Translations under genes and position numbers: made by a program
The notes under the pieces: model-generated
Seen by the model: the letters and a program-made list of their open reading frames with translations, nothing else
What the model was told of the DNA's origin: nothing
Database searches by the model: none
Shown here: in pieces, positions 1-52,676 of the stretch
Layout of the letters: every line of letters begins with the position of its first letter
Position numbering within the stretch: position 1 is the first letter of the stretch
From: a virus
Length of the DNA: 52,676 nt
Direction: 5' to 3' (one strand)
Virus record (IMG/VR): IMGVR_UViG_3300007346_005272
Span: 1 to 52,676 of that record

Positions 1-1283
1 GAATCCCAAGTCACCGCCTCAGCATCACCCACATTTGTGTAATAATCCTGACCCATAATCGCAATCACAGGATAATTCAACTGATTAGTTGCCACGATCC
101 AACTAATACCATAATTATTTGAAGTGATCTCAGGAGTGCTCCATGTACCGCCAGAGTTCAAATTATAAGTCGGCCTTGGAGTGCCGCCATACTTCAAAGG
201 AAAGTTAGTCGGAGCGTCATAAGTCCACCCAGTAGTACCACTCTGATAAAACACAGGAATCTGAGCAGGCCCCTGCAAATCTTGCTCCCACGTATTCGCC
301 GTGGGCGTATCAGAATGAACAATATCTACCTGCAAGTCCTCATCAAAGAACGTGCCATTAGCAATATCAATGTACGCCTGATCGTCAGTGCTTCCATCTT
401 TCGTAGAAACATCAAAATTGGACGCGTCGAAGCCATTAGCAATCGCCGCTCCACGGGTTCGATGCAGATATTCGTGCGTCTGCCAATCCAAAACAATACC
501 GTGCCGCTCATCAAACAGCATGTACTTAGCAGGCTCACCAGAGTTGTAGTGAATGTAGGCAGTGGGGGTTTCTGAATCCCACTGGTAAAATGTCGTAGTA
601 GCCTGCAACACGCCGTCAGCGTCAAACGAAATGTAGTACAAATCTGAAGAACTGCCAATAACTACGCTCTCAGGAGCAGTCTTAACAAACTTCTGACCGG
701 CACACCAAACCACATAACTATCACCTACGGGAGCAATAGTGAAAGTTCTCGTGGAATAATCAAAAGAGATAACGCTCTCAGATTTATCTTCATGGCCGAT
801 AGGTTCGCCGCCGTCACCATTCGCAGTTGTGATCACTTCAGAGATAGGGACAAGTTTGGGTTCGCCGCTGTCGCTATCATCACTGATGACTACTTTGTCG
901 TCGTACGCTAATGTTACGGTTGTGAGTTCGCTTGGTTCAAAATCTACGGTAACGTCCCCAGAAGTCCCACCGCCGCTAATACCTATACCGGCAGTAACCG
1001 AAGTAATGTCTCCTGCAGGGTCACCAGTATTTCCTGAATCGGCCACGCCCGTAAACGCAACAAACGAACCAGACTTGCCCTCCAAAAACCCAACAAACAC
1101 AAGATCCCCGGCAGCAGGCGTAGGACCCGCATACGGAACACCCTCGTACACGTTATTCAAACCAAGCTTAGGGATCTTCACCCTTAGCAAGTCATCATCA
1201 CCAACCGAAACAACCGTGGCACGAAAAATACCGTTACGGGGGACACTTGAACTTGCAGATGTGTTAAAACTTGTTCTTCTCAC
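1..1283 (-). CDS. Baseplate spike/tail fibre-like protein (C-terminus outside the window)
   Basis: The minus-strand frame is open from a GTG at 1283 to the window edge, about 427 residues, with the C-terminus missing. The GTG overlaps the TGA of the upstream hub gene (GTGA, 4 nt), which suggests translational coupling and decides the start. Residues ~17-60 (ATVVSVGDDDLLRVKIPKLG, then PYAGPTPAAGDLVFVGFLEG) look like the OB-fold of gpV/gp5-type baseplate spikes. They are followed by the glycine-rich ITSVTAGIGISGGGTSGDV segment that is common in tail fibres and spikes. The rest is beta-rich, aromatic and low in charge, as expected of a surface-exposed fibre. Position directly after the hub gene agrees with a spike or fibre of the contractile tail. 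The receptor-binding role is inferred. Confidence 0.72.
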   Translation of the reverse strand, partial: MRRTSFNTSASSSVPRNGIFRATVVSVGDDDLLRVKIPKLGLNNVYEGVPYAGPTPAAGDLVFVGFLEGKSGSFVAFTGVADSGNTGDPAGDITSVTAGIGISGGGTSGDVTVDFEPSELTTVTLAYDDKVVISDDSDSGEPKLVPISEVITTANGDGGEPIGHEDKSESVISFDYSTRTFTIAPVGDSYVVWCAGQKFVKTAPESVVIGSSSDLYYISFDADGVLQATTTFYQWDSETPTAYIHYNSGEPAKYMLFDERHGIVLDWQTHEYLHRTRGAAIANGFDASNFDVSTKDGSTDDQAYIDIANGTFFDEDLQVDIVHSDTPTANTWEQDLQGPAQIPVFYQSGTTGWTYDAPTNFPLKYGGTPRPTYNLNSGGTWSTPEITSNNYGISWIVATNQLNYPVIAIMGQDYYTNVGDAEAVTWD

Positions 1284-2503
1284 AATGCCGCCTTAATCAT
1301 TGCCCAGTCGTCAGCGTCAATCACACCGGTAACCGGCAATCCGTTTAGTTCTTGATATTTTCGTACAGCTCTTGCTGTCTGTGGTCCAAAAACGCCGTCA
1401 ATCGCTAAACGATAGTTCACTGTCTTAACATAAGATGTGTTGATCAAGTTAACGCCGATGCTTGTTAACCCTTCGATTTCTTGAGCAGTCAGCTGGACTG
1501 TTACCTGCTTCCGACCATTATACGAAGCAGCTACTGCCTGCTGAATACGCTTAACACACTCACCACGAGAACCCTCAGCAAACGTCTGAATCTCACACTG
1601 CATATCGTCAGAATCTTCAGGACACGTACCAGAAATACTAACAAACCCTGATTTTGTTGTATCGTAACTTACTCGATCAACCATAAACTTTTTATCAAAG
1701 TTATTTAAACCTTTAATTGTCACACCCAAACCCGGAAACACAGTGATTGATGACGTAGACTTTAACAAATTGACATTGCAGGTCGCTGCCGAATTGGTAC
1801 TGTCAGCAGATCTACGAACAGTCAGATTTGCTGCAAAAAACGGGTCATCTTCGTTAGATGGAACATTGATTTCGATAGAAGGCTGCCGGTCTAGAATGAA
1901 TTCTTCAGAAGCAAAAAACAGTACACCATTAGCTTCAAAAAACATGAACTCTGCATCTCGGGCTAAACGAGTAAGAACGTCGTATGTTGACTCTTCTTTC
2001 TGCTCATTTTGTTCTCGAACGATATTACCATCAACCGGTGTATCTTCGCCAAAAAACTCTAAACCAAACTTAGCAGCCGTTGCCGCTGCAAAGGCTGTAG
2101 GAGAAATTCGCCCAAACGACTCTTGCCCCTTTTCTCTACGCATTTGCTGCAGCCTGCGAGTACGAGCAGTAATTCTTACCGTGTCATTAGCTCCGTGCTC
2201 CGCCGATACAGCAGCAATTTCAAAATCAACCGTCTTGACTGAAATAGTAACATCATCGCCATCCCTGTCTTCGATCTCTAAAGTAGCAGGCAAAACAAAC
2301 GCAACACGTCTACCAATCATGAAGTAATTACTATTAAGCATTTTAAAGCCGGGATCATAAACATGAAGCTTTAGCTCGCTAACCATTCGAGCAGACATAT
2401 CAAACTGAGCAGACAATACCGATTCCCGAACAAGAACGGTTTCATCACCAATTTCACCAATATACAGATACTCATTGTCTGTGAAAGCTGCAGAAATAGT
2501 CAT
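1280..2503 (-). CDS. Baseplate hub protein (gpD/gp27-like) with C-terminal peptidoglycan-binding domain
   Basis: This 407-aa protein lies between a baseplate/tail gene and the spike gene. Its N-terminal two thirds resemble late control D/gp27-type hub proteins, which form the threefold hub joining tail tube to spike: short beta segments such as VRESVLSAQFDMSARMVSEL and an NLTVRRSADSTNSA stretch near residue 230. Residues ~300-407 form a PG_binding_1-like helical domain (YNGRKQVT..., then FGPQTARAVRKYQELNGLP and GVIDADDWAMI), so the hub probably carries a cell-wall-binding module into the envelope. ATG at 2503. The hub call rests on weak beta patterns plus gene order; the peptidoglycan-binding domain is clearer. 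Confidence 0.72.
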   Translation of the reverse strand: MTISAAFTDNEYLYIGEIGDETVLVRESVLSAQFDMSARMVSELKLHVYDPGFKMLNSNYFMIGRRVAFVLPATLEIEDRDGDDVTISVKTVDFEIAAVSAEHGANDTVRITARTRRLQQMRREKGQESFGRISPTAFAAATAAKFGLEFFGEDTPVDGNIVREQNEQKEESTYDVLTRLARDAEFMFFEANGVLFFASEEFILDRQPSIEINVPSNEDDPFFAANLTVRRSADSTNSAATCNVNLLKSTSSITVFPGLGVTIKGLNNFDKKFMVDRVSYDTTKSGFVSISGTCPEDSDDMQCEIQTFAEGSRGECVKRIQQAVAASYNGRKQVTVQLTAQEIEGLTSIGVNLINTSYVKTVNYRLAIDGVFGPQTARAVRKYQELNGLPVTGVIDADDWAMIKAAL

Positions 2504-2541
2504 GATAGTATTCTACCTACTTAAAAACAAGCAATCCAGTA

Positions 2542-3306
2542 TTATTCGTCGGGTTCGATAATATCGGCATCTGGAACAAGACGGTCAAGAATCACCGACG
2601 CTTGGCTGTCCACAATAATCGTAATTCCTTCGCCACCTTCTCCCGGAGGAGGAAGAGCAGAACCAATAGGGGTAGGGGCGTTAGGAGTAAACGTGATTGC
2701 CGCTAACTCGACAATCCTCTGGTCATACAGCGGCGTTTCTGTCAACTGCAAATCTACAGAAACCTGCGTAGGATTACCATCAAGGTCTCTACGATTCGTG
2801 GTGAACGAAAACTTGGTGATTGTTACACTATATGGAACCGCCGAAACTCCATACACAAACTTGCATGGGATCGAGTTGGCGGCAATAAGCTCAATCTTAT
2901 CTAAGATCTCAATAACAGGAAACGGATCACAACCACCGGTTACTTTATCTGCAATGAGGGCCGAAAACGTAACCGTCTTCAACGACGGGTTCTCAAAAAC
3001 AAGCAAAGGAGCTTTTCCGGGCCTCGGAACCTTTTTCGTAACACCAGCGTACTCATCAAACTGTATATTCTGAGGACCATACGGAAACTCTACCTGAAAG
3101 TCTTCCCACGTTGTGCCGTCCGGAAGACTATAATTAAAAGGACCAACATTTACCGTAGTAGTCGCACCTTCATCGTCTGTTTGCGTTTTAGTAGGCTGAA
3201 ACGGTTTGAGTACGGCACGGCCAGGATTCACCGAGTGGTAATCCATCGTGTCAAAAATATCTATTTGATTTGTTATGTCAACTACTTTTTGTTGCAAAAT
3301 AGACAT
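2542..3306 (-). CDS. Tail/baseplate protein, possible tube-to-hub adaptor
   Basis: This 254-aa protein sits between the tape measure gene and the hub gene, where XkdP/gp53-like adaptors are encoded in contractile-tail phages. ATG at 3306 is preceded by AGAGGTGA at a good distance. The central part (LKTVTFSALIADKVTGGCDP, then a helix EILDKIELIA and a CKFVYG strand followed by TITKFSFTTN) has the beta-helix-beta look of those adaptors. No LysM domain was recognised. The C-terminus is a proline/glycine-rich linker (PPPGEGGEG) and an acidic tail. The name is inferred from synteny rather than from a diagnostic motif. Confidence 0.55.
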   Translation of the reverse strand: MSILQQKVVDITNQIDIFDTMDYHSVNPGRAVLKPFQPTKTQTDDEGATTTVNVGPFNYSLPDGTTWEDFQVEFPYGPQNIQFDEYAGVTKKVPRPGKAPLLVFENPSLKTVTFSALIADKVTGGCDPFPVIEILDKIELIAANSIPCKFVYGVSAVPYSVTITKFSFTTNRRDLDGNPTQVSVDLQLTETPLYDQRIVELAAITFTPNAPTPIGSALPPPGEGGEGITIIVDSQASVILDRLVPDADIIEPDE

Positions 3307-3317
3307 AAGTCACCTCT

Positions 3318-6300
3318 TTATGTAGCGCCAGTTATAGCCGAAAGCGCAACTCCACCACGCTCAAGGGTAAACGTGCCATCAGTAACAGTAATTCCCTCTG
3401 TTCTAAGATAATTAATATCTGCAGCGATCGCTGCAAGCGAAATATTTCTCTCATTATCCAACGTCTCATCCATATCGAAGAAACCTGACTCTGCTAGAGA
3501 CCTAAGAAGAATAGCACTAGTGTCGGCACCTGCGTTGGCGGTCTCTACTTGGGTAAACAAGTCTGCTGTACTGAACCGCACGGCGTCGTAGCCGCTCATC
3601 CCCAATTCAGCGAGCAAAGCTTTCCTGATAGCGTAATTAGACTTACCAGTCGGAGCAACCCCTGCATCTTCAAGACTCGCAAATCTTTCAGAACCAGTCA
3701 AACCACTACTAAGATTAAGTGCCCCACGAATCGCAGACCGTTCAGCAAGAAACGTCTCAATACCACGAAGCTCGCCAGTGCCCGGTGTCCCAATAATTCG
3801 GTCATCTCCAGCAAACTGCATAATTCGCTCTAACGGAATAGCGTAAGCCTGACTCATAGCGGTAGCTGATTCAAGCGTACCAGACGCCAGCATCGCCATA
3901 AGCGTCTCCTGATTATCTGTAGACAAGTGACCCATAACTTGTTCCATAAGCTCAAAGTTTGAAGAAAAGCCTGCAACGTCAGGAGACACACCCATGACTA
4001 CTTCATACGCCGCAAACGCTTCAAATGCGTCACGAACCAAGTCAACAGTTAACTTATCAGCATTAGCTAACGTAGTAAACGCTGCGTTCGCCGTGGCTCT
4101 AGCTTCCGCCTGCCCCAACGGTGAAGTAGAAAAACTAGGGAAAAACGCACGGTTTCTGTCAATCAAAGGAAGCATCTGCGCTGCAAAAACGGCAGTAGCG
4201 CCTGCAGCGTTCATCAAACCATCAGCTAAATCAATCCCCAACGAGTCCGCAACAGACTCAATTTCCTCACTTGTCATCTGTGTCGTACGTTTCAGCATCT
4301 GCAGGTTCGACTCAAAGTTAAGGCTTTCTTCTTCCCACATCTCAAACGTACGTTTAAGTTCTTGGCCCAGAGGACCCACTCCGGTCAAGGCATCATAAAA
4401 TTCTTGATCGTTAAGTACTGATAAATCTTTGCCTTGTGATTGGAAAAATGCGGTCAGGTCTTTCGCTGCTTGAGACTCTCTATCAAAGAAGAAACGCTCT
4501 TCACCGTAAAATGAATTACCAAAGCTTACAGTATCGTTCACAAAGTAATTGAGCTTTTCAAAAAAGCCGCCGCCTCCGTTACCTCTAGTCTCACCAAACA
4601 AGATATCATTATAAACAATGTCCCTCTCCGTCGTATCTATCAAATCTCTGTAACTTTGCCGAAGGGCACGACCCTCTTCCCGCCTAGCCCTAAAATCTGC
4701 GAAAGACCCGCCACCCAAAGACATATCTCGTAAAGAAAGTACCGCACCAGAAACAGCATCTTCAGCACGAGCTGCCCGAGCGTTCTCACCCAAAATGCCA
4801 GTTATGGAAGCAGCCAGCAAACCAGCCGCAGCACCAACAGCCATACCCGGCAGTCCAAACGAAGAACCCATCATAACGCCGCCACCAATCATGGCTGCTG
4901 TGTTACCGCCACTTGGTCCCGACTGAAGAGTGTTTAACCCTCCCATCAGACCAATCGACCCACCCATAAGCATCGTGCCGTTTCTCGTACCAGTCAAAAA
5001 GTTAACCCCACTCCGGGCACCCTCAGCAATCTCAACACGGTTCTTAATCAACTTGCCAACAGCCATAGGGTTCTTCAAGCCCAGGAACAACCCCAACAGG
5101 CCCAAACCGCCAGCAGCACCACCAATCTTACCAATACCCATAAGAGCACCAATAACCCTAGCAAGATGACCAACAACAGGAGCAACAATATCGTTCAAAA
5201 CAGCAGCTAAACCAGACACCGCATTAGGAAGCTGCTCTAAAATAGGCATCAACGCCTCTAAAAACTTACCAATCGCCGGAATAAAATCAGAAGCAACCCG
5301 ATTCATAATATCTGAAAACAAATCTAACTTACCAAAGAACCCTGACTGACCCGCTTTCAACAAATCAAAAATAGCGCCAAACACGTTACCAATAGACGCA
5401 CCAAACGTCTGGAAAGCCTCAGCGTTCTTAACAACCAAATCACTAAACGACCTAAACAAACCACGACCGCCACCCGTAGCGCCCATGGCCCTAAACATCT
5501 CAATAACCACATCAGCAGCAGGCTCAAACTGAACCAAGAACGCTCCAATACCACGGAAGAAATCACGCACACTCCGGAAGAATCCTACGAAGCTTTCACC
5601 CATCTGCTCAATGTTTTCAAGATGATCAAAGATGTTACTCCGAATGAAGTCAATCGTTTTCTCAACAAGAGTGACCAACGTGGGGGCGAACGAATCCGCA
5701 CCAAAACGTTGAATAAGTAGCGACATGCCCACGAAGTTTTCACGAATAATCCTGGCCATGTCCATCATTGCGTCACGGAACGGGTTCAGAAGCGGCTGAC
5801 CCATATCCGCAAACATGTTCTTCATGCCTGAAAATTCTGTTTTAGCCGTACCGATAAACGTACCGGCAAGTCCAGCGCCTACGCCCCGATAATTTTCAGA
5901 TACGATAGATCCGCTGGAAAGTGCAGCCAGTAGCTGATTTGTTGAAAGACCCTCTTGTAAAGACCCTGACCGGAACCCGGCAGCACCACTGAGTGCTGAA
6001 CGTAATTCTGCAGAGTCTTTAGAACCGATTGCTTTTGCAATTGCTTGAACGGCTGCAGCGTCTCCGCCGGTCAGGTTAACGAGCTGACGTGCGATACCAC
6101 CCGAGGCTGTCGGTGAAACTCCTGCTTTTGCGAGACCTGCCAACAGGGCGGTTGTGGCTTCACCACCAAGAAGACCTGTTGTTCTAGAACCAAGGCTACG
6201 GCTAAGCAAAGCTGAGTTTTGAGCACCACGACGAGTCATGCCGCCCCCAACAGACGGGATAAGCATCGCTTCATTAAACTGACGTAAAGCTGCCGCAGCA

Positions 6301-6761
6301 ACAGACACTGCTGTTGCTACACCGGCTGCCGCAACCGACAAACCTTTCAAAGCTACCTGATAAACTTGAACAGCAGCTCTACCAGTTATCAAGGCCAGTT
6401 TAGCAGCCAACAAACCTACCGTGAACAAACCGATCTGACCAATTAAAGCAACGAAAGACAGCTTAGATAAAGTCATCATAAACTTTTTAAGAGGAGCAGT
6501 TACTCTATTCAACGTCCTTGCAAAACGGCGATGCGAATGATTAACACGATTCATTCGCTTATCGTGAGCATCTAAATTCTTATTGGTTCTATCAAGAGAG
6601 TCACTAGTCTCGTTAATTTTCTTAGTAGACTCAGATATCCGCTTAGAAAATTTCTTACTTTTTTTCTCTAAGCGATCAAAGCGTTCTTCTAGGACGGTAA
6701 GTTCGCCCATCCCATCAACATCAACATCGACCTTAATAACTACACTATCTTGAACAGGCAT
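3318..6761 (-). CDS. Tail tape measure protein
   Basis: At 1147 aa it is the largest gene directly after the tail assembly chaperone, the standard tape-measure position. The start ATG at 6761 has a very strong ribosome binding site (GGGGGAGGTG). Residues ~20-80 are charged and predicted coiled coil (ERFDRLEKKSKKFSKRISES). Residues ~93-160 form a long hydrophobic, alanine-rich stretch, and further hydrophobic blocks occur near 540-570 and 620-660, as seen in tape measure proteins that insert in the membrane during ejection. No lytic transglycosylase or peptidase motif was seen. The protein length should set the tail length. Confidence 0.88.
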   Translation of the reverse strand: MPVQDSVVIKVDVDVDGMGELTVLEERFDRLEKKSKKFSKRISESTKKINETSDSLDRTNKNLDAHDKRMNRVNHSHRRFARTLNRVTAPLKKFMMTLSKLSFVALIGQIGLFTVGLLAAKLALITGRAAVQVYQVALKGLSVAAAGVATAVSVAAAALRQFNEAMLIPSVGGGMTRRGAQNSALLSRSLGSRTTGLLGGEATTALLAGLAKAGVSPTASGGIARQLVNLTGGDAAAVQAIAKAIGSKDSAELRSALSGAAGFRSGSLQEGLSTNQLLAALSSGSIVSENYRGVGAGLAGTFIGTAKTEFSGMKNMFADMGQPLLNPFRDAMMDMARIIRENFVGMSLLIQRFGADSFAPTLVTLVEKTIDFIRSNIFDHLENIEQMGESFVGFFRSVRDFFRGIGAFLVQFEPAADVVIEMFRAMGATGGGRGLFRSFSDLVVKNAEAFQTFGASIGNVFGAIFDLLKAGQSGFFGKLDLFSDIMNRVASDFIPAIGKFLEALMPILEQLPNAVSGLAAVLNDIVAPVVGHLARVIGALMGIGKIGGAAGGLGLLGLFLGLKNPMAVGKLIKNRVEIAEGARSGVNFLTGTRNGTMLMGGSIGLMGGLNTLQSGPSGGNTAAMIGGGVMMGSSFGLPGMAVGAAAGLLAASITGILGENARAARAEDAVSGAVLSLRDMSLGGGSFADFRARREEGRALRQSYRDLIDTTERDIVYNDILFGETRGNGGGGFFEKLNYFVNDTVSFGNSFYGEERFFFDRESQAAKDLTAFFQSQGKDLSVLNDQEFYDALTGVGPLGQELKRTFEMWEEESLNFESNLQMLKRTTQMTSEEIESVADSLGIDLADGLMNAAGATAVFAAQMLPLIDRNRAFFPSFSTSPLGQAEARATANAAFTTLANADKLTVDLVRDAFEAFAAYEVVMGVSPDVAGFSSNFELMEQVMGHLSTDNQETLMAMLASGTLESATAMSQAYAIPLERIMQFAGDDRIIGTPGTGELRGIETFLAERSAIRGALNLSSGLTGSERFASLEDAGVAPTGKSNYAIRKALLAELGMSGYDAVRFSTADLFTQVETANAGADTSAILLRSLAESGFFDMDETLDNERNISLAAIAADINYLRTEGITVTDGTFTLERGGVALSAITGAT

Positions 6762-6773
6762 AAAGCACCTCCC

Positions 6774-6823
6774 CCAAAAAGAGAAAGCCAGGAACTTCTA
6801 TTATTCTATAGAAATTCCCGGCT
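6774..6823 (-). terminator. Intrinsic terminator between tail chaperone and tape measure
   Basis: A 16-bp hairpin (arms 6786-6801 and 6808-6823, 6-nt loop) pairs fully if G-U wobbles are allowed. On the minus strand it is followed by a T-rich tract (TTTCTCTTTTT, about 6785-6775). The T-tract runs straight into the GGGGGAGGTG ribosome binding site of the tape measure gene, so it may attenuate rather than fully stop transcription. Confidence 0.75.
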
Positions 6824-6824
6824 G

Positions 6825-7022
6825 TCAGTAGCCACCAGTGCTACCTCTTCTCTTTTTTTCTCTAGCTTCATGATCTGCTGACAACGCCTGCGCAGCAGCC
6901 ATCCTAATCAACCACTCATCCAAATCCGAATCCAAAATCTGAATCGGATCACAATGAAAAGCCTCAGCTAACCTAGCCGAAGATTTAATACGTGGATCGT
7001 CGGCTAGTCTATCAACTAGCCC
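6825..7022 (-). CDS. Tail assembly chaperone C-terminal extension in the -1 frame (gpGT-like)
   Basis: Past the TAG of the 172-aa chaperone, the -1 frame stays open for 65 codons. It encodes a helical, charged segment (SSARLAEAFHCDP..., RMAAAQALSADHEAR) ending in GGY at 6825. No good start codon or ribosome binding site opens this frame on its own. In lambda and many other phages the chaperone gene is followed by an extension made by -1 frameshifting, and the overlap here fits. The overlap in zero frame reads GAG GAC CCT ACG CAG GGC TAG. There is no classical heptamer, and a CCT-to-CCC slip just after GGAGG is the best site I see. The extension looks real; the mechanism is inferred. Confidence 0.68.
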   Translation of the reverse strand, partial: GLVDRLADDPRIKSSARLAEAFHCDPIQILDSDLDEWLIRMAAAQALSADHEAREKKRRGSTGGY

Positions 7023-7534
7023 TGCGTAGGGTCCTCCGCATCAACGTCATCCCCATACCCAGCAAAATCCAGAATCTTCAAAGCAACATTCTCAAGATGT
7101 GGATCAACACCATAGAACGCACGGATAGCGTCAGGCAACGGACGATCAGTACCAGTCATCTCCATCACTACTGGAGAAGCAAACGTGATAGCGTTACCCT
7201 CATCATCCAAAACAAGCTCATCCTCAAAATAGATTCCTGACACAGTGTTACCAATCACGTAGCAAGAAAACTTGATTGAATCCAGCTCGTCAGTCTTGCG
7301 GTTCGTGGAGTTACGACGCCACGCCTTCAACTGCTCATTCGTAATGTTAGGAGAGAAACGTACCGACACGCCCTTACGCTCCGGAACGTCCATCTCAACC
7401 TCAGGACGAGTCACTTCACGAGAAATCTCGTCCTTAAGCATGTCAAGAACAGACACTCGCTTGCTTGACTTGCCTGACGTTGGCTCCGCCTTAGCAGGAG
7501 TAGCGCCAGCTACCTCAATCACTTCATCAGCCAT
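7016..7534 (-). CDS. Tail assembly chaperone (gpG-like)
   Basis: This 172-aa acidic protein lies between endolysin and tape measure genes. ATG at 7534 is preceded by AAAGAAAGG. The N-terminus (~1-45) is low complexity (AKAEPTSGKSSKR). The rest (ISREVTRPEVEMDVPERKG, FSPNITNEQLKAWRRNS, MEMTGTDRPLPDAIRAFYG) resembles tail assembly chaperones of actinobacterial phages, with the FYGVDPH region near residue 140. The 65-codon extension in the -1 frame immediately downstream is the strongest support. It is expected to coat the tape measure during tail assembly and to be absent from the virion. Confidence 0.82.
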   Translation of the reverse strand: MADEVIEVAGATPAKAEPTSGKSSKRVSVLDMLKDEISREVTRPEVEMDVPERKGVSVRFSPNITNEQLKAWRRNSTNRKTDELDSIKFSCYVIGNTVSGIYFEDELVLDDEGNAITFASPVVMEMTGTDRPLPDAIRAFYGVDPHLENVALKILDFAGYGDDVDAEDPTQG

Positions 7535-7560
7535 TATTAACCTTTCTTTATTTAATCTAC

Positions 7561-8298
7561 TCAGTCAGCCAGCGCTGCCCAAGTCTTCGGACCAACAACG
7601 CCATCAGCAGCAAGACCCTCATCACGCTGGAACTGCTTCACAGCACGCACAGTCTTCGGACCAAAGTCACCGTCAACGCCAGAGTTCTTACGAGGACGAG
7701 AAGTCAACTTGTAACCATTCTTGTCAAGCAGCTTCTGAAGGAACTCAACAACTGGACCCTTGTCGCCCTTACGCACCACAGTCTGCAAACAAGCAACGAT
7801 AAACTCAAAAGCCTTAGCCAGCTCAGACTTAACAGAAGCCTCCTTAGGAACCTTGATTTCACCCTTAACAGGGAACCACTCCATCTTAGAACCGCTAACA
7901 CGGCACGGCTGATGATGCCACCACTCCGAAGCCACGGTCTTACGAATACCGTACTCTTCAGCAATCTTGTTTACCTGTGAGGTAGAGATAGCGCCCTTCT
8001 TGATAATACGGAAGTCAACCGCATAACCGTAACCATCAAACTTTGGCTGGCTCATATGATATGAACCCTGGAAGCCTGCACGGTTGATGCGGTCAGGGTT
8101 AGCTGCCAGATTGAAACCGGGCCTACGGCGCTTATAGCCATCATACAGGTACTTCTGCTGCTGATAGGTGCGGACACCAGACACAACAGCAACCTTGCCC
8201 GCAATACGCTGATCAGCGAAGAACGCTTCCAGACGGGCCTTAAACTTCGGGTGAAGATCCTTCACGTTCACCCTGCTACTTGTAACAGGAATAGTCAT
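7561..8298 (-). CDS. Endolysin: M15 (VanY-like) peptidase with C-terminal peptidoglycan-binding domain
   Basis: This 245-aa protein has two domains. Residues ~10-130 carry the M15/VanY zinc peptidase signature: SGVRTYQQQ (40-48), the ligands H81 and D95 in SYHM...GYAVDF, and EWWHH with E125 and H128. Residues ~175-243 are a PG_binding_1 repeat (GPVVEFLQKLL, VDGDFGPKTVRAVKQFQ, DGVVGPKTWAAL). The predicted action is cleavage of peptide cross-links in peptidoglycan. ATG at 8298 follows AAAGGA. There is no signal peptide, so export would need a holin. It lies between the tail tube and chaperone genes and has its own terminator and candidate promoter upstream, so it may be expressed separately. 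A virion-associated lysin is a less likely alternative. Confidence 0.88.
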   Translation of the reverse strand: MTIPVTSSRVNVKDLHPKFKARLEAFFADQRIAGKVAVVSGVRTYQQQKYLYDGYKRRRPGFNLAANPDRINRAGFQGSYHMSQPKFDGYGYAVDFRIIKKGAISTSQVNKIAEEYGIRKTVASEWWHHQPCRVSGSKMEWFPVKGEIKVPKEASVKSELAKAFEFIVACLQTVVRKGDKGPVVEFLQKLLDKNGYKLTSRPRKNSGVDGDFGPKTVRAVKQFQRDEGLAADGVVGPKTWAALAD

Positions 8299-8334
8299 TC
8301 GATAATCCTTTGCTAGAGAATAACTTGCCTACCT

Positions 8335-8364
8335 ACACTACCAAAAACCTACACACTCAGTCAA
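8335..8364 (-). promoter_or_regulatory. Candidate promoter for the endolysin gene
   Basis: On the minus strand TTGACT (8359-8364) is separated by 18 bp from TAGTGT (8335-8340). It lies between the tail-tube terminator and the endolysin start. The -35 box matches TTGACT at 21103. The -10 box is poor (3 of 6), so the call is tentative. Confidence 0.4.
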
Positions 8365-8370
8365 GCAAAA

Positions 8371-8406
8371 TAAAAAAGAAAAAGCGCCACCCGAAGGTGA
8401 CGCTCT
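8371..8406 (-). terminator. Intrinsic terminator after tail tube gene
   Basis: On the minus strand, AGCGTCACC and GGTGGCGCT arms (8396-8404 and 8383-8391) flank a TTCG tetraloop. They are followed by TTTTTCTTTTTT. One mismatch occurs in the stem. It closes the sheath-tube transcript. Confidence 0.88.
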
Positions 8407-8448
8407 TTCTCAAGTGTCTAGTTTAAGTTGAACTAGATAACGTATTTA

Positions 8449-8898
8449 TCAGGTGCCCTGACCCACAGATGAAACTGAGAAAGTCATAGAAAGAGTAGCG
8501 GGAGCGCCAGAAGAAGCGTCACCGTCAGGCTCAGTCAGACCCACCAGCAGACACTTCGCATAGCTACGCTCAGAACCCGGAACCTGAAGGTCACAATCCA
8601 GTGTGAAAACGCTAATGTCGTAGTACGCACGACCAACAAGCTGTCTTAATGCCTGAAGGTCAGAGTAGTCTTCGATATCATCTGTAGCAAACCGGCTAAC
8701 AGTAATGTCACCGATTTCAGATGGGGCACAAAGGACCTCTGGATGAATCTTACCGCCGTCATAAACCTTTTCAACAGCAGCGCTAATCTCACCACCGCTT
8801 ACGGTAGTGAAATACTGCCCGTTGTTAAAGTTGGGAGCAGTACTGCCGTCACTAGGCTCAATCGTAGCGACAATTTGCCGTTGTGTTGCTTTAGCCAT
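8449..8898 (-). CDS. Tail tube protein
   Basis: This 149-aa protein is encoded 13 bp after the tail sheath gene and followed by a terminator. That is the standard sheath-tube pair of contractile tails, with the tube usually near 150 aa. ATG at 8898 has AAGGAG upstream. The sequence is beta-rich (NGQYFTTVSGGEISAAVEKVYDG, DYSDLQALRQLVGRAYYDIS, SMTFSVSSVGQ), matching phage tube proteins of the gp19/XkdM-like fold in size and composition. The call rests mainly on synteny and length. Confidence 0.8.
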   Translation of the reverse strand: MAKATQRQIVATIEPSDGSTAPNFNNGQYFTTVSGGEISAAVEKVYDGGKIHPEVLCAPSEIGDITVSRFATDDIEDYSDLQALRQLVGRAYYDISVFTLDCDLQVPGSERSYAKCLLVGLTEPDGDASSGAPATLSMTFSVSSVGQGT

Positions 8899-8911
8899 TA
8901 ATCATATCTCC

Positions 8912-10459
8912 TTAAACTAGAGGATCACTCAGATTGCTCTTCGTGACCACAATGTCAATCAAATCAGCCACGCCAGAAACACGCACACCAACAGTAGCTT
9001 TAACTAGACCAGTCGCAAGCTGCGAGTTGGGGTTGTTGGTGGCATTAACCGAAACCGTGTAACCCGGATCAATTTGTGCACCTTCAATATCAAACGCAGC
9101 ATACAGACCATCCTGAAGAGCGATCGGCTGAAGGAAGTTCTTGATTGAAGAACGAATGTTTGCAAAGAGGTTGCCTCGTGCATCAATCGTGGAGAAAACA
9201 AACCGTTCCATACGATCCTCAATACCGATCACAATGTAGTTCATTGTGTCCTGCTGAGTGATGTAACGCCAGTTGGTCTCATCGTTAGAAGCCGACCGGG
9301 CACCATACACACGGATTGAGTTATTTACCTTGCGGATAGCGTTGATTCTGGCCTTATCGAGAGTTTCAGCAGTGGTAGGAGTAACGTCCTGATAAAGATC
9401 AGAAATGCCTACCGCTGAAGAAATCACACCGGCACCGGCACGCCACGGACCGCCCGCCGCATCAACCGCTTTAGCTCTAGCAGCCGCAGCGTAACTTTCC
9501 GGAGAAATGTTGATCGTGGAAGTCGTAACAGTTGACTCACCCGTCGCAAGCTCAGCAGAGTTAGGTGAAGTAACCTTAATGTGTGGCCAGTAGAAAGCCA
9601 TGCACTTAGCGTTTGCGTCAGAGTAGTACGATGAAACGCTGGTCTTAGCCGTAGCTGACGAATCACCCAGGGTGAAAGCACAAAGGGCAATACGGTTGTT
9701 GTTAGCAGCGTGGGTACGCAAAGCGTCCCAAACCGCAGTACCAGTGTAACCCGGAGCTGCAACAGCGCCACTCTTAAGGTTCACGCTGAAGCACGTTGAC
9801 ACATCCGGATCGGAATCGAATGTACCATCAAGCGCATCCACGATGTGATCCGCTGTGACTGCCGTACCATCTGACCCTCCAGAAAGGTTCGTGTCAGCAA
9901 GCGAATCTGGGTCATTCGATGAAGTTGCGTCGTCAGCAGCAACGATCAGATGACTGACCGTTGAAGAGTTGACGAACGAAACAGCATCATCAACATCCAC
10001 AAGATCACGACTAGACAGAAGAAGTGTGCTATCTAGCGAAATCTTAAGCCGGAAATAACCGGAAAGAATGTTGCTGTCATCGCTGTTGTTCTCAACAGCG
10101 ACAGAAAGGTTGTTGCCCCAAGCGCCCTTGTTCTTTGACGTAAGCGTCATAGTAGCAGAACCGCTTGAATCGTTCAACGTAATCGAAGAAGTCGCCGCAT
10201 CGTCCGCATCATAGTTGATCGCACGGAACACATAGCAACGAGAACCGCCCTCATCAAAGAAGGTCTTCACGTGGGAATACATATTCCCTGACTGGTAGTT
10301 ACCATAGTAGGTCGTGTAGTCGCTGAAGCTGCGAAGGAGCGTAGGCTCAGTCGTTGATCCACGCTCAGCAGTGCCAACCATAAACACCTGTCCAGCCACA
10401 TTGTTAGTAGTGCCCACAGGACCAGTACGCACTGCAGTGGTGACATTAACTCCCGGCAT
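8912..10459 (-). CDS. Tail sheath protein
   Basis: This 515-aa protein forms the contractile sheath. The start is set at ATG 10459 (MPGVNVTT) because GGAGG lies 6 nt before it; an ATG 12 nt further upstream would place that site inside the gene. The N-terminal GVNVTTAVRTGPVGTTNN...VFMVGTAERG and the C-terminal part (NAIRKVNNSIRVYGARS, WRYITQQDTMNYIVIGIEDR, then the VVTKSNLSDPLV end) are typical of phage tail sheaths. The middle (~100-330) is a Ser/Thr/Asp-rich variable domain that would face outwards. It proves a myovirus-type tail. Confidence 0.95.
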   Translation of the reverse strand: MPGVNVTTAVRTGPVGTTNNVAGQVFMVGTAERGSTTEPTLLRSFSDYTTYYGNYQSGNMYSHVKTFFDEGGSRCYVFRAINYDADDAATSSITLNDSSGSATMTLTSKNKGAWGNNLSVAVENNSDDSNILSGYFRLKISLDSTLLLSSRDLVDVDDAVSFVNSSTVSHLIVAADDATSSNDPDSLADTNLSGGSDGTAVTADHIVDALDGTFDSDPDVSTCFSVNLKSGAVAAPGYTGTAVWDALRTHAANNNRIALCAFTLGDSSATAKTSVSSYYSDANAKCMAFYWPHIKVTSPNSAELATGESTVTTSTINISPESYAAAARAKAVDAAGGPWRAGAGVISSAVGISDLYQDVTPTTAETLDKARINAIRKVNNSIRVYGARSASNDETNWRYITQQDTMNYIVIGIEDRMERFVFSTIDARGNLFANIRSSIKNFLQPIALQDGLYAAFDIEGAQIDPGYTVSVNATNNPNSQLATGLVKATVGVRVSGVADLIDIVVTKSNLSDPLV

Positions 10460-10592
10460 AATTGCCTCCATATTATTGTAGTTACAATACTAGTATTGAA
10501 CATGCCCTGCGGGGATACGCAAAGCGTACGCTCTATCAAATTTTATTTTACCATGCGAGAAGTAAAGTCGAGTGTAACTAACGTGACTACGG
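10460..10592 (-). promoter_or_regulatory. Leader of the tail sheath gene with 14-bp palindrome and candidate extended -10
   Basis: This gap lies between the small gene ending at 10593 and the sheath start. It holds a perfect 14-bp palindrome CAATACTAGTATTG (10485-10498), 26 nt before the sheath ATG. It also holds an inverted TACGC/GCGTA pair near 10515-10528 and an extended -10-like TGGTAAAAT on the minus strand (10545-10553). No convincing -35 box was found. The palindrome could be an operator or a 5'-UTR hairpin; which one cannot be decided by eye. Confidence 0.4.
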
Positions 10593-10808
10593 TCAAGAAT
10601 CAGATTGTTTGTTTAACTTTTCACGTTCTTCTTCGATAACAGCATCCCAATCAACAGTTCCCTTGTCGTTTAAGGGAAGACTTGTGCGTTTCACAACCTC
10701 CGCATAACGGCTCAAAACCTGTTTCCGGTACTCAAGCACATCTTCACGAGTAGGGGCTACTGTGAGAGAATAGTCTCTTAGTTCTTCAAGTTCTTCTTCT
10801 GTACTCAT
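10593..10808 (-). CDS. Small acidic protein, unknown function
   Basis: A 71-aa, highly charged, helix-rich protein (STEEELEELRDYSLTVAPTR, AVIEEEREKLNKQSDS). It follows the 61-aa gene by 4 nt and precedes the tail sheath leader, so it is co-transcribed with the 1950-aa gene. There is no obvious ribosome binding site for the ATG at 10808, which suggests translational coupling. I do not recognise a family. A minor tail or head-completion role would be guesswork. Confidence 0.6.
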   Translation of the reverse strand: MSTEEELEELRDYSLTVAPTREDVLEYRKQVLSRYAEVVKRTSLPLNDKGTVDWDAVIEEEREKLNKQSDS

Positions 10809-10812
10809 ATCG

Positions 10813-10998
10813 TTAGTCTAACTCATCTAAGGTCGCAGCGGGGTCGCTGAGTAAAGAATTCTTTTTGCGAGACTTACCGTCGTCCCAAAAATCTTGACCA
10901 GTGCGTGCTTTACGGGTGTGCCGCAACCAATAATCACTTTGTTCCCTTATCTTAGGGTCTCTTAACAGCTCTCGCCACGTTTTAGCTGATGATCTCAT
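10813..10998 (-). CDS. Small basic protein, unknown function
   Basis: A 61-aa protein rich in Arg/Lys (TWRELLRDPKIREQSDYWLR). It starts at ATG 10998 with AAAGGA at a good distance, just after the 1950-aa gene. Its C-terminal SDPAATLDELD recalls the ATLDELD that occurs inside the 1950-aa protein (residues ~1562-1568), so the two may be related or interact through that segment. Otherwise no family is recognised. Confidence 0.6.
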   Translation of the reverse strand: MRSSAKTWRELLRDPKIREQSDYWLRHTRKARTGQDFWDDGKSRKKNSLLSDPAATLDELD

Positions 10999-11010
10999 CT
11001 TTTATTCCTT

Positions 11011-14000
11011 TCAAGAAAATCTAGGCCACAAGCCCGTACTTAAATAAGCAAACACTGCTGCTTCCTTAATGTTGAAATTATAGCCGCCTTCAGGACGCTC
11101 CGATCTCCACGGCTTCAAAAGATCATTTGATAACCAGTTAACAGGTCTAGAGCTACCTAACACAACAATCTCAGATTCTTCACCCTGACCTAAAGAACCA
11201 GTAGTAATACGAGGATTATCAAGATATCCGATACCCATAATAAGTTGAGCAGGAACCACATCATGCTGAAGAACGTGGGTAGGCTCACCCAGTTCACCAA
11301 CCTCTGCCATCTGTTCTATCCTATCGTCAGCAGTACCATACTTATTGCCAGCAAACCCCAAAGCAATCCCTATGTCGGTACTCCACGACTCCAAACCGCG
11401 AGTCACAGATGGTTCACGTCCACTAGGAAGCCCGTCGTCATCCCCAACAACATTCGGGATGTAAGTACCTCTAAACACACTAAGTTCAGTAATACCCGCA
11501 TCTTCCAAGTATTTCTGTGTTGTGGAATACTGACCTCTAACCCAAGCATCAATAAACGGTGTCAGAAGTTCTTGAATTTCAAAAATTTCTTCTATACCGG
11601 CATCAATCTCTGAGGGTTCATGAGAAACATCAATATCAAACTCTTCTCCCAAAACTGTTTTAACACGTTCAGATAAGAAGTCCCAATGGAACACTTCACT
11701 TCGCGCTTCACCCCAATGGATTTGAATAGCTTTAGCAATCCGACTCCCCACCCATGCTTCATTCTCAGTCACTTCTTTTTCATACTCTCTCATTTGTGAA
11801 GGAGTAAAACCAGTAGTATCTCGTTGACGTGAAGTAATTAAATCATTTATTGCAGCAAAAATTTCATACGTTGCATCAGTACGTTGTTTACCAGAAAGAG
11901 AACCACCAAGCTCAAACGCTTCCTCTAGCTTTTTCTGCAACGGCAACAAATCATCCTCAGTAGACAATTCCGCCACCACCGTTTTTAATGCTTTCTGATC
12001 TTCCCTTAAATGCACACCATCCACAACATCAGCCACAGGACGAGGCTTTCCTTCATGAATATCTGGAACAGAAGAGCCAGTCAAACGATCTTTATCCCAA
12101 CCCGTCAGTTTTTCAGGCCCTGGAGGAAGCCCAAAATCTGGCGCAGACGAACGAACCGTATCCAACTCATCAAGCGTGGCAGTCATATCATCCACAATCG
12201 TGGGACGAGCTTCGCTTTGAACAATTTCTACAGCTTCAGGAATAGTACGCCACTCGCCCATTCCCGAAACCTGCCAACCGCGTGCCCCGTCAACTGACGG
12301 ATTCACCGTAACGACACCAACTTCATTAGGGTCAAGATCAGCGTACGCCTGATAATTAGGAGTCCAAAACAGAGGGTCGGGACGGTTCGGAACATTGTAC
12401 TGCCGCCAATACGAATATTCTCTATAGAAATCTCCACGCTCTTCCATCGTAGACGGCGTAGCTGATAAAAGTCTCTTTCTCTCATTTTCTGGCATGCTCT
12501 TAGTCCAGGCAGCGATCTCCGACTTCATTCGCTCCACGGCAGCTGGCCCCGTATCGTCACGGACAGCTTCACGCATTTCATGAATACCACGAACGATCGA
12601 ATCCGCAACCAACGGGTCAGTCGTAAAGCTAATAGCGTCGGATACGCCGCCGCCCAACCCTGCAGGAACTTCACCTGATTCGTCTCTTAACTGGGCACGA
12701 GTTTTAAACCCTCCATCTTGCAAACCACTCAAACCTGTAGTTACATGTAACAATCCTTGTGGAAGGTTTTCCCACATGCCTCTCTCAGCCCTAGCGGAAT
12801 AACCATACCGCTGCCACGCCTCCGACCTCTCATCATTTTCAGTACCCCAAACCTCTCTAGGGTTACCTATGTCAATCTTATTTAGTACGATAGCCCGAGT
12901 GATTTCAGCTTGCCAAGCCTTTTCGATTTCACGCCTAACTGTCATAGCCGCATCAGCGTCATCCGATGGCAGGGCATCGTAAACTGATCCAATATCAGCA
13001 AGGCCGGGTCGCTCATCTCTAGGCACGGGTAAACCATCATCAGCAATAACTTGCGTCTTAAACAACTCAGGACGCTCTCTCAATAATTCAACACCACGCT
13101 CCCATGTTACCTTCCCCTCTTCAGTATAGCCGACAGGAGGAGGCCCAGGCACCCAAAAACCGCCATCATCAGTTTCGACAACACCTCCCCCAGGAATCTC
13201 CGTAGACTCTGGAACGATATCATCAACCGACCGGGCCATAACCGAAGCCACTTCATCCTCAGCATCATCCAAATCATCAATCATTTCAGAAACAGCATCA
13301 TCCCGATCAGAACGCAACTGATCAGACAAACCACGCAACTCAGCCAAACGCTCCTTCTGCCGCAAAAACTCAGGAATCTTACCCTCATACTCGGCAAACT
13401 CTTCACGCTGACGCTCCAACCCCGCAACAGGATCAAGACCATCCAACGGCACATCATTCTCATCCATATAATCCAACAAACGCCACAACACCTGACCCGT
13501 CATCTCCGAATCAGCATCAGCCGTATGCCACGAGAAATCCTCCAACCCGAAAAACTCCTGCAACTTCTTCAACGAAGCACTACCCGGACCATCCTCAACC
13601 CCAGCACGCTTAGCAATATTGCCCAAACCCATCGTGTCAAAATACGTCACCTCATCCAAATCAAACGACGGCACACCATCAGGATCATGACGCTGACGCT
13701 CCAACTCCATACGCTTCAAATCAAACGCAGCATTATGCGCCATAAACACCACATCAGAACCATCAGAATCGCCATTAGCAAAACGCATAAACTCCTGCAA
13801 CACCGTAGGCATATCAGGCTGCTTCGCCAAAAACTCCGGAGACATAGGCTTACCATCAGCATCAATCAAATTCGCTTGAGACCAATCAGACAACTCATCA
13901 TACTCCACATTCACATACATGGAGAAACGATCAACAATCACACCATCAACATAAACCACGCCACCCAACTGAACAATACGGTCCTCATCAACCTCATCCG

Positions 14001-16863
14001 GATCCATACGCCCAGCAGTCTCCGTATCAAAAACCACCACACGCTTACCCTTAAGAAGCTGCGACACCTCTCTCCACGAAGTCGCCTCAGCCAACTCATC
14101 ACGCAAACCAGAACCAGCAAGATGCGGAGGAGGAGAGAACGGTGCCCACACCTTATCTACAAGAACACCATCTCTAAACAACTCAGGTTCGTCTACCTGT
14201 GCCTGAGCTAACTCGCCAAGAATTCTATTCTTCCGATCTTCCGACTCGGCATCAGAAAGCATTTGAGACGTGGCTGAAGGATCACTCGCAACCCTAGGAA
14301 GCAAGCTGCCACGCTGCTTCCCCTGATCTACATCCCTCACCACTCGACGGGCTTCGTAAGTGGAGTAGGCAGTATCTGCTTCTTGTCTACCTGCCAAAGC
14401 AGTCAAAGGAGGAAGGTCGTCTTCAGACCAGTCACGGTCCGTCAAAATAAACTTAAGCTCCTCAGGAATAATCTGCTTCGAATACTTGTCAAACATCTGA
14501 GGAAGATTGCTTTCTTCTCCGTCTGTACCTGCCGGAATTCTTCGCCTTCCTGTAACGTGAGCCGAAATTACTTCCGCTAAAACTTCCATGCTTTCAGTCC
14601 GCTCCATCCGCCTCTTGAGTAACGGATCTAAGCCGGGAGTGTTTTGTGAGACACCATACTTTATTTGAATATAATCATTAGGCGTATAACCCAAAATAGA
14701 AGATACGTAAGCATGGTCAGTGCTCCTCGTCCGTAATTCAAAATCTCTATTGTAAGTCTCAAGCCACGGCCTATTTTCACTTATCCACTGTTGGGGAGCT
14801 TGACGAATAGGTGAATCATTTCTAAAAATGTAATCACCATTTCTTTCTTGTCTGTCAAGCTCACGAAGAGCTTCTTGCCTACGACTTAACGTCTCTGTTA
14901 AAATAGTAACTCTACGAGCATTCTCAGGATCGTCTATCTGTTTCTGAATATTTTCGATCTCGCCCTCAAGACGTATCTTCTCTCTAAAGAAAGCATCTGC
15001 AGCCAACAAAGAATCAATCCGGTGAACCGCTTCATGCACAGCAACTTGGTCTAGAGGTGTTTCAGATAAGCCCACCTCCTGAAAATCATTACGCAACCTT
15101 CCAAGCGTAGCTAAACTCTTTAACCCCAAAGGAATATCTACACCATCAGGCCCATCATCAGGATTAAACCTCTTAATGGTACCGGCTTTCCGATCAATAA
15201 CTAAATGCTCATCTAAGCCCAACATTTGCGGAGTGAGGACTAACACGCCAGTTGCAGAATTAAACGTACCACCAATTTTATTGTCATCAAGCAGTTCAAT
15301 ACGAAGTTCTGTTGGACGATACTCAGGACTTAGACCATCTGTAGACTTTCTAATTTTACGCAACAAATCTTCATTCTCTGCACCGCCAGGAATGAAACGT
15401 AAAATGCCCTGCATTTTTTTATCTTTCAGGGTTTCCTCCGTAAACACGACTTTGATATCTTGTGGCTTAGTAACTTCTTTAAGCTCAGTTTTCAACTCAG
15501 CTAAACGTTCACGAAGCTGAGAAGCTAATGGATGTTCGCCGTCAGCCTCAAGTCTCTGAATTGCAATCTCACCTGTTTCAATGTCTCTCAAAACCTGACT
15601 AATAACATCAAAATTCTGATACTGTCCACTTAACTCACCGGCACGTTCAACTAACCGATTCTCAGGAATTATCCCCAAAGTAGAACTAAGCTCAGTAGCC
15701 TCATCAGCACGCCGTGCAGCTAAATCCGACTTTGCGCTAGCTACCGTCTGACCAATACTATCGCTACGACGCCTAAAAGCATGGCCTGTATAATATTCGT
15801 AATCTTTAAATCCGGCATTCTGTAAAAATAGCCTATCTATCAATTCGGGATTATCAGCCATGTACTGCAGCTGGTTTGCAAGACCCAAATGGGTTTCAGT
15901 GCTGCCCGTAGAAGCTGTATTCCTATCTAACCAATCAGCATGGTAACGAACCTTATCAAAATCATCAGCAGCATAAGCATTAATTAATTCTTTTATATGA
16001 TGATCGTGCCAAGTCGTCACAGGCAACGCAGCGGCCATCGCTTGTAAGAACCGAACGTCATCCTCGTCAACTGTCTCGATCATGTCTGCTACAGATCGCC
16101 TCCGTCTGCGTGCTTCATCTTCTAAAAACTTTAAGCGAGAACGAAAACGGCTAATAGATTGTCTATCGCCATCACGAAGCATAGCAGCCATACTTTCACC
16201 CAAAGTAAAGTTCGCATAGCGGTAAGAAGGAGACTCCCCGCTTCGGCCCGTAGGCTTGCCGTGTAACCGCTCTTCCATGTACTGAAACAGTGTGATGCGG
16301 TTACGACGCTCCGCAATATCTATTGCAGCTGCCCGCTTAACAGGAATATTATTTAAACCCCGTAGCCGATCTTGAGACGCTTGAGTTATTAAACCACTTT
16401 CAACAGCTTCATCCGATAAAAGGTACTCAATCTTCGGACGAAAAGCGGCAAGGGCAGCGGAACCTTTATCAGTTGACACATCCACTACATCCACATCATC
16501 AACCGCATCATCAAAACGAGCCGACTCAGCCAACGACGGCCCCAAAACCCCACGAGGCAAAATGCCCTGAGACTCCAAAAGCGAAGGCGAATCATCAGCC
16601 AACGTCCCCAAAGATCCACCCAACGTAGTAGAATCAGTATCTCTAAACGACGGCGTAAAATCCCAAACAGACCCGTCAGCACGAACAAACTCTACACGAC
16701 CACGATCAACCTGACCGTACTCGCTCCAAATCTCACCCGTATCAATAAAGCGCAAATACGCCCCTTTAGGGCGCTCCCAAATCGTTCCATCCTGAACAAG
16801 ACCATCAAGGTCACCGTCACGAGGAAACGGCACAAAAGGTACAACACGAGGTTTCCTAGCCAT
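11011..16863 (-). CDS. Giant 'polyvalent' protein: metallopeptidase motif, DEDDh exonuclease, two ADP-ribosyltransferase-like regions
   Basis: This 1950-aa soluble protein has no membrane segments. Domains in order: residues 15-32 hold DGDLDGLVQDGTIWERP, a motif common at the start of phage multidomain proteins. Residues ~480-800 are a metallopeptidase-like region with H610-E-A-V-H614 and a likely third ligand E764 in EVLAEVISAHV. Residues ~938-1140 are a DnaQ-like DEDDh 3'-5' exonuclease (D946/E948 in VVFDTETAG, D1048 in AHNAAFDLK, H1113/D1118 in HTADADSE). Residues ~1370-1550 look like an ADP-ribosyltransferase (ART)-like fold (H1373 in LLHVTTGL, ISFTTD, GEWR 1536-1539). Residues ~1790-1910 match an R-S-E ART (R1798 in VFRGTY, S1826-W-S-T-D, E1896-S-E1898). 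Such chains are described as polyvalent proteins ejected with phage DNA. ATG at 16863 follows TATAAT by 7 nt, suggesting a leaderless mRNA. Confidence 0.85.
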   Translation of the reverse strand: MARKPRVVPFVPFPRDGDLDGLVQDGTIWERPKGAYLRFIDTGEIWSEYGQVDRGRVEFVRADGSVWDFTPSFRDTDSTTLGGSLGTLADDSPSLLESQGILPRGVLGPSLAESARFDDAVDDVDVVDVSTDKGSAALAAFRPKIEYLLSDEAVESGLITQASQDRLRGLNNIPVKRAAAIDIAERRNRITLFQYMEERLHGKPTGRSGESPSYRYANFTLGESMAAMLRDGDRQSISRFRSRLKFLEDEARRRRRSVADMIETVDEDDVRFLQAMAAALPVTTWHDHHIKELINAYAADDFDKVRYHADWLDRNTASTGSTETHLGLANQLQYMADNPELIDRLFLQNAGFKDYEYYTGHAFRRRSDSIGQTVASAKSDLAARRADEATELSSTLGIIPENRLVERAGELSGQYQNFDVISQVLRDIETGEIAIQRLEADGEHPLASQLRERLAELKTELKEVTKPQDIKVVFTEETLKDKKMQGILRFIPGGAENEDLLRKIRKSTDGLSPEYRPTELRIELLDDNKIGGTFNSATGVLVLTPQMLGLDEHLVIDRKAGTIKRFNPDDGPDGVDIPLGLKSLATLGRLRNDFQEVGLSETPLDQVAVHEAVHRIDSLLAADAFFREKIRLEGEIENIQKQIDDPENARRVTILTETLSRRQEALRELDRQERNGDYIFRNDSPIRQAPQQWISENRPWLETYNRDFELRTRSTDHAYVSSILGYTPNDYIQIKYGVSQNTPGLDPLLKRRMERTESMEVLAEVISAHVTGRRRIPAGTDGEESNLPQMFDKYSKQIIPEELKFILTDRDWSEDDLPPLTALAGRQEADTAYSTYEARRVVRDVDQGKQRGSLLPRVASDPSATSQMLSDAESEDRKNRILGELAQAQVDEPELFRDGVLVDKVWAPFSPPPHLAGSGLRDELAEATSWREVSQLLKGKRVVVFDTETAGRMDPDEVDEDRIVQLGGVVYVDGVIVDRFSMYVNVEYDELSDWSQANLIDADGKPMSPEFLAKQPDMPTVLQEFMRFANGDSDGSDVVFMAHNAAFDLKRMELERQRHDPDGVPSFDLDEVTYFDTMGLGNIAKRAGVEDGPGSASLKKLQEFFGLEDFSWHTADADSEMTGQVLWRLLDYMDENDVPLDGLDPVAGLERQREEFAEYEGKIPEFLRQKERLAELRGLSDQLRSDRDDAVSEMIDDLDDAEDEVASVMARSVDDIVPESTEIPGGGVVETDDGGFWVPGPPPVGYTEEGKVTWERGVELLRERPELFKTQVIADDGLPVPRDERPGLADIGSVYDALPSDDADAAMTVRREIEKAWQAEITRAIVLNKIDIGNPREVWGTENDERSEAWQRYGYSARAERGMWENLPQGLLHVTTGLSGLQDGGFKTRAQLRDESGEVPAGLGGGVSDAISFTTDPLVADSIVRGIHEMREAVRDDTGPAAVERMKSEIAAWTKSMPENERKRLLSATPSTMEERGDFYREYSYWRQYNVPNRPDPLFWTPNYQAYADLDPNEVGVVTVNPSVDGARGWQVSGMGEWRTIPEAVEIVQSEARPTIVDDMTATLDELDTVRSSAPDFGLPPGPEKLTGWDKDRLTGSSVPDIHEGKPRPVADVVDGVHLREDQKALKTVVAELSTEDDLLPLQKKLEEAFELGGSLSGKQRTDATYEIFAAINDLITSRQRDTTGFTPSQMREYEKEVTENEAWVGSRIAKAIQIHWGEARSEVFHWDFLSERVKTVLGEEFDIDVSHEPSEIDAGIEEIFEIQELLTPFIDAWVRGQYSTTQKYLEDAGITELSVFRGTYIPNVVGDDDGLPSGREPSVTRGLESWSTDIGIALGFAGNKYGTADDRIEQMAEVGELGEPTHVLQHDVVPAQLIMGIGYLDNPRITTGSLGQGEESEIVVLGSSRPVNWLSNDLLKPWRSERPEGGYNFNIKEAAVFAYLSTGLWPRFS

Positions 16864-16870
16864 ACTATCT

Positions 16871-16876
16871 ATTATA
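16871..16876 (-). promoter_or_regulatory. -10 box for leaderless transcription of the 1950-aa gene
   Basis: TATAAT on the minus strand is followed by exactly 7 nt and then the ATG at 16863. There is no ribosome binding site before that ATG. No good -35 box is seen at 16-18 bp. The same spacing occurs at 20643, 21067 and 24240. Confidence 0.5.
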
Positions 16877-16888
16877 GCTCAACCGGAC

Positions 16889-17761
16889 CTACGAAGACGG
16901 CGTGACCTCTAACGAACTTGCAGAATATGCGCCAGTACCGCCAGCATTCAAAGCAGCCACCCGGAACTTGTAACCAGTCCCGTTCGTCAAACCAGTCACC
17001 CGATAGAAACCCTCGACCGAACTTGTATCGGCAACAGCAGTAGACCACGTGTCACCATCATCAGTGCTTTGCTGAATCTTGTAACCAGTGATCTCATGAA
17101 CACCACCATTCCACGTGGCCTCAAGCCAAGACAGCGTAACTTCAGTATCGCCCGCAACCGCTACAAGGTTTGTGGGGGCATTCGGAGTAGCCGCCATCTT
17201 TTCTACAGTAATCTCAGAGGACTGCATAGTGCCTAGTGCAGTGCGGGTCAGAGTTTCTTCAAGGGTCAAAGAGTAACCTATGTATGACCCTGCCAGTAGT
17301 CGCTCACCTTTAATCAAAGTTAAATCAGAGAACTGCTCTACAATAGTCCCCTCATCAATCTTTGGCGAGCACGATACGTCAGTATCGTAAGCAGAAAGCG
17401 AGGGATGATCCATCAATGCTTCACGAACAACAGTTGTCAAGTTATCTCGCTGATCGGTGACAGTCTGAGCACCCGCATCCCGAACCCAAACATAGGTACG
17501 CATATCGTACACAACCTGCAAATCCGGATCAAACCCCGCCGTATAACCAGCTCGATTAATAGAATCAGTGCTCATGACAATAGTAATAATCGTCGGCCAT
17601 CTATCAAGCTGAAACGGCTCATGGCTAACATACAAACGAGGATCAGGCAACTGACTGGCGCTCAGGTTCCAATGGTTCCTGTAAGCAACCAGCCTAGAAG
17701 GCAGATCTGCTGCTAAATAATTGGTAACAAACTGTTTAGCCAAACGGCTTCCACTCATCAT
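16889..17761 (-). CDS. Tail terminator-like protein fused to a fibronectin type III domain
   Basis: This 290-aa protein has two parts. Residues ~1-190 (LAKQFVTNYLAADLPSRL, YDMRTYVWVRDAGAQ, a DNLTTVVREALMDHP helix) have the size and pattern of tail terminator/gpU-like proteins, encoded after the neck proteins. Residues ~193-288 are a classic FnIII domain: APTNLVAVAGDTEVTLSW, ITGYKIQQSTDDG, YRVTGLTNGTGYKFRVAALN. Ig-like and FnIII add-ons on virion proteins are usually surface exposed and may help adhesion. Start ATG at 17761 (Met-Met). It is encoded in series with the tail-completion protein and precedes the 1950-aa gene. Confidence 0.7.
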   Translation of the reverse strand: MMSGSRLAKQFVTNYLAADLPSRLVAYRNHWNLSASQLPDPRLYVSHEPFQLDRWPTIITIVMSTDSINRAGYTAGFDPDLQVVYDMRTYVWVRDAGAQTVTDQRDNLTTVVREALMDHPSLSAYDTDVSCSPKIDEGTIVEQFSDLTLIKGERLLAGSYIGYSLTLEETLTRTALGTMQSSEITVEKMAATPNAPTNLVAVAGDTEVTLSWLEATWNGGVHEITGYKIQQSTDDGDTWSTAVADTSSVEGFYRVTGLTNGTGYKFRVAALNAGGTGAYSASSLEVTPSS

Positions 17762-17772
17762 AATTCAAACAC

Positions 17773-18396
17773 CTACTGTCCTAACAAATCGTTGCCTCTG
17801 TACGTCTTGCTCCAATACGGAACATTAGCACCAGCCATACCCGTCTTCTTCAACCAAGCATAGTACTTGCCTACCGAACCACCGTAAATAACTCTCTCGG
17901 CAATAGCAGAACCCAGCTTTGAAGAGAACTGACGGCCCTTCGGCTCGCCAAACTTAAACAAGAACGGTCGAGCAGGCATCTTCCTTGTACCGTATTGAAT
18001 GAAACTTGCATACGGAACAACTCGACCATCAATCCCATCGCTCGTTAAATCCGTACCAAACTTCATACTATGCGACTTATACTCTCTAACCGCTCCTCGT
18101 GCATTGTCAACAGTAAGGCTGCGTCTTAAATCGCCAGTTCTAACAAGCACACCTTTATTACCATATCCCTCTTCTATTTTCCATGCAACAGTTTCAGGCG
18201 CAAGTACGGTCCATCTACCGCGACCATTATTACGAAAATCTTCCCGAATCTGACGTTTGACCTCTTTAGCTGCCCACTTAAACTGCGACTTGAAACCTTT
18301 TGCAGAACGGCGACGCATAGCATTAAAATGCTTAGTCATTTCCCGCTTGTCAACTTTGACACTAATACTAAGAGCTGGTTGCCTTCTCCGAGCCAT
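17773..18396 (-). CDS. Tail completion/virion morphogenesis protein (gpS/HK97 gp10-like)
   Basis: This 207-aa basic protein carries the pattern of the virion morphogenesis family: GRWTVLAPETVAWK (~60), VLVRTGDLRRSLTV (~83-96), YASFIQYGTRKMPARPFLF (~130-148). The TG-x-LR-x-S and Y-x-x-x-x-x-YGT...PARPFL elements are diagnostic. The ATG at 18396 is preferred to the upstream TTG at 18405, which would overlap the connector gene. The role is joining head neck to tail. The C-terminal ~50 residues (AWLKKTGMAGANVPYW...) look like an added extension. Confidence 0.8.
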   Translation of the reverse strand: MARRRQPALSISVKVDKREMTKHFNAMRRRSAKGFKSQFKWAAKEVKRQIREDFRNNGRGRWTVLAPETVAWKIEEGYGNKGVLVRTGDLRRSLTVDNARGAVREYKSHSMKFGTDLTSDGIDGRVVPYASFIQYGTRKMPARPFLFKFGEPKGRQFSSKLGSAIAERVIYGGSVGKYYAWLKKTGMAGANVPYWSKTYRGNDLLGQ

Positions 18397-18397
18397 C

Positions 18398-19039
18398 TTA
18401 AGCAACCCTCACACGGCGATACTTTCTAAGAGTAAACAATTCCCTATCAGAAAAACCAGTCTCCAAAGGCGCAACATTCCTCGTCGTCAAATCCTTCAAA
18501 CCAACCACATCATCATGCATATTCTGCATCTCACGAGTAGCTGCACGCAACATCAAAATCTTAAACGCCTTAATGTTCGGACCATCCAACCCCGCCGTAT
18601 ACGTCACCTCAATACGATCATTCGCAAACGCATTAAACAAATCAATACCATAATCCCGAGTCACATAATCACGCTCCGCAACCTGAGCCGTCGCCGTAGC
18701 AGACGCAGAAGCAGGCGTAATCGAAACAGAAGACACCGAAACAACCGGACTATTATCCAAATACAACGTATACATAGGCGTATAAATAATGCCAGGAGAA
18801 GTCAACGTGGAAGCAGGATCAGTAGTGTAATTGTAATAGTACTGCTGGTTTACAACGCCCCTGCCCACATCGGGCACACGATACGTTTCCGTAAACTCTG
18901 TCTGTTCAACAGGGCGACGCAAATACGCCTCTAACTCAGACTGCAAGCCTTCAATAATAAATGCTGCGGCGTCTTCCTGAGTGTTCGTGAGCGTAATGTC
19001 CATATAGGTAGTAATATCAGAGACTGTAATAAGAGCCAT
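18398..19039 (-). CDS. Head-tail connector/adaptor protein (gp6/gp15-like)
   Basis: This 213-aa protein starts MALITVSDITTYMDI, then ...DAAAFIIEGLQSELEAYLRRP, the helical head-tail adaptor beginning seen in HK97 gp6/SPP1 gp15-type proteins. A beta-rich insertion (YYYNYTTDPASTLTSPG) follows, then IEVTYTAGLDGPNIKAFKILMLRAATREMQN, also typical. ATG at 19039 with GAGGGAG upstream. It forms the dodecameric ring under the portal. Its gene is separated from the portal and capsid genes by the non-structural island. Confidence 0.78.
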   Translation of the reverse strand: MALITVSDITTYMDITLTNTQEDAAAFIIEGLQSELEAYLRRPVEQTEFTETYRVPDVGRGVVNQQYYYNYTTDPASTLTSPGIIYTPMYTLYLDNSPVVSVSSVSITPASASATATAQVAERDYVTRDYGIDLFNAFANDRIEVTYTAGLDGPNIKAFKILMLRAATREMQNMHDDVVGLKDLTTRNVAPLETGFSDRELFTLRKYRRVRVA

Positions 19040-19054
19040 TGTTACCTACTCCCT

Positions 19055-19420
19055 CTAGAACGGCTCGCCAGACGGCGGTGAAGGATTTCTACGACCACGC
19101 CCAGGAGGACGTGAGGCTTTCTGACCTTCTTTGAGCTTCTGAAGAAAGGCGGCAACATTGCTTCTAGCCGCTCTAAGCTGAGCTAGTGTAGCGCCAGTCA
19201 AGTTAGCGCCCTTCACATTGTATTTCTCCCGAAAAGCTTTACGGGCATTTTTCATCTTGATGGCGTTATCAAAAATTCTCTGCTGAGTGTCTGTAAGCTT
19301 CCCATTGTCCTTTCGCTTTTGTCTCAGACCTTTAAGAATGCTATTAAGTTGCCGGTCGCTTTTACCTTCCAACATGTCGTCAGGTTTAACTTTACCGACA
19401 CCTTCAAGAACTACAGCCAT
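19055..19420 (-). CDS. Basic helical protein, unknown function
   Basis: This 121-aa, strongly basic protein is helix-rich in the middle (LNSILKGLRQKRKDNGKL, FDNAIKMKNARKAFREKYN, LAQLRAARSNVAAFLQKL). It has a Pro/Arg-rich disordered end (RPPGRGRRNPSPPSGEPF). It is encoded just before the connector gene. A DNA- or capsid-associated role is possible from charge and position only. The 62 bp before its ATG (19420) hold a GATAC/GTATC repeat but no clear promoter. Confidence 0.6.
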   Translation of the reverse strand: MAVVLEGVGKVKPDDMLEGKSDRQLNSILKGLRQKRKDNGKLTDTQQRIFDNAIKMKNARKAFREKYNVKGANLTGATLAQLRAARSNVAAFLQKLKEGQKASRPPGRGRRNPSPPSGEPF

Positions 19421-19482
19421 AACAGCCCCAATCAGAAAACAATACTGATACTATGATACCGTATCCGACAACAGCATTAATC

Positions 19483-19953
19483 CTAATCTGCCATTTGCTT
19501 CAAAAAGCTACCGTCCAACAGCATCAAACCAATCGTGGAATAGCCAACAATGTCCAGATAGGTGTCCTCCACCGCCTCATTCTCTGGCAGACGGCCAGAA
19601 TCTAGCAGATTTTCCAAACGTGCAACCTTGTCATGGAGACGCACAATCAGACCACGGTGCCCGAACCTGAGAATGTTTTCAGAACCATAATCTCGCTGCT
19701 TATTACAGAGCGTTTGCCACACAAAATCCTTGTCTAGCGAAATATCGGCATGCTTGGTCATTGCCGCTAGCTGAAACCAAACCTCAGGATCAACCAACTC
19801 CTTATTGCCGACAAAATAAGTCTCAATCAGCGAATCAATATACTCCCGAATGTCTTCAACCGTAGTTACCTGAGACGACTCGGCCACCCACACGCTGTCA
19901 ATATGTGTCAACGCATGATCTTCCCACGTCAACAAATCGTCAATTACGGTCAT
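19483..19953 (-). CDS. Nmad1/DUF1599-like nucleotide-metabolism protein
   Basis: In this 156-aa protein the C-terminal two thirds (LCNKQRDYGSENILRFG, HRGLIVRLHDKVARLENLL, NEAVEDTYLDIVGYSTIGLM) match the pattern of DUF1599, the nucleotide modification associated domain 1. That family is alpha-helical and related to MazG/dUTPase-type NTP pyrophosphatases; the acidic residues in EDTYLDI are probable metal ligands. The ATG at 19953 overlaps the stop of the two-TM gene (ATGA). It could sanitise or process nucleotides during phage DNA synthesis. The family call is good; the substrate is unknown. Confidence 0.72.
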   Translation of the reverse strand: MTVIDDLLTWEDHALTHIDSVWVAESSQVTTVEDIREYIDSLIETYFVGNKELVDPEVWFQLAAMTKHADISLDKDFVWQTLCNKQRDYGSENILRFGHRGLIVRLHDKVARLENLLDSGRLPENEAVEDTYLDIVGYSTIGLMLLDGSFLKQMAD

Positions 19954-20264
19954 GACTTCGCACCCTTCGACATGCTGAGCTTAATTGAAAACAGAATCCA
20001 GAGAATAGATGAAACTAGAAAAGCGTCCGTGTAGCCGATGCCGGGGCGGAACGCCATCAAGTTAGGCCACGCAGAATTAGCAATGCTGTTCAAAAACATC
20101 AGACCCAAAGCGCCCGTGCCTGCAAGAAAAGCAAAACCGAAAATACTCTGCAAAACCGTGATAAGCACTGCCTGCTTGACTACCTGCTGAACATTCTCCT
20201 CCAACTCTGTCGAAAGCTTACCGGTGAACCGGCCCCAATCTTCAGCGCCTTGCCTATTTACCAT
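19950..20264 (-). CDS. Two-TM membrane protein, possible holin
   Basis: A 104-aa protein with a charged amphipathic N-terminus (residues 1-28), two hydrophobic segments (~31-55 VLITVLQSIFGFAFLAGTGA, and ~80-97 AFLVSSILWILFSIKLS), and a short basic tail (MSKGAKS). Size and layout suit a class II-type holin, but it is 11 kb away from the endolysin gene. Its operon partners are a regulator-like and a nucleotide-metabolism protein, so another membrane role is possible. Its start overlaps the end of the upstream gene by 11 nt. Confidence 0.6.
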   Translation of the reverse strand: MVNRQGAEDWGRFTGKLSTELEENVQQVVKQAVLITVLQSIFGFAFLAGTGALGLMFLNSIANSAWPNLMAFRPGIGYTDAFLVSSILWILFSIKLSMSKGAKS

Positions 20265-20643
20265 TTTCGTATTCCTTTACTATCTGGTGAACCCGCTGAC
20301 GGGACAACCTATACCGAGCACCGATCTTAGCTAACGTCTCACCGTTATAGTACTCGCTATAAATCTGACTATTTCTTTCTGCAATAAAATCCTTCGACTT
20401 CGGTCCCGGTCTGACAGGACCCCAAGTCCAAGAAGAAAGACTTTCTAACAACTGAATCCGGTTAGTAGCCAATGCGTTCTGCTTATATCTCGTCCGCATA
20501 TAACTAACCCAATTGCCTAAACTGATACATTCCCCCGAGTCTAAAAACTCTACGTGATCTGTAGGCACAATAGCGTCACCATAGCGTTTCTCATATGCGC
20601 ATAGGGCCTCGTAATGCTTATGCCATCGCTGTTCATGCCTCAT
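20254..20643 (-). CDS. Helicase-associated domain protein with C-terminal HTH
   Basis: In this 129-aa protein, residues ~5-75 match the helicase-associated (HA) repeat: W..HYEALCAYEKRYGDA, ISLGNWVSYMRTRYKQNAL, IQLLESLSSWTWG. Residues ~88-127 form a sigma-70 region 4-like helix-turn-helix (YNGETLAKIGARYRLSRQRV followed by HQIVKEY). This pairing suggests a DNA-binding regulator or sigma-like factor. The gene has the best promoter in the window (TTGACA-17-TAAGAT) and its ATG lies 6 nt after the -10 box, so it is likely a leaderless, constitutively expressed early gene. Function beyond DNA binding is inferred. Confidence 0.72.
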   Translation of the reverse strand: MRHEQRWHKHYEALCAYEKRYGDAIVPTDHVEFLDSGECISLGNWVSYMRTRYKQNALATNRIQLLESLSSWTWGPVRPGPKSKDFIAERNSQIYSEYYNGETLAKIGARYRLSRQRVHQIVKEYENGK

Positions 20644-20649
20644 AGTGGT

Positions 20650-20678
20650 ATCTTAGTAAAGCCCCACCGCCATGTCAA
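20650..20678 (-). promoter_or_regulatory. Consensus sigma-70-type promoter giving a leaderless mRNA
   Basis: Minus strand: TTGACA (20673-20678), 17-bp spacer, TAAGAT (20650-20655), then 6 nt and the ATG at 20643. The expected transcription start coincides with the ATG. There is no ribosome binding site. Confidence 0.85.
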
Positions 20679-20692
20679 GTAAACCCCATAAA

Positions 20693-21067
20693 CTAACGTG
20701 GCTTATACAAGCTAGCGTTAGCTACCTCACCAGCTAAAGACTTAATAGTCTTGTACGCATCTTGACTGCCAACCCGTTCGGACCAATCCACGATGTCTTC
20801 CCCAACAAACATCTCAATAGCTTCCCAACACCTGATAAAGTTAGCTCTTTTGTTAGCAGGGATATTATCTAAAAGTTCGTCAAAATTATTAGACAGGTTG
20901 CGCTCGGGCATCAAACCAACAAAGACAGCAATCGCTGCAGGCAAAGAAAGCCGCTTCTCATCATCTATCGGAACAGTCTCCGCTAAGCCATGCTTACAAC
21001 AAGCTGCAACCATAAGCAACTCATGCTGCACACCATGAAGCCTTAAATCTCTCAAAGAAAAAGCCAT
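20693..21067 (-). CDS. Conserved-looking protein of unknown function
   Basis: A 124-aa protein from ATG 21067 (MAFSLRDLRLHG). In the same frame the reading extends up to a GTG at 21154 (153 aa), but that extension would run through a strong terminator hairpin. The ATG at 21067 sits 6 nt after TATGAT, so I prefer it. It is helical with two cysteines in AACCKHG and a long LSLPAAIAVFVGLMP stretch. There is no recognised family. It lies between the RNR gene and the HTH gene. The 153-aa form remains possible if the upstream promoter is used. Confidence 0.6.
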   Translation of the reverse strand: MAFSLRDLRLHGVQHELLMVAACCKHGLAETVPIDDEKRLSLPAAIAVFVGLMPERNLSNNFDELLDNIPANKRANFIRCWEAIEMFVGEDIVDWSERVGSQDAYKTIKSLAGEVANASLYKPR

Positions 21068-21073
21068 ATGCAT

Positions 21074-21103
21074 ATCATAACGTAAAAAGCGGGGTTCAGT
21101 CAA
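21074..21103 (-). promoter_or_regulatory. Promoter overlapping a terminator, for the gene at 21067
   Basis: Minus strand: TTGACT (21098-21103), 18-bp spacer, TATGAT (21074-21079), 6 nt, then ATG at 21067. The -35 box lies in the loop and 3' arm of the terminator hairpin, so one transcript ends where the next begins. Confidence 0.75.
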
Positions 21104-21119
21104 ACTGACCAAACCCCGC
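21084..21119 (-). terminator. Intrinsic terminator downstream of the RNR leader region
   Basis: On the minus strand, arms GCGGGGTT...CAGT and ACTGAACCCCGC (21104-21119 and 21089-21100) pair around a 3-nt loop with a 4-nt bulge. They are followed directly by TTTTT (21084-21088). Confidence 0.85.
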
Positions 21120-21165
21120 CCTAGACGTGCGATTGCTTTTACGGCTACCGGCACGTTAGCCGATA

Positions 21166-21196
21166 ATCACAATCTCCTCCTTCGGGGTTAGTCAAA
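21166..21196 (-). promoter_or_regulatory. Second TTGACT promoter / possible antiterminator strand
   Basis: TTTGACTAACCCCG (21183-21196) nearly repeats the terminator's 3' arm region (TTTGACTGAACCCCG). It reads as TTGACT-18-TGTGAT (-10 at 21166-21171), placing a transcript start near the GTG at 21154. In RNA it could also pair with the terminator's 5' arm. AAGGAGGAG directly follows it but has no well-placed long ORF. Confidence 0.45.
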
Positions 21197-21267
21197 TTTG
21201 CCGGTACACAAATACTTTAACTTCCCAAATTACGCCAGATTGCAACTTTGCATATTATAATATCCCG

Positions 21268-21393
21268 TTATCTACCGCACCATGTTAGGAGTTTGTCGAT
21301 ATCCATTGCAGGCGTCTTCTCAATGCCGCCCACAACAATATTACAAATGTGGCACAGCAGTCCACGCACCTCGCCAGTATCGTGGTATAGCAT
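21268..21393 (-). pseudogene. Remnant or mini-gene of an endonuclease VII-like nuclease
   Basis: A 41-codon frame from ATG 21393 (in a stop-bounded frame that begins about 6 codons after the RNR stop) encodes LYHDTGEVRGLLCHICNIVV and ends in TWCGR. This matches the H-x-TG-x-VRGLLC-x-x-CN core of T4 endonuclease VII-like recombination nucleases. The first zinc CxxC and the full DHDH motif are missing (only YHD remains), so it is likely a decayed 3' fragment. The rest of the 21074-21428 gap holds the leader, terminator and promoters described separately, and an AT-rich 12-bp palindrome with TATAAT at 21252-21263. Confidence 0.55.
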
Positions 21394-21428
21394 CAGAATG
21401 TACTGGTGGCGCTTACTACGCCACTAGG

Positions 21429-23378
21429 TCATCTCACGGGACAACTTCCCGTTGAGCATTCGGCGTCAAACTCATCGTCCGACATGATCGTGGAACCTGA
21501 CAGCTTCTCACCAAGCTGTGACGTAGTGCTGAGCACATGCTCGTACTCTTCCTTAGTCAACTCGCCCATCGGGGCCTGATCGAAACCATGCTCGCTGTGC
21601 AGCAAGAACGAAACGGACTTCATCTCGCTCCAATGCTCCGCAAGGTACTCACGAATACCATCAAGTTCTTCGCTCTTGTAGTAGACAGTCACCGAAATGG
21701 CGTTGTCTGACCACACCTTCTGGAGACGACGAACAAGGTCCATCTGCTCAATCGCAGTCATGTCCTTAGCTTCGATCGTCCCGTCAGGGAACGCACACGG
21801 GAACTCTACAACAACAGTCCGGTCATCTTCTGAGCCATCAAAGTTGCGGAGAGGCTCAACGTAGAAGCCCTTCGACTTGCAGTAGTTGACAAGAACGTCG
21901 GTGGAAGCCATACGCATACGCTTCACAAAGTACTGGCTAAAGCCGGGGTGAACGCCAGGGGTTACACCCGGAAGAAGGCTCAGCGTGCCAGAAGGCTTGA
22001 TCGTGGTAAGACGTACAGACTCAGGCCAGCCACGCTCTTCTGACCACTCGGCATCAAACTCACGCAGAGCGACATAGGTGTCGTCCAGCCAATCAATCTT
22101 TTCCATGGCCTGCGTCACGCCAGTGATACCTAGGCCGAGACGCATGTTTGTTGACGTGATCTTGTCTGAAGCAGGGTCAAGGTAAGACAGCGCCGCTGTC
22201 GCCTTCTGGACCTTGTACAGCAACTGAGACACGTCCTGAAGCTCTTCCGACGAGTCAATCATCGGCAAGAAAATCTCAGACAAGTTACAAGACTCACGGT
22301 TAGCCAACGGGATTTCAGCGCAAGGGTTGACGCCCACAATCGACGGATCGGGACGCTCTTCGCCCATACGCCCAAACTGGCGTGAAGCTTCGAGGTTGAA
22401 GAACCCGTACGGCTCACCATTACCCTTGTAGCCTTCCCAAATAAGCTCCGGCATGTCCTGCATCTGTTCCGGAGAAACGAAAACAGTGTTGTTTGACATG
22501 GCTCGCTCAATCGGAATATCGCCAAGGTCCCAACGCTTCGCCATCAGGTAATCTTCATCGTCTAGACGGCCAACAGCAATTTCAGCGCTGCGGCGAACGT
22601 TACCGGCGACAACGATAGAGCCAATGATGTTCATGCAGTCAAGAACCTCAACTGAAGTCATCGTGCGACCAACCGCACCGTCAAGAACGGCACAAATCTT
22701 CTCAATACCCGAAACGAGAATATCGGGACCTGAAGCAGTGCCGCCGAACGTCTTAATAGGTACACCCGCCTTGCGGATCAGGTGAGTAGCGTACGTCATC
22801 TTACGAGGATTGTCGTCGTCGCCCAAGTAGCACTCAAAGACCTTCCGGACTGCTTCGCCCCAACCCTCACGGGTATCAGGCACTATGAAATCAGAATCGT
22901 CAGCGTCATGATGCTCAACCCAAGCTGAACGAACAACACCCAGACGCTCAGGCTTATCGCAAGAGAAGCCCACACCGCCGCCAAGCATCAGCCGCTCTAC
23001 GGCCCAAGAAAAATCCGTGGGCTTCTGAACATCAACAAACCAGCAGTTGACCAGACTATCGCCACCCAAACGCTTGTTGTTCGGGGTACCCATCTGCCAA
23101 AGCATTCGGCCAGCAACGGAAGCCTTCAAGTTGAACAGATAGTCATAGAGGCGGACAGCCTCATCTTCCGACAACTGCGCCCCAATATCCTGAGCGCCGT
23201 TAACGACACGCTGAATCGTTTCGTGCCATTCCTCAGTACGAACAATTGTGTCGCCCTCAAAAATAGGGCGAGCATAGGTCCGCTTGTAAACAATATAGCC
23301 TAATCCGTTAAATCCCCACGGAGGCATCTTATCAGCATATGAGGCGGCATGGTCGTCGGAAATAAAAAAGGGGTCCAC
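21429..23378 (-). CDS. nrdJ: Adenosylcobalamin-dependent class II ribonucleoside-triphosphate reductase
   Basis: This 649-aa monomeric RNR of the Lactobacillus leichmannii type reduces ribonucleotides to deoxyribonucleotides using coenzyme B12. Visible active-site residues: N-terminal C112 (LVNCWFVD); N351-P-C353-A-E355 and C364 in NPCAEIPLANRESCNLSE; SGTLSLLPGVTPGVHPGFS near 475; and the C-terminal redox pair C641/C646 in CSTGSCPVR. The NGEPYGFFNLEASR region (~320-333) is also family-typical. The start is GTG at 23378, supported by AAGGAGA 8 nt upstream. It is slightly shorter than the ~740-aa bacterial enzyme. It lies in the non-structural island with an Nmad1-like protein. The host or phage must supply B12. 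Confidence 0.95.
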   Translation of the reverse strand: MDPFFISDDHAASYADKMPPWGFNGLGYIVYKRTYARPIFEGDTIVRTEEWHETIQRVVNGAQDIGAQLSEDEAVRLYDYLFNLKASVAGRMLWQMGTPNNKRLGGDSLVNCWFVDVQKPTDFSWAVERLMLGGGVGFSCDKPERLGVVRSAWVEHHDADDSDFIVPDTREGWGEAVRKVFECYLGDDDNPRKMTYATHLIRKAGVPIKTFGGTASGPDILVSGIEKICAVLDGAVGRTMTSVEVLDCMNIIGSIVVAGNVRRSAEIAVGRLDDEDYLMAKRWDLGDIPIERAMSNNTVFVSPEQMQDMPELIWEGYKGNGEPYGFFNLEASRQFGRMGEERPDPSIVGVNPCAEIPLANRESCNLSEIFLPMIDSSEELQDVSQLLYKVQKATAALSYLDPASDKITSTNMRLGLGITGVTQAMEKIDWLDDTYVALREFDAEWSEERGWPESVRLTTIKPSGTLSLLPGVTPGVHPGFSQYFVKRMRMASTDVLVNYCKSKGFYVEPLRNFDGSEDDRTVVVEFPCAFPDGTIEAKDMTAIEQMDLVRRLQKVWSDNAISVTVYYKSEELDGIREYLAEHWSEMKSVSFLLHSEHGFDQAPMGELTKEEYEHVLSTTSQLGEKLSGSTIMSDDEFDAECSTGSCPVR

Positions 23379-23505
23379 AGTACGTTCTCCTTGTGGTGTA
23401 GTGATGTTCTGAAAAGAGGTGGTTTTAGTATTCTAGGGGGGTTGACGTATCTTCCGGCGTCAAGTTATCACGAGATTGGAAGAAATCAAACCTATTTGTC
23501 ACAGA
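23379..23505 (-). promoter_or_regulatory. RNR leader with TTGACG...CGTCAA inverted repeat
   Basis: The 127-bp gap contains an inverted repeat TTGACG-N10-CGTCAA (23442-23463) and TAGAAT (23430-23435) on the minus strand. The spacing from TTGACG to TAGAAT is 22 bp, too long for a standard promoter, so the repeat may be an operator. No cobalamin-riboswitch features were recognised. Confidence 0.35.
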
Positions 23506-24240
23506 TTATTCTGTCAGTTCAGCTAGCCGCCTAGCTAAATCTTCTCTGTTGGAGAACAACAAGAAGATGCCCGCCGCTTGAGTATTTATGGAAAGAACTC
23601 CATCTGATTCGTTATCTAAATAGATGTTAAACAAACCAACTTCTGCAAGCTTTAACAAAATTCCAATCAGTAACAAATCATCTAGAGGGATATTCTTACT
23701 AGCCTTCAAGTATTCGACTAGGAACCCTATCTTAGTGGATGTCTGCCCCATAGTCAACAAGGCTTTCAATATCTCTCCAGAAATAGTTTCCCACTCACCA
23801 AACAAAGCCAACGAAGGCCGAACAGCGGCGTATCTAAACATGGAAGAAGACCTTGCCGACAAGCACACAGCCGCATCCAACGCAGCACCATTCGACTCGT
23901 TCACAGCAAGAAATAACACCCCATTGTCCTGCAACTCTAACGCTTCCAGAGACTGACGATCATACAAACAGTCAACCAAACAAAACTCGCTCGCCACACC
24001 AATAACAGCCTCAGTTTCACCCAACGAATACATATCTTCTCTGGAATCTTTATTCGCAACAGCATGCATCAACAACAACAGATCAAACTTTTCGTTGTCA
24101 ACCAGACCATTGCGGGTAACAAGATATTCCACAACATTCGTCAACCCGTACAAAAGAAACGGATCAATCGCCTCCAACAAATCAACATCATGCTGAGTCC
24201 ACACAGGAAACGGAATGTCGTCGTCATCGAATATAGGCAT
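23506..24240 (-). CDS. Unknown helical protein, leaderless gene
   Basis: A 244-aa acidic, leucine-rich protein with many helices (VDLLEAIDPFLLYGLTNVVE, FDLLLLMHAVANKDSRED, LDDLLLIGILLKLAEVGLF). There are no membrane segments or known catalytic motifs. The ATG at 24240 lies 6 nt after TATAAT (extended TGTTATAAT) and has no ribosome binding site. Directly upstream is the terminator of the capsid operon, so it heads its own transcript, probably with the RNR gene. I do not recognise a family. Confidence 0.7.
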   Translation of the reverse strand: MPIFDDDDIPFPVWTQHDVDLLEAIDPFLLYGLTNVVEYLVTRNGLVDNEKFDLLLLMHAVANKDSREDMYSLGETEAVIGVASEFCLVDCLYDRQSLEALELQDNGVLFLAVNESNGAALDAAVCLSARSSSMFRYAAVRPSLALFGEWETISGEILKALLTMGQTSTKIGFLVEYLKASKNIPLDDLLLIGILLKLAEVGLFNIYLDNESDGVLSINTQAAGIFLLFSNREDLARRLAELTE

Positions 24241-24246
24241 GCCCTT

Positions 24247-24255
24247 ATTATAACA
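24247..24255 (-). promoter_or_regulatory. Extended -10 promoter giving a leaderless mRNA
   Basis: On the minus strand TGTTATAAT (TGn-TATAAT) lies 6 nt before the ATG at 24240, right after the capsid-operon terminator. No good -35 box, which extended -10 promoters often lack. Confidence 0.65.
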
Positions 24256-24288
24256 AAGGACCCCTCAACCAAAGCCGAAAGGTAAATA

Positions 24289-24320
24289 AGAAAACCCCCG
24301 GCCCAAACGGACCGGGGGTT
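24289..24320 (-). terminator. Intrinsic terminator after the major capsid gene
   Basis: Perfect 9-bp arms AACCCCCGG/CCGGGGGTT (24293-24301 and 24312-24320) are followed on the minus strand by TTTTCTTATTT. Confidence 0.92.
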
Positions 24321-24354
24321 CTCAACTTATCCAACTACCCCGAAGGGACTAGGA

Positions 24355-25644
24355 TCAGCTCGGTTCGGCGTCGAAGGTGACCTTGACGAACGCTTCCGGA
24401 CGCTTGACAGCGAGGGCCAGACGCTCTTCAGCAAGCACCACGATGGCGTTGCGGACGAAGAAGTCTGAGTGCTGCTCCGAAATACGGATCGTAGCCGCCT
24501 CACGGTCGTAAAGCTGAGCGCCAGTGCCGAAAGCGCCGACAAGAGCGGTGCCTGAAGCAATAGCAGGAGTGTCGATGACGGGGATACGCCAAACACGTGA
24601 CTCAGCGCCACCGGCAACTGACATCGCAAGCAGGTAGGTGCCCTGCGAGTTCTTGGTCAGCTCGATGTCTTCCCAATCTGACGGGTGGACGATGATGCCG
24701 GTCGGCTCGTAGTAGGCAAGGTATGCCAGAGTAGCCGCACGACGGAGAGCATCGGCCTTGGTGTCAGCGACAGGTGAAGTTTCACCAGCAGACCATGCGT
24801 AGGTCTGAACGTCGGTGGTGTTGAGGATACCAGTAAGGTCCTCGCCAGTACCGGCACCGTTCAGGATCTGCTCGTCCTCGTGAAGACGGAGACCGTAAAG
24901 AAGCTCGTTGTCGATGATTGAACGCAGCTGCGGCTCATCGGCAAGAACGTTACGGTGGGCAGCTTCCCAGTGAGCGATGGTACGGACCGGAGCCTGCTCA
25001 CCAACGAAGGTCATCGTTGACTGAGGCTTCGCACCAAAGTTACCGCTGGAGTACTCCGGAACAACTGAAGCGTTGTTCGTGAAGCCAGTCTGGCGGAAGT
25101 ACTCAACCACGGCGGCGTTAGTAGTACGTGCCGGGAACAGGTCACGGACACGGCTACGACGCTGAGCAATCGGGACAATGCCGTCACGCTCAACCGCACC
25201 GAAGGAAGCAGGATCACCCGTGGGCAGCCCTGAGTAAAGGTCCTTCTGGGAAAGTGACTTGGCCTGGAAAGGCGAAACCATGTTTACGCCAGCCTTGCCG
25301 CCCTGAAGTGACTTAAACTCGTCAGAAGCAAGGAAAGCCTCACCAACTGACTTGGCGTGGGTAGCGACTTCGCGCTCAACACCAGCAGCTACCTCAGCGG
25401 CAACTGACTTGTACTCGGCCTCTGAGGACCAAGCCGAAACGTCACGAAGTGAAGTAATGCCCTCAATGAGGCCCTTCATCTCGTTAATCTCAGCCATGTT
25501 TGACTGGAAAGCAGCCTTCTTTTCCGCATCAGCGATAACTGTGGTGCCTTCCACCTGCATCGAATCAACGATCTCCTGCTGCTCAGCCATCTTAGCTGAC
25601 AGAGCAGTCTTGACCTCGTTGAGCCGACTCTCATCAAAACTCAT
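24355..25644 (-). CDS. Major capsid protein, HK97 fold
   Basis: In this 429-aa protein, residues ~1-115 are a helical, charged region (NEVKTALSAKMAEQQEIVDS, MAEINEMKGLIEGITSLRD) like the HK97 delta/scaffold domain that the prohead protease removes. The HK97 core follows: RRSRVRDLFPARTTNAAVVE near 162, RLHEDEQILNGAGTGEDLTG, GIIVHPSDWEDIELTK, and the terminal DREAATIRISEQHSDFFVRN and VVLAEERLALAVKRPEAFVK strands. Strong AAGGAG before ATG 25644. It has its own candidate promoter and is followed by a strong terminator, which fits very high expression. The higher GC of this gene compared with its neighbours also suits a highly expressed gene. Confidence 0.95.
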   Translation of the reverse strand: MSFDESRLNEVKTALSAKMAEQQEIVDSMQVEGTTVIADAEKKAAFQSNMAEINEMKGLIEGITSLRDVSAWSSEAEYKSVAAEVAAGVEREVATHAKSVGEAFLASDEFKSLQGGKAGVNMVSPFQAKSLSQKDLYSGLPTGDPASFGAVERDGIVPIAQRRSRVRDLFPARTTNAAVVEYFRQTGFTNNASVVPEYSSGNFGAKPQSTMTFVGEQAPVRTIAHWEAAHRNVLADEPQLRSIIDNELLYGLRLHEDEQILNGAGTGEDLTGILNTTDVQTYAWSAGETSPVADTKADALRRAATLAYLAYYEPTGIIVHPSDWEDIELTKNSQGTYLLAMSVAGGAESRVWRIPVIDTPAIASGTALVGAFGTGAQLYDREAATIRISEQHSDFFVRNAIVVLAEERLALAVKRPEAFVKVTFDAEPS

Positions 25645-25722
25645 GTTTATCTCCTTAAGGTATTTAACATGTTTTACTGTTTAATGACAGGCGACCCAAC
25701 ACAATGTGGTAACACCGGTCAA

Positions 25723-25751
25723 ATATTATGCTATCATCAACGTAAAGTAAA
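25723..25751 (-). promoter_or_regulatory. Candidate promoter of the major capsid gene
   Basis: Minus strand TTTACT (25746-25751), 17-bp spacer, TAATAT (25723-25728), about 80 nt before the capsid ATG. The 186-bp gap 25645-25830 holds this, the AAGGAG site, and a short CAATAG/CTATTG inverted repeat; no terminator is obvious. Confidence 0.5.
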
Positions 25752-25830
25752 CCACGGGAACTTTTCTAAGTTTCTGCAGCTACTGTTACAAGCAATAGTC
25801 TATTGTATAGCAAAAATGAAATCCACTAGC

Positions 25831-27348
25831 TTACGATTTAGTTCTACGTGGATGCTTCTTAGGGAGAAGGTCATTATCGGTTGTATACTTAGGATTCGAC
25901 GGTTTACCGCTAGACACGAGTTTCAAGAATGCGTTGACACGACCCATAGCCCACTGCTGACGACCCATCTTTGGGCGGTGAGTAGCCGAGAAAGCACCGG
26001 CACCTCTACGCCAAACAGCCTTAAGCATACCTAACGTCACCTTGCGTTCAGGCTTGTTACGCTTCTCCATCTTCTCATTATGCTCTTTGACCTTGTTTTT
26101 CAAGGAAGTCTCAACCGCAGCCGAAAGCTTAATCCCGCCACGGGTACTAGCCGCCGTTCCCGGCTTGTTTCGTCTAGACCCCCGGATACGTTCCGAAGGC
26201 TTCGCTGGCGTCTTAGGATCGTTTGGCCCATAACGTCTAGCTGCTTTTTGACGAGTCTTCCAATTCTCAGGAATCAACTCGGTGCGGCCTAAAGCCCTGG
26301 CACGCTTCACGATATGCTTTTTGGTAGCCTCACGATTCTTGCCCAAACCATAAGCCTGGATAGCGTTACGCAAATCCCCGACATCCCGAATCGGGAACGA
26401 ACCGTCAGGTAACGCCCAACCACGCTTCGCATACTCCATCCGGCGAGCACGCGTGTAGTAACGTTTTTCTTCAATTGAGTTAAACGACTTTTCGGTACCT
26501 TCGACACGGGCAACAATATTCTTGGCCCATGTATATCCGGTATCGCCACCCCACAAAGCATGAGCAATTCTACCATTAGAAGGGAAACCTTTTTCACCCG
26601 GTCTAAACCCGTCAGCGTTTGCATCAGACTGATGTCTATCGAAAAACGCCTTCATCCTCTTTACAGTCTTGTACGGAAGATTCTTGCCATTCGCAATGTC
26701 CCTAGCACGAGCGATACCTACAGCAGTACCCCCACGTTTAAACTCTTTACGCCACGCCAATGCTCGCTTCGCTTCTTCTACCATACCCTTCGTGGGGGTA
26801 AACGAATCAGAAGCCGTAACAGATTTAGCCGAAACCAAGCCACCACCCGGCAACGTCTCAATGCCTCGTGGCCCACGCTCACGAAGTTTTTCCCACGCAC
26901 GTAAATCTGTAGCAACACGACGAGTTGGTCTTTGCAACCTCAAAACCGGTGAACCGCCGATACTCAAATGGCCGTGAGCCGCATTGTAATCTTCAGGAGT
27001 CATGCACGGCGCCCAAACCCCTTGCCGGGTCTGATGCGCACCGGCACACCCCATCTTGCTTGCGGCCTGTTCTGCAGCTTCACGAGTCGGGAACTTGTTC
27101 TTCCCTTTACCCTTCGCTTTCAACTCTAAAAAGTCGTAGAAGTTTTTCTTCTTCTGTTGCCGCTTCTTCCACTCACGAAAAGCAGGGTTACCGACCCGGA
27201 TCAGCTTCGTCAGATCCTTAGGTGACTCACACGGACCCCAAGCATCGTCGCCCACTTTGTGTGCTCCCGAACAACCCAAAATCTTCGACAGCTCTTTTGC
27301 CATCTCTTCTGTAGGAACTGTCTGACCTTCCAAAGGATCTTTAGCCAT
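25831..27348 (-). CDS. Basic modular head-associated protein with Cys-His-Cys modules
   Basis: This 505-aa, strongly basic protein starts at ATG 27348, where AAGGATAG lies 5 nt upstream; a longer GTG start at 27387 would overlap the previous gene. Modules: two C-x3-H-x9-C motifs, C26-H30-C40 (LGCSGAH...GPC) and C101-H105-C115 (MGCAGAH...APC); residues ~185-281, a recurrent phage-head segment (EEAKRALAWRKEFKRGGTAV, PSNGRIAHALWGGDTGYTWA); residues ~312-363, LPDGSFPI...NAIQAYG...KHIVKRARALG, shared with the acidic head protein; and residues ~438-500, GMLKAVWRRGAGAFSATHRP with NDLLPKKHPRR, resembling DUF5824. It probably binds DNA or capsid. It sits directly upstream of the capsid gene. Function is not established. 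Confidence 0.75.
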   Translation of the reverse strand: MAKDPLEGQTVPTEEMAKELSKILGCSGAHKVGDDAWGPCESPKDLTKLIRVGNPAFREWKKRQQKKKNFYDFLELKAKGKGKNKFPTREAAEQAASKMGCAGAHQTRQGVWAPCMTPEDYNAAHGHLSIGGSPVLRLQRPTRRVATDLRAWEKLRERGPRGIETLPGGGLVSAKSVTASDSFTPTKGMVEEAKRALAWRKEFKRGGTAVGIARARDIANGKNLPYKTVKRMKAFFDRHQSDANADGFRPGEKGFPSNGRIAHALWGGDTGYTWAKNIVARVEGTEKSFNSIEEKRYYTRARRMEYAKRGWALPDGSFPIRDVGDLRNAIQAYGLGKNREATKKHIVKRARALGRTELIPENWKTRQKAARRYGPNDPKTPAKPSERIRGSRRNKPGTAASTRGGIKLSAAVETSLKNKVKEHNEKMEKRNKPERKVTLGMLKAVWRRGAGAFSATHRPKMGRQQWAMGRVNAFLKLVSSGKPSNPKYTTDNDLLPKKHPRRTKS

Positions 27349-27352
27349 GTTA

Positions 27353-27928
27353 CTATCCTTGCTCTTCGCTAGGAACAACCCCGCCACTTAATTTGATAAA
27401 ATCTTGAACATACTTAGGGTCTTTCTCTTTCTCGACCTTGTTAAGTATCGCATAACTATATTCTAGTATCTCTCGCTGCGTTGCATCGTCAATATCCGCT
27501 TCTGCACCGGGCATGTTGATATTAATACCCCACCCGAAAAATACAGCCTCCATAAAGGCATCAACATCGGCAGGAATAAGCAAGCCAGTGTTAGATGAAA
27601 AGAAAAAGATGTAATCTGCCAACTCGCCGTCAGACATGGCCTCAATGCGCTGCTTTGTTAACATCGCCTTAGCGTTGAACTCATCAATAGCTGTGTACGC
27701 CTCAGAGTATTCTGACCTGTCAATCTCGGACAGCTCAGGAAAGAAGAACCTGAGGCGCTGCTCGGTGAACATGGGAGTATCAATCTCACGAAGCTTCTCT
27801 ATCTCAGCAAACACACGATCAACCTTGGCTTGACTGTGCATAGTTGAATGCGCCTCAGCAGACCGAGGATCCTGCACCCGAATAATGACGAAAGCATCAT
27901 CTGTCGTCTTGTAGTACGTCTCGTTCAT
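27353..27928 (-). CDS. Unknown acidic head-operon protein
   Basis: A 191-aa acidic protein with no recognised family. It has a beta-type start (YYKTTDDAFVIIRVQDPRSA) and a helical remainder (KVDRVFAEIEKLREID, AIDEFNAKAMLTKQRIEAM, ILEYSYAILNKVEKEK). ATG at 27928 overlaps the upstream stop (ATGA), indicating coupling. It is the fourth gene upstream of the capsid gene in a compact head operon, so a chaperone or completion role is possible but unproven. Confidence 0.6.
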   Translation of the reverse strand: MNETYYKTTDDAFVIIRVQDPRSAEAHSTMHSQAKVDRVFAEIEKLREIDTPMFTEQRLRFFFPELSEIDRSEYSEAYTAIDEFNAKAMLTKQRIEAMSDGELADYIFFFSSNTGLLIPADVDAFMEAVFFGWGININMPGAEADIDDATQREILEYSYAILNKVEKEKDPKYVQDFIKLSGGVVPSEEQG

Positions 27929-28131
27929 ACGTCAACTTCCTCAATTCGCCACATGGCCGCAGAACGACCAAGCATATCACTAATGCTCCTAAACTCTTTA
28001 CCGTCAGCCCACCGCACCATGTCTAAGTGGAGCTGAGGGTCAGCAAACTGCATATCAATCATTTTTTCGTTCTCAAAAACCACGTATCCGTAGTTCTTGC
28101 CGTTGAAGTAGAAATTATGCCGCTTCGCCAT
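27925..28131 (-). CDS. Small unknown head-operon protein
   Basis: A 68-aa protein from ATG 28131 (MAKRHNFYFNGKNYGYVVF); AGGTGA lies 5-6 nt upstream and decides this start over one at 28140. Basic N-terminus, then beta strands and a helix (DPQLHLDMVRWADGKEF). It overlaps both neighbours by a few codons, so it is translationally coupled. No family is recognised. Confidence 0.55.
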   Translation of the reverse strand: MAKRHNFYFNGKNYGYVVFENEKMIDMQFADPQLHLDMVRWADGKEFRSISDMLGRSAAMWRIEEVDV

Positions 28132-28357
28132 TTGAATCACCTGTAGTTATATTAGCATCATTCGGGTTTTCAGTCTGTGCCTGAATAGTCTTCTCGAACG
28201 CATCTGCCAGAGAACTAAAACCAGCTTCTCTTAAAAATGGGATGAGATCAACATAATCTGATATCGACAAAACATCTTCTTCACCGGGGTCATCAAAATC
28301 AGGGTCACCCGGATCATCAAAATCAACATCTAGAAGCGAATCTTCAAAATTACTCAT
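28115..28357 (-). CDS. Small acidic protein with FDDPG repeats
   Basis: An 80-aa, very acidic protein. The ATG at 28357 is 6 nt after the stop of the 857-aa gene. Residues ~9-26 contain a short internal repeat (DFDDPGDPDFDDPGEED), followed by an amphipathic helix (SISDYVDLIPFLREAGFSSL) and a polar tail. No family is recognised. Its charge resembles scaffold or DNA-mimic proteins, but that is speculation. Confidence 0.5.
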   Translation of the reverse strand: MSNFEDSLLDVDFDDPGDPDFDDPGEEDVLSISDYVDLIPFLREAGFSSLADAFEKTIQAQTENPNDANITTGDSNGEAA

Positions 28358-28362
28358 CGTTA

Positions 28363-30936
28363 TCACTTATCCAAATCAACTAAGAAGTCGCCAGGGTCAC
28401 CATCAAAGATGGCAACATCTGGGACTTTCGCTCCAGCATACACTTCCTCGTACAGATTCCACAACGTGCGCCTATACCATTCTTCAGTTTGCTCTGTTTT
28501 AGGAATCCGCTCCATGGCCTCACGAAGACCTTCCATTACTTTAGCTTTTCTACGAGCATAATCCGTAGGATAATTCCACAGGCGGCGCTGCGCTTCCCAC
28601 ACAATAGACTGTACCTCACGAGGATTCAATCCATATTTCTCAGCTATCCGAATAGCTGCTTCCCTGGCTGCCCAATAGTTTCCATTGAACCCGCCCGACC
28701 CCGGCTTTGGTTTAAACGAAGTCTTCATTATCTCATCGTTGGAACCAATAAGCATCAACAGAGATGCGTTAAAATGGTGCGTGTCTGCAGTCAAACTCTT
28801 GAACCTAGTATCGTTAGGATCAACAATGTTGTTATAGAAAGATCTAACTTTTGACTGCGTGCTCAAGTTATCAGTGATAAACCGCTGCACGAATTCCCCT
28901 GTACCCAAATCAGGATTCTCTTTATCTGCCTTAAGAATACGAGCAACTTTAGTCCAAGGATCATTTTCAGCATTAGCAGCATGAGAAGTAGTTCCCTTCG
29001 CTTTTTTCAAAACAAAAGAAAATGAGCCATCAGCGTTCGGAGACATTCCAACTTCTCGAATAACATCCCCATCCAAACCAAACGATTCTGAAGCTTTTAG
29101 AACTTTACCCAAAACAATATCTGGCTGATCAGAAATTCTACCCGCCATATTTCCGCCCATAGACTCGACCCACTCGGCAGCTGTCGTGGTATTAAACACA
29201 GACAGTTCTTCTGTTAAGCGATCAACACGGGCCTGTGCCGTTTTAACTGAAGCTAAATGCTTTTTCGCTCTACTCTTCTTCTGTTTTAACTCGCTTAATC
29301 TTTTTTGAGCAGCCATCAACGAGTTTGCTTTTGTGGCAGCAGCGGACGCAAACATACGCTCCGCCACATCAGCCATAGGGGGATCTTCTTTAAAAATCCT
29401 AACAGCATTAATTGCCGAAGGTACATTGCGCTCCCAGGAAGTACCAGCAGACAAAACCGCCATTGCTGCTGCAGCGGTCTCTACCCGCACGCCATGCTTA
29501 TCAGCCGTATTGTTAGCCAAACGATTAGCCGCATCATACCAAACCTGCGTAAGTCTAGCATCATCAGTCAAATTGCCATCAGCATCAACCATGCTTCCAC
29601 GCCGCATAGTTTCTTCAAGATTAGCCTCCATGTGACCAATCACCCAATCAAGCTTCTCCTCATCAGAAGCATCAGGACCAATTCCAGCATTCTCCATCAA
29701 ATCATTTAGATGCGGATAGCCTTTAAAAATATCCGCAACAATAGACTTGCGTTCAGCATCAGTAACATCAGCAAGACGTTGAGTCTCTGCAGCAACTCTG
29801 GGAGTAGCACCCGGATTTCCTACGACAACACCCGCACGTTCTCTAGCCGCATCACCACGAAGCAAACCAACAATCTCATCCGCATCAGCCTGCCTCAAAG
29901 TAATAAGCCGATCCGTAACAGAATCCTGCTTACCACGCATCGTATCATAATCCGAAGTAGGTAAACGACCAGTATCAGCCATAAACCGTTTAACCCCAAC
30001 AGAGTTACCCTGCTCCGACAACTCCGCAACCAACGAAGTAACCGACGCCGCAACCTCATCAGCACGGCCATCATCCAAACGGCGACGCAACTCAACAACA
30101 GCAGGATGATTCGACTCAGAAGCCTTTTCAAGGAAATCAGCAAGCGCCTCTTGATCTCTCAAATTCACGCCATCAACCAAAACACCCGAATGCGAAACCG
30201 GATGCAAACTCATCCCATCATCATCCGAAGAACCCATAATGTCCAAAGGACTCCGAGACGGATTAGACAAAACAAAATCCATCAAAGCCAAACGAACCAC
30301 ATCATCAGTATCCGCCTGCGACACACTCATCTCCGGACGCAAATCACGAGTATCCCCAACCACAACCGAATCAGGCATCTCCATCAAAACCGCAAACGAA
30401 CCATTCTCCCCAACGTTACTAGCCACACGCATACGGCCCTGAGCAAAACCAAACTCCTCAGCAACACGAGAAGCCAAAATCTCTACACGGCCAGCATCTT
30501 CCAAAGCATCCTCACCATCATGATGCTTCAAACCATACACCACGCCAGTAGACGTATCCCGAAACTTCAACATACCGTCCGGAGTTGTACGATCCGCAAT
30601 AACCTCAAACCGGCCACCACCATCAGCAATATCCCGAACAATCGTTTCACCTAAAAACTCGTCAGGCACCGCAGACAACGAACCGCCATCAACAACATGA
30701 TAAACCGCCGACTCAACATCACCAATCGACGTATTTCCGTTCTCTCTACTAACAACCGTGGGCGCACCAGTAACCACACGCTTCGGATCAAGATCAGAAC
30801 GATAATCTGGATTATACCGCTGCGCCACACCATTAGGGGTACGTGGACGAGTAGGATGAACTTCGCAGAACATCTTCTCAGCAATCTGTTCAATTATTTT
30901 GTTAGTAATAAAACTCTGTGTAGAAAAATCAGACAT
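28363..30936 (-). CDS. Large multidomain head-operon protein (degenerate kinase-like region and conserved phage C-terminal domain)
   Basis: An 857-aa soluble protein. Residues ~110-260 recall a HipA/lipid-kinase-like fold: MLKFRDTSTGVVYGLKHHDG with K137, EILASRVAEEFGF, a FAVLMEMPDS hinge, and LALMDFVLSNPSRSPLDIMG where functional enzymes have N-x-DRH. The catalytic Asp appears lost, so activity is doubtful. Residues ~540-580 are coiled coil (RLSELKQKKSRAKKHLASVK). Residues ~675-790 match a domain frequent in phage large proteins (KVRSFYNNIVDPND, TADTHHFNASLLM, NPREVQSIVWEAQRRLW), which I remember as a DUF7178-like segment. It is 1 nt from the 1600-aa gene and probably packaged or ejected with the head contents; that is inference. 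Confidence 0.65.
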   Translation of the reverse strand: MSDFSTQSFITNKIIEQIAEKMFCEVHPTRPRTPNGVAQRYNPDYRSDLDPKRVVTGAPTVVSRENGNTSIGDVESAVYHVVDGGSLSAVPDEFLGETIVRDIADGGGRFEVIADRTTPDGMLKFRDTSTGVVYGLKHHDGEDALEDAGRVEILASRVAEEFGFAQGRMRVASNVGENGSFAVLMEMPDSVVVGDTRDLRPEMSVSQADTDDVVRLALMDFVLSNPSRSPLDIMGSSDDDGMSLHPVSHSGVLVDGVNLRDQEALADFLEKASESNHPAVVELRRRLDDGRADEVAASVTSLVAELSEQGNSVGVKRFMADTGRLPTSDYDTMRGKQDSVTDRLITLRQADADEIVGLLRGDAARERAGVVVGNPGATPRVAAETQRLADVTDAERKSIVADIFKGYPHLNDLMENAGIGPDASDEEKLDWVIGHMEANLEETMRRGSMVDADGNLTDDARLTQVWYDAANRLANNTADKHGVRVETAAAAMAVLSAGTSWERNVPSAINAVRIFKEDPPMADVAERMFASAAATKANSLMAAQKRLSELKQKKSRAKKHLASVKTAQARVDRLTEELSVFNTTTAAEWVESMGGNMAGRISDQPDIVLGKVLKASESFGLDGDVIREVGMSPNADGSFSFVLKKAKGTTSHAANAENDPWTKVARILKADKENPDLGTGEFVQRFITDNLSTQSKVRSFYNNIVDPNDTRFKSLTADTHHFNASLLMLIGSNDEIMKTSFKPKPGSGGFNGNYWAAREAAIRIAEKYGLNPREVQSIVWEAQRRLWNYPTDYARRKAKVMEGLREAMERIPKTEQTEEWYRRTLWNLYEEVYAGAKVPDVAIFDGDPGDFLVDLDK

Positions 30937-30937
30937 A

Positions 30938-33900
30938 CTAACACCCTATCTCGTTAATGTCTGCCGAAGAAAGATCAATAACACCTTCATCAATAGTAAA
31001 ATCACCAAGCTTCTGATTGCTTCTATCTGCATAACTACCCAAAGCATTAATCTCATCAACAGATGTTATTCTACTAACAGAACCTGCCGGAATGAAGTCA
31101 TTGACTTCATCCATCAAAGCGAGGGCCTCAGCATTGTTAAATGATAGATAAGAGTCTTTGAACAACTTCACAACGTGGCCCTCATGCTTGCTGCCAGTCT
31201 TAGCCCGCAAAGCTTGTACGAATTCAGGATACTGCGCCCAGTCTTTAAATTTATCATCACCGAGCTGCAAATTTTGATTCAGTAGCGAGGCTACACGATC
31301 TCGCTTACTGTCGTCTCCGTCGAAAACCAGCAACGCAGTAATCTGGTAACGAGACAACGACTGGCCTTTATCTATAGCGTCTTTAGCCCCGTCATAATTC
31401 TTAACCAAATCCCTAAACGCTAAATTCAAATTTTTAATCTTATACTCTGTGTTAGAACGGACACCTTTCTTCGGCCAAACATATTTACCGTCCCAACCCA
31501 CATCAAGATTATGATTTTCTTTAAAGCCCGCAGCAAACGCCATGCCCAAATATCTAGCGTTGAGCAAATCAGAAATTCCACGCTTTCTATTGTCCAGCTT
31601 TAGAATACTGCCATCAGGTAAGGGCACTGAAAAAGGAAACTCTGGATCATCTCTACTGTTTACAACCACATAGTCGTGCTGTACGCTATAACTTCCATCA
31701 GATGAGAAAGCTAAAGTACGTACCACATTACCCGTGGGGCTGACCTTCTGACGAGTTAACTCATTTCCGTCCTCATCAAATACCGTCACATACAGATCAG
31801 AAACCAAACCCAATTCATCGAATGTGGAGATATAAACACTGTCTGCATTTGACACGTTATCAATCTCAACCATTACTGGTCTATCGTCATCTGTTCTAGC
31901 ATCATACGCAGCTACGATCGTACGCTTGCTACGATCTTTAGCATCCTTTGGATCAGACGCATTTAAAAGCTTCAACGCCCACTCGCCTAGCTTTCCTTCA
32001 GACTGAAGCCGATATAAAGTGTCATAAGGTGTTTCGCCCGGAAGCGAAACATCATATTCCTCTGGTGTTAGCCCCGAAAGCCCCAACGTCAGAATTCCCT
32101 GCGTGCTTGCTTTCTTCCTTTCCCGGATAGCAACCTGCCAGACAGGAACATCGTTTGGTCCAGGCAGCAAATCAGGGTCATTCACAACATAATTAATTTT
32201 TCCAGCAACATCGCCTATTGTTTTGGCACGGGCATCTCTAAATTCTGTTTTGAAAGCAATCAAAGCCGCCAAATTTTGTTCTGCGCCGTCCACCCCATAC
32301 AAGTTATCAATAGACATCTGCAAAGATGCCATAGCGACCACAAACTCACGATCGCTAATACTTCTGACAAGTCTCTCAATATCTCGATCGTTATCTAAGA
32401 ACTGACTATACAATCTGTCCAGATCCTCGCCCGCTCTGGACATGTTTGAGCTAACACGCTGCAGTTCAAAACCACGCTTCATATGAGAGATCGTGTCTTT
32501 CAGAACTCTTTCAGTCACTGCTTTATCTTCTGCCGAATAAGTTAATCCAGCAGCATCAGCACGCCTAAACATATCATTAATCATGGCATCAGCAACTGAT
32601 TCATACATGCTCACGTTGTGTATATCCTTAACAGAACGTCCCAACATTCTCTCAAGCTCTTTTTCCATAACAACGTTCTTAGTGAAAAGATCGTACGCAT
32701 CGCCTTCCGAAGCATTTAACTGAGCGTAAACACGATCAACCATACGTGCCGCATAATCTTCAACATTATCAAGATACTCGTTTTCTGAAGTAGACAAGAT
32801 GAGGTAAATCAAAGCCTCTTCAGATCTTTCAGAACTTGGGCGATCCAACTGACCTAACTCTCGCCTTCTTCTATCTGCCGTTAAATTGTAAATGGTGTCA
32901 TACGCCATGCTTAACATTCTACGATCCGGGCCGTATCCTTCAGTCTCAGCAATCCGCCCTAACGCATAAGACAAATACGAGTACTCTTCCAAAGAAAGAC
33001 TATCCGGATCCTCACCAACTTTCGCCACATACTTCGACACCTGATTTACCATGGCATCACGGAACTGCTCCTGCGTAAGCCCCAACCTGCGATCTTCCTC
33101 ATCAGTCTCGGGCATCGGTAACTGGTCAAGCAGATCAGCATAATCAACCATGCTTGCCACATCCCACAAACCGTCTTGATCGTTCAAATCTATCAAAGCT
33201 TCAATGCGTTCTTCTGCACGCTCACCTACAGACAGGGCCGTCACACCCTCTTCTGCGACTTCATCAACCGTAGTCGCTACACGTCGATTCTCTGCAATAC
33301 CAACAAGACGACCAGCAAACTCATCAATATCGCTATCAAGTCGAGCAGCAGACTCCAAACCCGGCGACCGAATGCCGTAAAAATCTAGATACGCCTGACG
33401 CTGCGCCTCAACCGTGGCGATATCCTGCAACCGTGAAGCCAACGCCTCCCAAGACGGCTCATCCAACTCATCAGCCCCACTAAACTGAACACGACGCAAA
33501 GCAGCAGATAAATCATTACCGATGTTATCCAAAGCTGCACGCACATCATCAGTCAACGGAGGCATATTCACAGGAGTCAGCCTATCCAACTGATCAACAG
33601 GAGGAAGCCGCTCTGACAACTTATCAAAGTCAGCAATAACCTCATCGAAAGCAGCCTGAGTCTCAAAGACACCTTGCCTGAAACTTCCCTCTTCGATATC
33701 ATCTACAATGACACCAGCCAAGCGACCTGAGCCGGGTCTGTTGCGGGCAAACTTACCACGAGCATCCTGCAAATTACCCAAGCTTAACATCGTGGAAGAC
33801 CTCAAACTACGGCCACAAGTAGTGCCACGCATATTCGTTAACTGACCGCCCCCAGTAAAACCAGGGGGACAACGATAACGACTGATCGACGGATCAAAGA

Positions 33901-35746
33901 ACGCTAATGCCGAAGCAAACCCGCCCAACGCCCGACGCAAAGGAACACCGCCAGGACGGACACGCTTAAAGTTCACCCCGCCCAAATACGCCTGATCCTT
34001 ATAGGCATCTATCTTAAACGCAATATCCGCCTGATACTCTTTATAGAGTGTATCGGGTTGGACCGCCTTTGCGGTTATGAAAAAAGGGTTTACGGACTTG
34101 CCCTCCGGAACAAGCTCAAAGATCGGATCGTCCTTAGCACGACGTGGTGCAGAACGAGACAAAAACGTTTCATAAACCCACTGAGGAACCTGACGAACCG
34201 TGCCCCCCGGCCCCTGTACTTTAACTAGTTTGTTGTCGGCCTGTTCAACATTAAAGCGGCCCTGCTCATTAAGATTGCCGAACTCGACAACGAACTTACC
34301 GCCAGAATCGTCAGCAAACCCTCGCAGACCGGCAGTCGGATCCGGAAGATCAGCATCACGAGAAATGCGAGTAGGTAGAGTACGACTTAAAGACGCACGA
34401 TCTGCAGGACTAAGCTCACCGCCCTCTCTACCGAAACGAACAACACCGACCTCAGGAATCGCAAAGTACACATCCCTAAAGCCCGCATTGATAGACTGAA
34501 CAGCCTCAACGATTTCAGGAGAATCAAACGAAGCATCAGGATTCTTGATAATCAACGAGCCGTCCACAACATCGTCAAAGTCGCCGGTCTGATTAGCGAA
34601 GAAACTCAAACCTGCAACAGGCTCAAGAATAACACCATCTCGTTTAGAAACCCGAATGCTCCAACGATCATCATCAATAGCGTTCAGAACCGTGTTAACA
34701 CCAGCGGCACGAGCAGTGACATTGACTTTCTTCGGAGTGGTCGGAATCTGGGCAGCACGAATAAAGACGCCAGGATTTCTTTGAGAGCGCAAATCGCCAA
34801 TACTCGAAATAAGTTCAGCGTTTCTAGCTAACCTAGCCAGCGCCCGACCCGTACCACCGATGAGAGATCCCGGACCAACCCCCGGAATACCCAAAACCTG
34901 GGCACCACAAGTACTGAAACGACGATCAGTGAACGTACCGCCATTCTCAAACCCAGGCGGACAACGGAACCGGTTACGGGCACCACGACCCGAACGGCCC
35001 AATAAGCGACGACCAGCGCCCGCCAAACGACGGCCACGACCGCTACCTCCACCCGGAGTTAGCGCACGATAAATCCCTGAACGCACAGGACTTCTGACAA
35101 CACTAACATTGCCAGGAAGAGCACTGGAGCCGACAGCCTGAGCTACCTGACCAAAGCGACTGTTAGAACCAAACAAGCCTACACGCTTAACAGAAAACTC
35201 ATCATGCTCAACAGCAATTGGTGTATCCAAATACTGCCTAAAAATAGCAGCCTTCATATCAACAACATTCTGACGACCCGCAATCGGCTGAACCAAAATG
35301 CCGCCATAAGCACGAGACTCGCTCACAGCATAACGCAAAGAAGAACCAGAATACTCTGGCTGACTCAAATCAACAGACTTTGCTTTTCGAGCAGCAGAAC
35401 GAACACGACGAGTCAACTTGCCACGCCGCTTCCGGTTCCCCTTACCAGCGCCACGCTTACCCTTGCCCTCATTCGGCCACTTACCAGTCAACTCGTGGTG
35501 AAGCCAAGCACAAATACGCTGCGGCTTACCACCAAACTGCGGCTTGTCCATCAAAATAACGACACACCGACGAAAGCCACCCGGCTTCTTCATGATCGGA
35601 CGCCAATACTTCAGCAGATCTTCAAGATTGCCACGACGAGGACCACGGCCACGAGTTAAAGCAGTTAACTGGTCGGCGTTAGGCCCAATTTCAGGACCAA
35701 CCTTAGAAAAATAAGGTCCGATTTCAGGAGTTTCAGTTTCCATCAT
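30938..35746 (-). CDS. Very large multidomain head-operon protein with paired CPPGF cysteine motifs
   Basis: About 1602 aa. The start is placed at the ATG-ATG near 35746/35743 because GGAAAGG lies 7 nt upstream; an ATG at 35761 would overlap more of the previous gene and has no ribosome binding site. The N-terminal ~35-90 (GNLEDLLKYWRPIMKKPGGF, ICAWLHHELTGKWP) is a recurrent beginning of phage head proteins. A very basic stretch follows (~94-125). Two copies of RCPPGF-x2-GG-x-[FL]T[DN]-x4-[ST]TCG lie at residues ~260 and ~624, separated by beta-rich regions. The C-terminal half is acidic and helical with no recognised enzyme motif. No MuF motif was identified with confidence. It is probably a virion or ejected polyprotein by position. 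Confidence 0.7.
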   Translation of the reverse strand: MMETETPEIGPYFSKVGPEIGPNADQLTALTRGRGPRRGNLEDLLKYWRPIMKKPGGFRRCVVILMDKPQFGGKPQRICAWLHHELTGKWPNEGKGKRGAGKGNRKRRGKLTRRVRSAARKAKSVDLSQPEYSGSSLRYAVSESRAYGGILVQPIAGRQNVVDMKAAIFRQYLDTPIAVEHDEFSVKRVGLFGSNSRFGQVAQAVGSSALPGNVSVVRSPVRSGIYRALTPGGGSGRGRRLAGAGRRLLGRSGRGARNRFRCPPGFENGGTFTDRRFSTCGAQVLGIPGVGPGSLIGGTGRALARLARNAELISSIGDLRSQRNPGVFIRAAQIPTTPKKVNVTARAAGVNTVLNAIDDDRWSIRVSKRDGVILEPVAGLSFFANQTGDFDDVVDGSLIIKNPDASFDSPEIVEAVQSINAGFRDVYFAIPEVGVVRFGREGGELSPADRASLSRTLPTRISRDADLPDPTAGLRGFADDSGGKFVVEFGNLNEQGRFNVEQADNKLVKVQGPGGTVRQVPQWVYETFLSRSAPRRAKDDPIFELVPEGKSVNPFFITAKAVQPDTLYKEYQADIAFKIDAYKDQAYLGGVNFKRVRPGGVPLRRALGGFASALAFFDPSISRYRCPPGFTGGGQLTNMRGTTCGRSLRSSTMLSLGNLQDARGKFARNRPGSGRLAGVIVDDIEEGSFRQGVFETQAAFDEVIADFDKLSERLPPVDQLDRLTPVNMPPLTDDVRAALDNIGNDLSAALRRVQFSGADELDEPSWEALASRLQDIATVEAQRQAYLDFYGIRSPGLESAARLDSDIDEFAGRLVGIAENRRVATTVDEVAEEGVTALSVGERAEERIEALIDLNDQDGLWDVASMVDYADLLDQLPMPETDEEDRRLGLTQEQFRDAMVNQVSKYVAKVGEDPDSLSLEEYSYLSYALGRIAETEGYGPDRRMLSMAYDTIYNLTADRRRRELGQLDRPSSERSEEALIYLILSTSENEYLDNVEDYAARMVDRVYAQLNASEGDAYDLFTKNVVMEKELERMLGRSVKDIHNVSMYESVADAMINDMFRRADAAGLTYSAEDKAVTERVLKDTISHMKRGFELQRVSSNMSRAGEDLDRLYSQFLDNDRDIERLVRSISDREFVVAMASLQMSIDNLYGVDGAEQNLAALIAFKTEFRDARAKTIGDVAGKINYVVNDPDLLPGPNDVPVWQVAIRERKKASTQGILTLGLSGLTPEEYDVSLPGETPYDTLYRLQSEGKLGEWALKLLNASDPKDAKDRSKRTIVAAYDARTDDDRPVMVEIDNVSNADSVYISTFDELGLVSDLYVTVFDEDGNELTRQKVSPTGNVVRTLAFSSDGSYSVQHDYVVVNSRDDPEFPFSVPLPDGSILKLDNRKRGISDLLNARYLGMAFAAGFKENHNLDVGWDGKYVWPKKGVRSNTEYKIKNLNLAFRDLVKNYDGAKDAIDKGQSLSRYQITALLVFDGDDSKRDRVASLLNQNLQLGDDKFKDWAQYPEFVQALRAKTGSKHEGHVVKLFKDSYLSFNNAEALALMDEVNDFIPAGSVSRITSVDEINALGSYADRSNQKLGDFTIDEGVIDLSSADINEIGC

Positions 35747-35915
35747 CAGAAGCCTTTCCATCGTCCAAGGGAACGTACTCTACAAGCACATCATCCTGAT
35801 AAAAGTATTTTACCGTATCTTTGTGCCAACTATCGCCTACAACAGCATTGCTGCCTACATTAAATAATGCCTCATTTGCCTGACTGATCACTTGCTCTAA
35901 GCGAGCGGGTCTCAT
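35733..35915 (-). CDS. Small unknown head-operon protein
   Basis: A 60-aa protein from ATG 35915 (MRPARLEQVISQANEALF), with GGAAGGGG 9 nt upstream; the in-frame TTG at 35924 is less likely. Helical N-terminus, a KYFYQDDVLVEYVPL strand pair and an acidic tail. It lies between the acidic head protein and the 1600-aa gene and overlaps the latter slightly. No family is recognised. Confidence 0.55.
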   Translation of the reverse strand: MRPARLEQVISQANEALFNVGSNAVVGDSWHKDTVKYFYQDDVLVEYVPLDDGKASDDGN

Positions 35916-35935
35916 AAGCTGCAACCCCTTCCGGA

Positions 35936-37828
35936 TCAGGCCAAATCTTCACCATCGAGCATGTTCTGGAATTCGGCCAAAGCGTTGATAAGCTCAACGT
36001 CTTCTTCCTTCTCCGCAGGCGCATCAGCCTCCGCTTCAGGTGCCTCTGGCTCTTCCTCGTTCCAATCCGCAGGAATCATGTCTTCCTTGCCAAGCTCCTT
36101 AGCACGCTTCATGATGTGCTCCTTAGCCGCAGCCTTATCCTTGGCACGACCGTAAGCCTGGATAGCGTTATCCAGATCCGCAGCATCAGCAATTGGGAAA
36201 GAACCGTCAGGAAGAGCGTCGCCAGACTCAGCCATGGCCTCACGCTGTTCACGAGAGTACATGCGCTTGATCTCAAGCTCAGCCTCAAGAGCCTTCAGTT
36301 CATCTTCCTCGTCCATGTCGTAGTCGAAAGGATTCTCAACTTCGTACTCATCGAAGCCAAGGACCTTGCCCTCAGGAGAAACGAACACATCGTAGCTCTT
36401 CTCGTTGGTATCAACCTCAACGACGTACACGTCCTGATTAGCAAACACATCGACCAGAACGCCCATCACGTCGCCCTTGATGTCGAGATCCTCAAGAGCC
36501 TTAACGGCAGCGTCTTCGGCGTCGGCCTGAGATACAATGTCCTGCATCTCACCAGACTTGGCATCCATCTCATCTTCATCAATACGCAGCCAGCCCATCT
36601 CCTCGCCCTCGCCGGACAGGAAGACCTGAATGCACGAACCATCGGCACGCTTCACATCGACAACGAAAATGTCGTCTGCTGTTGAGTAACCAGAACCAAC
36701 AATCTCTGAACCTTGATGTAGTGACTTGACCTGGGACTCAATATCTCCTAAACCGGGGAGATCTTCGGTAGGCATACACCCTCCTTGACAAAACTCGCAT
36801 GGTTGATTAACTGACTTACGGCTAAATCCGCACAGGAAGTCATCTGACTTCATGCCCTCTGCGGGCATTCCTGCAGGAGCATCTTCCTGTGCCTGCTGCT
36901 GAGCAGCCTGCCGAGCTTCACGAGCAGCTTCAGCCTGTTCGGCTTCACGCTCTTTCTTGGCAGCCATTTCTTTCTTGCTCAGATCCATCCACTCATCGTG
37001 GGAAGCGCAAGGCATGAACATCTTACCTGCACGGTGCATGCCTTCGCAACCAAGAGCTTCAGCACGTTCCATCGCTTCTTCAGCAGTTTCAAATACGTCT
37101 TCAACAGCGTTCTCGTCTTCTGCCTTCCGCATAGCGTTCAGCTCAAGGGGACTGCGACGACGATAGCGTCTACCATAGCCCTTGCTGGTGCCCTCTTCGT
37201 AAACATCGACAGCCTCAAAAGCTCCCTTAGCGTCTTCGTCAAGACCATCGTAGTCTTCATCGGAAACTAGCTCACCGTCTTCCATCATTTCCTTAAACCG
37301 AGAGTCGGTCAAGAAAATTGAAGGCTTGTCACTCTTAGGCGCACGCATCATTGACATGATGACTGCGGCCTTTTCGCTCACATCATCATCTTCGTCGTCT
37401 TCGGCGTCTTCGTCGGCTTCTTCTTCGTCGGCTTCCTCGCCATCTTCGTCGGCTTCCTCGCCATCTTCGTCGGCTTCCTCGGCGTCCTCGTCATCCTCGT
37501 CATCCTCGTCCGCCTCATCAGCTTCGTCTTCGTCAGCCTCGTCCTCGTCATCTTCTGACTTGAAACGGAACATCCAACCCATAGGAGTATCACCCTTCTC
37601 GTCCATGACAAGAACCTTCTCCATGAGCAGCTGATCTTCTTCAGAAAGCTCAGCAAACTCCTCTTCAGAAATTAGCTCACCAGCATCCTGCATCTCCTTG
37701 AAACGGATATCGGTCATGAAAACAGAAGGCGCACCCTTCTCGTCCTCATGCATGCCCTTCTCTTCACCGTCCAGCATCGCCTGAATTTCTTCAAACTTCT
37801 GAAGGTCTTCGTTAAGATTTTCACTCAT
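35936..37828 (-). CDS. Acidic modular head protein (possible scaffold/accessory)
   Basis: A 630-aa, extremely acidic protein. Modules: a duplicated 35-residue unit, [AK]PS[VI]F[ML]TD-x-RFKEM...DGEL[IV]S-type, at ~33-66 and ~168-201; a DE-only tract at ~91-149 with DGEEADE repeats; a C-x3-H-x8-C motif (C261-H265-C274); a CxxC-x3-C cluster (C344, C347, C351) after C333; two PepSY-like alpha/beta repeats (~360-420 and ~425-495); and LPDGSFPI...NAIQAYGRAKD (~539-588), shared with the protein at 25831-27348. Its first and last ~20 residues also resemble each other (IQAMLDGEE, FQNMLDGED). It sits right after the prohead protease, where scaffolds are often encoded. Scaffold role is inferred. Confidence 0.7.
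   Translation of the reverse strand: MSENLNEDLQKFEEIQAMLDGEEKGMHEDEKGAPSVFMTDIRFKEMQDAGELISEEEFAELSEEDQLLMEKVLVMDEKGDTPMGWMFRFKSEDDEDEADEDEADEADEDDEDDEDAEEADEDGEEADEDGEEADEEEADEDAEDDEDDDVSEKAAVIMSMMRAPKSDKPSIFLTDSRFKEMMEDGELVSDEDYDGLDEDAKGAFEAVDVYEEGTSKGYGRRYRRRSPLELNAMRKAEDENAVEDVFETAEEAMERAEALGCEGMHRAGKMFMPCASHDEWMDLSKKEMAAKKEREAEQAEAAREARQAAQQQAQEDAPAGMPAEGMKSDDFLCGFSRKSVNQPCEFCQGGCMPTEDLPGLGDIESQVKSLHQGSEIVGSGYSTADDIFVVDVKRADGSCIQVFLSGEGEEMGWLRIDEDEMDAKSGEMQDIVSQADAEDAAVKALEDLDIKGDVMGVLVDVFANQDVYVVEVDTNEKSYDVFVSPEGKVLGFDEYEVENPFDYDMDEEDELKALEAELEIKRMYSREQREAMAESGDALPDGSFPIADAADLDNAIQAYGRAKDKAAAKEHIMKRAKELGKEDMIPADWNEEEPEAPEAEADAPAEKEEDVELINALAEFQNMLDGEDLA
37380..37556. repeat. Low-complexity coding repeat (Asp/Glu tract)
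   Basis: GAC/GAG/GCC-type codons repeat here, including a 21-bp period encoding DGEEADE three times (about 37425-37490). It is coding repeat within the acidic head protein and may vary in length between relatives. Confidence 0.8.
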
Positions 37829-37858
37829 TATAAACTCCTAAATCCTTTATAGAGTATC

Positions 37859-39436
37859 TTATTGAGCACCCTCATCGGTGTCAATGGGTTCTGTAATGCT
37901 AATGCTAGGAACAAATTCCAAAGTAGCCAAAGAATCCGCTACCTTAACCATAAGTTCATCATGATCCATCTTCGTAGAGAAGTGAACATCCACGCCCTCA
38001 TCTGTCTTGAAGGAGAAAACAGGCACAGCCGAAAGCGCAGACGAAACATCAAGAGCCTCATCATCAGAGCACTTAACGTGTACCACGAAACCAGAAACAG
38101 CCTTTTCGCCCTGCTCCATTGGACGAGACATCGGAGCCTCCGTCAGATAATCCTCAACGCCAGCAATAAGCTCAAGCGTGGCTTCACGTAGTGTGCCTGC
38201 ACCACGAAGCTTCAACATCTCGTTGTAAGCCATCAAAAGAAGCGCCATGGGGTCTTTGAGATACTCAGGTGTCTTTGACTCCCCGTACCCATGACCCTTT
38301 TCTTCGGTACCGCAAGAACAGCCGCCAGTAGCATCCTTTGCCTCTTCGACCTCCACACCGGCCAAGTAGTTGTTGTGAACATTGATGTTAGCATTACCAT
38401 CAAAACGTTTCAGTGCCTCAAGGTACTCCTCGTGCGTGTCACAAGGAAGATAGCCACCACCATGTGAGTGGGTGCCAGAACAACCAAATGTTTTCGACCA
38501 TGCTAAAGCAATATCAGGAGTCGCCCAAGTACCGTGCTCGTCCTCTGCGTCACGGATACCTTCAGGCTCTTCAGCGTCCTTCTCGTCAGGGTCCTTAACC
38601 ATCATCGAAGGAGGAGCCGAATCACCAACCGGCGTATACGACATCGTAGGCGTCACCCTCGTAGGCTTCCCAACCATGATGTTGCCTTCGTCCATTGAGA
38701 ACGTGGCCATCCATGTCATGTCTTCGCCTGTCTCAAAGATTACCGAGTTTCCGTCAACACTGATAATTTTTACCGGCTTACGAAGAGCTTGAGAAAGCGC
38801 ATTGCCAATCATTGATGACATTGCGTCGGCTCTATTTGACGGCTTACCCATTCCGTTGTCATCCATATGCATTTTTGTCACTGTGCCTTCTTCATCGTCT
38901 TTTACAGAAATAGTACCGGTTAGCTGATTAGCGCCGTGTAGTACGGGAGAAATCTCGTATAGTTCAACTTCTTTAAGCATGTTTGCTTTTTGCATAGCAT
39001 CGTAATCGGCGGTTAGTGTTTTGTAACCAATCGACCACTCTTGATCATTTCCATAAAATGCAACATTTGCGAACGCCTCACGACCACGCTCAGTATTGAG
39101 GTTAAACTGAACTTTTGCGTAAAGTCCGCCAATCTTAGCATTCTTCATCTTCTCAGGCAGTCTTGGATCATTTCTAGAAACTTCGTAAATCTCCAGAACC
39201 TTACCGATGGGCTGATTCCAATCGTGGCCCCAAACAACTCGGGGCTTACGGCGCTTTAAAGATTCGTTAAAAGCCCCAGAAATAACAACATCGCCAACTG
39301 AATCGCGATTGCCAATACCTGAAACAAATGCTTCGACAATACCTTCGGCTTTATCAATGCCAATCTGGCCTGAAATGGCCTTAAAAGTGAAGTCTTCTTC
39401 CTTTTCAGATGCATTTTCCATAACGACAGAAGTCAT
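37859..39436 (-). CDS. HK97-type prohead protease with long C-terminal extension
   Basis: A 525-aa protein. Residues ~18-180 form a prohead serine protease: GIVEAFVSGIGNRDSVGDVV, GAFNESLKRRKPRVVWGHDW with catalytic H71, EWSIGYKT with S135, and EVELYEISPVLHGANQL (~156-172). It should cleave the capsid protein's N-terminal domain. The extension (~185-525) is unusual in length. It contains helical DNA-binding-like residues, the C-x3-H-x8-C motif (C319-H323-C332, followed by DTHEEYLEAL), a CSCG pair at ~373-375 and an acidic alpha/beta end. ATG at 39436 has AAGGAGAG upstream. It is encoded between portal and acidic head protein. Confidence 0.9.
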   Translation of the reverse strand: MTSVVMENASEKEEDFTFKAISGQIGIDKAEGIVEAFVSGIGNRDSVGDVVISGAFNESLKRRKPRVVWGHDWNQPIGKVLEIYEVSRNDPRLPEKMKNAKIGGLYAKVQFNLNTERGREAFANVAFYGNDQEWSIGYKTLTADYDAMQKANMLKEVELYEISPVLHGANQLTGTISVKDDEEGTVTKMHMDDNGMGKPSNRADAMSSMIGNALSQALRKPVKIISVDGNSVIFETGEDMTWMATFSMDEGNIMVGKPTRVTPTMSYTPVGDSAPPSMMVKDPDEKDAEEPEGIRDAEDEHGTWATPDIALAWSKTFGCSGTHSHGGGYLPCDTHEEYLEALKRFDGNANINVHNNYLAGVEVEEAKDATGGCSCGTEEKGHGYGESKTPEYLKDPMALLLMAYNEMLKLRGAGTLREATLELIAGVEDYLTEAPMSRPMEQGEKAVSGFVVHVKCSDDEALDVSSALSAVPVFSFKTDEGVDVHFSTKMDHDELMVKVADSLATLEFVPSISITEPIDTDEGAQ

Positions 39437-39501
39437 GTCTCTCCTTAAGGTCTAAGAGCGCCCTGAGTATATGTTATCGGGGCGAGGGTTGTTACTTTAG
39501 C

Positions 39502-39540
39502 GTATTTATATAAACTGAAAAACGGGTAATTATATAAACT
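39502..39540. repeat. Two AT-rich direct repeats with -10-like boxes between portal and protease
   Basis: GTA[AT]TTATATAAACT occurs at 39502-39516 and 39526-39540, a 24-bp period. On the minus strand the copies give TATAAA and TATAAT. They may be tandem -10 boxes or operator sites for the protease-capsid part of the operon. No -35 boxes were found. The remainder of the 102-bp gap holds only the protease ribosome binding site. Confidence 0.4.
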
Positions 39541-41041
39541 ATAGTGCAGATTCGCTAGGAACTCTTGATGCAGGAGCTTCAATATTATCAGTACCCTGCA
39601 CAGTGCCAGCAGGAACAAACCCGCCAACCTCAGGACTAAACTCAGCAACATCCTGACTAAACGCAGCAGACCTCTGCGCATCCAATGATTCACCAACACC
39701 TGCACCGGGAGCACCGCCGCCAGGAGCAATACTGGTCGGAACTGCACCGCCCTCAGCCGCCGCTGCTTCCTCCTGCTCAGCAGCAATCTCCTCCTGCGTT
39801 TTCTCAGTATTCGCAATCGGCGTCTGATTCGGGTTAGCCAACAACGAATCAGCAATATCGCCATCAACACGCTTACGGCTCACCGCTTGACGATACTCAT
39901 TAACACTAATTAGACCTTGCTGGAACTCTGACAAATAGTGCATCGCCCGCTCCTGACTAGCTAAAACCAGCGTGGGAACATTACCGGTATCGAAATCAAT
40001 GTAGTAAGTAGGATCAATCTTGTCGAACGATCGTGCAATCAAGTCCAAGTGCGGAGACATGGTTTCCATCCAGAAAACCTTCCCCTCTTCAGAAGCGTTA
40101 GCGAAAGTACGGTTAGAAGAGTTGCCGATAATCGACTCAGGTACACCAAATGCTGCCAAAATCTCTTCTTTGGTGATTGTTCGCATCTGGATATACGCAG
40201 CATCACGAGGACTGGCTGCAGTATCAACGAAATCTGCACCATCATCGGCGGAAATTACACCTACAGCGCCTGCTCTACCGATATTGCCACGGAAACGGGA
40301 ACGTAACTCCTCTTTATCCTCGTCAGCGATCTCGCTGCGTAGAACAAGTAGACCGCCGGGACGACCGTCGTTAATCAAGAAGTTCCTGTTGTAGATTTTA
40401 GCCAAACTTTCGACTTCGATAGCAACCCCAGAAGCTTCCATTGGGGTCATCGACAAGTAAGGATCCAAAGGATGCGGACGGCGAATCCAGATGACATTCT
40501 CTGGACGCAACGTACGCTTCTCATGTGCACTAATCTTGACTTCAAAACCCTTCACAAACTTCTGAACATCAGGAATAGGTGACGTATTCTGAGGCGGCAA
40601 AAGGTGAAGCGCAATGGGTACACCACCTCTACCTCGTACAACCTCAACAAAAACACCACGACTACTCATGAGAAGCTGAGCAGACAAACGATACCTAAAC
40701 GCAAACGCATTCTCGCCCTGGTTGGCAGTGTTATTGAAGATTTTCAACAAATCAGCGTCTTGGACAATCTCACCAAAGGGATTGTTGTCTTTGCGTAAAA
40801 TCATGGGAAGGCGTGCTTGGTTTGAAGCGATCACATCAATGCTTCTAAACACCCAAGTGACCTTAGCGACGCCCTCTTTATAAGCCTTAACAATGTCCCA
40901 CCCATCATGATAACCACGATTATCCGCCAAAGAAGGGCTGTACGAAACTGGGGCGCCAACAGAAATAGGAGCAGCTTTCTGCTCCTCTGGCCCTACAGCA
41001 ATGTTGCGAAGTGATTTGTTAGATGTGGAATTCCATGCCAT
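39539..41041 (-). CDS. Portal protein (HK97 family)
   Basis: A 500-aa portal that forms the DNA entry ring. Family patterns: VTWVFRSIDVIASNQARLP (~60-80), RYRLSAQLLMSSRGVFVEVV (~115-135), LLPPQNTSPIPD, VIWIRRPHPLDPYLSMTPME (~183-202), NFLINDGRPGGLL (~222-234), EEILAAFGVPESIIGNSS (~296-313). The C-terminal ~85 residues are Ala/Gly/Pro-rich and probably disordered. The ATG at 41041 shares one base with the stop of the small membrane gene (TAATG), with AGGGG upstream. It is followed by the protease and head genes. Confidence 0.93.
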   Translation of the reverse strand: MAWNSTSNKSLRNIAVGPEEQKAAPISVGAPVSYSPSLADNRGYHDGWDIVKAYKEGVAKVTWVFRSIDVIASNQARLPMILRKDNNPFGEIVQDADLLKIFNNTANQGENAFAFRYRLSAQLLMSSRGVFVEVVRGRGGVPIALHLLPPQNTSPIPDVQKFVKGFEVKISAHEKRTLRPENVIWIRRPHPLDPYLSMTPMEASGVAIEVESLAKIYNRNFLINDGRPGGLLVLRSEIADEDKEELRSRFRGNIGRAGAVGVISADDGADFVDTAASPRDAAYIQMRTITKEEILAAFGVPESIIGNSSNRTFANASEEGKVFWMETMSPHLDLIARSFDKIDPTYYIDFDTGNVPTLVLASQERAMHYLSEFQQGLISVNEYRQAVSRKRVDGDIADSLLANPNQTPIANTEKTQEEIAAEQEEAAAAEGGAVPTSIAPGGGAPGAGVGESLDAQRSAAFSQDVAEFSPEVGGFVPAGTVQGTDNIEAPASRVPSESAL

Positions 41042-41199
41042 TATTCAGCCCCTAAGAGATACCCATAAATACCGCACGCAAGGCCAGCACTTGCCAAACC
41101 CCACCCTAAACTTAGTATACTAAGACCAAGCCCAATTAGAATCACAGAAAAACACATAAGTAGATGGGCGCACGTTGATCGGCTAAAAAAATTCATCAT
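41041..41199 (-). CDS. Small single-TM hydrophobic protein
   Basis: A 52-aa frame from ATG 41199 (a second ATG follows at 41196). It has a polar N-terminus (MNFFSRSTCAH), a hydrophobic stretch of about 35 residues (VILIGLGLSILSLGW, then GLASAGLACGIYGYLL) and ends GAE. Its TAA overlaps the portal ATG by one base, strong evidence of real coupling. One long or two short membrane helices are possible. There is no good ribosome binding site. The role is unknown; a small holin-like or spanin-like protein is one idea. Confidence 0.62.
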   Translation of the reverse strand: MMNFFSRSTCAHLLMCFSVILIGLGLSILSLGWGLASAGLACGIYGYLLGAE

Positions 41200-41200
41200 G

Positions 41201-41226
41201 TTTATACTTTACAGCTAAATAGTCAA
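41201..41226 (-). promoter_or_regulatory. Candidate promoter of the head operon in the divergent gap
   Basis: On the minus strand TTGACT (41221-41226) and TATAAA (41201-41206) are 14 bp apart, shorter than ideal. On the plus strand the same gap offers TATACT (41203-41208), 32 nt before the terminase ATG. Both transcripts must start in or near this ~200-bp stretch, but the exact boxes are uncertain. Confidence 0.3.
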
Positions 41227-41240
41227 GGATTCAAGCAGAT

Positions 41241-42557
41241 ATGTCTAACGAAGCTCCAGACTGGAACAAAATTCGGCAATACCTAGAACCAAAACGTTCC
41301 GAATATTGGATCGAAGAACCGTCGATGACACAAAAAGTCTTCCTAAAAAGCACTGCACAAGAAGTTCTCTTCGGTGGAGCCGCAGGCGGTGGAAAATCTA
41401 GTGCTCTAATCATGGCAGCCCTACAATACGTAGACGTACCCGGTTACAGCGCAATCCTGTTTAGGCGTACATACGCTGACCTTGCACTACCCGGCGCCCT
41501 CATGGACCGCTTCAGAGACTGGACTATGCAATACGACGACGTTCACTGGAATGCCAACAGCTACACAGCAACTTTCCCTAGCGGTGCAAGAGTCACATTC
41601 GGTTACCTCAACAACGTCAACGACTACCTCAGATACAAGGGTTCGGAATTCCAATTCATCGGAATGGACGAGGTAACAGAAATTAGAGAATCTGACTACC
41701 GTTACATGTTCTCTCGTCTTCGTCGTCCAGCATCAGGACCGCTAGCTCAAGTACCGCTGAGAATGCGGGCAGCTACAAACCCTGCACCTAACTGGGTCAG
41801 ACAGCGATTCCTTGTTGAAGGAAAAAATCGTGGACGAATCTTTATTCCTTCGATGCTGACCGATAACCCTGGTATTGATCCGGCTTCTTACCGTGCAGTT
41901 TTGCAGGAGCTAGATCCTGTTGAAAGAAAACGTTTGGAGTTTGGTGACTGGTGGTCAACTGCTTTAGGATCACTTTTCAACCGTGAAAGTTTTGAGGTTA
42001 TCGACCATAACGAGATCCCATCATTCTCGAACGATACACAAATCGTCAGATTCTGGGACCTCGCTGGCTCAGAACCAACACAATCAAACCCGGACCCTGA
42101 CTGGACCGTTGGCTGTCTCGGAGCGTTTGACAATGGCGTGTTCTATATCTTGGATATCCGTAGAATTAGGGCGAAGGGCGATAAAGTTGAAAAGTTCATT
42201 AGAGCCACCGCTGCGGAAGATGGTCCCGAAATCCCGATCATGATGGAGCAAGAGCCAGGGTCTGCAGGTAAAAACCTTATTGACCAATACGCTAGATATG
42301 TGCTACCCGGCTATGACTTCAAAGGCCAACGCGCTACTGGTGATAAAGTCACCAGAGCCAAGCCACTTTCGGCAGCTGTAGCCAACGGAAATGTTCGCCT
42401 TATGATGGCAGAGTGGAACACAGACTTTTTGGACGAAATCTCTTCGTTCCCGGAAGCACGAGTACACGACGATCAAGTTGACGCTGCAGTACACGCTTTC
42501 AACTATTGTGCAGGACTTGGTATGGGGCGTCGCAAAAAGATTGAGATTATAATCTGA
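41241..42557 (+). CDS. Terminase large subunit
   Basis: A 438-aa DNA packaging motor. ATPase: Walker A GGAAGGGKSS (45-54), Walker B FQFIGMDE (137-144), coupling motif AATNP (177-181). RNase H-like nuclease: D273 in RFWDLAGSEP, E336/E338 in MMEQEP, D410/D411/D414 in VHDDQVDAA. ATG at 41241 with AAGGA 11 nt upstream. It is the only clear plus-strand gene: it diverges from the portal operon and its stop abuts the stop of the DUF932 gene with no base between them. No small terminase was found nearby. Confidence 0.95.
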   Translation: MSNEAPDWNKIRQYLEPKRSEYWIEEPSMTQKVFLKSTAQEVLFGGAAGGGKSSALIMAALQYVDVPGYSAILFRRTYADLALPGALMDRFRDWTMQYDDVHWNANSYTATFPSGARVTFGYLNNVNDYLRYKGSEFQFIGMDEVTEIRESDYRYMFSRLRRPASGPLAQVPLRMRAATNPAPNWVRQRFLVEGKNRGRIFIPSMLTDNPGIDPASYRAVLQELDPVERKRLEFGDWWSTALGSLFNRESFEVIDHNEIPSFSNDTQIVRFWDLAGSEPTQSNPDPDWTVGCLGAFDNGVFYILDIRRIRAKGDKVEKFIRATAAEDGPEIPIMMEQEPGSAGKNLIDQYARYVLPGYDFKGQRATGDKVTRAKPLSAAVANGNVRLMMAEWNTDFLDEISSFPEARVHDDQVDAAVHAFNYCAGLGMGRRKKIEIII

Positions 42558-43499
42558 CTAAGCGTCTCTTACCGCATTAAAGACATTTACTTTAAGCCGA
42601 TGACTGAAGTTGTCTAACTCTAACGAGTGCTGTGCTGCTTCAATCGGTGGAATATCTCTGTGGAAATCTATGTATTCCGTAATAGCGTTATACGCCGCCC
42701 ACTTCGTTTCACCGAACCGGCCAAGATTATGAGGCTGACGGTAAATAGTATTGATCTTCTCGTGCACATCTTCAGCGTTGGAACGCTTCTTAGCAGAAGA
42801 AGCTCCTTGAGTGGACCAGAACTTTTCCATCACCTTGAACATTTTATCAGCAGACATGTGAGAAGATGTAAACTCGCTGATGATAAGGTCAAGCTTCTCC
42901 GACCAAATCTGACGCATCGTGAGAGCTTCTGTCGCATCCATAGGATCAATCGTCTCATTCGGTGTGTGTCGCTTACGCAAACTAAAATCTGCATCAGCAG
43001 AAAAACGATAAACAGAATTTGTTTCAGCCCGAACATCTAGGTTGTAATAGCAAATAGGGATACTGCCATCGTGGGAAGTAATGACAACGATATAGTTATC
43101 TACAGAATCCTCACCCATGGTAGACAGGATCTTTGTGCTACTATGCTTAACGGCCACGAAAAACTTACGACCTTCCTCAAGCACCCCGCAACTATGCAAA
43201 GAGGCTGCGCCGTTTGCTTTTGCCACGATATCTCTAGCTCTATCTAAAATGCTAGAGTTGGGTACAACCGAGTAACGTTCTTTCACGACCTCCCACATGA
43301 TGCGGTGAGTCTGATCCAAACTAACTCGGTTAATGATAAAGCGGTTAGGGAACGTGGCGATCTTGCCCATAACGTCGTCATGCATCAAGACCGGGCTTAG
43401 TGTAACAGTATAGTCGCCTTTGGACTTGAGTAAAATCTCGTTGTTCGATTGCTCAGACGAAATCCTAGTCCCAAGGTCAAGCCATGACTTATCGCTCAT
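42558..43499 (-). CDS. DUF932 family protein
   Basis: A 313-aa protein from ATG 43499 (MSDKSWLDLGTRISSEQ). A TTG start further upstream (43541) would read through the tandem repeat and is rejected. DUF932 patterns: KFFVAVKHSSTKI, DNYIVVITSHDGSIPI, SLRKRHTPNETIDPMDATEA, and the conserved GRFGETKWAAYNAITEYIDF near residue 265. DUF932 proteins are common on phages and plasmids; their function is unknown. Its 5' end has been tandemly copied twice upstream in 61-bp units. Its stop abuts the terminase stop. Confidence 0.85.
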   Translation of the reverse strand: MSDKSWLDLGTRISSEQSNNEILLKSKGDYTVTLSPVLMHDDVMGKIATFPNRFIINRVSLDQTHRIMWEVVKERYSVVPNSSILDRARDIVAKANGAASLHSCGVLEEGRKFFVAVKHSSTKILSTMGEDSVDNYIVVITSHDGSIPICYYNLDVRAETNSVYRFSADADFSLRKRHTPNETIDPMDATEALTMRQIWSEKLDLIISEFTSSHMSADKMFKVMEKFWSTQGASSAKKRSNAEDVHEKINTIYRQPHNLGRFGETKWAAYNAITEYIDFHRDIPPIEAAQHSLELDNFSHRLKVNVFNAVRDA

Positions 43500-43560
43500 A
43501 TCCGGACCCCGGCTCAGACGAAATCCTAGTCCCAAGGTCAAGCCATGACTTATCGCTCAT
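43489..43560 (-). CDS. 23-codon mini-ORF created by the tandem repeat (copy 2)
   Basis: ATG 43560 opens with the same first 16 codons as the DUF932 protein (MSDKSWLDLG...), then shifts into PGSGYER and stops. Its stop overlaps the ATG of the real DUF932 gene at 43499, keeping start-stop coupling. Translation is plausible but unproven; the peptide is probably a by-product. Confidence 0.4.
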   Translation of the reverse strand: MSDKSWLDLGTRISSEPGSGYER

Positions 43561-43621
43561 ATCCGGACCCCGGCTCAGACGAAATCCTAGTCCCAAGGTC
43601 AAGCCATGACTTATCGCTCAT
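43550..43621 (-). CDS. 23-codon mini-ORF created by the tandem repeat (copy 3)
   Basis: Identical peptide to the mini-ORF at 43489-43560. Its ATG (43621) overlaps the end of the MazG-like gene by 11 nt, which is presumably the original coupling arrangement of the DUF932 start. Confidence 0.4.
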   Translation of the reverse strand: MSDKSWLDLGTRISSEPGSGYER

Positions 43622-43946
43622 CCCCGGACCCCTGAATCACGTTCCGATCGTATCGGTCAAAAAGCTTTTCGATATTTTCTTTAGCAATGTCGTTGAGATC
43701 AATACCAAGCTCCCAGGCGAGCACGGCAGCATACCAAAGCACATCACCGATTTCTTTACTGATAGCAGAGCGGAATACCGAATCAGTATAGTCCCCGTCA
43801 CTGTCTCTAATGTGCTTCTTTACCTTGTCAGCAACTTCGCCTGCTTCGCTAGCGAGACCAAGAGTCAGGTACTCAACCGCTGATTCCTTCGGATAAATAG
43901 CGGTCGTCTTAGCACCAACCTGATACGCATTAAATTCCATTCCCAT
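43611..43946 (-). CDS. MazG-like NTP pyrophosphohydrolase
   Basis: A 111-aa protein from ATG 43946 (MGMEFNAYQ), chosen because AGGAG lies 5 nt upstream; the ATG at 43961 would put that site inside the gene. All-alpha NTP pyrophosphatase pattern: LTLGLASEAGEVADKVKKHI (E-x2-E) and ISKEIGDVLWYAAVLAWELG (E-x2-D), the two helices holding Mg2+. Likely hydrolyses (d)NTPs to monophosphates, for nucleotide sanitation or ppGpp control. It overlaps nothing upstream and leads into the triplicated DUF932 start. Confidence 0.85.
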   Translation of the reverse strand: MGMEFNAYQVGAKTTAIYPKESAVEYLTLGLASEAGEVADKVKKHIRDSDGDYTDSVFRSAISKEIGDVLWYAAVLAWELGIDLNDIAKENIEKLFDRYDRNVIQGSGDER

Positions 43947-43957
43947 TTTATCTCCTG

Positions 43958-44485
43958 TCACAGCGACTCGGGATCGCCCGTCGGTCGCTCAATCTTAACG
44001 CTCTCTCCTGTTGCCGATTCAATCGGCACCCAGGCAGGCGAATACTTATGTGCTTTAATCTTACGCATCTTGATTAAAGAACCTTCCATGAGCAACATAA
44101 ACTCATCATCATCTAAGCCTAGCTGATCTTGGAAATCTTCACCATCAATATCGTTATCTAAAAACAACTCTCGCAAAAGCTCTGACAAGAACTTATTGAC
44201 TACAACGCCACGGTTCCGGTTCAGGTTCACGTGGAGTATCGCTGCCTCAACATCATCCACGTCTACCTTTACAATAGGGACTTCTTCTAGCTCTAGAAGC
44301 TTAGCAATCTCCCAACGATGGAACCCATCAATGATACATGCAGTAGATGCTTGACATACAATTGGTTGAAGTATGCCAAACTTTTCAACAGAGGTACGCA
44401 ATCTATTGAAGTCCGGTGAAACAACATAGTTCACTGAACCCCAAAAAGAAGGCTGCAATTTATTTGGAGAAACTGAAATGTACAT
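43958..44485 (-). CDS. ParB/IbrB-like nuclease-domain protein
   Basis: In this 175-aa protein, residues ~25-105 form a ParB-type N domain: LRTSVEKFGILQPIVCQ, then IIDGFHRWEIAKLLELEEVP with the G-x-HR motif near 53-56, and HVNLNRNRGVVV. It lies 4 nt after the PAPS-reductase-like gene. This pair (ParB-like plus PAPS reductase-like) is the IbrB/IbrA arrangement known from phages and enterobacteria. No centromere-like repeats are near, so partition is unlikely. Confidence 0.8.
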   Translation of the reverse strand: MYISVSPNKLQPSFWGSVNYVVSPDFNRLRTSVEKFGILQPIVCQASTACIIDGFHRWEIAKLLELEEVPIVKVDVDDVEAAILHVNLNRNRGVVVNKFLSELLRELFLDNDIDGEDFQDQLGLDDDEFMLLMEGSLIKMRKIKAHKYSPAWVPIESATGESVKIERPTGDPESL

Positions 44486-44489
44486 TTAC

Positions 44490-45659
44490 TTAACTTAACC
44501 TAAAATCGTCGTGCAAGTCAAGGCTATCGGCATCAGCTATATCTTGATAGAGAGCCTGCATCCTCTTCTTGTGTGCAATCGTTTGCGGACCAACTGGGGA
44601 AGGGTTCCCCACAACGGAATTCAGAAGCAAGGTTCGAACTAGATGATCAATCGGATATGCAAAAGGGTCTTTCTTATGTGATGTTCTAAACTTATCTGCA
44701 AAAGAAAAAGCTAGACGCTTATAGTCGGCATCAATAAAATGCATTTCGATACATTCCTTAACGCCATCCCACCCATCTGCAACAAAATCATCTATGAGCG
44801 CTTCTATATCGTACTCTCCCCAGAGCTGACGCTGAGTATCTATCTCAGGGAACGTTTCAACTAGCCGATCGTAAAACTCTGGCTCGGTCTTGATTACGTC
44901 AGTCAACCTTCTAGCTGCAGTAGAAAACAAGGGCGTACCAACTCGTTGATTTGCTCCACCCAACATAGCGTAATCATAGTACTTGCAATAAGGAGCACCA
45001 TGCTCTTCTGTGATAAACTTAAGAACATCATCAGAAGTCCAATCGTATAGAACTTTTGCAAACCGTAGTGGAATTGACTTGGGTAAACCCTGAGGACGAT
45101 TGATGTAATTTTCGTGAAGCTTCTGAGTAACAGATCGGTACCGGACCATTGACTCATTCGCCCTTACTCCGGTAATAAACGCAGTTCGGCCACGCTTGCC
45201 CTGCATTGTATACTCATCTATTCGTTTAGGGAGGGGTAGATTACCAGACAATCCAAAATGCTCGGCCCGAATAGAGTTTGGCGGAAAGTCCCGGACCAGC
45301 AAGCCACACTCTTCCCTAAACGCCGACCACAACAAAACTAGCTCACGGGTACCCATGGACCAAACTTCTTGCAGCTGAGGGAGACAGTACCATTCCATGT
45401 CAACCCAATCGTAGTTACTTACTTCAGTAACAAACTCTTCTGCTGCAGGAGAAATGATCTCTTCGTCACGGAAAATCGTTTTGACAGGTCCAAGCCCACG
45501 CTCTTCATGAACCTCTTTCGCAAGATACAGCGCAGCCGTACTGTCTTTACCGCCACTAAACTGAACGCAAACTGTATCAAAGATATCATAAACGTGACGA
45601 ATTCGCTGCCTAGCAGCCTCTACACAATTTATATCCAAATACATTTGCTTACGAGGCAC
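44490..45659 (-). CDS. PAPS reductase-family (IbrA-like) PP-loop protein
   Basis: A 389-aa protein with the PP-loop VCVQFSGGKDSTAALYLA (SGGKDS at 35-40) and IFRDEEIISPA downstream, typical of the phosphoadenosine phosphosulfate reductase superfamily. GKRGRTAFITGVRANESMVR (~155-175) and YDWTSDDVLKFITEEHG (~205-220) match IbrA-like members. The start is GTG at 45659 with GGAG 8 nt upstream. Between two ParB-like genes. These proteins are suspected of nucleotide or tRNA/DNA modification, or regulation; the actual reaction is unknown. True sulfate reduction is unlikely here. Confidence 0.82.
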   Translation of the reverse strand: MPRKQMYLDINCVEAARQRIRHVYDIFDTVCVQFSGGKDSTAALYLAKEVHEERGLGPVKTIFRDEEIISPAAEEFVTEVSNYDWVDMEWYCLPQLQEVWSMGTRELVLLWSAFREECGLLVRDFPPNSIRAEHFGLSGNLPLPKRIDEYTMQGKRGRTAFITGVRANESMVRYRSVTQKLHENYINRPQGLPKSIPLRFAKVLYDWTSDDVLKFITEEHGAPYCKYYDYAMLGGANQRVGTPLFSTAARRLTDVIKTEPEFYDRLVETFPEIDTQRQLWGEYDIEALIDDFVADGWDGVKECIEMHFIDADYKRLAFSFADKFRTSHKKDPFAYPIDHLVRTLLLNSVVGNPSPVGPQTIAHKKRMQALYQDIADADSLDLHDDFRLS

Positions 45660-45664
45660 GAGAC

Positions 45665-46447
45665 TTACTCCAGATGCTGGTCAAAGAAATCAAACAAAAG
45701 TTCTGTCGTTGTAGCGCCTTCGTACACAGGACTCTCCTTCAACTTGTGAAGAATGCGGTACCAGCCCGCCTGTTGATCGGTGTTCTCGAAAACAAGAGTA
45801 AACTGAATAGCGACGTTCTTGCTACCAGCCGCACCGACTGTGGTGCTTCCTTGAGTCACAATCGTATCAGTGCTTACACCTTCAGGGTTGAACGTTTGAG
45901 TTGGGGTCTCATCTGTACTGTCACTCACGAAAGCAGGAACGTTGTTCTCTTCAGGAACCCTGTTTACCGTGATCTCTGGGGCAGTCCAACCGTCATTAGG
46001 CGCACTTGATACCTGCGAAGAAATTACATTGTTTTCAATCGTGGCAATCGAAAAATCGTCCCAACCAAGGGTGCTGTAAAAATCTTCGTCCAAGCTAACA
46101 GCATCCGATAGCAAGTCGATAAGAGCGCTTTCATCAGTCTCACCAAGCTCAGAAATCCTATTGTCTGCCAGCGAGAAAGCAAGAGCGTCTTCTGAATCTA
46201 AATCAACGATGGACACAGCAATTTCTTGCCAACCTAAACGCTTAGCAGCTTCTAACTGATGATTGCCAGCGATAACTAAAAGTTTATCGCCATCCTCTAC
46301 GGCCACAATGGGCTTCACTTGTCCAAACTTGTTGTAAGACGCCATGATTGCATCAACATTACCACGACGTGCGTTAACCTCAAGAGGCTTCAGTAGCTCA
46401 ATGTCTACAGCCAACGACTGAATATTTGAAGCGATGTTATGGATCAT
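45665..46447 (-). CDS. Second ParB-like nuclease-domain protein
   Basis: A 260-aa protein from ATG 46447, which overlaps the methyltransferase stop (ATGA); the in-frame start at 46483 is rejected. Residues ~10-105: SLAVDIELLKPLEVNARRGN, IVAVEDGDKLLVIAGNHQLE, AAKRLGWQEIAVSIVDLD, ALAFSLADNRISELG, a ParB-type domain with GNHQ in place of G-x-HR. The C-terminal part is polar, Thr/Ser-rich, ending in a helical ELLFDFFDQHLE. Such genes often accompany phage DNA methyltransferases. It differs from the 175-aa ParB-like protein and could guide or regulate the IbrA-like enzyme. Confidence 0.78.
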   Translation of the reverse strand: MIHNIASNIQSLAVDIELLKPLEVNARRGNVDAIMASYNKFGQVKPIVAVEDGDKLLVIAGNHQLEAAKRLGWQEIAVSIVDLDSEDALAFSLADNRISELGETDESALIDLLSDAVSLDEDFYSTLGWDDFSIATIENNVISSQVSSAPNDGWTAPEITVNRVPEENNVPAFVSDSTDETPTQTFNPEGVSTDTIVTQGSTTVGAAGSKNVAIQFTLVFENTDQQAGWYRILHKLKESPVYEGATTTELLFDFFDQHLE

Positions 46448-47067
46448 GACGGCGCATACCCCATAACTGCACATTGCCACCACCAGTACCCGACCGTAGG
46501 CCAGCGCATGTTTGTGCGTGAGTCATACCAATCATGTCGGTTGCCGGGTAGGTCCCGCTCAATGTAAGGAGAGTAAACCTGTACATTCTCGAAGTGTGTA
46601 TTCATGACCAGCTCTAAGCGATCTTCATAGCAATTCCAATGGTGCGCTGCTCCATCCCACCACTCCGGCGGAGTCTTAGTAAGATATTGACCATCGTCGG
46701 ACATGTGATAAATTTGCGAGTCAACATCCTGATGCTCCATCGTAGAAACAACCATGTCCCAAGGCTCTAGTTTCTCAGCCCACCGCTTAATACACTTATG
46801 AACATCAGGACCGACAGCAAGGACCGGGGCACCCGGCTTAGCGATGCGAACCATATCTGTCAAAAAGACACCCAGCTTCGGCCACGCAATATGCTCAAGC
46901 ACATGGCCGAGATAGATCGCATCAAATGTGTCATCCTCAAACGGATACGGTTCATCCATCTTTACCAAAACATCAGGTGTTGTGGAATGATCTTCCCACA
47001 CATCTGTGTTGACCCATCCGTCGATATAGTGGGTACCGCACCCCACATTGAGTAACTGCTTTTCCAT
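46444..47067 (-). CDS. SAM-dependent methyltransferase
   Basis: A 207-aa class I methyltransferase. Motif I LLNVGCGTHYIDGWVNTD (~5-22), an acidic motif II region, and motif IV-like FDAIYLGHVLEHIAWPKLG (~48-66) with GAPVLAVGPDVHK (~78-90). The C-terminal HHWNCYEDRLELVMN and the W-rich PTVGYWWWQCAV end are unusual. No DNA-MTase DPPY/NPPF motif is present, so the target is more likely a small molecule, sugar or protein than an adenine in DNA. It is coupled to the second ParB-like gene. Confidence 0.82.
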   Translation of the reverse strand: MEKQLLNVGCGTHYIDGWVNTDVWEDHSTTPDVLVKMDEPYPFEDDTFDAIYLGHVLEHIAWPKLGVFLTDMVRIAKPGAPVLAVGPDVHKCIKRWAEKLEPWDMVVSTMEHQDVDSQIYHMSDDGQYLTKTPPEWWDGAAHHWNCYEDRLELVMNTHFENVQVYSPYIERDLPGNRHDWYDSRTNMRWPTVGYWWWQCAVMGYAPS

Positions 47068-47076
47068 AGCGTTCTC

Positions 47077-47427
47077 CTAAAACTTTACTTGCGATCTGAC
47101 ATTTGCTGCAATCGTGCGCAAGGCATCGCAGGCAGTGCGTAATGAATGAAGACGTTCACGCTTCGCTTTAACCAACGCTTCAGCGATCATAGAATCGTAC
47201 TGAAGATCGCTTGTCTTGTAACCCGCCCAGCTTTCTTTCTGCTTCACGGCACCTTCCGCTGCTAGATATTCCTTATACCAAGCGCTCTTGTAAGACGCTT
47301 CTTTTTGGGCATGATCCTTGCACAGGATCTCAAATGCTTCAGTTTCTTGCTCAATTTCACCAATCAAGCGGACAAGTTCAGACTCAACTTCAACCTGACT
47401 GATTGGCGCAGTTCTCGTACTATTCAT
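47077..47427 (-). CDS. Small coiled-coil protein, unknown
   Basis: A 116-aa helical, charged protein (VESELVRLIGEIEQETEAFE, IAEALVKAKRERLHSLRTAC). ATG at 47427. Proteins of this kind are frequent in phage recombination or late regions; I know no function. It lies between a methyltransferase and an HNH nuclease gene on the same strand. Confidence 0.6.
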   Translation of the reverse strand: MNSTRTAPISQVEVESELVRLIGEIEQETEAFEILCKDHAQKEASYKSAWYKEYLAAEGAVKQKESWAGYKTSDLQYDSMIAEALVKAKRERLHSLRTACDALRTIAANVRSQVKF

Positions 47428-47436
47428 GTCGCTATT

Positions 47437-47817
47437 CTATCCATTTCCATTCATCTCGTCAATAATAGACTGTAGGCGTTCGGCTTCACTGCCCCAGTCA
47501 ACCTTCACCCCCGAAACGCCACGTTCCAGCAGATCGTCTAAATGCTCTCTACCTAGCTCATCTTCAAGCCATCTCGCCCAAACCAGCGGGTTTTTAGACT
47601 GCTTCCAATGGCACGACGCACACAAGGCAACCGCATTCTTTTCATCAGTCCTAGTAGCCGAGATAGACCGACTGATTATATGAGCGCACTGTATCTGCTT
47701 GCCGTCATCTTTGTGAACCCCGCACCAGCGACAGCGAAACCCATCACGAGTCCTCACAAGTAGACTGTGTAACTTTGTGGCTTTAGCTTTAGCCGCTGTC
47801 CCGTAATTGGCAGCCAT
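47437..47817 (-). CDS. HNH endonuclease
   Basis: A 126-aa protein from ATG 47817, 1 nt after the dioxygenase stop (TGAGATG); an ATG at 47859 would overlap that gene. Motif: FRCRWCG-x4 (~30-36), QIQCAHIISRS (H-I-I-S, ~42-52), KNAVALCASCHWKQSKNP (~60-77). The two CxxC pairs bind structural zinc and the His residues the catalytic metal. It may be a free-standing homing enzyme or a packaging-type HNH; distance from the terminase favours the former. Confidence 0.82.
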   Translation of the reverse strand: MAANYGTAAKAKATKLHSLLVRTRDGFRCRWCGVHKDDGKQIQCAHIISRSISATRTDEKNAVALCASCHWKQSKNPLVWARWLEDELGREHLDDLLERGVSGVKVDWGSEAERLQSIIDEMNGNG

Positions 47818-47818
47818 C

Positions 47819-48718
47819 TCACAAAGGAATGTTTTGATTGATTGGGAAGAACCATCCACCGTCCTGATACTGGTACCCTTGTGGCATATCGGGACGATGA
47901 TTCACACCTGAATAGTGGAGAATTGCTGTCTCTCTCCACAAGTCTGGATTGTTTGGAATTGCGCCTCGATGCATCAAGCGTGCATGCCAAATTAATACAT
48001 CACCCTTCTTGGCGATAAACTTTTCAGTCGAAAGGTTGCCACGATGTAAGATGTCTTCAAACATGGGAGTAAGGAAGCGCTCCGAGTACTTAGGCCAGTT
48101 AGGATCATCTCGCTCATGAGGCTCTAACCTAGACTTTGTTGCATCTTGCGTAATAACCGGAAGAACATGACTACCCGGAACATACTCAAATGGGCCAGCA
48201 TCTTCATGCACATCATCCAATGCAACCCACACAGCCAAGTAATGATCCTTATTCGTGTCAGGATTCAAATACCCGTCTTGGTGCCAGTTCCGTTCTGTGG
48301 ACTTCCAACCAGTCAAGTTCAAATGAATACCCATCTGATCGCCAATAAGATGCTCAAGGATATTACTTAATGGAGCATAGGTAGCGATATTCATTAGACT
48401 TTCTACCTGAAAGTAAGCACACTCGCCAGGGTAGCCCAAAGGACGATCATGGTTGACACGATTATGCTGAATCCAGTCTTGACGGTATGCTTCAATCATG
48501 TCGTCGGGAATCAACGAGTCAACAATTACAACACCGTTATGCCTCCATCCCTTCTGGATATCAGAAAGAAACGATTCGTTAACTTCCTCTCTATCTAAAA
48601 ATGGAAGATCGCTATCAGCGAACCCTCCAGATAGGCTGTTGATTTCGTCTAGTAGATCGGGATGCTCAGTTAGAGCTGAACCAATAAGGTTCTGCAGGAG
48701 TTCCGTTTTTCCAGGCAT
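47819..48718 (-). CDS. Phytanoyl-CoA dioxygenase (PhyH)-like Fe(II)/2-oxoglutarate oxygenase
   Basis: In this 299-aa protein the metal triad is visible: H146-Q-D148 in RNWHQDGYL and H250 in IWHARLMHRG, with R262 in WRETAILHYSG for 2-oxoglutarate. AVWVALDDVHEDAGPFEYVP and GSHVLP (~162-186) are typical of the PhyH family. The ATG at 48718 has AAAGG 8 nt upstream even though it overlaps the upstream HNH gene by 53 nt. Possible roles are hydroxylation of a nucleotide, amino acid or sugar; the substrate is unknown. Flanked by two HNH genes and near a glycosyltransferase gene. Confidence 0.87.
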   Translation of the reverse strand: MPGKTELLQNLIGSALTEHPDLLDEINSLSGGFADSDLPFLDREEVNESFLSDIQKGWRHNGVVIVDSLIPDDMIEAYRQDWIQHNRVNHDRPLGYPGECAYFQVESLMNIATYAPLSNILEHLIGDQMGIHLNLTGWKSTERNWHQDGYLNPDTNKDHYLAVWVALDDVHEDAGPFEYVPGSHVLPVITQDATKSRLEPHERDDPNWPKYSERFLTPMFEDILHRGNLSTEKFIAKKGDVLIWHARLMHRGAIPNNPDLWRETAILHYSGVNHRPDMPQGYQYQDGGWFFPINQNIPL

Positions 48719-49142
48719 TTCTTACCCTTTCTGCTTCGAGGAAATGCGACATTTTGTTTGACGTGCTTTTTAAATGAAGGCCAAGCATTTCAGAAATTAA
48801 AGGTTCTGTAGTTATTCTACTGTGACATGGCCTGCACACAGCCAGTAGATTCTCATACTCCAAGATGCTTCCGCCTTGTGACCTATTCACAAGTTCGTGA
48901 ATGTCTTTACTTTTATTATGCTTAACGAAAAGAGAATCACTATTGCCGGTCTGATAATCGTAAGAAGCCCACACCAAACAAGCTTCACAATGCGGGCGTT
49001 CAGACAGAAGTTGCTTAACAATGCTTCGACGGCCCACATACTTTTCCGACATCTTATCGGAACGCTTCTTTAAAGGAGTTCTCTTCAACTGACTACTACC
49101 ACGCTTCAACGGTGTTCTCTTTAGAGGCTTACCTCGCTTCAT
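48666..49142 (-). CDS. HNH endonuclease with basic N-terminus
   Basis: A 158-aa protein. The N-terminal ~30 residues are Lys/Arg-rich with the repeat LKRTPLK (three near-copies), probably DNA-binding. HNH core: HCEACLVWA (~52-60), DIHELVNRSQGGSILEYENL (~80-99), LLAVCRPCHSRIT (~100-112). ATG at 49142 overlaps the glycosyltransferase stop. Its end overlaps the dioxygenase start by 53 nt. It could have inserted next to the dioxygenase gene as a mobile homing nuclease. Confidence 0.82.
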   Translation of the reverse strand: MKRGKPLKRTPLKRGSSQLKRTPLKKRSDKMSEKYVGRRSIVKQLLSERPHCEACLVWASYDYQTGNSDSLFVKHNKSKDIHELVNRSQGGSILEYENLLAVCRPCHSRITTEPLISEMLGLHLKSTSNKMSHFLEAERVRNAWKNGTPAEPYWFSSN

Positions 49143-50236
49143 CTCGCACGCTTCACTAGGTTCTTGATCGTCTTGATAAGACGAGTCGCCCCAATTTTTA
49201 CATCAAATTTCTTGACCCGCTTCCAATTCAAATCTGAAATTTCTTGTCGATAATCAACGTCTTGGTACTTCTTTAAAAGCTTTACGAAATCCTTCGGGTC
49301 ACGAGCAATCTCACCGATGCCGTGCTCTTCCGCTAGCTCTTCATACTGGGGTGACCAAGAAGCAACAAATGGAACGCCGCCACAAGCATACTCCAGACCT
49401 TTGATATAAGACTTGGCATGGTTGAAAGGAATGTTTGTAAGCGGCACGATCCCTACATCAAAGAGGAACCCCTTCTCCAGCTCATAAGGAGCTAAGAAGG
49501 GATGGGTCGTCACACAGCCCGCACTAACTTTAATTTCCTTATGGAACAAAGGAATATTAGGAGCCTGCATGTGTCCAGTGTGATGCCACGTAGCAAACTT
49601 GCTAATAGCATCTGAATAAGGCTGAAGAATCTCCAAATCACCGCTTCTATGAGCAGTGGACCCCATCCACCCTACAACCATCTTACCGCTATGTATTTCA
49701 TGAATGCGACGAGTGGTGTACTTTGAACGATTCACATAGTTACCATGCAGCATAGTATTTGGATTCCACTCCTTCATTTTTTGATGAAGAAATGGAGTAG
49801 ACGTAATGATTCCGTCACACTGCTCCAAAATGTTCTTATACCACAAAACGTTTTCGCTCTTGTTCACCTCAGGATCTGACGCCGACTTGGCCTGATTCTT
49901 ATCACTAAGACCCCAGTACCAGTCATCTACATCATTCAAAATGATCTGACCTGCAGCCTGCGCACGTTTCATGTCAGGAAGCACCTGCATGTGCATGTAA
50001 CGTTGCATAACAATCACATCACAATCAAATGAGTCAACACCATCCCACGAATGAACACCGAACGTTCCGGTCAACTTGTTCTGTGCCAAAATGCCAATCA
50101 CGACATTATAACCAGCTTCACGCAAAGGCTTAATGTACTGACCGATGCGAATAAAACCAGAACCGCCAATCACGGGATGACCCATAGCATCCGTAGCACT
50201 ACGAGACCAGTCGTTCGTAGCAAACCCAATCTTCAT
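49139..50236 (-). CDS. Glycosyltransferase (GT-B, GT4-like)
   Basis: A 365-aa protein from ATG 50236, one base overlapping the upstream stop (TAATG). It begins MKIGFATNDWSRSATDAMG with the N-terminal Rossmann pattern, continues VIVMQRYMHMQVLPD and DGIITSTPFLHQKM, and has the C-terminal nucleotide-sugar half KMVVGWMGSTAH (~195-206), FDVGIVPLTNIPFNHAKSYI (~280-300, acceptor/donor loop) and KGLEYACGGVPFVAS (~300-315). Typical of phage glycosyltransferases acting on phage DNA, virion proteins or host surface. The target is not evident. Confidence 0.87.
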   Translation of the reverse strand: MKIGFATNDWSRSATDAMGHPVIGGSGFIRIGQYIKPLREAGYNVVIGILAQNKLTGTFGVHSWDGVDSFDCDVIVMQRYMHMQVLPDMKRAQAAGQIILNDVDDWYWGLSDKNQAKSASDPEVNKSENVLWYKNILEQCDGIITSTPFLHQKMKEWNPNTMLHGNYVNRSKYTTRRIHEIHSGKMVVGWMGSTAHRSGDLEILQPYSDAISKFATWHHTGHMQAPNIPLFHKEIKVSAGCVTTHPFLAPYELEKGFLFDVGIVPLTNIPFNHAKSYIKGLEYACGGVPFVASWSPQYEELAEEHGIGEIARDPKDFVKLLKKYQDVDYRQEISDLNWKRVKKFDVKIGATRLIKTIKNLVKRAR

Positions 50237-50694
50237 TAGAAACCCCAAACCCCGTCTAAAGCTTTATACAAGCAATCATCGCCTTCTGAATTAACCATGT
50301 CGTTATCTATATGCCACTGCTTGTGGGCTACAATTGCATTTCGCAAAAACGTGGCAAGCGACAGTTCAGGGTCGGCTTCTTCTCCGAGGGTAAGCAACCT
50401 GTCTACTTCGACCAAACGCTTTTCCGCATAAAACCGAAACCGTGCTGCTTTGTAGCGCTGTTCTTCTAACCCCGCAGCAGGGTCGATCGTGAAGGTAGTA
50501 TATGTTCCACGAAGGCGAGAAATCTCTTCGTCTAGACTTGCGATCTTTGCAGTGACCGTCTCAACGATAGTGATTAGTGCATCTCTCCATTTTACCTGAT
50601 TCTCTGGGAGGCGAAGAAAATCTTTATCCTGCTGAGAAGCGTTGTTCTTGATGTCTTCAGACACCAACATTGCAAAGTTATCGGTCTGCGACAT
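50236..50694 (-). CDS. Unknown coiled-coil protein
   Basis: A 152-aa helical protein (ALITIVETVTAKIASLDEEI followed by SRLRG, and RYKAARFRFYAEKRLVEVDR). No catalytic motif. It starts 3 nt after the Cas4-like nuclease gene. Similar small helical proteins occur beside recombination genes in actinobacteriophages, in my recollection. Function unknown. Confidence 0.6.
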   Translation of the reverse strand: MSQTDNFAMLVSEDIKNNASQQDKDFLRLPENQVKWRDALITIVETVTAKIASLDEEISRLRGTYTTFTIDPAAGLEEQRYKAARFRFYAEKRLVEVDRLLTLGEEADPELSLATFLRNAIVAHKQWHIDNDMVNSEGDDCLYKALDGVWGF

Positions 50695-50697
50695 GAC

Positions 50698-51492
50698 TCA
50701 GATGCCTCCAAACTCAGGACAGATATGCTGATAATCACACCAGTTGCAAAGAGGGCCAGTCCGGGTTTCAAACTCGCCCGACTCACACATGGACTTTACT
50801 TGATCCCATGTGTTACGAACCTCAACACGAACAGCGTTCTCAAGCTCTTCGTCTACATCATACCGTGCAAACTGGCCAGATTTGACATAAAGCAACTCTG
50901 CACGTTTAACGTCCATACCTGTCATCTCTTTGAGAAGAATGCTGTAGATCGTGATCTGCATCTTCTTCTCCCACTCGTACTGCTTGCGAGGCTTCTTACC
51001 TGTCTTGTAATCCGAGATTACTAGCTTGCCGTCCTCAATCGTGTAACGGTCAATGATGCCAAAGATGGGTACACCGTCAATATCGCCGTCCATCTTGGCT
51101 TCAATGCCTTCAGCGTCAAACTTCGTGGGATCTTCCATACCGAAGTAGTTTTCGATGCACCACCACGCCTTCCACTTGAAGTTGTTGGGATCATCGTCAC
51201 GGTCATCTAATCCAAAATACTCATCAGCCCACTTCGACTCCCACAAGCTCTTCGCAAGGCTGCTCGCAGCTTTTTCCGTCCGCTCTTCCGCAGGAAGCTT
51301 AAATAACTCCTCTAGCACCTCATGCACAAAAGAGCCAAGGACTTGAGGTTCTGTGGAAACACTTGGGAGTTTGTCTAGCTTGGCATACTTGTACTTCAGA
51401 GGACACTGCTGAAAGGTACTAATCGAACTTGGCGACATATACTTCGGGAACTCATAAGGTACCGGATCAATCGGTAGAGGACTCTGCATCAT
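50698..51492 (-). CDS. Cas4/RecB-like PD-(D/E)XK nuclease with Fe-S cysteines
   Basis: A 264-aa protein with SISTFQQCPLKY (C30), LGSFVHEVLEELF (H57), IIDRYTIEDGKLVISDYKTG (D148, D161-Y-K163) and QITIYS (Q-x3-Y) as the nuclease core, plus CNWCDYQHICP (C249, C252, C258). The four cysteines match the [4Fe-4S] cluster of Cas4/AddB-type exonucleases. Expected to make single-stranded 3' ends for the neighbouring annealing protein. ATG at 51492 overlaps the upstream stop (ATGA). Confidence 0.92.
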   Translation of the reverse strand: MMQSPLPIDPVPYEFPKYMSPSSISTFQQCPLKYKYAKLDKLPSVSTEPQVLGSFVHEVLEELFKLPAEERTEKAASSLAKSLWESKWADEYFGLDDRDDDPNNFKWKAWWCIENYFGMEDPTKFDAEGIEAKMDGDIDGVPIFGIIDRYTIEDGKLVISDYKTGKKPRKQYEWEKKMQITIYSILLKEMTGMDVKRAELLYVKSGQFARYDVDEELENAVRVEVRNTWDQVKSMCESGEFETRTGPLCNWCDYQHICPEFGGI

Positions 51493-52130
51493 TGTGCTTC
51501 AGCGTTACGTAGCGACTTTACAAAAACCAAAATCTTCTGAAGAAGATCGTTGGTGACGTTTTCGTTCACAAACTCTTTGCCTTCCGAAATGGTCGCCCAA
51601 TATTCCTTGCACTTTGCAGCATGTTCCTGATCTAGTGAGTTAAGAAGTTCTCGTAGCTTTGTAAAATGCTCTTCCGCCACAGGCTGATCAGACATCTCTT
51701 CAACGTATTCGAGATTCATTGCCTCTTCAGAACGTGCGAGATAAATGCCGACGCCGAGATGCTGCGCCGCTTTCTTGAGGGCGTCGGAAACGGCACCTTT
51801 CATTTCGTCGCCCAGATCAACAATGTCTCCAGCCCGTGTGCGCTTAATCTTCTGCCCACCGATGCCGTCCTTGACGACGGTAAGGGCAGGAGCGCTGTCT
51901 GTGGGAACAAACGTGGTCGTCAGACGGACATGAGCCACAATATAGTCAGGGTCTAGTGAGTCTCTCGCACAAGAGACAACCTCATACGACCACATGTCTA
52001 CACCCAGTACCTTGTTTAGGCGCGTGATGACTTCACTAACCGGGATGTATGTTAGAGAAGCGCCGCCCTTCTTTAGCTGGCGCTCAACTTCTCGCGGAAA
52101 AGGCTCCGACAATGCTTGCAAAATACTCAC
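51489..52130 (-). CDS. Rad52/Rad22-like single-strand annealing protein
   Basis: A 213-aa protein. The N-terminal EVERQLKKGGASLTYIPVSE, VITRLNKVLGVDMWSYEVVS and the GDEMKGAVSDALKKAAQHLG helix (~105-127, followed by VGIYL) are the Rad52 family annealing core. The C-terminal ~60 residues are helical and less conserved. It should anneal single-stranded DNA in phage recombination and pairs with the adjacent nuclease. ATG at 52130 overlaps the upstream stop. Confidence 0.88.
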   Translation of the reverse strand: MSILQALSEPFPREVERQLKKGGASLTYIPVSEVITRLNKVLGVDMWSYEVVSCARDSLDPDYIVAHVRLTTTFVPTDSAPALTVVKDGIGGQKIKRTRAGDIVDLGDEMKGAVSDALKKAAQHLGVGIYLARSEEAMNLEYVEEMSDQPVAEEHFTKLRELLNSLDQEHAAKCKEYWATISEGKEFVNENVTNDLLQKILVFVKSLRNAEAQ

Positions 52131-52645
52131 TTATCTCTCCTAATAACTAGACTCTTCTTCGGTTCTCCAACTTCGCAGTAGTCGTCTGCGTCAATGTGGA
52201 GATCTTTCAAGTTACCGACCTTCCAATAAGAAACACCCATGTACTCCATAGCGTGCTGAATCATTTCCTGCGACGACATGGTAATTTCGCCGGTCTCCAT
52301 ATCCACACTCTTATCAACGATCCGGCGACTAACTTCGTTCATCAGCGCCTTATGATCCCACGTTTTGCGAGCAGAACCAGACTTAATCTCTACCGTGCCC
52401 CCATCAACGGTCACGGGAGTTGGTAGACTGCCAATCTTTTCAGTCAGCATAGACTGAAGCTCATTAAACAACTCAGTAGCGTACGACTTAACTAGGTGAG
52501 CGTCGCTAGCAAGCTGCATCATCTCTTCAACAGATGCGTAATCCAAGTTTGAGATGCCACCCATCTCTCGGATGTCGCTCTCAAAACTTCGCAATGCCGT
52601 GAAAGCTTCTTGCAGTGAGTGCGTCGGATTCTCTAATACAGACAT
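52127..52645 (-). CDS. Conserved hypothetical, recombination-module protein
   Basis: A 172-aa protein with a helical N-terminus (LQEAFTALRSFESDIREMGG, EMMQLASDAHLVKSYATELF) and a polar C-terminus (ITMSSQEMIQHAMEYMGVSY WKVGNL-type ending). AAGGAAA precedes ATG 52645. It heads the operon with the annealing protein and the nuclease. I do not recognise a family; such proteins accompany Rad52/Cas4-like genes in phages, in my recollection. Confidence 0.6.
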   Translation of the reverse strand: MSVLENPTHSLQEAFTALRSFESDIREMGGISNLDYASVEEMMQLASDAHLVKSYATELFNELQSMLTEKIGSLPTPVTVDGGTVEIKSGSARKTWDHKALMNEVSRRIVDKSVDMETGEITMSSQEMIQHAMEYMGVSYWKVGNLKDLHIDADDYCEVGEPKKSLVIRRDK

Positions 52646-52676
52646 TATGTTTCCTTAGTAAATAGTAACAAGCCTA

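Follow-up and report, generated by a model that had tools for sequence, protein, structure and literature searches.

A conserved leader on a giant multi-domain protein, a putative virion-borne effector in a cargo slot of uncultured contractile-tailed phages

Introduction

Polyvalent proteins are giant multidomain chains that combine unrelated activities, are encoded among virion late genes and have been predicted to be injected (PMC5512222). One phage-type MPTase typically has an Asp three residues past its HExxH motif (Iyer et al., PMC5512222). The internal proteins of T4 have diverse bodies and a conserved capsid-targeting sequence (CTS) (PMC3012670), and MuF toxins, encoded in the packaging module, join a virion-linked N-terminal part to variable C-terminal effectors (Jamet et al. 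2017, PMC5576092). T4 Alt, an R-S-E ADP-ribosyltransferase (ART), is packaged in the head, and its gene alt adjoins the tail tube gene 54.

Here we analyzed a giant gene in a linear IMG/VR virus record of 52,676 bases, hereafter the window. Like polyvalent proteins, its product is a giant chain encoded among virion late genes, with an HExxH motif followed by an Asp three residues downstream. Its unrelated activities are in part predicted, since a profile identified the exonuclease, whereas the peptidase and the ART were recognized from motifs and conserved residues; injection would likewise be a prediction. Unlike polyvalent proteins, it bears an N-terminal leader that is absent from Pfam. The window protein also gave no match at E<=10 to PF18818 (MPTase-PolyVal) or PF18760 (ART-PolyVal), neither being obligatory for the class, and DnaQ, the type of its exonuclease, is absent from the main text of the polyvalent-protein paper (PMC5512222). 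Proteins with this leader resemble T4 internal proteins in having one conserved, presumably targeting element and diverse bodies, and resemble MuF toxins in placing a putatively virion-linked N-terminal part ahead of variable C-terminal effectors. However, the MuF domain had no Pfam or PHROG match in the window protein, and the slot that holds the giant gene lies beside the sheath gene instead of in the packaging module. The ART predicted in the window protein is, as in T4 Alt, of the R-S-E kind. The original prediction regarded a place among tail genes as unusual for such a protein; it is less so than claimed, given the position of alt, and since alt lies beside a tail gene while Alt is packaged in the head, a location near the sheath is uninformative on head versus tail.

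Results

The window encodes a portal, an S78 protease, a major capsid protein, a head-tail adaptor, Neck1, a sheath, a chaperone and a tape-measure protein, and on sequence grounds its source is a contractile-tailed phage. The genes run in the order adaptor, Neck1, fn3 protein, giant gene, two small ORFs and sheath (Table 1), which agrees with the tail-operon location first proposed. The finer placement between tail terminator and sheath is correct as to the position ahead of the sheath, but the name tail terminator for the 290-aa fn3 protein is a positional assignment. Gordonia phage sheaths share about 35% identity with that of the window and Arthrobacter phage sheaths 31%, so an actinobacterial host is plausible, if unproven; a scan of genome contigs with the sheath and ART alignments gave no match. 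Cultured Arthrobacter and Gordonia myophages (EastWest, Colucci, GMA6 and ChisanaKitsune) share the neck-to-sheath order and a related sheath, but have a gene of 90-109 aa ahead of the sheath and no giant cargo. The giant gene is on the minus strand, a detail that the original prediction left out; its frame is intact in every complete relative, and a chance reading frame was rejected. We found no sign of processing, so the label polyprotein in the original prediction is not borne out.

Table 1 Features of the giant gene and its surroundings in the window.
Feature	Residues	Position	Strand	Basis or remark
Giant gene (1950 aa, P0001)		11011..16863	(-)	ATG to stop; open in relatives too
N-terminal leader, incl. 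LGTL-type linker	1-105	16549..16863	(-)	leader HMM; common to cargo with unrelated bodies
Leader core, PRDGDLDGLVQDGTIWERPKG	14-34	16762..16824	(-)	invariant in A1; alignment
Predicted zincin-like metallopeptidase region	403-805	14449..15657	(-)	HE..H..D conservation; low-confidence model
HEAVHRID	610-617	15013..15036	(-)	located by script (HEAVH 610-614)
DEDDh 3'-5' exonuclease	938-1140	13444..14052	(-)	Pfam RNase_T, PHROG 192, PDB 2p1j
Swappable module	1240-1590	12094..13146	(-)	LLHVTT (1371) and SFTTD (1412)
Swappable C-terminal module	1575-1950	11014..12141	(-)	holds predicted R-S-E ART core
Predicted R-S-E ART core	1703-1921	11101-11757	(-)	motif, conservation, shuffles
290-aa protein, upstream border of slot		16889..17761	(-)	related at its N terminus to Arthrobacter phage EastWest gp14; fn3 at the C terminus
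Tail sheath, downstream border of slot		8912..10471	(-)	PHROG 23 5.5e-36
71-aa ORF		10593..10808	(-)	homologs present in relatives
61-aa ORF		10813..10998	(-)	terminates in KKNSLLSDPAATLDELD

Small ORFs downstream of the giant gene share the C-terminal peptide KKNSLLSDPAA(T/S)(L/I)D(E/D) in the window and in the related phages L006, L008, L009, L011, L027 and L029, and in L008 the giant protein, which is shorter, terminates in this peptide as well; the common ending may be either a tag or a deletion scar. Elsewhere in the window, a B12-type ribonucleotide reductase gene (21429-23378 (-)) lies between the capsid and neck genes, and an endolysin-like peptidoglycan-binding protein (7561-8298 (-)) is encoded within the tail operon. 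The head operon encodes a 1607-aa protein (30938-35761 (-)), which has no leader and whose first 555 or so residues are shared with leader-bearing giants of other phages, and an 857-aa protein (28363-30936 (-)) that carries DUF7178.

A sheath scan yielded 45 loci for comparison of the slot between the fn3 protein and the sheath. In 17 contigs, whose sheath is 58-62% identical, the slot is empty, with about 130-180 bases and no notable ORF. Other slots hold a protein of the window family or proteins of 289, 942, 955, 1031, 1975, 2366 and 2408 aa, so that slot proteins span about 289-2996 aa; their bodies are mostly different, with some modules in common. The leader HMM matches the start of every slot cargo. 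Whole records with an occupied slot each contain the leader a single time, and it is missing from three empty-slot records (52-128 kb). Many related phages thus do without a slot protein, and this comparison marks the slot as a dispensable cargo site.

The leader is a domain of about 75-105 residues, unlike the T4 CTS, which is a short peptide. It carries the motif D-A-D-x-D-G-x-V-Q-E-G-T-x-W-E-R-P (consensus in the alignment, spanning about 75 residues: EPYxPDAxDADNDGIVQEGTAWERPAGT...RVVDRDGNxVxYxPSY), and LGxTLGTL-type linkers often come after it. Its core resembles an EF-hand/dockerin-type calcium loop, and the D-x-D-x-D-G loop may bind Ca. Of the environmental viral stretches found in a leader scan, 259 were confirmed and 79 loci were kept, 20 of which have the tail-slot neighborhood; the others lie just downstream of the portal or in head operons ahead of the MCP. 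Some head-operon leaders are internal, at about residue 630-695 of a giant that is related to window ORF 30938-35761, some sit near the beginning of the ORF after this giant, and in some phages they directly precede variable regions. A tblastn search of the leader against 50,697 cultured phage and 72,556 plasmid records returned none, although BLAST low-complexity filtering could have masked the Asp-rich loop.

Several leader proteins have a distinct architecture. Those of L105, L111, L124 and L128 contain 2 or 3 leader copies per protein, each ahead of a new block. The loop, as DGDxDGLVQDGT, also occurs on small Lys/Ala-rich proteins in L144 (682-1068 (-)) and L122 (18783-19121 (+)), which look like DNA-associated internal proteins. 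In L018 (8060-18082 (+)), a 3340-aa head-operon protein has a mid-chain leader loop, pentapeptide-like repeats and, by eye, an apparent C-terminal Fic motif, HPFEDGNGRT.

Behind the leader, every residue named in the original prediction was found in place by script. The sequence assignment of the DEDDh exonuclease is secure, and the claim of a DnaQ-type enzyme thus stands: the region matches Pfam RNase_T (PF00929; 6.6e-11, 43.5 bits against a cut-off of 24), PHROG 192 (1.2e-22) and the PolC-type PDB entry 2p1j, and the full catalytic residue set is present, with FDTET at 945 (D946/E948), AHNAAFD at 1042 (D1048) and HTADAD at 1113 (H1113/D1118). This pattern arose in 0 of 2000 composition shuffles. 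The domain is 37% identical to a homolog that L055 and L085 carry immediately after the leader.

The metallopeptidase assignment is probable, judged from the motif, invariant residues and sister proteins. HExxHxxD is invariant among relatives down to 22% identity; 2000 composition shuffles produced the bare HExxH 60 times and HExxHxxD 3 times. D617 agrees with the Asp position described for the phage-type MPTase, and a weak PF18818 match was present only in the sister cargo L099. In a low-confidence model, E764 is the candidate third zincin ligand and the order of secondary structure fits a zincin core.

The same kinds of evidence make the R-S-E ART a probable assignment. The motifs FRGTY at 1797 (R1798), SWST at 1826 and ESEIV at 1896 (E1896/E1898) were located by script in the order of the R-S-E clade (R, S-x-S/T, E-x-E), a pattern that arose in 1 of 2000 composition shuffles. 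R1798, S1826, E1896 and E1898 are invariant across 7 ART modules that are 46-98% identical to the window module. The window protein had no match to PF03496 at E<=10, a PDB profile search with the 7 ART modules returned only weak unrelated S-layer matches, and profile comparison with T4 Alt, ModA and ModB, using shallow profiles, scored no better than unrelated controls. Searches of cultured phages by tblastn with the whole protein and with the ART core gave none beyond weak unrelated matches. The metallopeptidase and ART claims of the original prediction are therefore upheld as conserved motifs with invariant residues, but neither domain had a Pfam, NCBIfam or PDB profile match in the window protein, unlike the exonuclease. 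AlphaFold2 models (pLDDT 51 for residues 1-870 and 42 for residues 1300-1950) were too poor for a fold assignment.

Comparison of relatives revealed frequent exchange of modules, while the border genes remained stable in close relatives (sheath 68-88% identical, 290-aa protein 70-92%). The module at residues 1240-1590, possibly an H-type ART-like domain although unproven, is common to L008 and L009 and missing from L006, L011, L027 and L029. The giant protein of L008 (1612 aa) has no ART and is apparently fused to the small-ORF tail. L006 and L011 (about 2657 aa) have extra KptA-like ART-type and DUF3626 matches, both under curated cut-offs, L029 contains the R-S-E module twice, and L009 carries an additional YRG-type insertion. 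The exonuclease is missing from L027 and L029 and swapped in other cargo, so it is not a constant member of the set originally proposed, and with modules gained and lost a fixed three-enzyme set was rejected.

Profile matches were also found on other leader proteins. L122 has a PF03496 ART (2.2e-12) and a zeta toxin (5.1e-24), and L128 likewise has both domains; Arr-ms occurs on L138, RNase_T on L055, L099 and L111, DUF3626 on L111 and L126, and DUF7178 on L060 and L096, along with weak PI3/4-kinase-like matches. These domains on sister proteins, as context and not as proof, make the ART and peptidase predictions in the window more credible.

Discussion

We consider it fairly probable that the giant protein is a virion-loaded multi-domain effector, whose leader would target it to the virion and whose exchangeable modules would enter the host with the DNA. 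This agrees with the original prediction of host-takeover effectors, which likewise offered their delivery with DNA as an inference. The observed basis comprises leader conservation, the occupied and empty slots, module exchange and exonuclease homology. The strongest evidence is the conserved leader, the contrast of occupied and empty slots and module swapping, all three of which the original prediction overlooked. In such a mechanism, the constant leader would serve as a loading signal, and the body of exchangeable modules (a predicted zincin peptidase, the DEDDh exonuclease, an H-type domain and an R-S-E ART) would be packaged, ejected along with the DNA and act early in infection. The ART would ADP-ribosylate host proteins or nucleic acid, the exonuclease would degrade nucleic acid, and the peptidase would cleave proteins, perhaps in self-processing between modules. 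A point against this mechanism is that transit of about 200 kDa via the tail tube would require unfolding or processing. By analogy, the best reading is that the giant protein would work like T4 internal proteins, MuF toxins and polyvalent proteins.

The leader could instead have a structural role, as a tail or neck module by which the giant protein is fixed in the tail, with the enzymes acting outside or at the envelope, or with the protein aiding assembly. This would suit a slot that adjoins the sheath among tail genes, the loop motif on a 97-aa tail-operon protein just ahead of a tail gene in L021, and the loop in L020 on a protein with, by eye, a peptidoglycan-binding-like C-terminal region. 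We nevertheless regard an anchor as unlikely, as the slot stands empty in numerous relatives and is thus not essential, head operons use the same leader, and exonuclease, ART and zeta-toxin domains fit intracellular targets. Gene location is no proof of virion location either, and leader proteins might be non-virion late products of the infected cell that serve host takeover or superinfection exclusion, with the leader as a folding or processing domain; the proteins with two or three leader copies, in which it looks like an inter-module spacer, would be consistent with this. However, leader genes lie consistently among late structural genes and have the character of dispensable cargo, and late expression suits takeover poorly, which leaves this account rather improbable.

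Frequent gain and loss of modules, and the ART-less L008 protein with its apparent fusion, might also suggest an exchange-driven mosaic of decayed modules that has no present function. Frames of 1612-2996 aa are open in all complete relatives and the catalytic residues are invariant, and we give decay very little credence.

Returning to the virion-loaded effector, the leader and the empty or occupied slot appear undescribed within the non-exhaustive libraries and papers searched. There is roughly an even chance that the leader is an undescribed loading or ejection domain, common in uncultured phages but missing from the searched records of cultured phages and plasmids, by which different phages plug exchangeable multi-effector proteins into a head- or tail-operon slot. 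The leader-bearing set connects ADP-ribosyltransferases, zeta-toxin domains, nucleases and peptidases, and the occupied and empty slots provide natural comparisons. Should the leader prove to mark cargo borne by virions, it would offer a sequence handle by which uncultured phages could be searched for injected effectors, the majority of which lie beyond profile recognition, and how phages choose the proteins that they carry and inject would become directly testable.

What the first reader, a model, noticed from the sequence alone, without database searches (positions are those of the whole stretch)
16861..24256. Leaderless promoter class: -10 box exactly 6-7 nt before the ATG
Four genes have the pattern: TTGACA-17-TAAGAT-N6-ATG (20643), TTGACT-18-TATGAT-N6-ATG (21067), TGTTATAAT-N6-ATG (24240) and TATAAT-N7-ATG (16863). 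None has a ribosome binding site, while late structural genes around them mostly do. This suggests a separate translation mode for a set of genes in this phage, as is common in actinobacteria.
Basis: seen in the sequence. Interest (0 to 1): 0.72.

Follow-up and report, generated by a model that had tools for sequence, protein, structure and literature searches.

The report
Conserved leaderless gene starts in phage
A family of uncultured phages keeps the promoter of several genes jammed right in front of the start codon, so their messenger RNAs very probably begin with the start codon itself and lack the usual ribosome-binding leader; this is a known way of making protein, here supported by strong conservation, in a virus whose host is not identified.

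Summary
The four -10-box-to-ATG arrangements are present as described. At gene starts they exceed chance: TANNNT lies 6-7 nt before 9 of 44 starts, about 2 in shuffles, 0 of 2000 as high. The class is larger than reported: 2503, 44485 and 47427 join 16863, 20643, 21067 and 24240. Two further hits (10808, 30936) stay unresolved; about two are expected by chance.

Relatives decide. Among orthologue clusters below 80% identity the box at gap 5-7 is kept in 14/14 (20643), 15/16 (24240), 9/10 (21067), 5/5 (44485), 8/11 (16863), 3/3 (2503) and 1/1 (47427). Six control genes give 0/20 (capsid), 0/17 (RNR), 0/16, 0/14, 1/24 and 1/11. For 20643, 13 of 14 clusters keep TTGACA and TANNNT at exact spacing while spacer and discriminator diverge. 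The base before the start codon is a pyrimidine in 103/110 leaderless-type upstreams, 251/503 in others, as expected if RNA starts at the A.

Leaderless sigma70-type promoters are therefore very likely: a known mechanism. No 5'-end data exist; an actinobacterial host is plausible but unproven. In passing: a conserved RNA, probably with a pseudoknot and bearing AAGGAGG, lies just upstream of 21067.

The parts
20254..20643 (-). Leaderless gene: HA domain plus C-terminal HTH (Mor / sigma70 region-4 like), 129 aa
   Evidence: Pfam HA 2.5e-14; Mor and Sigma70_r4 just under their cut-offs; conserved from residue 3-7 on in 28 orthologues
20650..20655 (-). -10 box TAAGAT, N6 before ATG
   Evidence: TANNNT at gap 5-7 in 30/30 distinct orthologue upstreams, 14/14 clusters <80% aa
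20673..20678 (-). -35 box TTGACA, 17-nt spacer
   Evidence: >=5/6 at spacer 17-18 in 29/30 relatives
20693..21067 (-). Leaderless gene, 124 aa, no family match in Pfam or PHROGs
21074..21079 (-). -10 box TATGAT, N6 before ATG
   Evidence: 16/18 orthologue upstreams, 9/10 clusters
21089..21119 (-).
   Evidence: folded, coordinates; GGGG invariant and CCCC arm (near-)invariant in 27 relatives
23506..24240 (-). Leaderless gene, 244 aa, predicted winged-helix-like fold
   Evidence: model pLDDT 87.9; residues ~143-234 align to winged-helix proteins, Z 8.2-9.6 in the 50 rows shown; Foldseek none at E<=0.001
24247..24252 (-). -10 box TATAAT (preceded by TGT), N6 before ATG
   Evidence: 22/26 orthologue upstreams at gap 5-7, 15/16 clusters
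24290..24323 (-). Predicted terminator hairpin after the capsid gene, upstream of the 24240 promoter
   Evidence: 15-pair stem; perfect GC-rich stem in 19/26 relatives
11011..16863 (-). Leaderless gene, 1950 aa, with RNase_T exonuclease domain
   Evidence: Pfam 6.6e-11
16871..16876 (-). -10 box TATAAT, N7 before ATG
   Evidence: 9/13 orthologue upstreams, 8/11 clusters
1280..2503 (-). Leaderless gene missed by reader: tail/endolysin-like with peptidoglycan-binding domain
2510..2515 (-). -10 box TAGAAT, N6 before ATG
   Evidence: 4/4 relatives, 3/3 clusters
43958..44485 (-). Leaderless gene missed by reader: ParB-like
   Evidence: ParB_N 3.6e-8; PHROG ParB-like 4.4e-21
44492..44497 (-). -10 box TAAGTT, N6 before ATG, overlapping the end of the upstream gene
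   Evidence: 10/10 relatives, 5/5 clusters
44516..44521 (-). -35 box TTGACT, 18-nt spacer, inside the upstream coding sequence
   Evidence: TTGACA-like at spacer 17-18 in 10/10 relatives
47077..47427 (-). Leaderless gene missed by reader, 116 aa, unknown function (phrog_1389)
47434..47439 (-). -10 box TAGAAT, N6 before ATG
   Evidence: 8/8 relatives, but a single cluster at <80% aa
47457..47462 (-). -35 box TTGACG, 17-nt spacer
   Evidence: 8/8 relatives

Best explanation
At least seven genes of this phage (starts 2503, 16863, 20643, 21067, 24240, 44485, 47427) are transcribed from sigma70/sigmaA-type promoters whose -10 element ends 5-7 nt before the ATG, so RNA synthesis begins at or next to the A of the ATG and the mRNA has no 5' leader. 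Shown: the boxes, their fixed spacing, their conservation against diverged surroundings, and the lack of Shine-Dalgarno sequences. Inferred: use of host RNA polymerase, start at the A, initiation on the 5'-terminal AUG by intact 70S ribosomes (recalled mechanism), and that each such gene heads a transcription unit. Two of them follow directly on a predicted terminator (24240 after capsid, 21067 after a non-coding RNA), which gives a compact terminator-promoter-gene junction.
For: Gap-specific enrichment at gene starts in the window. Orthologue upstreams with TANNNT at gap 5-7: 30/30 (20643), 16/18 (21067), 22/26 (24240), 9/13 (16863), 4/4 (2503), 10/10 (44485), 8/8 (47427); the 37 genes outside the class (7534 set apart too) give 12 of 503, among them 0/47 capsid, 0/54 RNR. 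Strong SD 0 in six of the seven, 3/13 for 16863. Clusters below 80% aa: 14/14, 9/10, 15/16, 8/11, 3/3, 5/5, 1/1. For 20643, 13 of 14 clusters have both boxes at exact spacing; mean pairwise column identity over all 14 is 0.84 (-35) and 0.90 (TA..T) against 0.36 (spacer), 0.41 (discriminator) and 0.41 (further upstream). TTGACA-like -35 at spacer 17-18 in 29/30 (20643), 10/10 (44485), 8/8 (47427), control 12/503. Gene-free count of TTGAC-N17-19-TANNNT-Ng-ATG in the viral loci: 79 distinct matches at g=6, 16 at g=7, at most 28 at any other g from 0 to 30. -1 pyrimidine 103/110 against 251/503; ATG 109/110 against 413/503; the 110 include 11 of gene 7534. Separate anchor: a conserved non-coding RNA has TANNNT at gap 6-7 before its conserved GTACCGG in 27 of 27.
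Against: No transcript 5' ends. Gaps vary: over 110 rows with a box, 85 at gap 6, 17 at 7, 8 at 5; all 8 at gap 5 are 24240 relatives, so some mRNAs may start 1-2 nt off the A. No -35 was found for 2503, 16863 and 24240 and only 5/16 for 21067. For 44485 and 47427 the -35 lies in upstream coding sequence, and in several relatives of 44485 the TA of the box is also a stop codon, so part of that conservation has another cause. 47427 is one cluster. Relatives are not independent. The first Met of the protein alignments is partly fixed by my way of choosing start codons, so it is weak evidence. Starts of four isolate phages show no clear excess, so the class is not a general trait of phages that share single genes with this one.
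Confidence: 0.87

Rival explanations
1. The -10 boxes are real promoters, but transcripts carry very short leaders (1-5 nt), so start selection is near-leaderless and not exactly at the A.
For: Gap varies from 5 to 7 between relatives.
Against: Gap 6 in 85 of 110 rows; -1 pyrimidine in 103/110 with A at +1 fits a start at the A.
Confidence: 0.08
2. Chance or compositional -10-like sequences in AT-rich intergenic DNA; the genes are read from upstream transcripts and translated without SD by coupling or unstructured leaders.
For: Without restriction to gene starts the pattern is not significant in the window; about two of nine hits are expected by chance; several other genes here lack SD too.
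Against: Box and spacing kept in 14/14 clusters of 20643 against 0/20 for capsid; two sites follow predicted terminators that would hinder read-through.
Confidence: 0.03
3. The true start codon lies downstream, after an internal SD, and the conserved ATG is only the 5' end of a short leader.
For: For 24240 the first ten residues are predicted with low confidence and the first invariant residue is W14. Not searched systematically.
Against: For 20643 H3, R6 and W7 are (near-)invariant, for 21067 L5, and the majority sequence of 24240 begins MPIF.
Confidence: 0.02

Closest known systems
TA-led (leaderless) genes of Actinobacteria and Deinococcus-Thermus (Zheng et al. 2011, PMC3160421, passages seen; Zhong et al. 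2025, PMC12340547, passages seen)
   Same: TANNNT about 12 bp upstream of the start (counted from the first T), read as a -10 box that gives leaderless mRNA. The 2011 table gives an average of 19.2% of genes in Actinobacteria; here 7 of 45 (16%).
   Different: Here in a phage of unknown host; here several sites also keep a strong TTGACA at 17-18 nt.
Predicted leaderless promoters of mycobacteriophages: Cluster O (PMC4351075, one passage seen) and Adephagia gene 90 (PMC11373665, one figure-legend passage seen)
   Different: In the passages seen, a few promoters per phage; the sites are not homologous to these.
Thermus phage phiYS40 middle/late leaderless mRNAs (review PMC3594737, passages seen)
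   Same: A set of phage genes without leaders beside genes with leaders.
   Different: The passage reports a temporal class with IF2 up and IF3 down; here neither is known, and the set mixes tail/lysis-like, ParB-like and regulator-like genes.
Leaderless cI and cro mRNAs of phage PY54 (PMC4488713, passages seen, one from the abstract)
   Same: mRNA 5' ends found at the AUG of phage regulator genes (RACE).
   Different: Immunity-region repressor genes of a temperate lambda-related phage; I recognised no such region here.

Membership tests
TA-led (leaderless) genes in the sense of Zheng 2011 | TANNNT about 10-12 bp upstream of the start codon | tested here: met
   Seven genes, conserved in relatives
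TA-led (leaderless) genes in the sense of Zheng 2011 | No Shine-Dalgarno sequence | tested here: met
   0 strong SD in orthologues of six of seven genes; 16863 has 3/13
Leaderless mRNA | Transcript 5' end at, or within a few nt of, the start codon | not testable with these tools
   No RNA data; indirect support from -1 pyrimidine and ATG bias
sigma70/sigmaA-type promoter | TTGACA-like -35 at 17-18 nt from the -10 | tested here: inconclusive
   Met for 20643 (29/30), 44485 (10/10), 47427 (8/8); 21067 5/16; 2503, 16863 and 24240 none
Actinobacterial phage | Host is an actinobacterium | tested here: inconclusive
   Capsid 48% to Brevibacterium phage Cantare; terminase 41% to Gordonia phages (up to 314 bits) but 44% to methanogen phage psiM2 (307 bits); RNR best to an uncultured spring virus (48%) and a Maribacter phage (45%); genome hits are five contigs in MAGs labelled Phycisphaerae, Gammaproteobacteria and Verrucomicrobiales
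phiYS40-like leaderless temporal class | Shared temporal expression with altered IF2/IF3 balance | not testable with these tools
   Needs an infection time course

The most novel reading that the evidence does not exclude
The phage family may tilt host translation towards its own leaderless mRNAs: the RNA that sits between RNR and leaderless gene 21067, with its own promoter-like box and terminator, carries AAGGAGG in 34 of 34 distinct intergenic segments and could titrate the anti-SD of 16S rRNA, handicapping SD-led (host) mRNAs while leaderless ones are spared. Against it: the phage's own capsid and other genes are strongly SD-led, and in the nested fold the AGGAGG is only about half unpaired (mean 0.48 over 33 sequences).
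Probability: 0.04. Interest if true: 0.85.

Novelty: new member of a known kind. Interest (0 to 1): 0.34.

Why it matters
Comparative footprinting shows that an uncultured phage family keeps a leaderless gene class at nearly single-base spacing, for two of the genes across proteins as little as about 36-45% identical, and that one gene (tail assembly chaperone, 7534) appears to have changed between a leader-bearing and a leaderless start at the same locus. This helps to place start codons and promoters in such genomes and points to hosts that translate leaderless mRNAs well. It is not a new mechanism.

Tried and rejected
Pattern search over the whole window without gene starts: not significant. 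General promoter scan of 10000-26000: no excess over shuffles (19 found, 17.5 expected). Starts 10808 and 30936 have TANNNT-N6, but relatives are few and nearly identical there (2/2 and 2/3): not claimed. Isolate comparison at annotated starts with 60 nt upstream (DSL-LC01 89 starts, Cantare 55, P23-45 91, a Manatee Spring virus 72; first 50 kb of each): 6, 1, 3 and 4 starts at gap 6-7, background 1.76, 0.68, 1.20 and 1.68 per gap; no clear class. Host: one genome-contig scan with the capsid gave five contigs in MAGs of three labels, perhaps misbinned virus. No close phage DNA for 10000-34000. The proteins of 24240 and 20643 have no tblastn match in the phage collection (E limits 0.01 and 0.001). 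Rfam: nothing at gathering score in the window; two weak hits below gathering for 21060-21300. Foldseek in PDB for 24240 and 20643: none at E<=0.001; for 20643 the top rows include Mu C and Mor, at E 0.1-0.6 only. A terminator before leaderless genes as a general rule: rejected; a perfect GC-rich stem is frequent only for 24240 (19/26), then 21067 (5/18), 7534 (3/19), RNR (4/54), 10471 (1/29) and 19953 (1/28), none in the other genes tested. A short ORF after the SD of the RNA: up to 9 codons in 32/34, but the rule is loose and by eye a 4-codon ORF is broken in some relatives; not claimed.

Controls against a clean split: the box at gap 5-7 also occurs in 2/39 (17761), 3/42 (19039), 1/28 (19953) and 2/28 (20264), and in 1/24 and 1/11 clusters of 20264 and 19039. 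For 7534 the box is in 11/19 rows but only 2 of 6 clusters. A first column-identity figure for 20643 was made on rows chosen for having both boxes, so I replaced it by the unfiltered one.

Rows dropped in the orthologue counts: hits whose match begins after residue 10, without a start codon within 8 codons, with under 60 nt upstream, or with the same last 40 nt upstream as another row. Misses by eye: for 24240 L014, L013, L031 and L032, where the assigned start looks one or more codons off; for 21067 L029 (same cause) and the distant L038. The capsid scan kept 80 of 294 relatives. In one search two of 29 sequences (chance matches in coding sequence) were removed; the 27 had been found with a pattern asking for GTACCGG and AGGAGG, so only their upstream boxes are an unbiased count. 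Paper lists were cut at 25 of 38 and 25 of 41. Seen but hardly used: PMC5312081 and PMC10986495 (passages), PMC7148126 (outline and abstract).
Full report
What was checked. The window is the whole of a 52,676-base virus record, which may itself be a fragment. Of the 45 genes I picked from the ORF list, 44 are on the - strand.

Is it more than chance? Not if the pattern is searched blindly. At 44 gene starts it is: TANNNT per gap is 0-3 at every gap from 0 to 49 except gap 6, where it is 8. Gaps 6 and 7 together give 9 genes (2503, 10808, 16863, 20643, 21067, 24240, 30936, 44485, 47427) against 1.95 in dinucleotide shuffles, 0 of 2000 as high; boxes of at least 5/6 give 5 against 0.41; scan-corrected, 1 of 1000.

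Relatives. IMG/VR scans with the capsid (80 loci kept of 294 relatives) and RNR (60 loci, 3 of them shared), two more scans for the window's ends (20 and 6 loci) and five MAG contigs gave 168 loci. Orthologous starts were found by tblastn. The box at gap 5-7 is present in 30/30 (20643), 16/18 (21067), 22/26 (24240), 9/13 (16863), 4/4 (2503), 10/10 (44485) and 8/8 (47427) distinct upstreams. The 37 genes outside the class (7534 set apart as well) give 12 of 503, including the two unresolved genes 10808 (2/2) and 30936 (2/3): capsid 0/47 (SD 46/47), 8898 0/28 (SD 28/28), 10471 0/29 (SD 23/29), RNR 0/54 (SD 33/54). Clustering at 80% amino-acid identity keeps the contrast, with 1/24 and 1/11 in two of the six controls. 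For 20643, 13 of 14 clusters carry both boxes at exact spacing; the fourteenth, distant L038 (40% identity), has only the -10. Over all 14, columns of the boxes are 0.84-0.90 identical, spacer and discriminator 0.36-0.41. That is what selection on a promoter at fixed distance to the ATG predicts.

Where RNA starts. Pyrimidine at -1 in 103 of 110 leaderless-type upstreams (11 of them from 7534) against 251 of 503 others, and ATG in 109 of 110 against 413 of 503, fit a start on the A. That bacterial polymerase prefers pyrimidine at -1 and purine at +1 is recalled. The -35 at spacer 17-18 is present in 29/30 (20643), 10/10 (44485), 8/8 (47427) and 11/11 (7534 relatives with a box), in 5/16 for 21067, and in none for 2503, 16863 and 24240; at 24240 in the window a TGT precedes the -10, as in extended -10 promoters (recalled).

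A switch. Gene 7534 (tail assembly chaperone, PHROG 6.4e-21) has a weak AAAGG-type start in the window and its nearest relatives, but TTGACA-17/18-TANNNT-N6/7-ATG in 11 of 19 distinct upstreams, 2 of 6 clusters. The order of the neighbouring genes found is the same in the loci listed.

What the genes are. 20643: HA domain plus Mor/sigma70-region-4-like HTH. 24240: predicted winged-helix-like protein; best Z 9.6 for residues 143-234, which is only a shared common fold. 2503: peptidoglycan-binding/tail-endolysin-like; 44485: ParB-like; 16863: very large with an exonuclease domain. So the class is not one function; I infer that its members head transcription units, two of them right after a predicted terminator.

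Host. Capsid and terminase have actinophage relatives at 41-48%, but the evidence is mixed. The fraction of leaderless genes (7 of 45) resembles the Actinobacteria average of 19.2% in Zheng 2011, which is suggestive only.

Known or new. Leaderless genes are well described in bacteria and in some phages (passages). Eight full-text searches that combined leaderless with phage, mycobacteriophage, actinophage, Thermus, Cappable-seq or related words listed no paper that I recognised as dealing with this family; the library is partial and two lists were cut. The finding is a new member of a known kind.

In passing. Between RNR and 21067 the relatives carry a conserved non-coding unit: AAGGAGG in 34 of 34 and GTACCGG in 33 of 34 distinct segments cut out by the flanking genes alone, a box at gap 6-7 before GTACCGG (27/27), and a terminator-like hairpin abutting the leaderless promoter. 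A pseudoknot of three helices, which I chose by eye from these sequences, pairs 91.0% of cells against 88.1% in shuffles (0/500) and 11-44% when slid, with 13 double-changed cells against 4.6 (0/500); the stricter counts are weaker (5 pairs with a double change against 2.5, 22/500; 12 further pair types against 9.8, 41/500), and helix 2 has no double change. The window copy folds at z -3.7, terminator included. No Rfam family fits. This may deserve more attention than the finding itself.

Changes after checking. The confidence was lowered from 0.88 to 0.87 because the first-Met argument proved partly circular.

Noticed in passing
21085-21207, - strand (box at 21214-21219): Conserved ~120-nt non-coding RNA candidate between RNR and gene 21067: own -10-like box, AAGGAGG in 34/34 segments, probable pseudoknot with some compensatory changes, ends in a terminator-like hairpin that abuts the leaderless promoter; no Rfam family. 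The core pattern occurs in 40 stretches of IMG/VR DNA.
   Followed up: partly
7016-7534, - strand, and relatives such as L086, L096, L094: Tail assembly chaperone gene: weak SD-like start in the window clade but TTGACA-TANNNT-N6/7-ATG in 11 of 19 distinct relative upstreams, 2 of 6 clusters.
   Followed up: partly
upstream of 21207, - strand; relatives listed: Recurrent AAGTTGCA...TGCAAGTT-like repeats (inverted in several relatives) upstream of the RNA's box, and a further TATTATAAT; possible operator. By eye only.
   Followed up: no
L103-L106: The RNR match spans about 900 nt more than in most relatives (10001-12859 in L104-L106; 2-2650 for residues 72-649 in L103), suggesting an insertion such as an intein or intron.
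   Followed up: no
upstream of 52645 orthologues, e.g. L158, L159, L161: By eye, -35/-10-like boxes some tens of nt before an AAGGAG and ATG: a leader-bearing promoter in the same genomes, so both kinds of start may coexist.
   Followed up: no
about 21270-21428, - strand, and L007: The stretch before the RNA in the window looks like a remnant of an HNH-like gene that is longer in L007; judged by eye and recall only.
   Followed up: no

What the first reader, a model, noticed from the sequence alone, without database searches (positions are those of the whole stretch)
43451..43621. 61-bp triplication of a gene junction preserves stop-start coupling and creates two 23-codon mini-ORFs
The unit carries the last bases of the MazG-like gene and the first 16 codons of the DUF932 gene. 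Because 61 is not divisible by 3, each extra copy ends in the next ATG's overlapping stop (ATGAGCGATAA). Ribosomes could hop through two identical mini-ORFs before the real start. This could be a fresh duplication, a phase-variable device or an assembly artefact.
Basis: seen in the sequence. Interest (0 to 1): 0.7.

Follow-up and report, generated by a model that had tools for sequence, protein, structure and literature searches.

The report
Phage gene-junction repeat, three copies
A 61-letter stretch where one phage gene ends and the next begins has been copied in tandem, once in several near-identical phages and twice in this one, and the copying happens to leave both genes intact with two tiny reading frames between them; it is most likely a recent, harmless copy-number mutation.

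Summary
In detail: on the minus strand three 61-bp tandem copies (43451-43632) span the end of a MazG-like gene and the first 16 codons of a DUF932 gene. This creates two identical 23-codon ORFs, each ending in a TAA that overlaps the next ATG.

Relatives give the history. All 14 more distant related contigs (74-98% protein identity) have ONE copy, with the genes overlapping by 11 nt. Four viral contigs about 99.9% identical to the window have TWO copies. Only the window has THREE. So the array grew 1 -> 2 -> 3: an initial duplication (CA at both ends, three base changes in the linker), then an exact 61-bp expansion between ~48-bp identical bodies.

DUF932 begins at ATG 43499; the TTG-started extension is not native. 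The two-copy state is not one contig's artefact. The third copy needs k-mers (k>=51) that a two-copy genome lacks, but read support was not available.

I find no sign of a dedicated device. Predicted ribosome-binding strength and folding of each copy match single-copy relatives. Selection cannot be tested because the carriers are nearly clonal. The mini-ORF relay is plausible and needs only unit length = 1 mod 3. Closest analogue: mycobacterial MIRUs. It is not one.

The parts
43451..43632 (-). Tandem array of three 61-bp copies across the MazG/DUF932 junction
   Evidence: TRF score 350; sequence
43574..43634 (-). Copy 1 (original MazG 3' end, linker CAGGGGTCCGGGG), starting at the CA that also lies just after copy 3
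   Evidence: same linker as single-copy relatives such as L005
43513..43573 (-). Copy 2, linker CCGGGGTCCGGAT (three changes against copy 1)
43452..43512 (-). Copy 3, identical to copy 2; runs into the original DUF932 coding sequence
43550..43621 (-). Mini-ORF 1, 23 codons, ATG ... TAA; its stop overlaps the ATG of mini-ORF 2
43489..43560 (-). Mini-ORF 2, identical 23 codons; its stop overlaps the real DUF932 ATG at 43499
43611..43961 (-). MazG-like pyrophosphohydrolase gene (first possible start GTG 43961; ATG 43946 behind GGAGAT is the likelier start); stop TAA unchanged
   Evidence: Pfam MazG 5.3e-11; PHROG 229 5.3e-37
42558..43499 (-). DUF932 gene, native start ATG 43499, 313 aa, unchanged by the duplication
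   Evidence: Pfam DUF932 1.5e-25; PHROG 1221; N-terminus invariant in the alignment

Best explanation
A recent, probably near-neutral short tandem duplication (a phage minisatellite/VNTR) at an overlapping gene junction. Step 1 (history shown by relatives, mechanism inferred): in the ancestor of one nearly clonal phage lineage, the 61 bp from a CA just upstream of the DUF932 ribosome-binding site to a CA about 16 codons into DUF932 were copied in tandem. Step 2 (shown): three base changes now distinguish the linker of the extra copy. Step 3 (result shown, mechanism inferred): mispairing of the ~48-bp identical bodies added one exact copy in the window's strain. Both proteins survive because a tandem copy across a junction always leaves the first gene's end in copy 1 and the second gene's start in the last copy. 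Without the mini-ORFs the real stop and start would be +50 (two copies) or +111 nt (three copies) apart instead of -11. The mini-ORFs re-link them because 61 = 1 mod 3 brings the DUF932 frame onto the old MazG stop. DUF932 is probably still translated, partly by relay (terminate, reinitiate, 23 codons, twice) and partly by fresh initiation at its own copied Shine-Dalgarno-like site, perhaps at a somewhat changed level (inferred).
For: Copy number 1 in 14 relatives, 2 in four contigs, 3 in the window. The two-copy contigs are ~99.9% identical to the window over 4.7-39.5 kb. Copies 2 and 3 are identical and copy 1 differs only in three linker bases. Proteins on both sides are unchanged. The aSD pairing estimate is -7.0 (copy 1) and -7.6 (copies 2, 3) against -7.0 to -9.5 in relatives; mean openness around the start is 0.41-0.45 against 0.36-0.55. 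The array RNA is no more folded than shuffles (z = -0.74). The same lineage carries another tandem duplication, 20 bp, single in relatives, so short duplications arise here without any special device.
Against: Three changes lie within 13 bp of linker while the 48-bp body has none between copies 1 and 2; this clustering could reflect error-prone joining but also selection on the start region. The presence of two copies in four datasets shows that the duplication is not immediately lost.
Confidence: 0.8

Rival explanations
1. A functional, copy-number-variable translational attenuator: each added copy inserts one more terminate/reinitiate step, so DUF932 output falls (or is tuned) stepwise with copy number, and unequal recombination switches the number.
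For: Copy number varies 1/2/3 among relatives. Stop-start overlaps are recreated exactly in each copy. Coupling is known to weaken when stop and start move apart, and short ORFs can deliver ribosomes (PMC12548453). Repeat length upstream of Mtb-fpg1 was reported to correlate with expression, although the individual results quoted there are mixed (PMC2734929).
Against: The frame condition has a one-in-three chance for any duplication. Carriers form one near-clonal lineage, so there is no recurrence and no testable conservation. Start-site features are the same in every copy, so fresh initiation could bypass the relay.
Confidence: 0.1
2. The third copy (not the duplication) is an assembly error in the window; the true allele has two copies, or the number is three or more but not exactly known.
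For: All four near-identical contigs have two copies. Up to k = 50 the 2- and 3-copy alleles have the same k-mer set, and up to k = 110 the 3-copy array has repeated k-mers. No reads available.
Against: From k = 51 the three-copy allele needs k-mers that a two-copy genome does not contain, and from k = 111 it is fully resolved. The window also carries its own SNPs in this region against the two-copy contigs: 42369 against all four, 45907 and 47070 against three, so it is a distinct strain.
Confidence: 0.09
3. The duplication adds a 14-residue N-terminal extension to DUF932 through a TTG start at 43541.
For: The frame is open (ORF 42558-43541).
Against: The frame is absent from single-copy relatives and reads part of the copied sequence in a frame used by neither gene. 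The native ATG and first residues are invariant in the family.
Confidence: 0.01

Closest known systems
Mycobacterial interspersed repetitive units (MIRUs), described by Supply et al. 1997 and reviewed in PMC12548453
   Same: Tandem units of similar size (MIRUs 40-100 bp, PMC2734929) at gene junctions, with a short ORF in the unit that links translation to the next gene; copy number varies between strains.
   Different: MIRUs are interspersed at some 41 places, appear mobile and couple with -4 nt spacing (PMC2734929, PMC12548453). Here the unit is a local copy of the two genes' own ends, at a single place, with an 11-nt overlap.
Ordinary short tandem duplications / VNTRs (minisatellites) formed by slippage or unequal recombination
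   Same: Near-perfect head-to-tail copies, short identity at the ends, exact later expansion, copy number differing between near-identical genomes.
   Different: Nothing tested sets it apart, except that the unit spans an overlapping stop-start junction and so makes coupled mini-ORFs.
Short upstream ORFs coupled to a gene (e.g. upstream of iraD, PMC5574718, title and abstract only)
   Same: A short ORF directly upstream of, and possibly coupled to, a gene.
   Different: No regulator or conserved leader is indicated here; the mini-ORFs are by-products of the copy and occur in one lineage.

Membership tests
Short tandem duplication / VNTR | Head-to-tail near-identical copies, far above chance | tested here: met
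   TRF score 350; 0 of 100 shuffles hold the junction pattern
Short tandem duplication / VNTR | Copy number differs between near-identical genomes | tested here: met
   2 copies in four ~99.9% identical contigs, 3 in the window
MIRU | Unit size 40-100 bp in tandem at a gene junction | tested here: met
   61 bp; size range from PMC2734929
MIRU | Interspersed at several genomic places | tested here: not met
   One place only in the window; pattern found in the viral collection only at the same junction
MIRU | ORF coupled to the next gene with -4 nt spacing | tested here: not met
   Overlap is 11 nt, ATGAGCGATAA
Termination-reinitiation coupled gene pair | Stop and start overlap or lie very close | tested here: met
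   Met for the single-copy junction and for each mini-ORF step
Termination-reinitiation coupled gene pair | Translation of the downstream gene depends on the upstream one | not testable with these tools
   Needs reporters or ribosome profiling

The most novel reading that the evidence does not exclude
A phage 'ribosome relay' whose length changes by unequal recombination: each 61-bp copy adds one terminate/reinitiate step, so copy number sets DUF932 dosage. It would be a MIRU-like translational rheostat made from the genes' own junction.
Probability: 0.08. Interest if true: 0.65.

Novelty: new member of a known kind. Interest (0 to 1): 0.25.

Why it matters
It is a clean natural series (1, 2, 3 copies in close relatives) showing how a tandem copy across an overlapping gene pair keeps both genes and makes short coupled ORFs for free. 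That is a possible starting point for MIRU-like elements and short upstream ORFs, and a ready-made set of alleles for testing serial reinitiation. By itself it is probably a neutral mutation.

Tried and rejected
blastn of 5.5 kb around the junction against 50,697 phage records: no match, so no cultured phage with this DNA in that collection. DUF932 and terminase hits in named phages are below 60% identity; the host stays unknown. A scan of viral contigs with an alignment found only one further contig, a single-copy relative (L064). RNA folding of the array shows nothing unusual. Literature searches for a phage junction duplication acting on translation gave no direct precedent; the DUF932 search returned ten papers, none with the term in title or abstract, and none was read; IMG dataset numbers are not in the paper library, so sampling sites were not established. 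No test of selection was attempted on the array, because carriers differ by a handful of SNPs over tens of kb. Genome contigs was not scanned.

Full report
Observation. The array is real in the given sequence: 43451-43632, period 61, three copies, 98% match. On the minus strand the three ATGAGCGATAA motifs start at 43621, 43560 and 43499. The first two open identical 23-codon ORFs, and each of these ends in the TAA overlapping the next ATG. The upstream gene is MazG-like (Pfam 5.3e-11; PHROG 229) and the downstream one DUF932 (Pfam 1.5e-25; PHROG 1221, unknown function). Neighbours are a ParB-like gene, a PAPS-reductase-like gene and, in opposite orientation, the large terminase gene; the window is a viral (phage) contig of 52,676 bp.

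Relatives. Searching 2.9 million viral contigs with DUF932 gave 17 close relatives, and an alignment search one more. Thirteen of the first 17 and the further one (L064) have a single copy with the genes overlapping by 11 nt; the overlap is kept even at 74% protein identity. Four contigs (3300007640, 3300006026, 3300006916, 3300025828) have exactly two copies, with the same diverged linker as the window's extra copies. A separate DNA-pattern scan of the collection found the duplication junction in these four only. They are ~99.9% identical to the window: 8 differences in 24.6 kb, 3 in 11.5 kb, 2 in 4.7 kb, and 13 plus one 28-bp gap in 39.5 kb, leaving out the two bases that only reflect the array alignment. 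The window has its own SNPs against them, so it is a separate strain with a third copy. Whether the four datasets are independent samples was not established.

History. Aligned from the CA before the Shine-Dalgarno-like GGGG, the three copies are identical except for three bases in the linker of copy 1. CA also follows copy 3, so the first duplication can be read as joining at a 2-base identity followed by changes, or as a join with one added base; this is inference. The later step from two to three copies is exactly what mispairing of the ~48-bp identical bodies gives. Copy 1's body shares the window lineage's differences from the nearest single-copy relative (L005), so the duplication is younger than that split, or the copies have been made alike since.

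Artefact. A two-copy genome and a three-copy genome have the same k-mers up to k = 50. From 51 on the three-copy one has extra k-mers, and from 111 on none of its k-mers repeat. An assembler working beyond 50 would need real reads (or chimeras) for the third copy. Without reads the third copy remains likely, not shown.

Mechanism. Stop-to-start distance of the real genes goes from -11 (one copy) to +50 (two) and +111 (three). Published work says that coupling is best between -4 and +3 nt, falls 3- to 10-fold towards +40, and falls faster with longer overlaps (PMC12548453). The mini-ORFs would bridge this gap by relay. The relay needs unit length = 1 mod 3, one chance in three for a random duplication, and an open frame. 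Each copy also carries the same start region as in single-copy relatives, so fresh initiation at the real ATG is equally possible. I therefore expect DUF932 expression to persist with at most a moderate change. That is inference: no expression data exist here.

Comparison. The best known analogue is the MIRU of mycobacteria, a unit with a short ORF coupled to the next gene (PMC12548453; PMC2734929). Two defining MIRU features, interspersion and -4 spacing, are not met. It is filed as a short tandem duplication/VNTR at a gene junction.

Verdict. Real, recent, well explained by ordinary mutation; a tidy example rather than a new system.

Noticed in passing
52657-52676 (window end); L024 16638-16681; L027 18723-18766: A second tandem duplication, 20 bp (TAGGCTTGTTACTATTTACT), lies upstream of the next gene in two of the two-copy contigs and is single in relatives. 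The window stops exactly at the start of one unit, as a contig might if a sample held both one- and two-copy forms.
   Followed up: partly
L024 14399-14434; L027 16484-16519: Perfect 18-bp tandem duplication in the same lineage, beyond the window; on the minus strand it appears to lie in frame near the start of a coding sequence (ELYEKG twice). Relatives did not align across it, so its age is unknown.
   Followed up: partly
24531-24558: 28 bp present in the window are missing from the near-identical contig 3300025828_003715, inside the 429-aa ORF 24355-25644, which would shift its frame near the C-terminus; could be a real deletion or an assembly error.
   Followed up: partly
37389-37552: Low-complexity D/E-rich repeat region in the 630-aa ORF, with different repeat lengths in relatives (L036, L042).
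   Followed up: no
L027 151-201: Perfect 25-bp tandem repeat (CGAACACATGTTCGGACATGCCGAA), itself nearly palindromic, near the end of contig 3300006026_002941.
   Followed up: no
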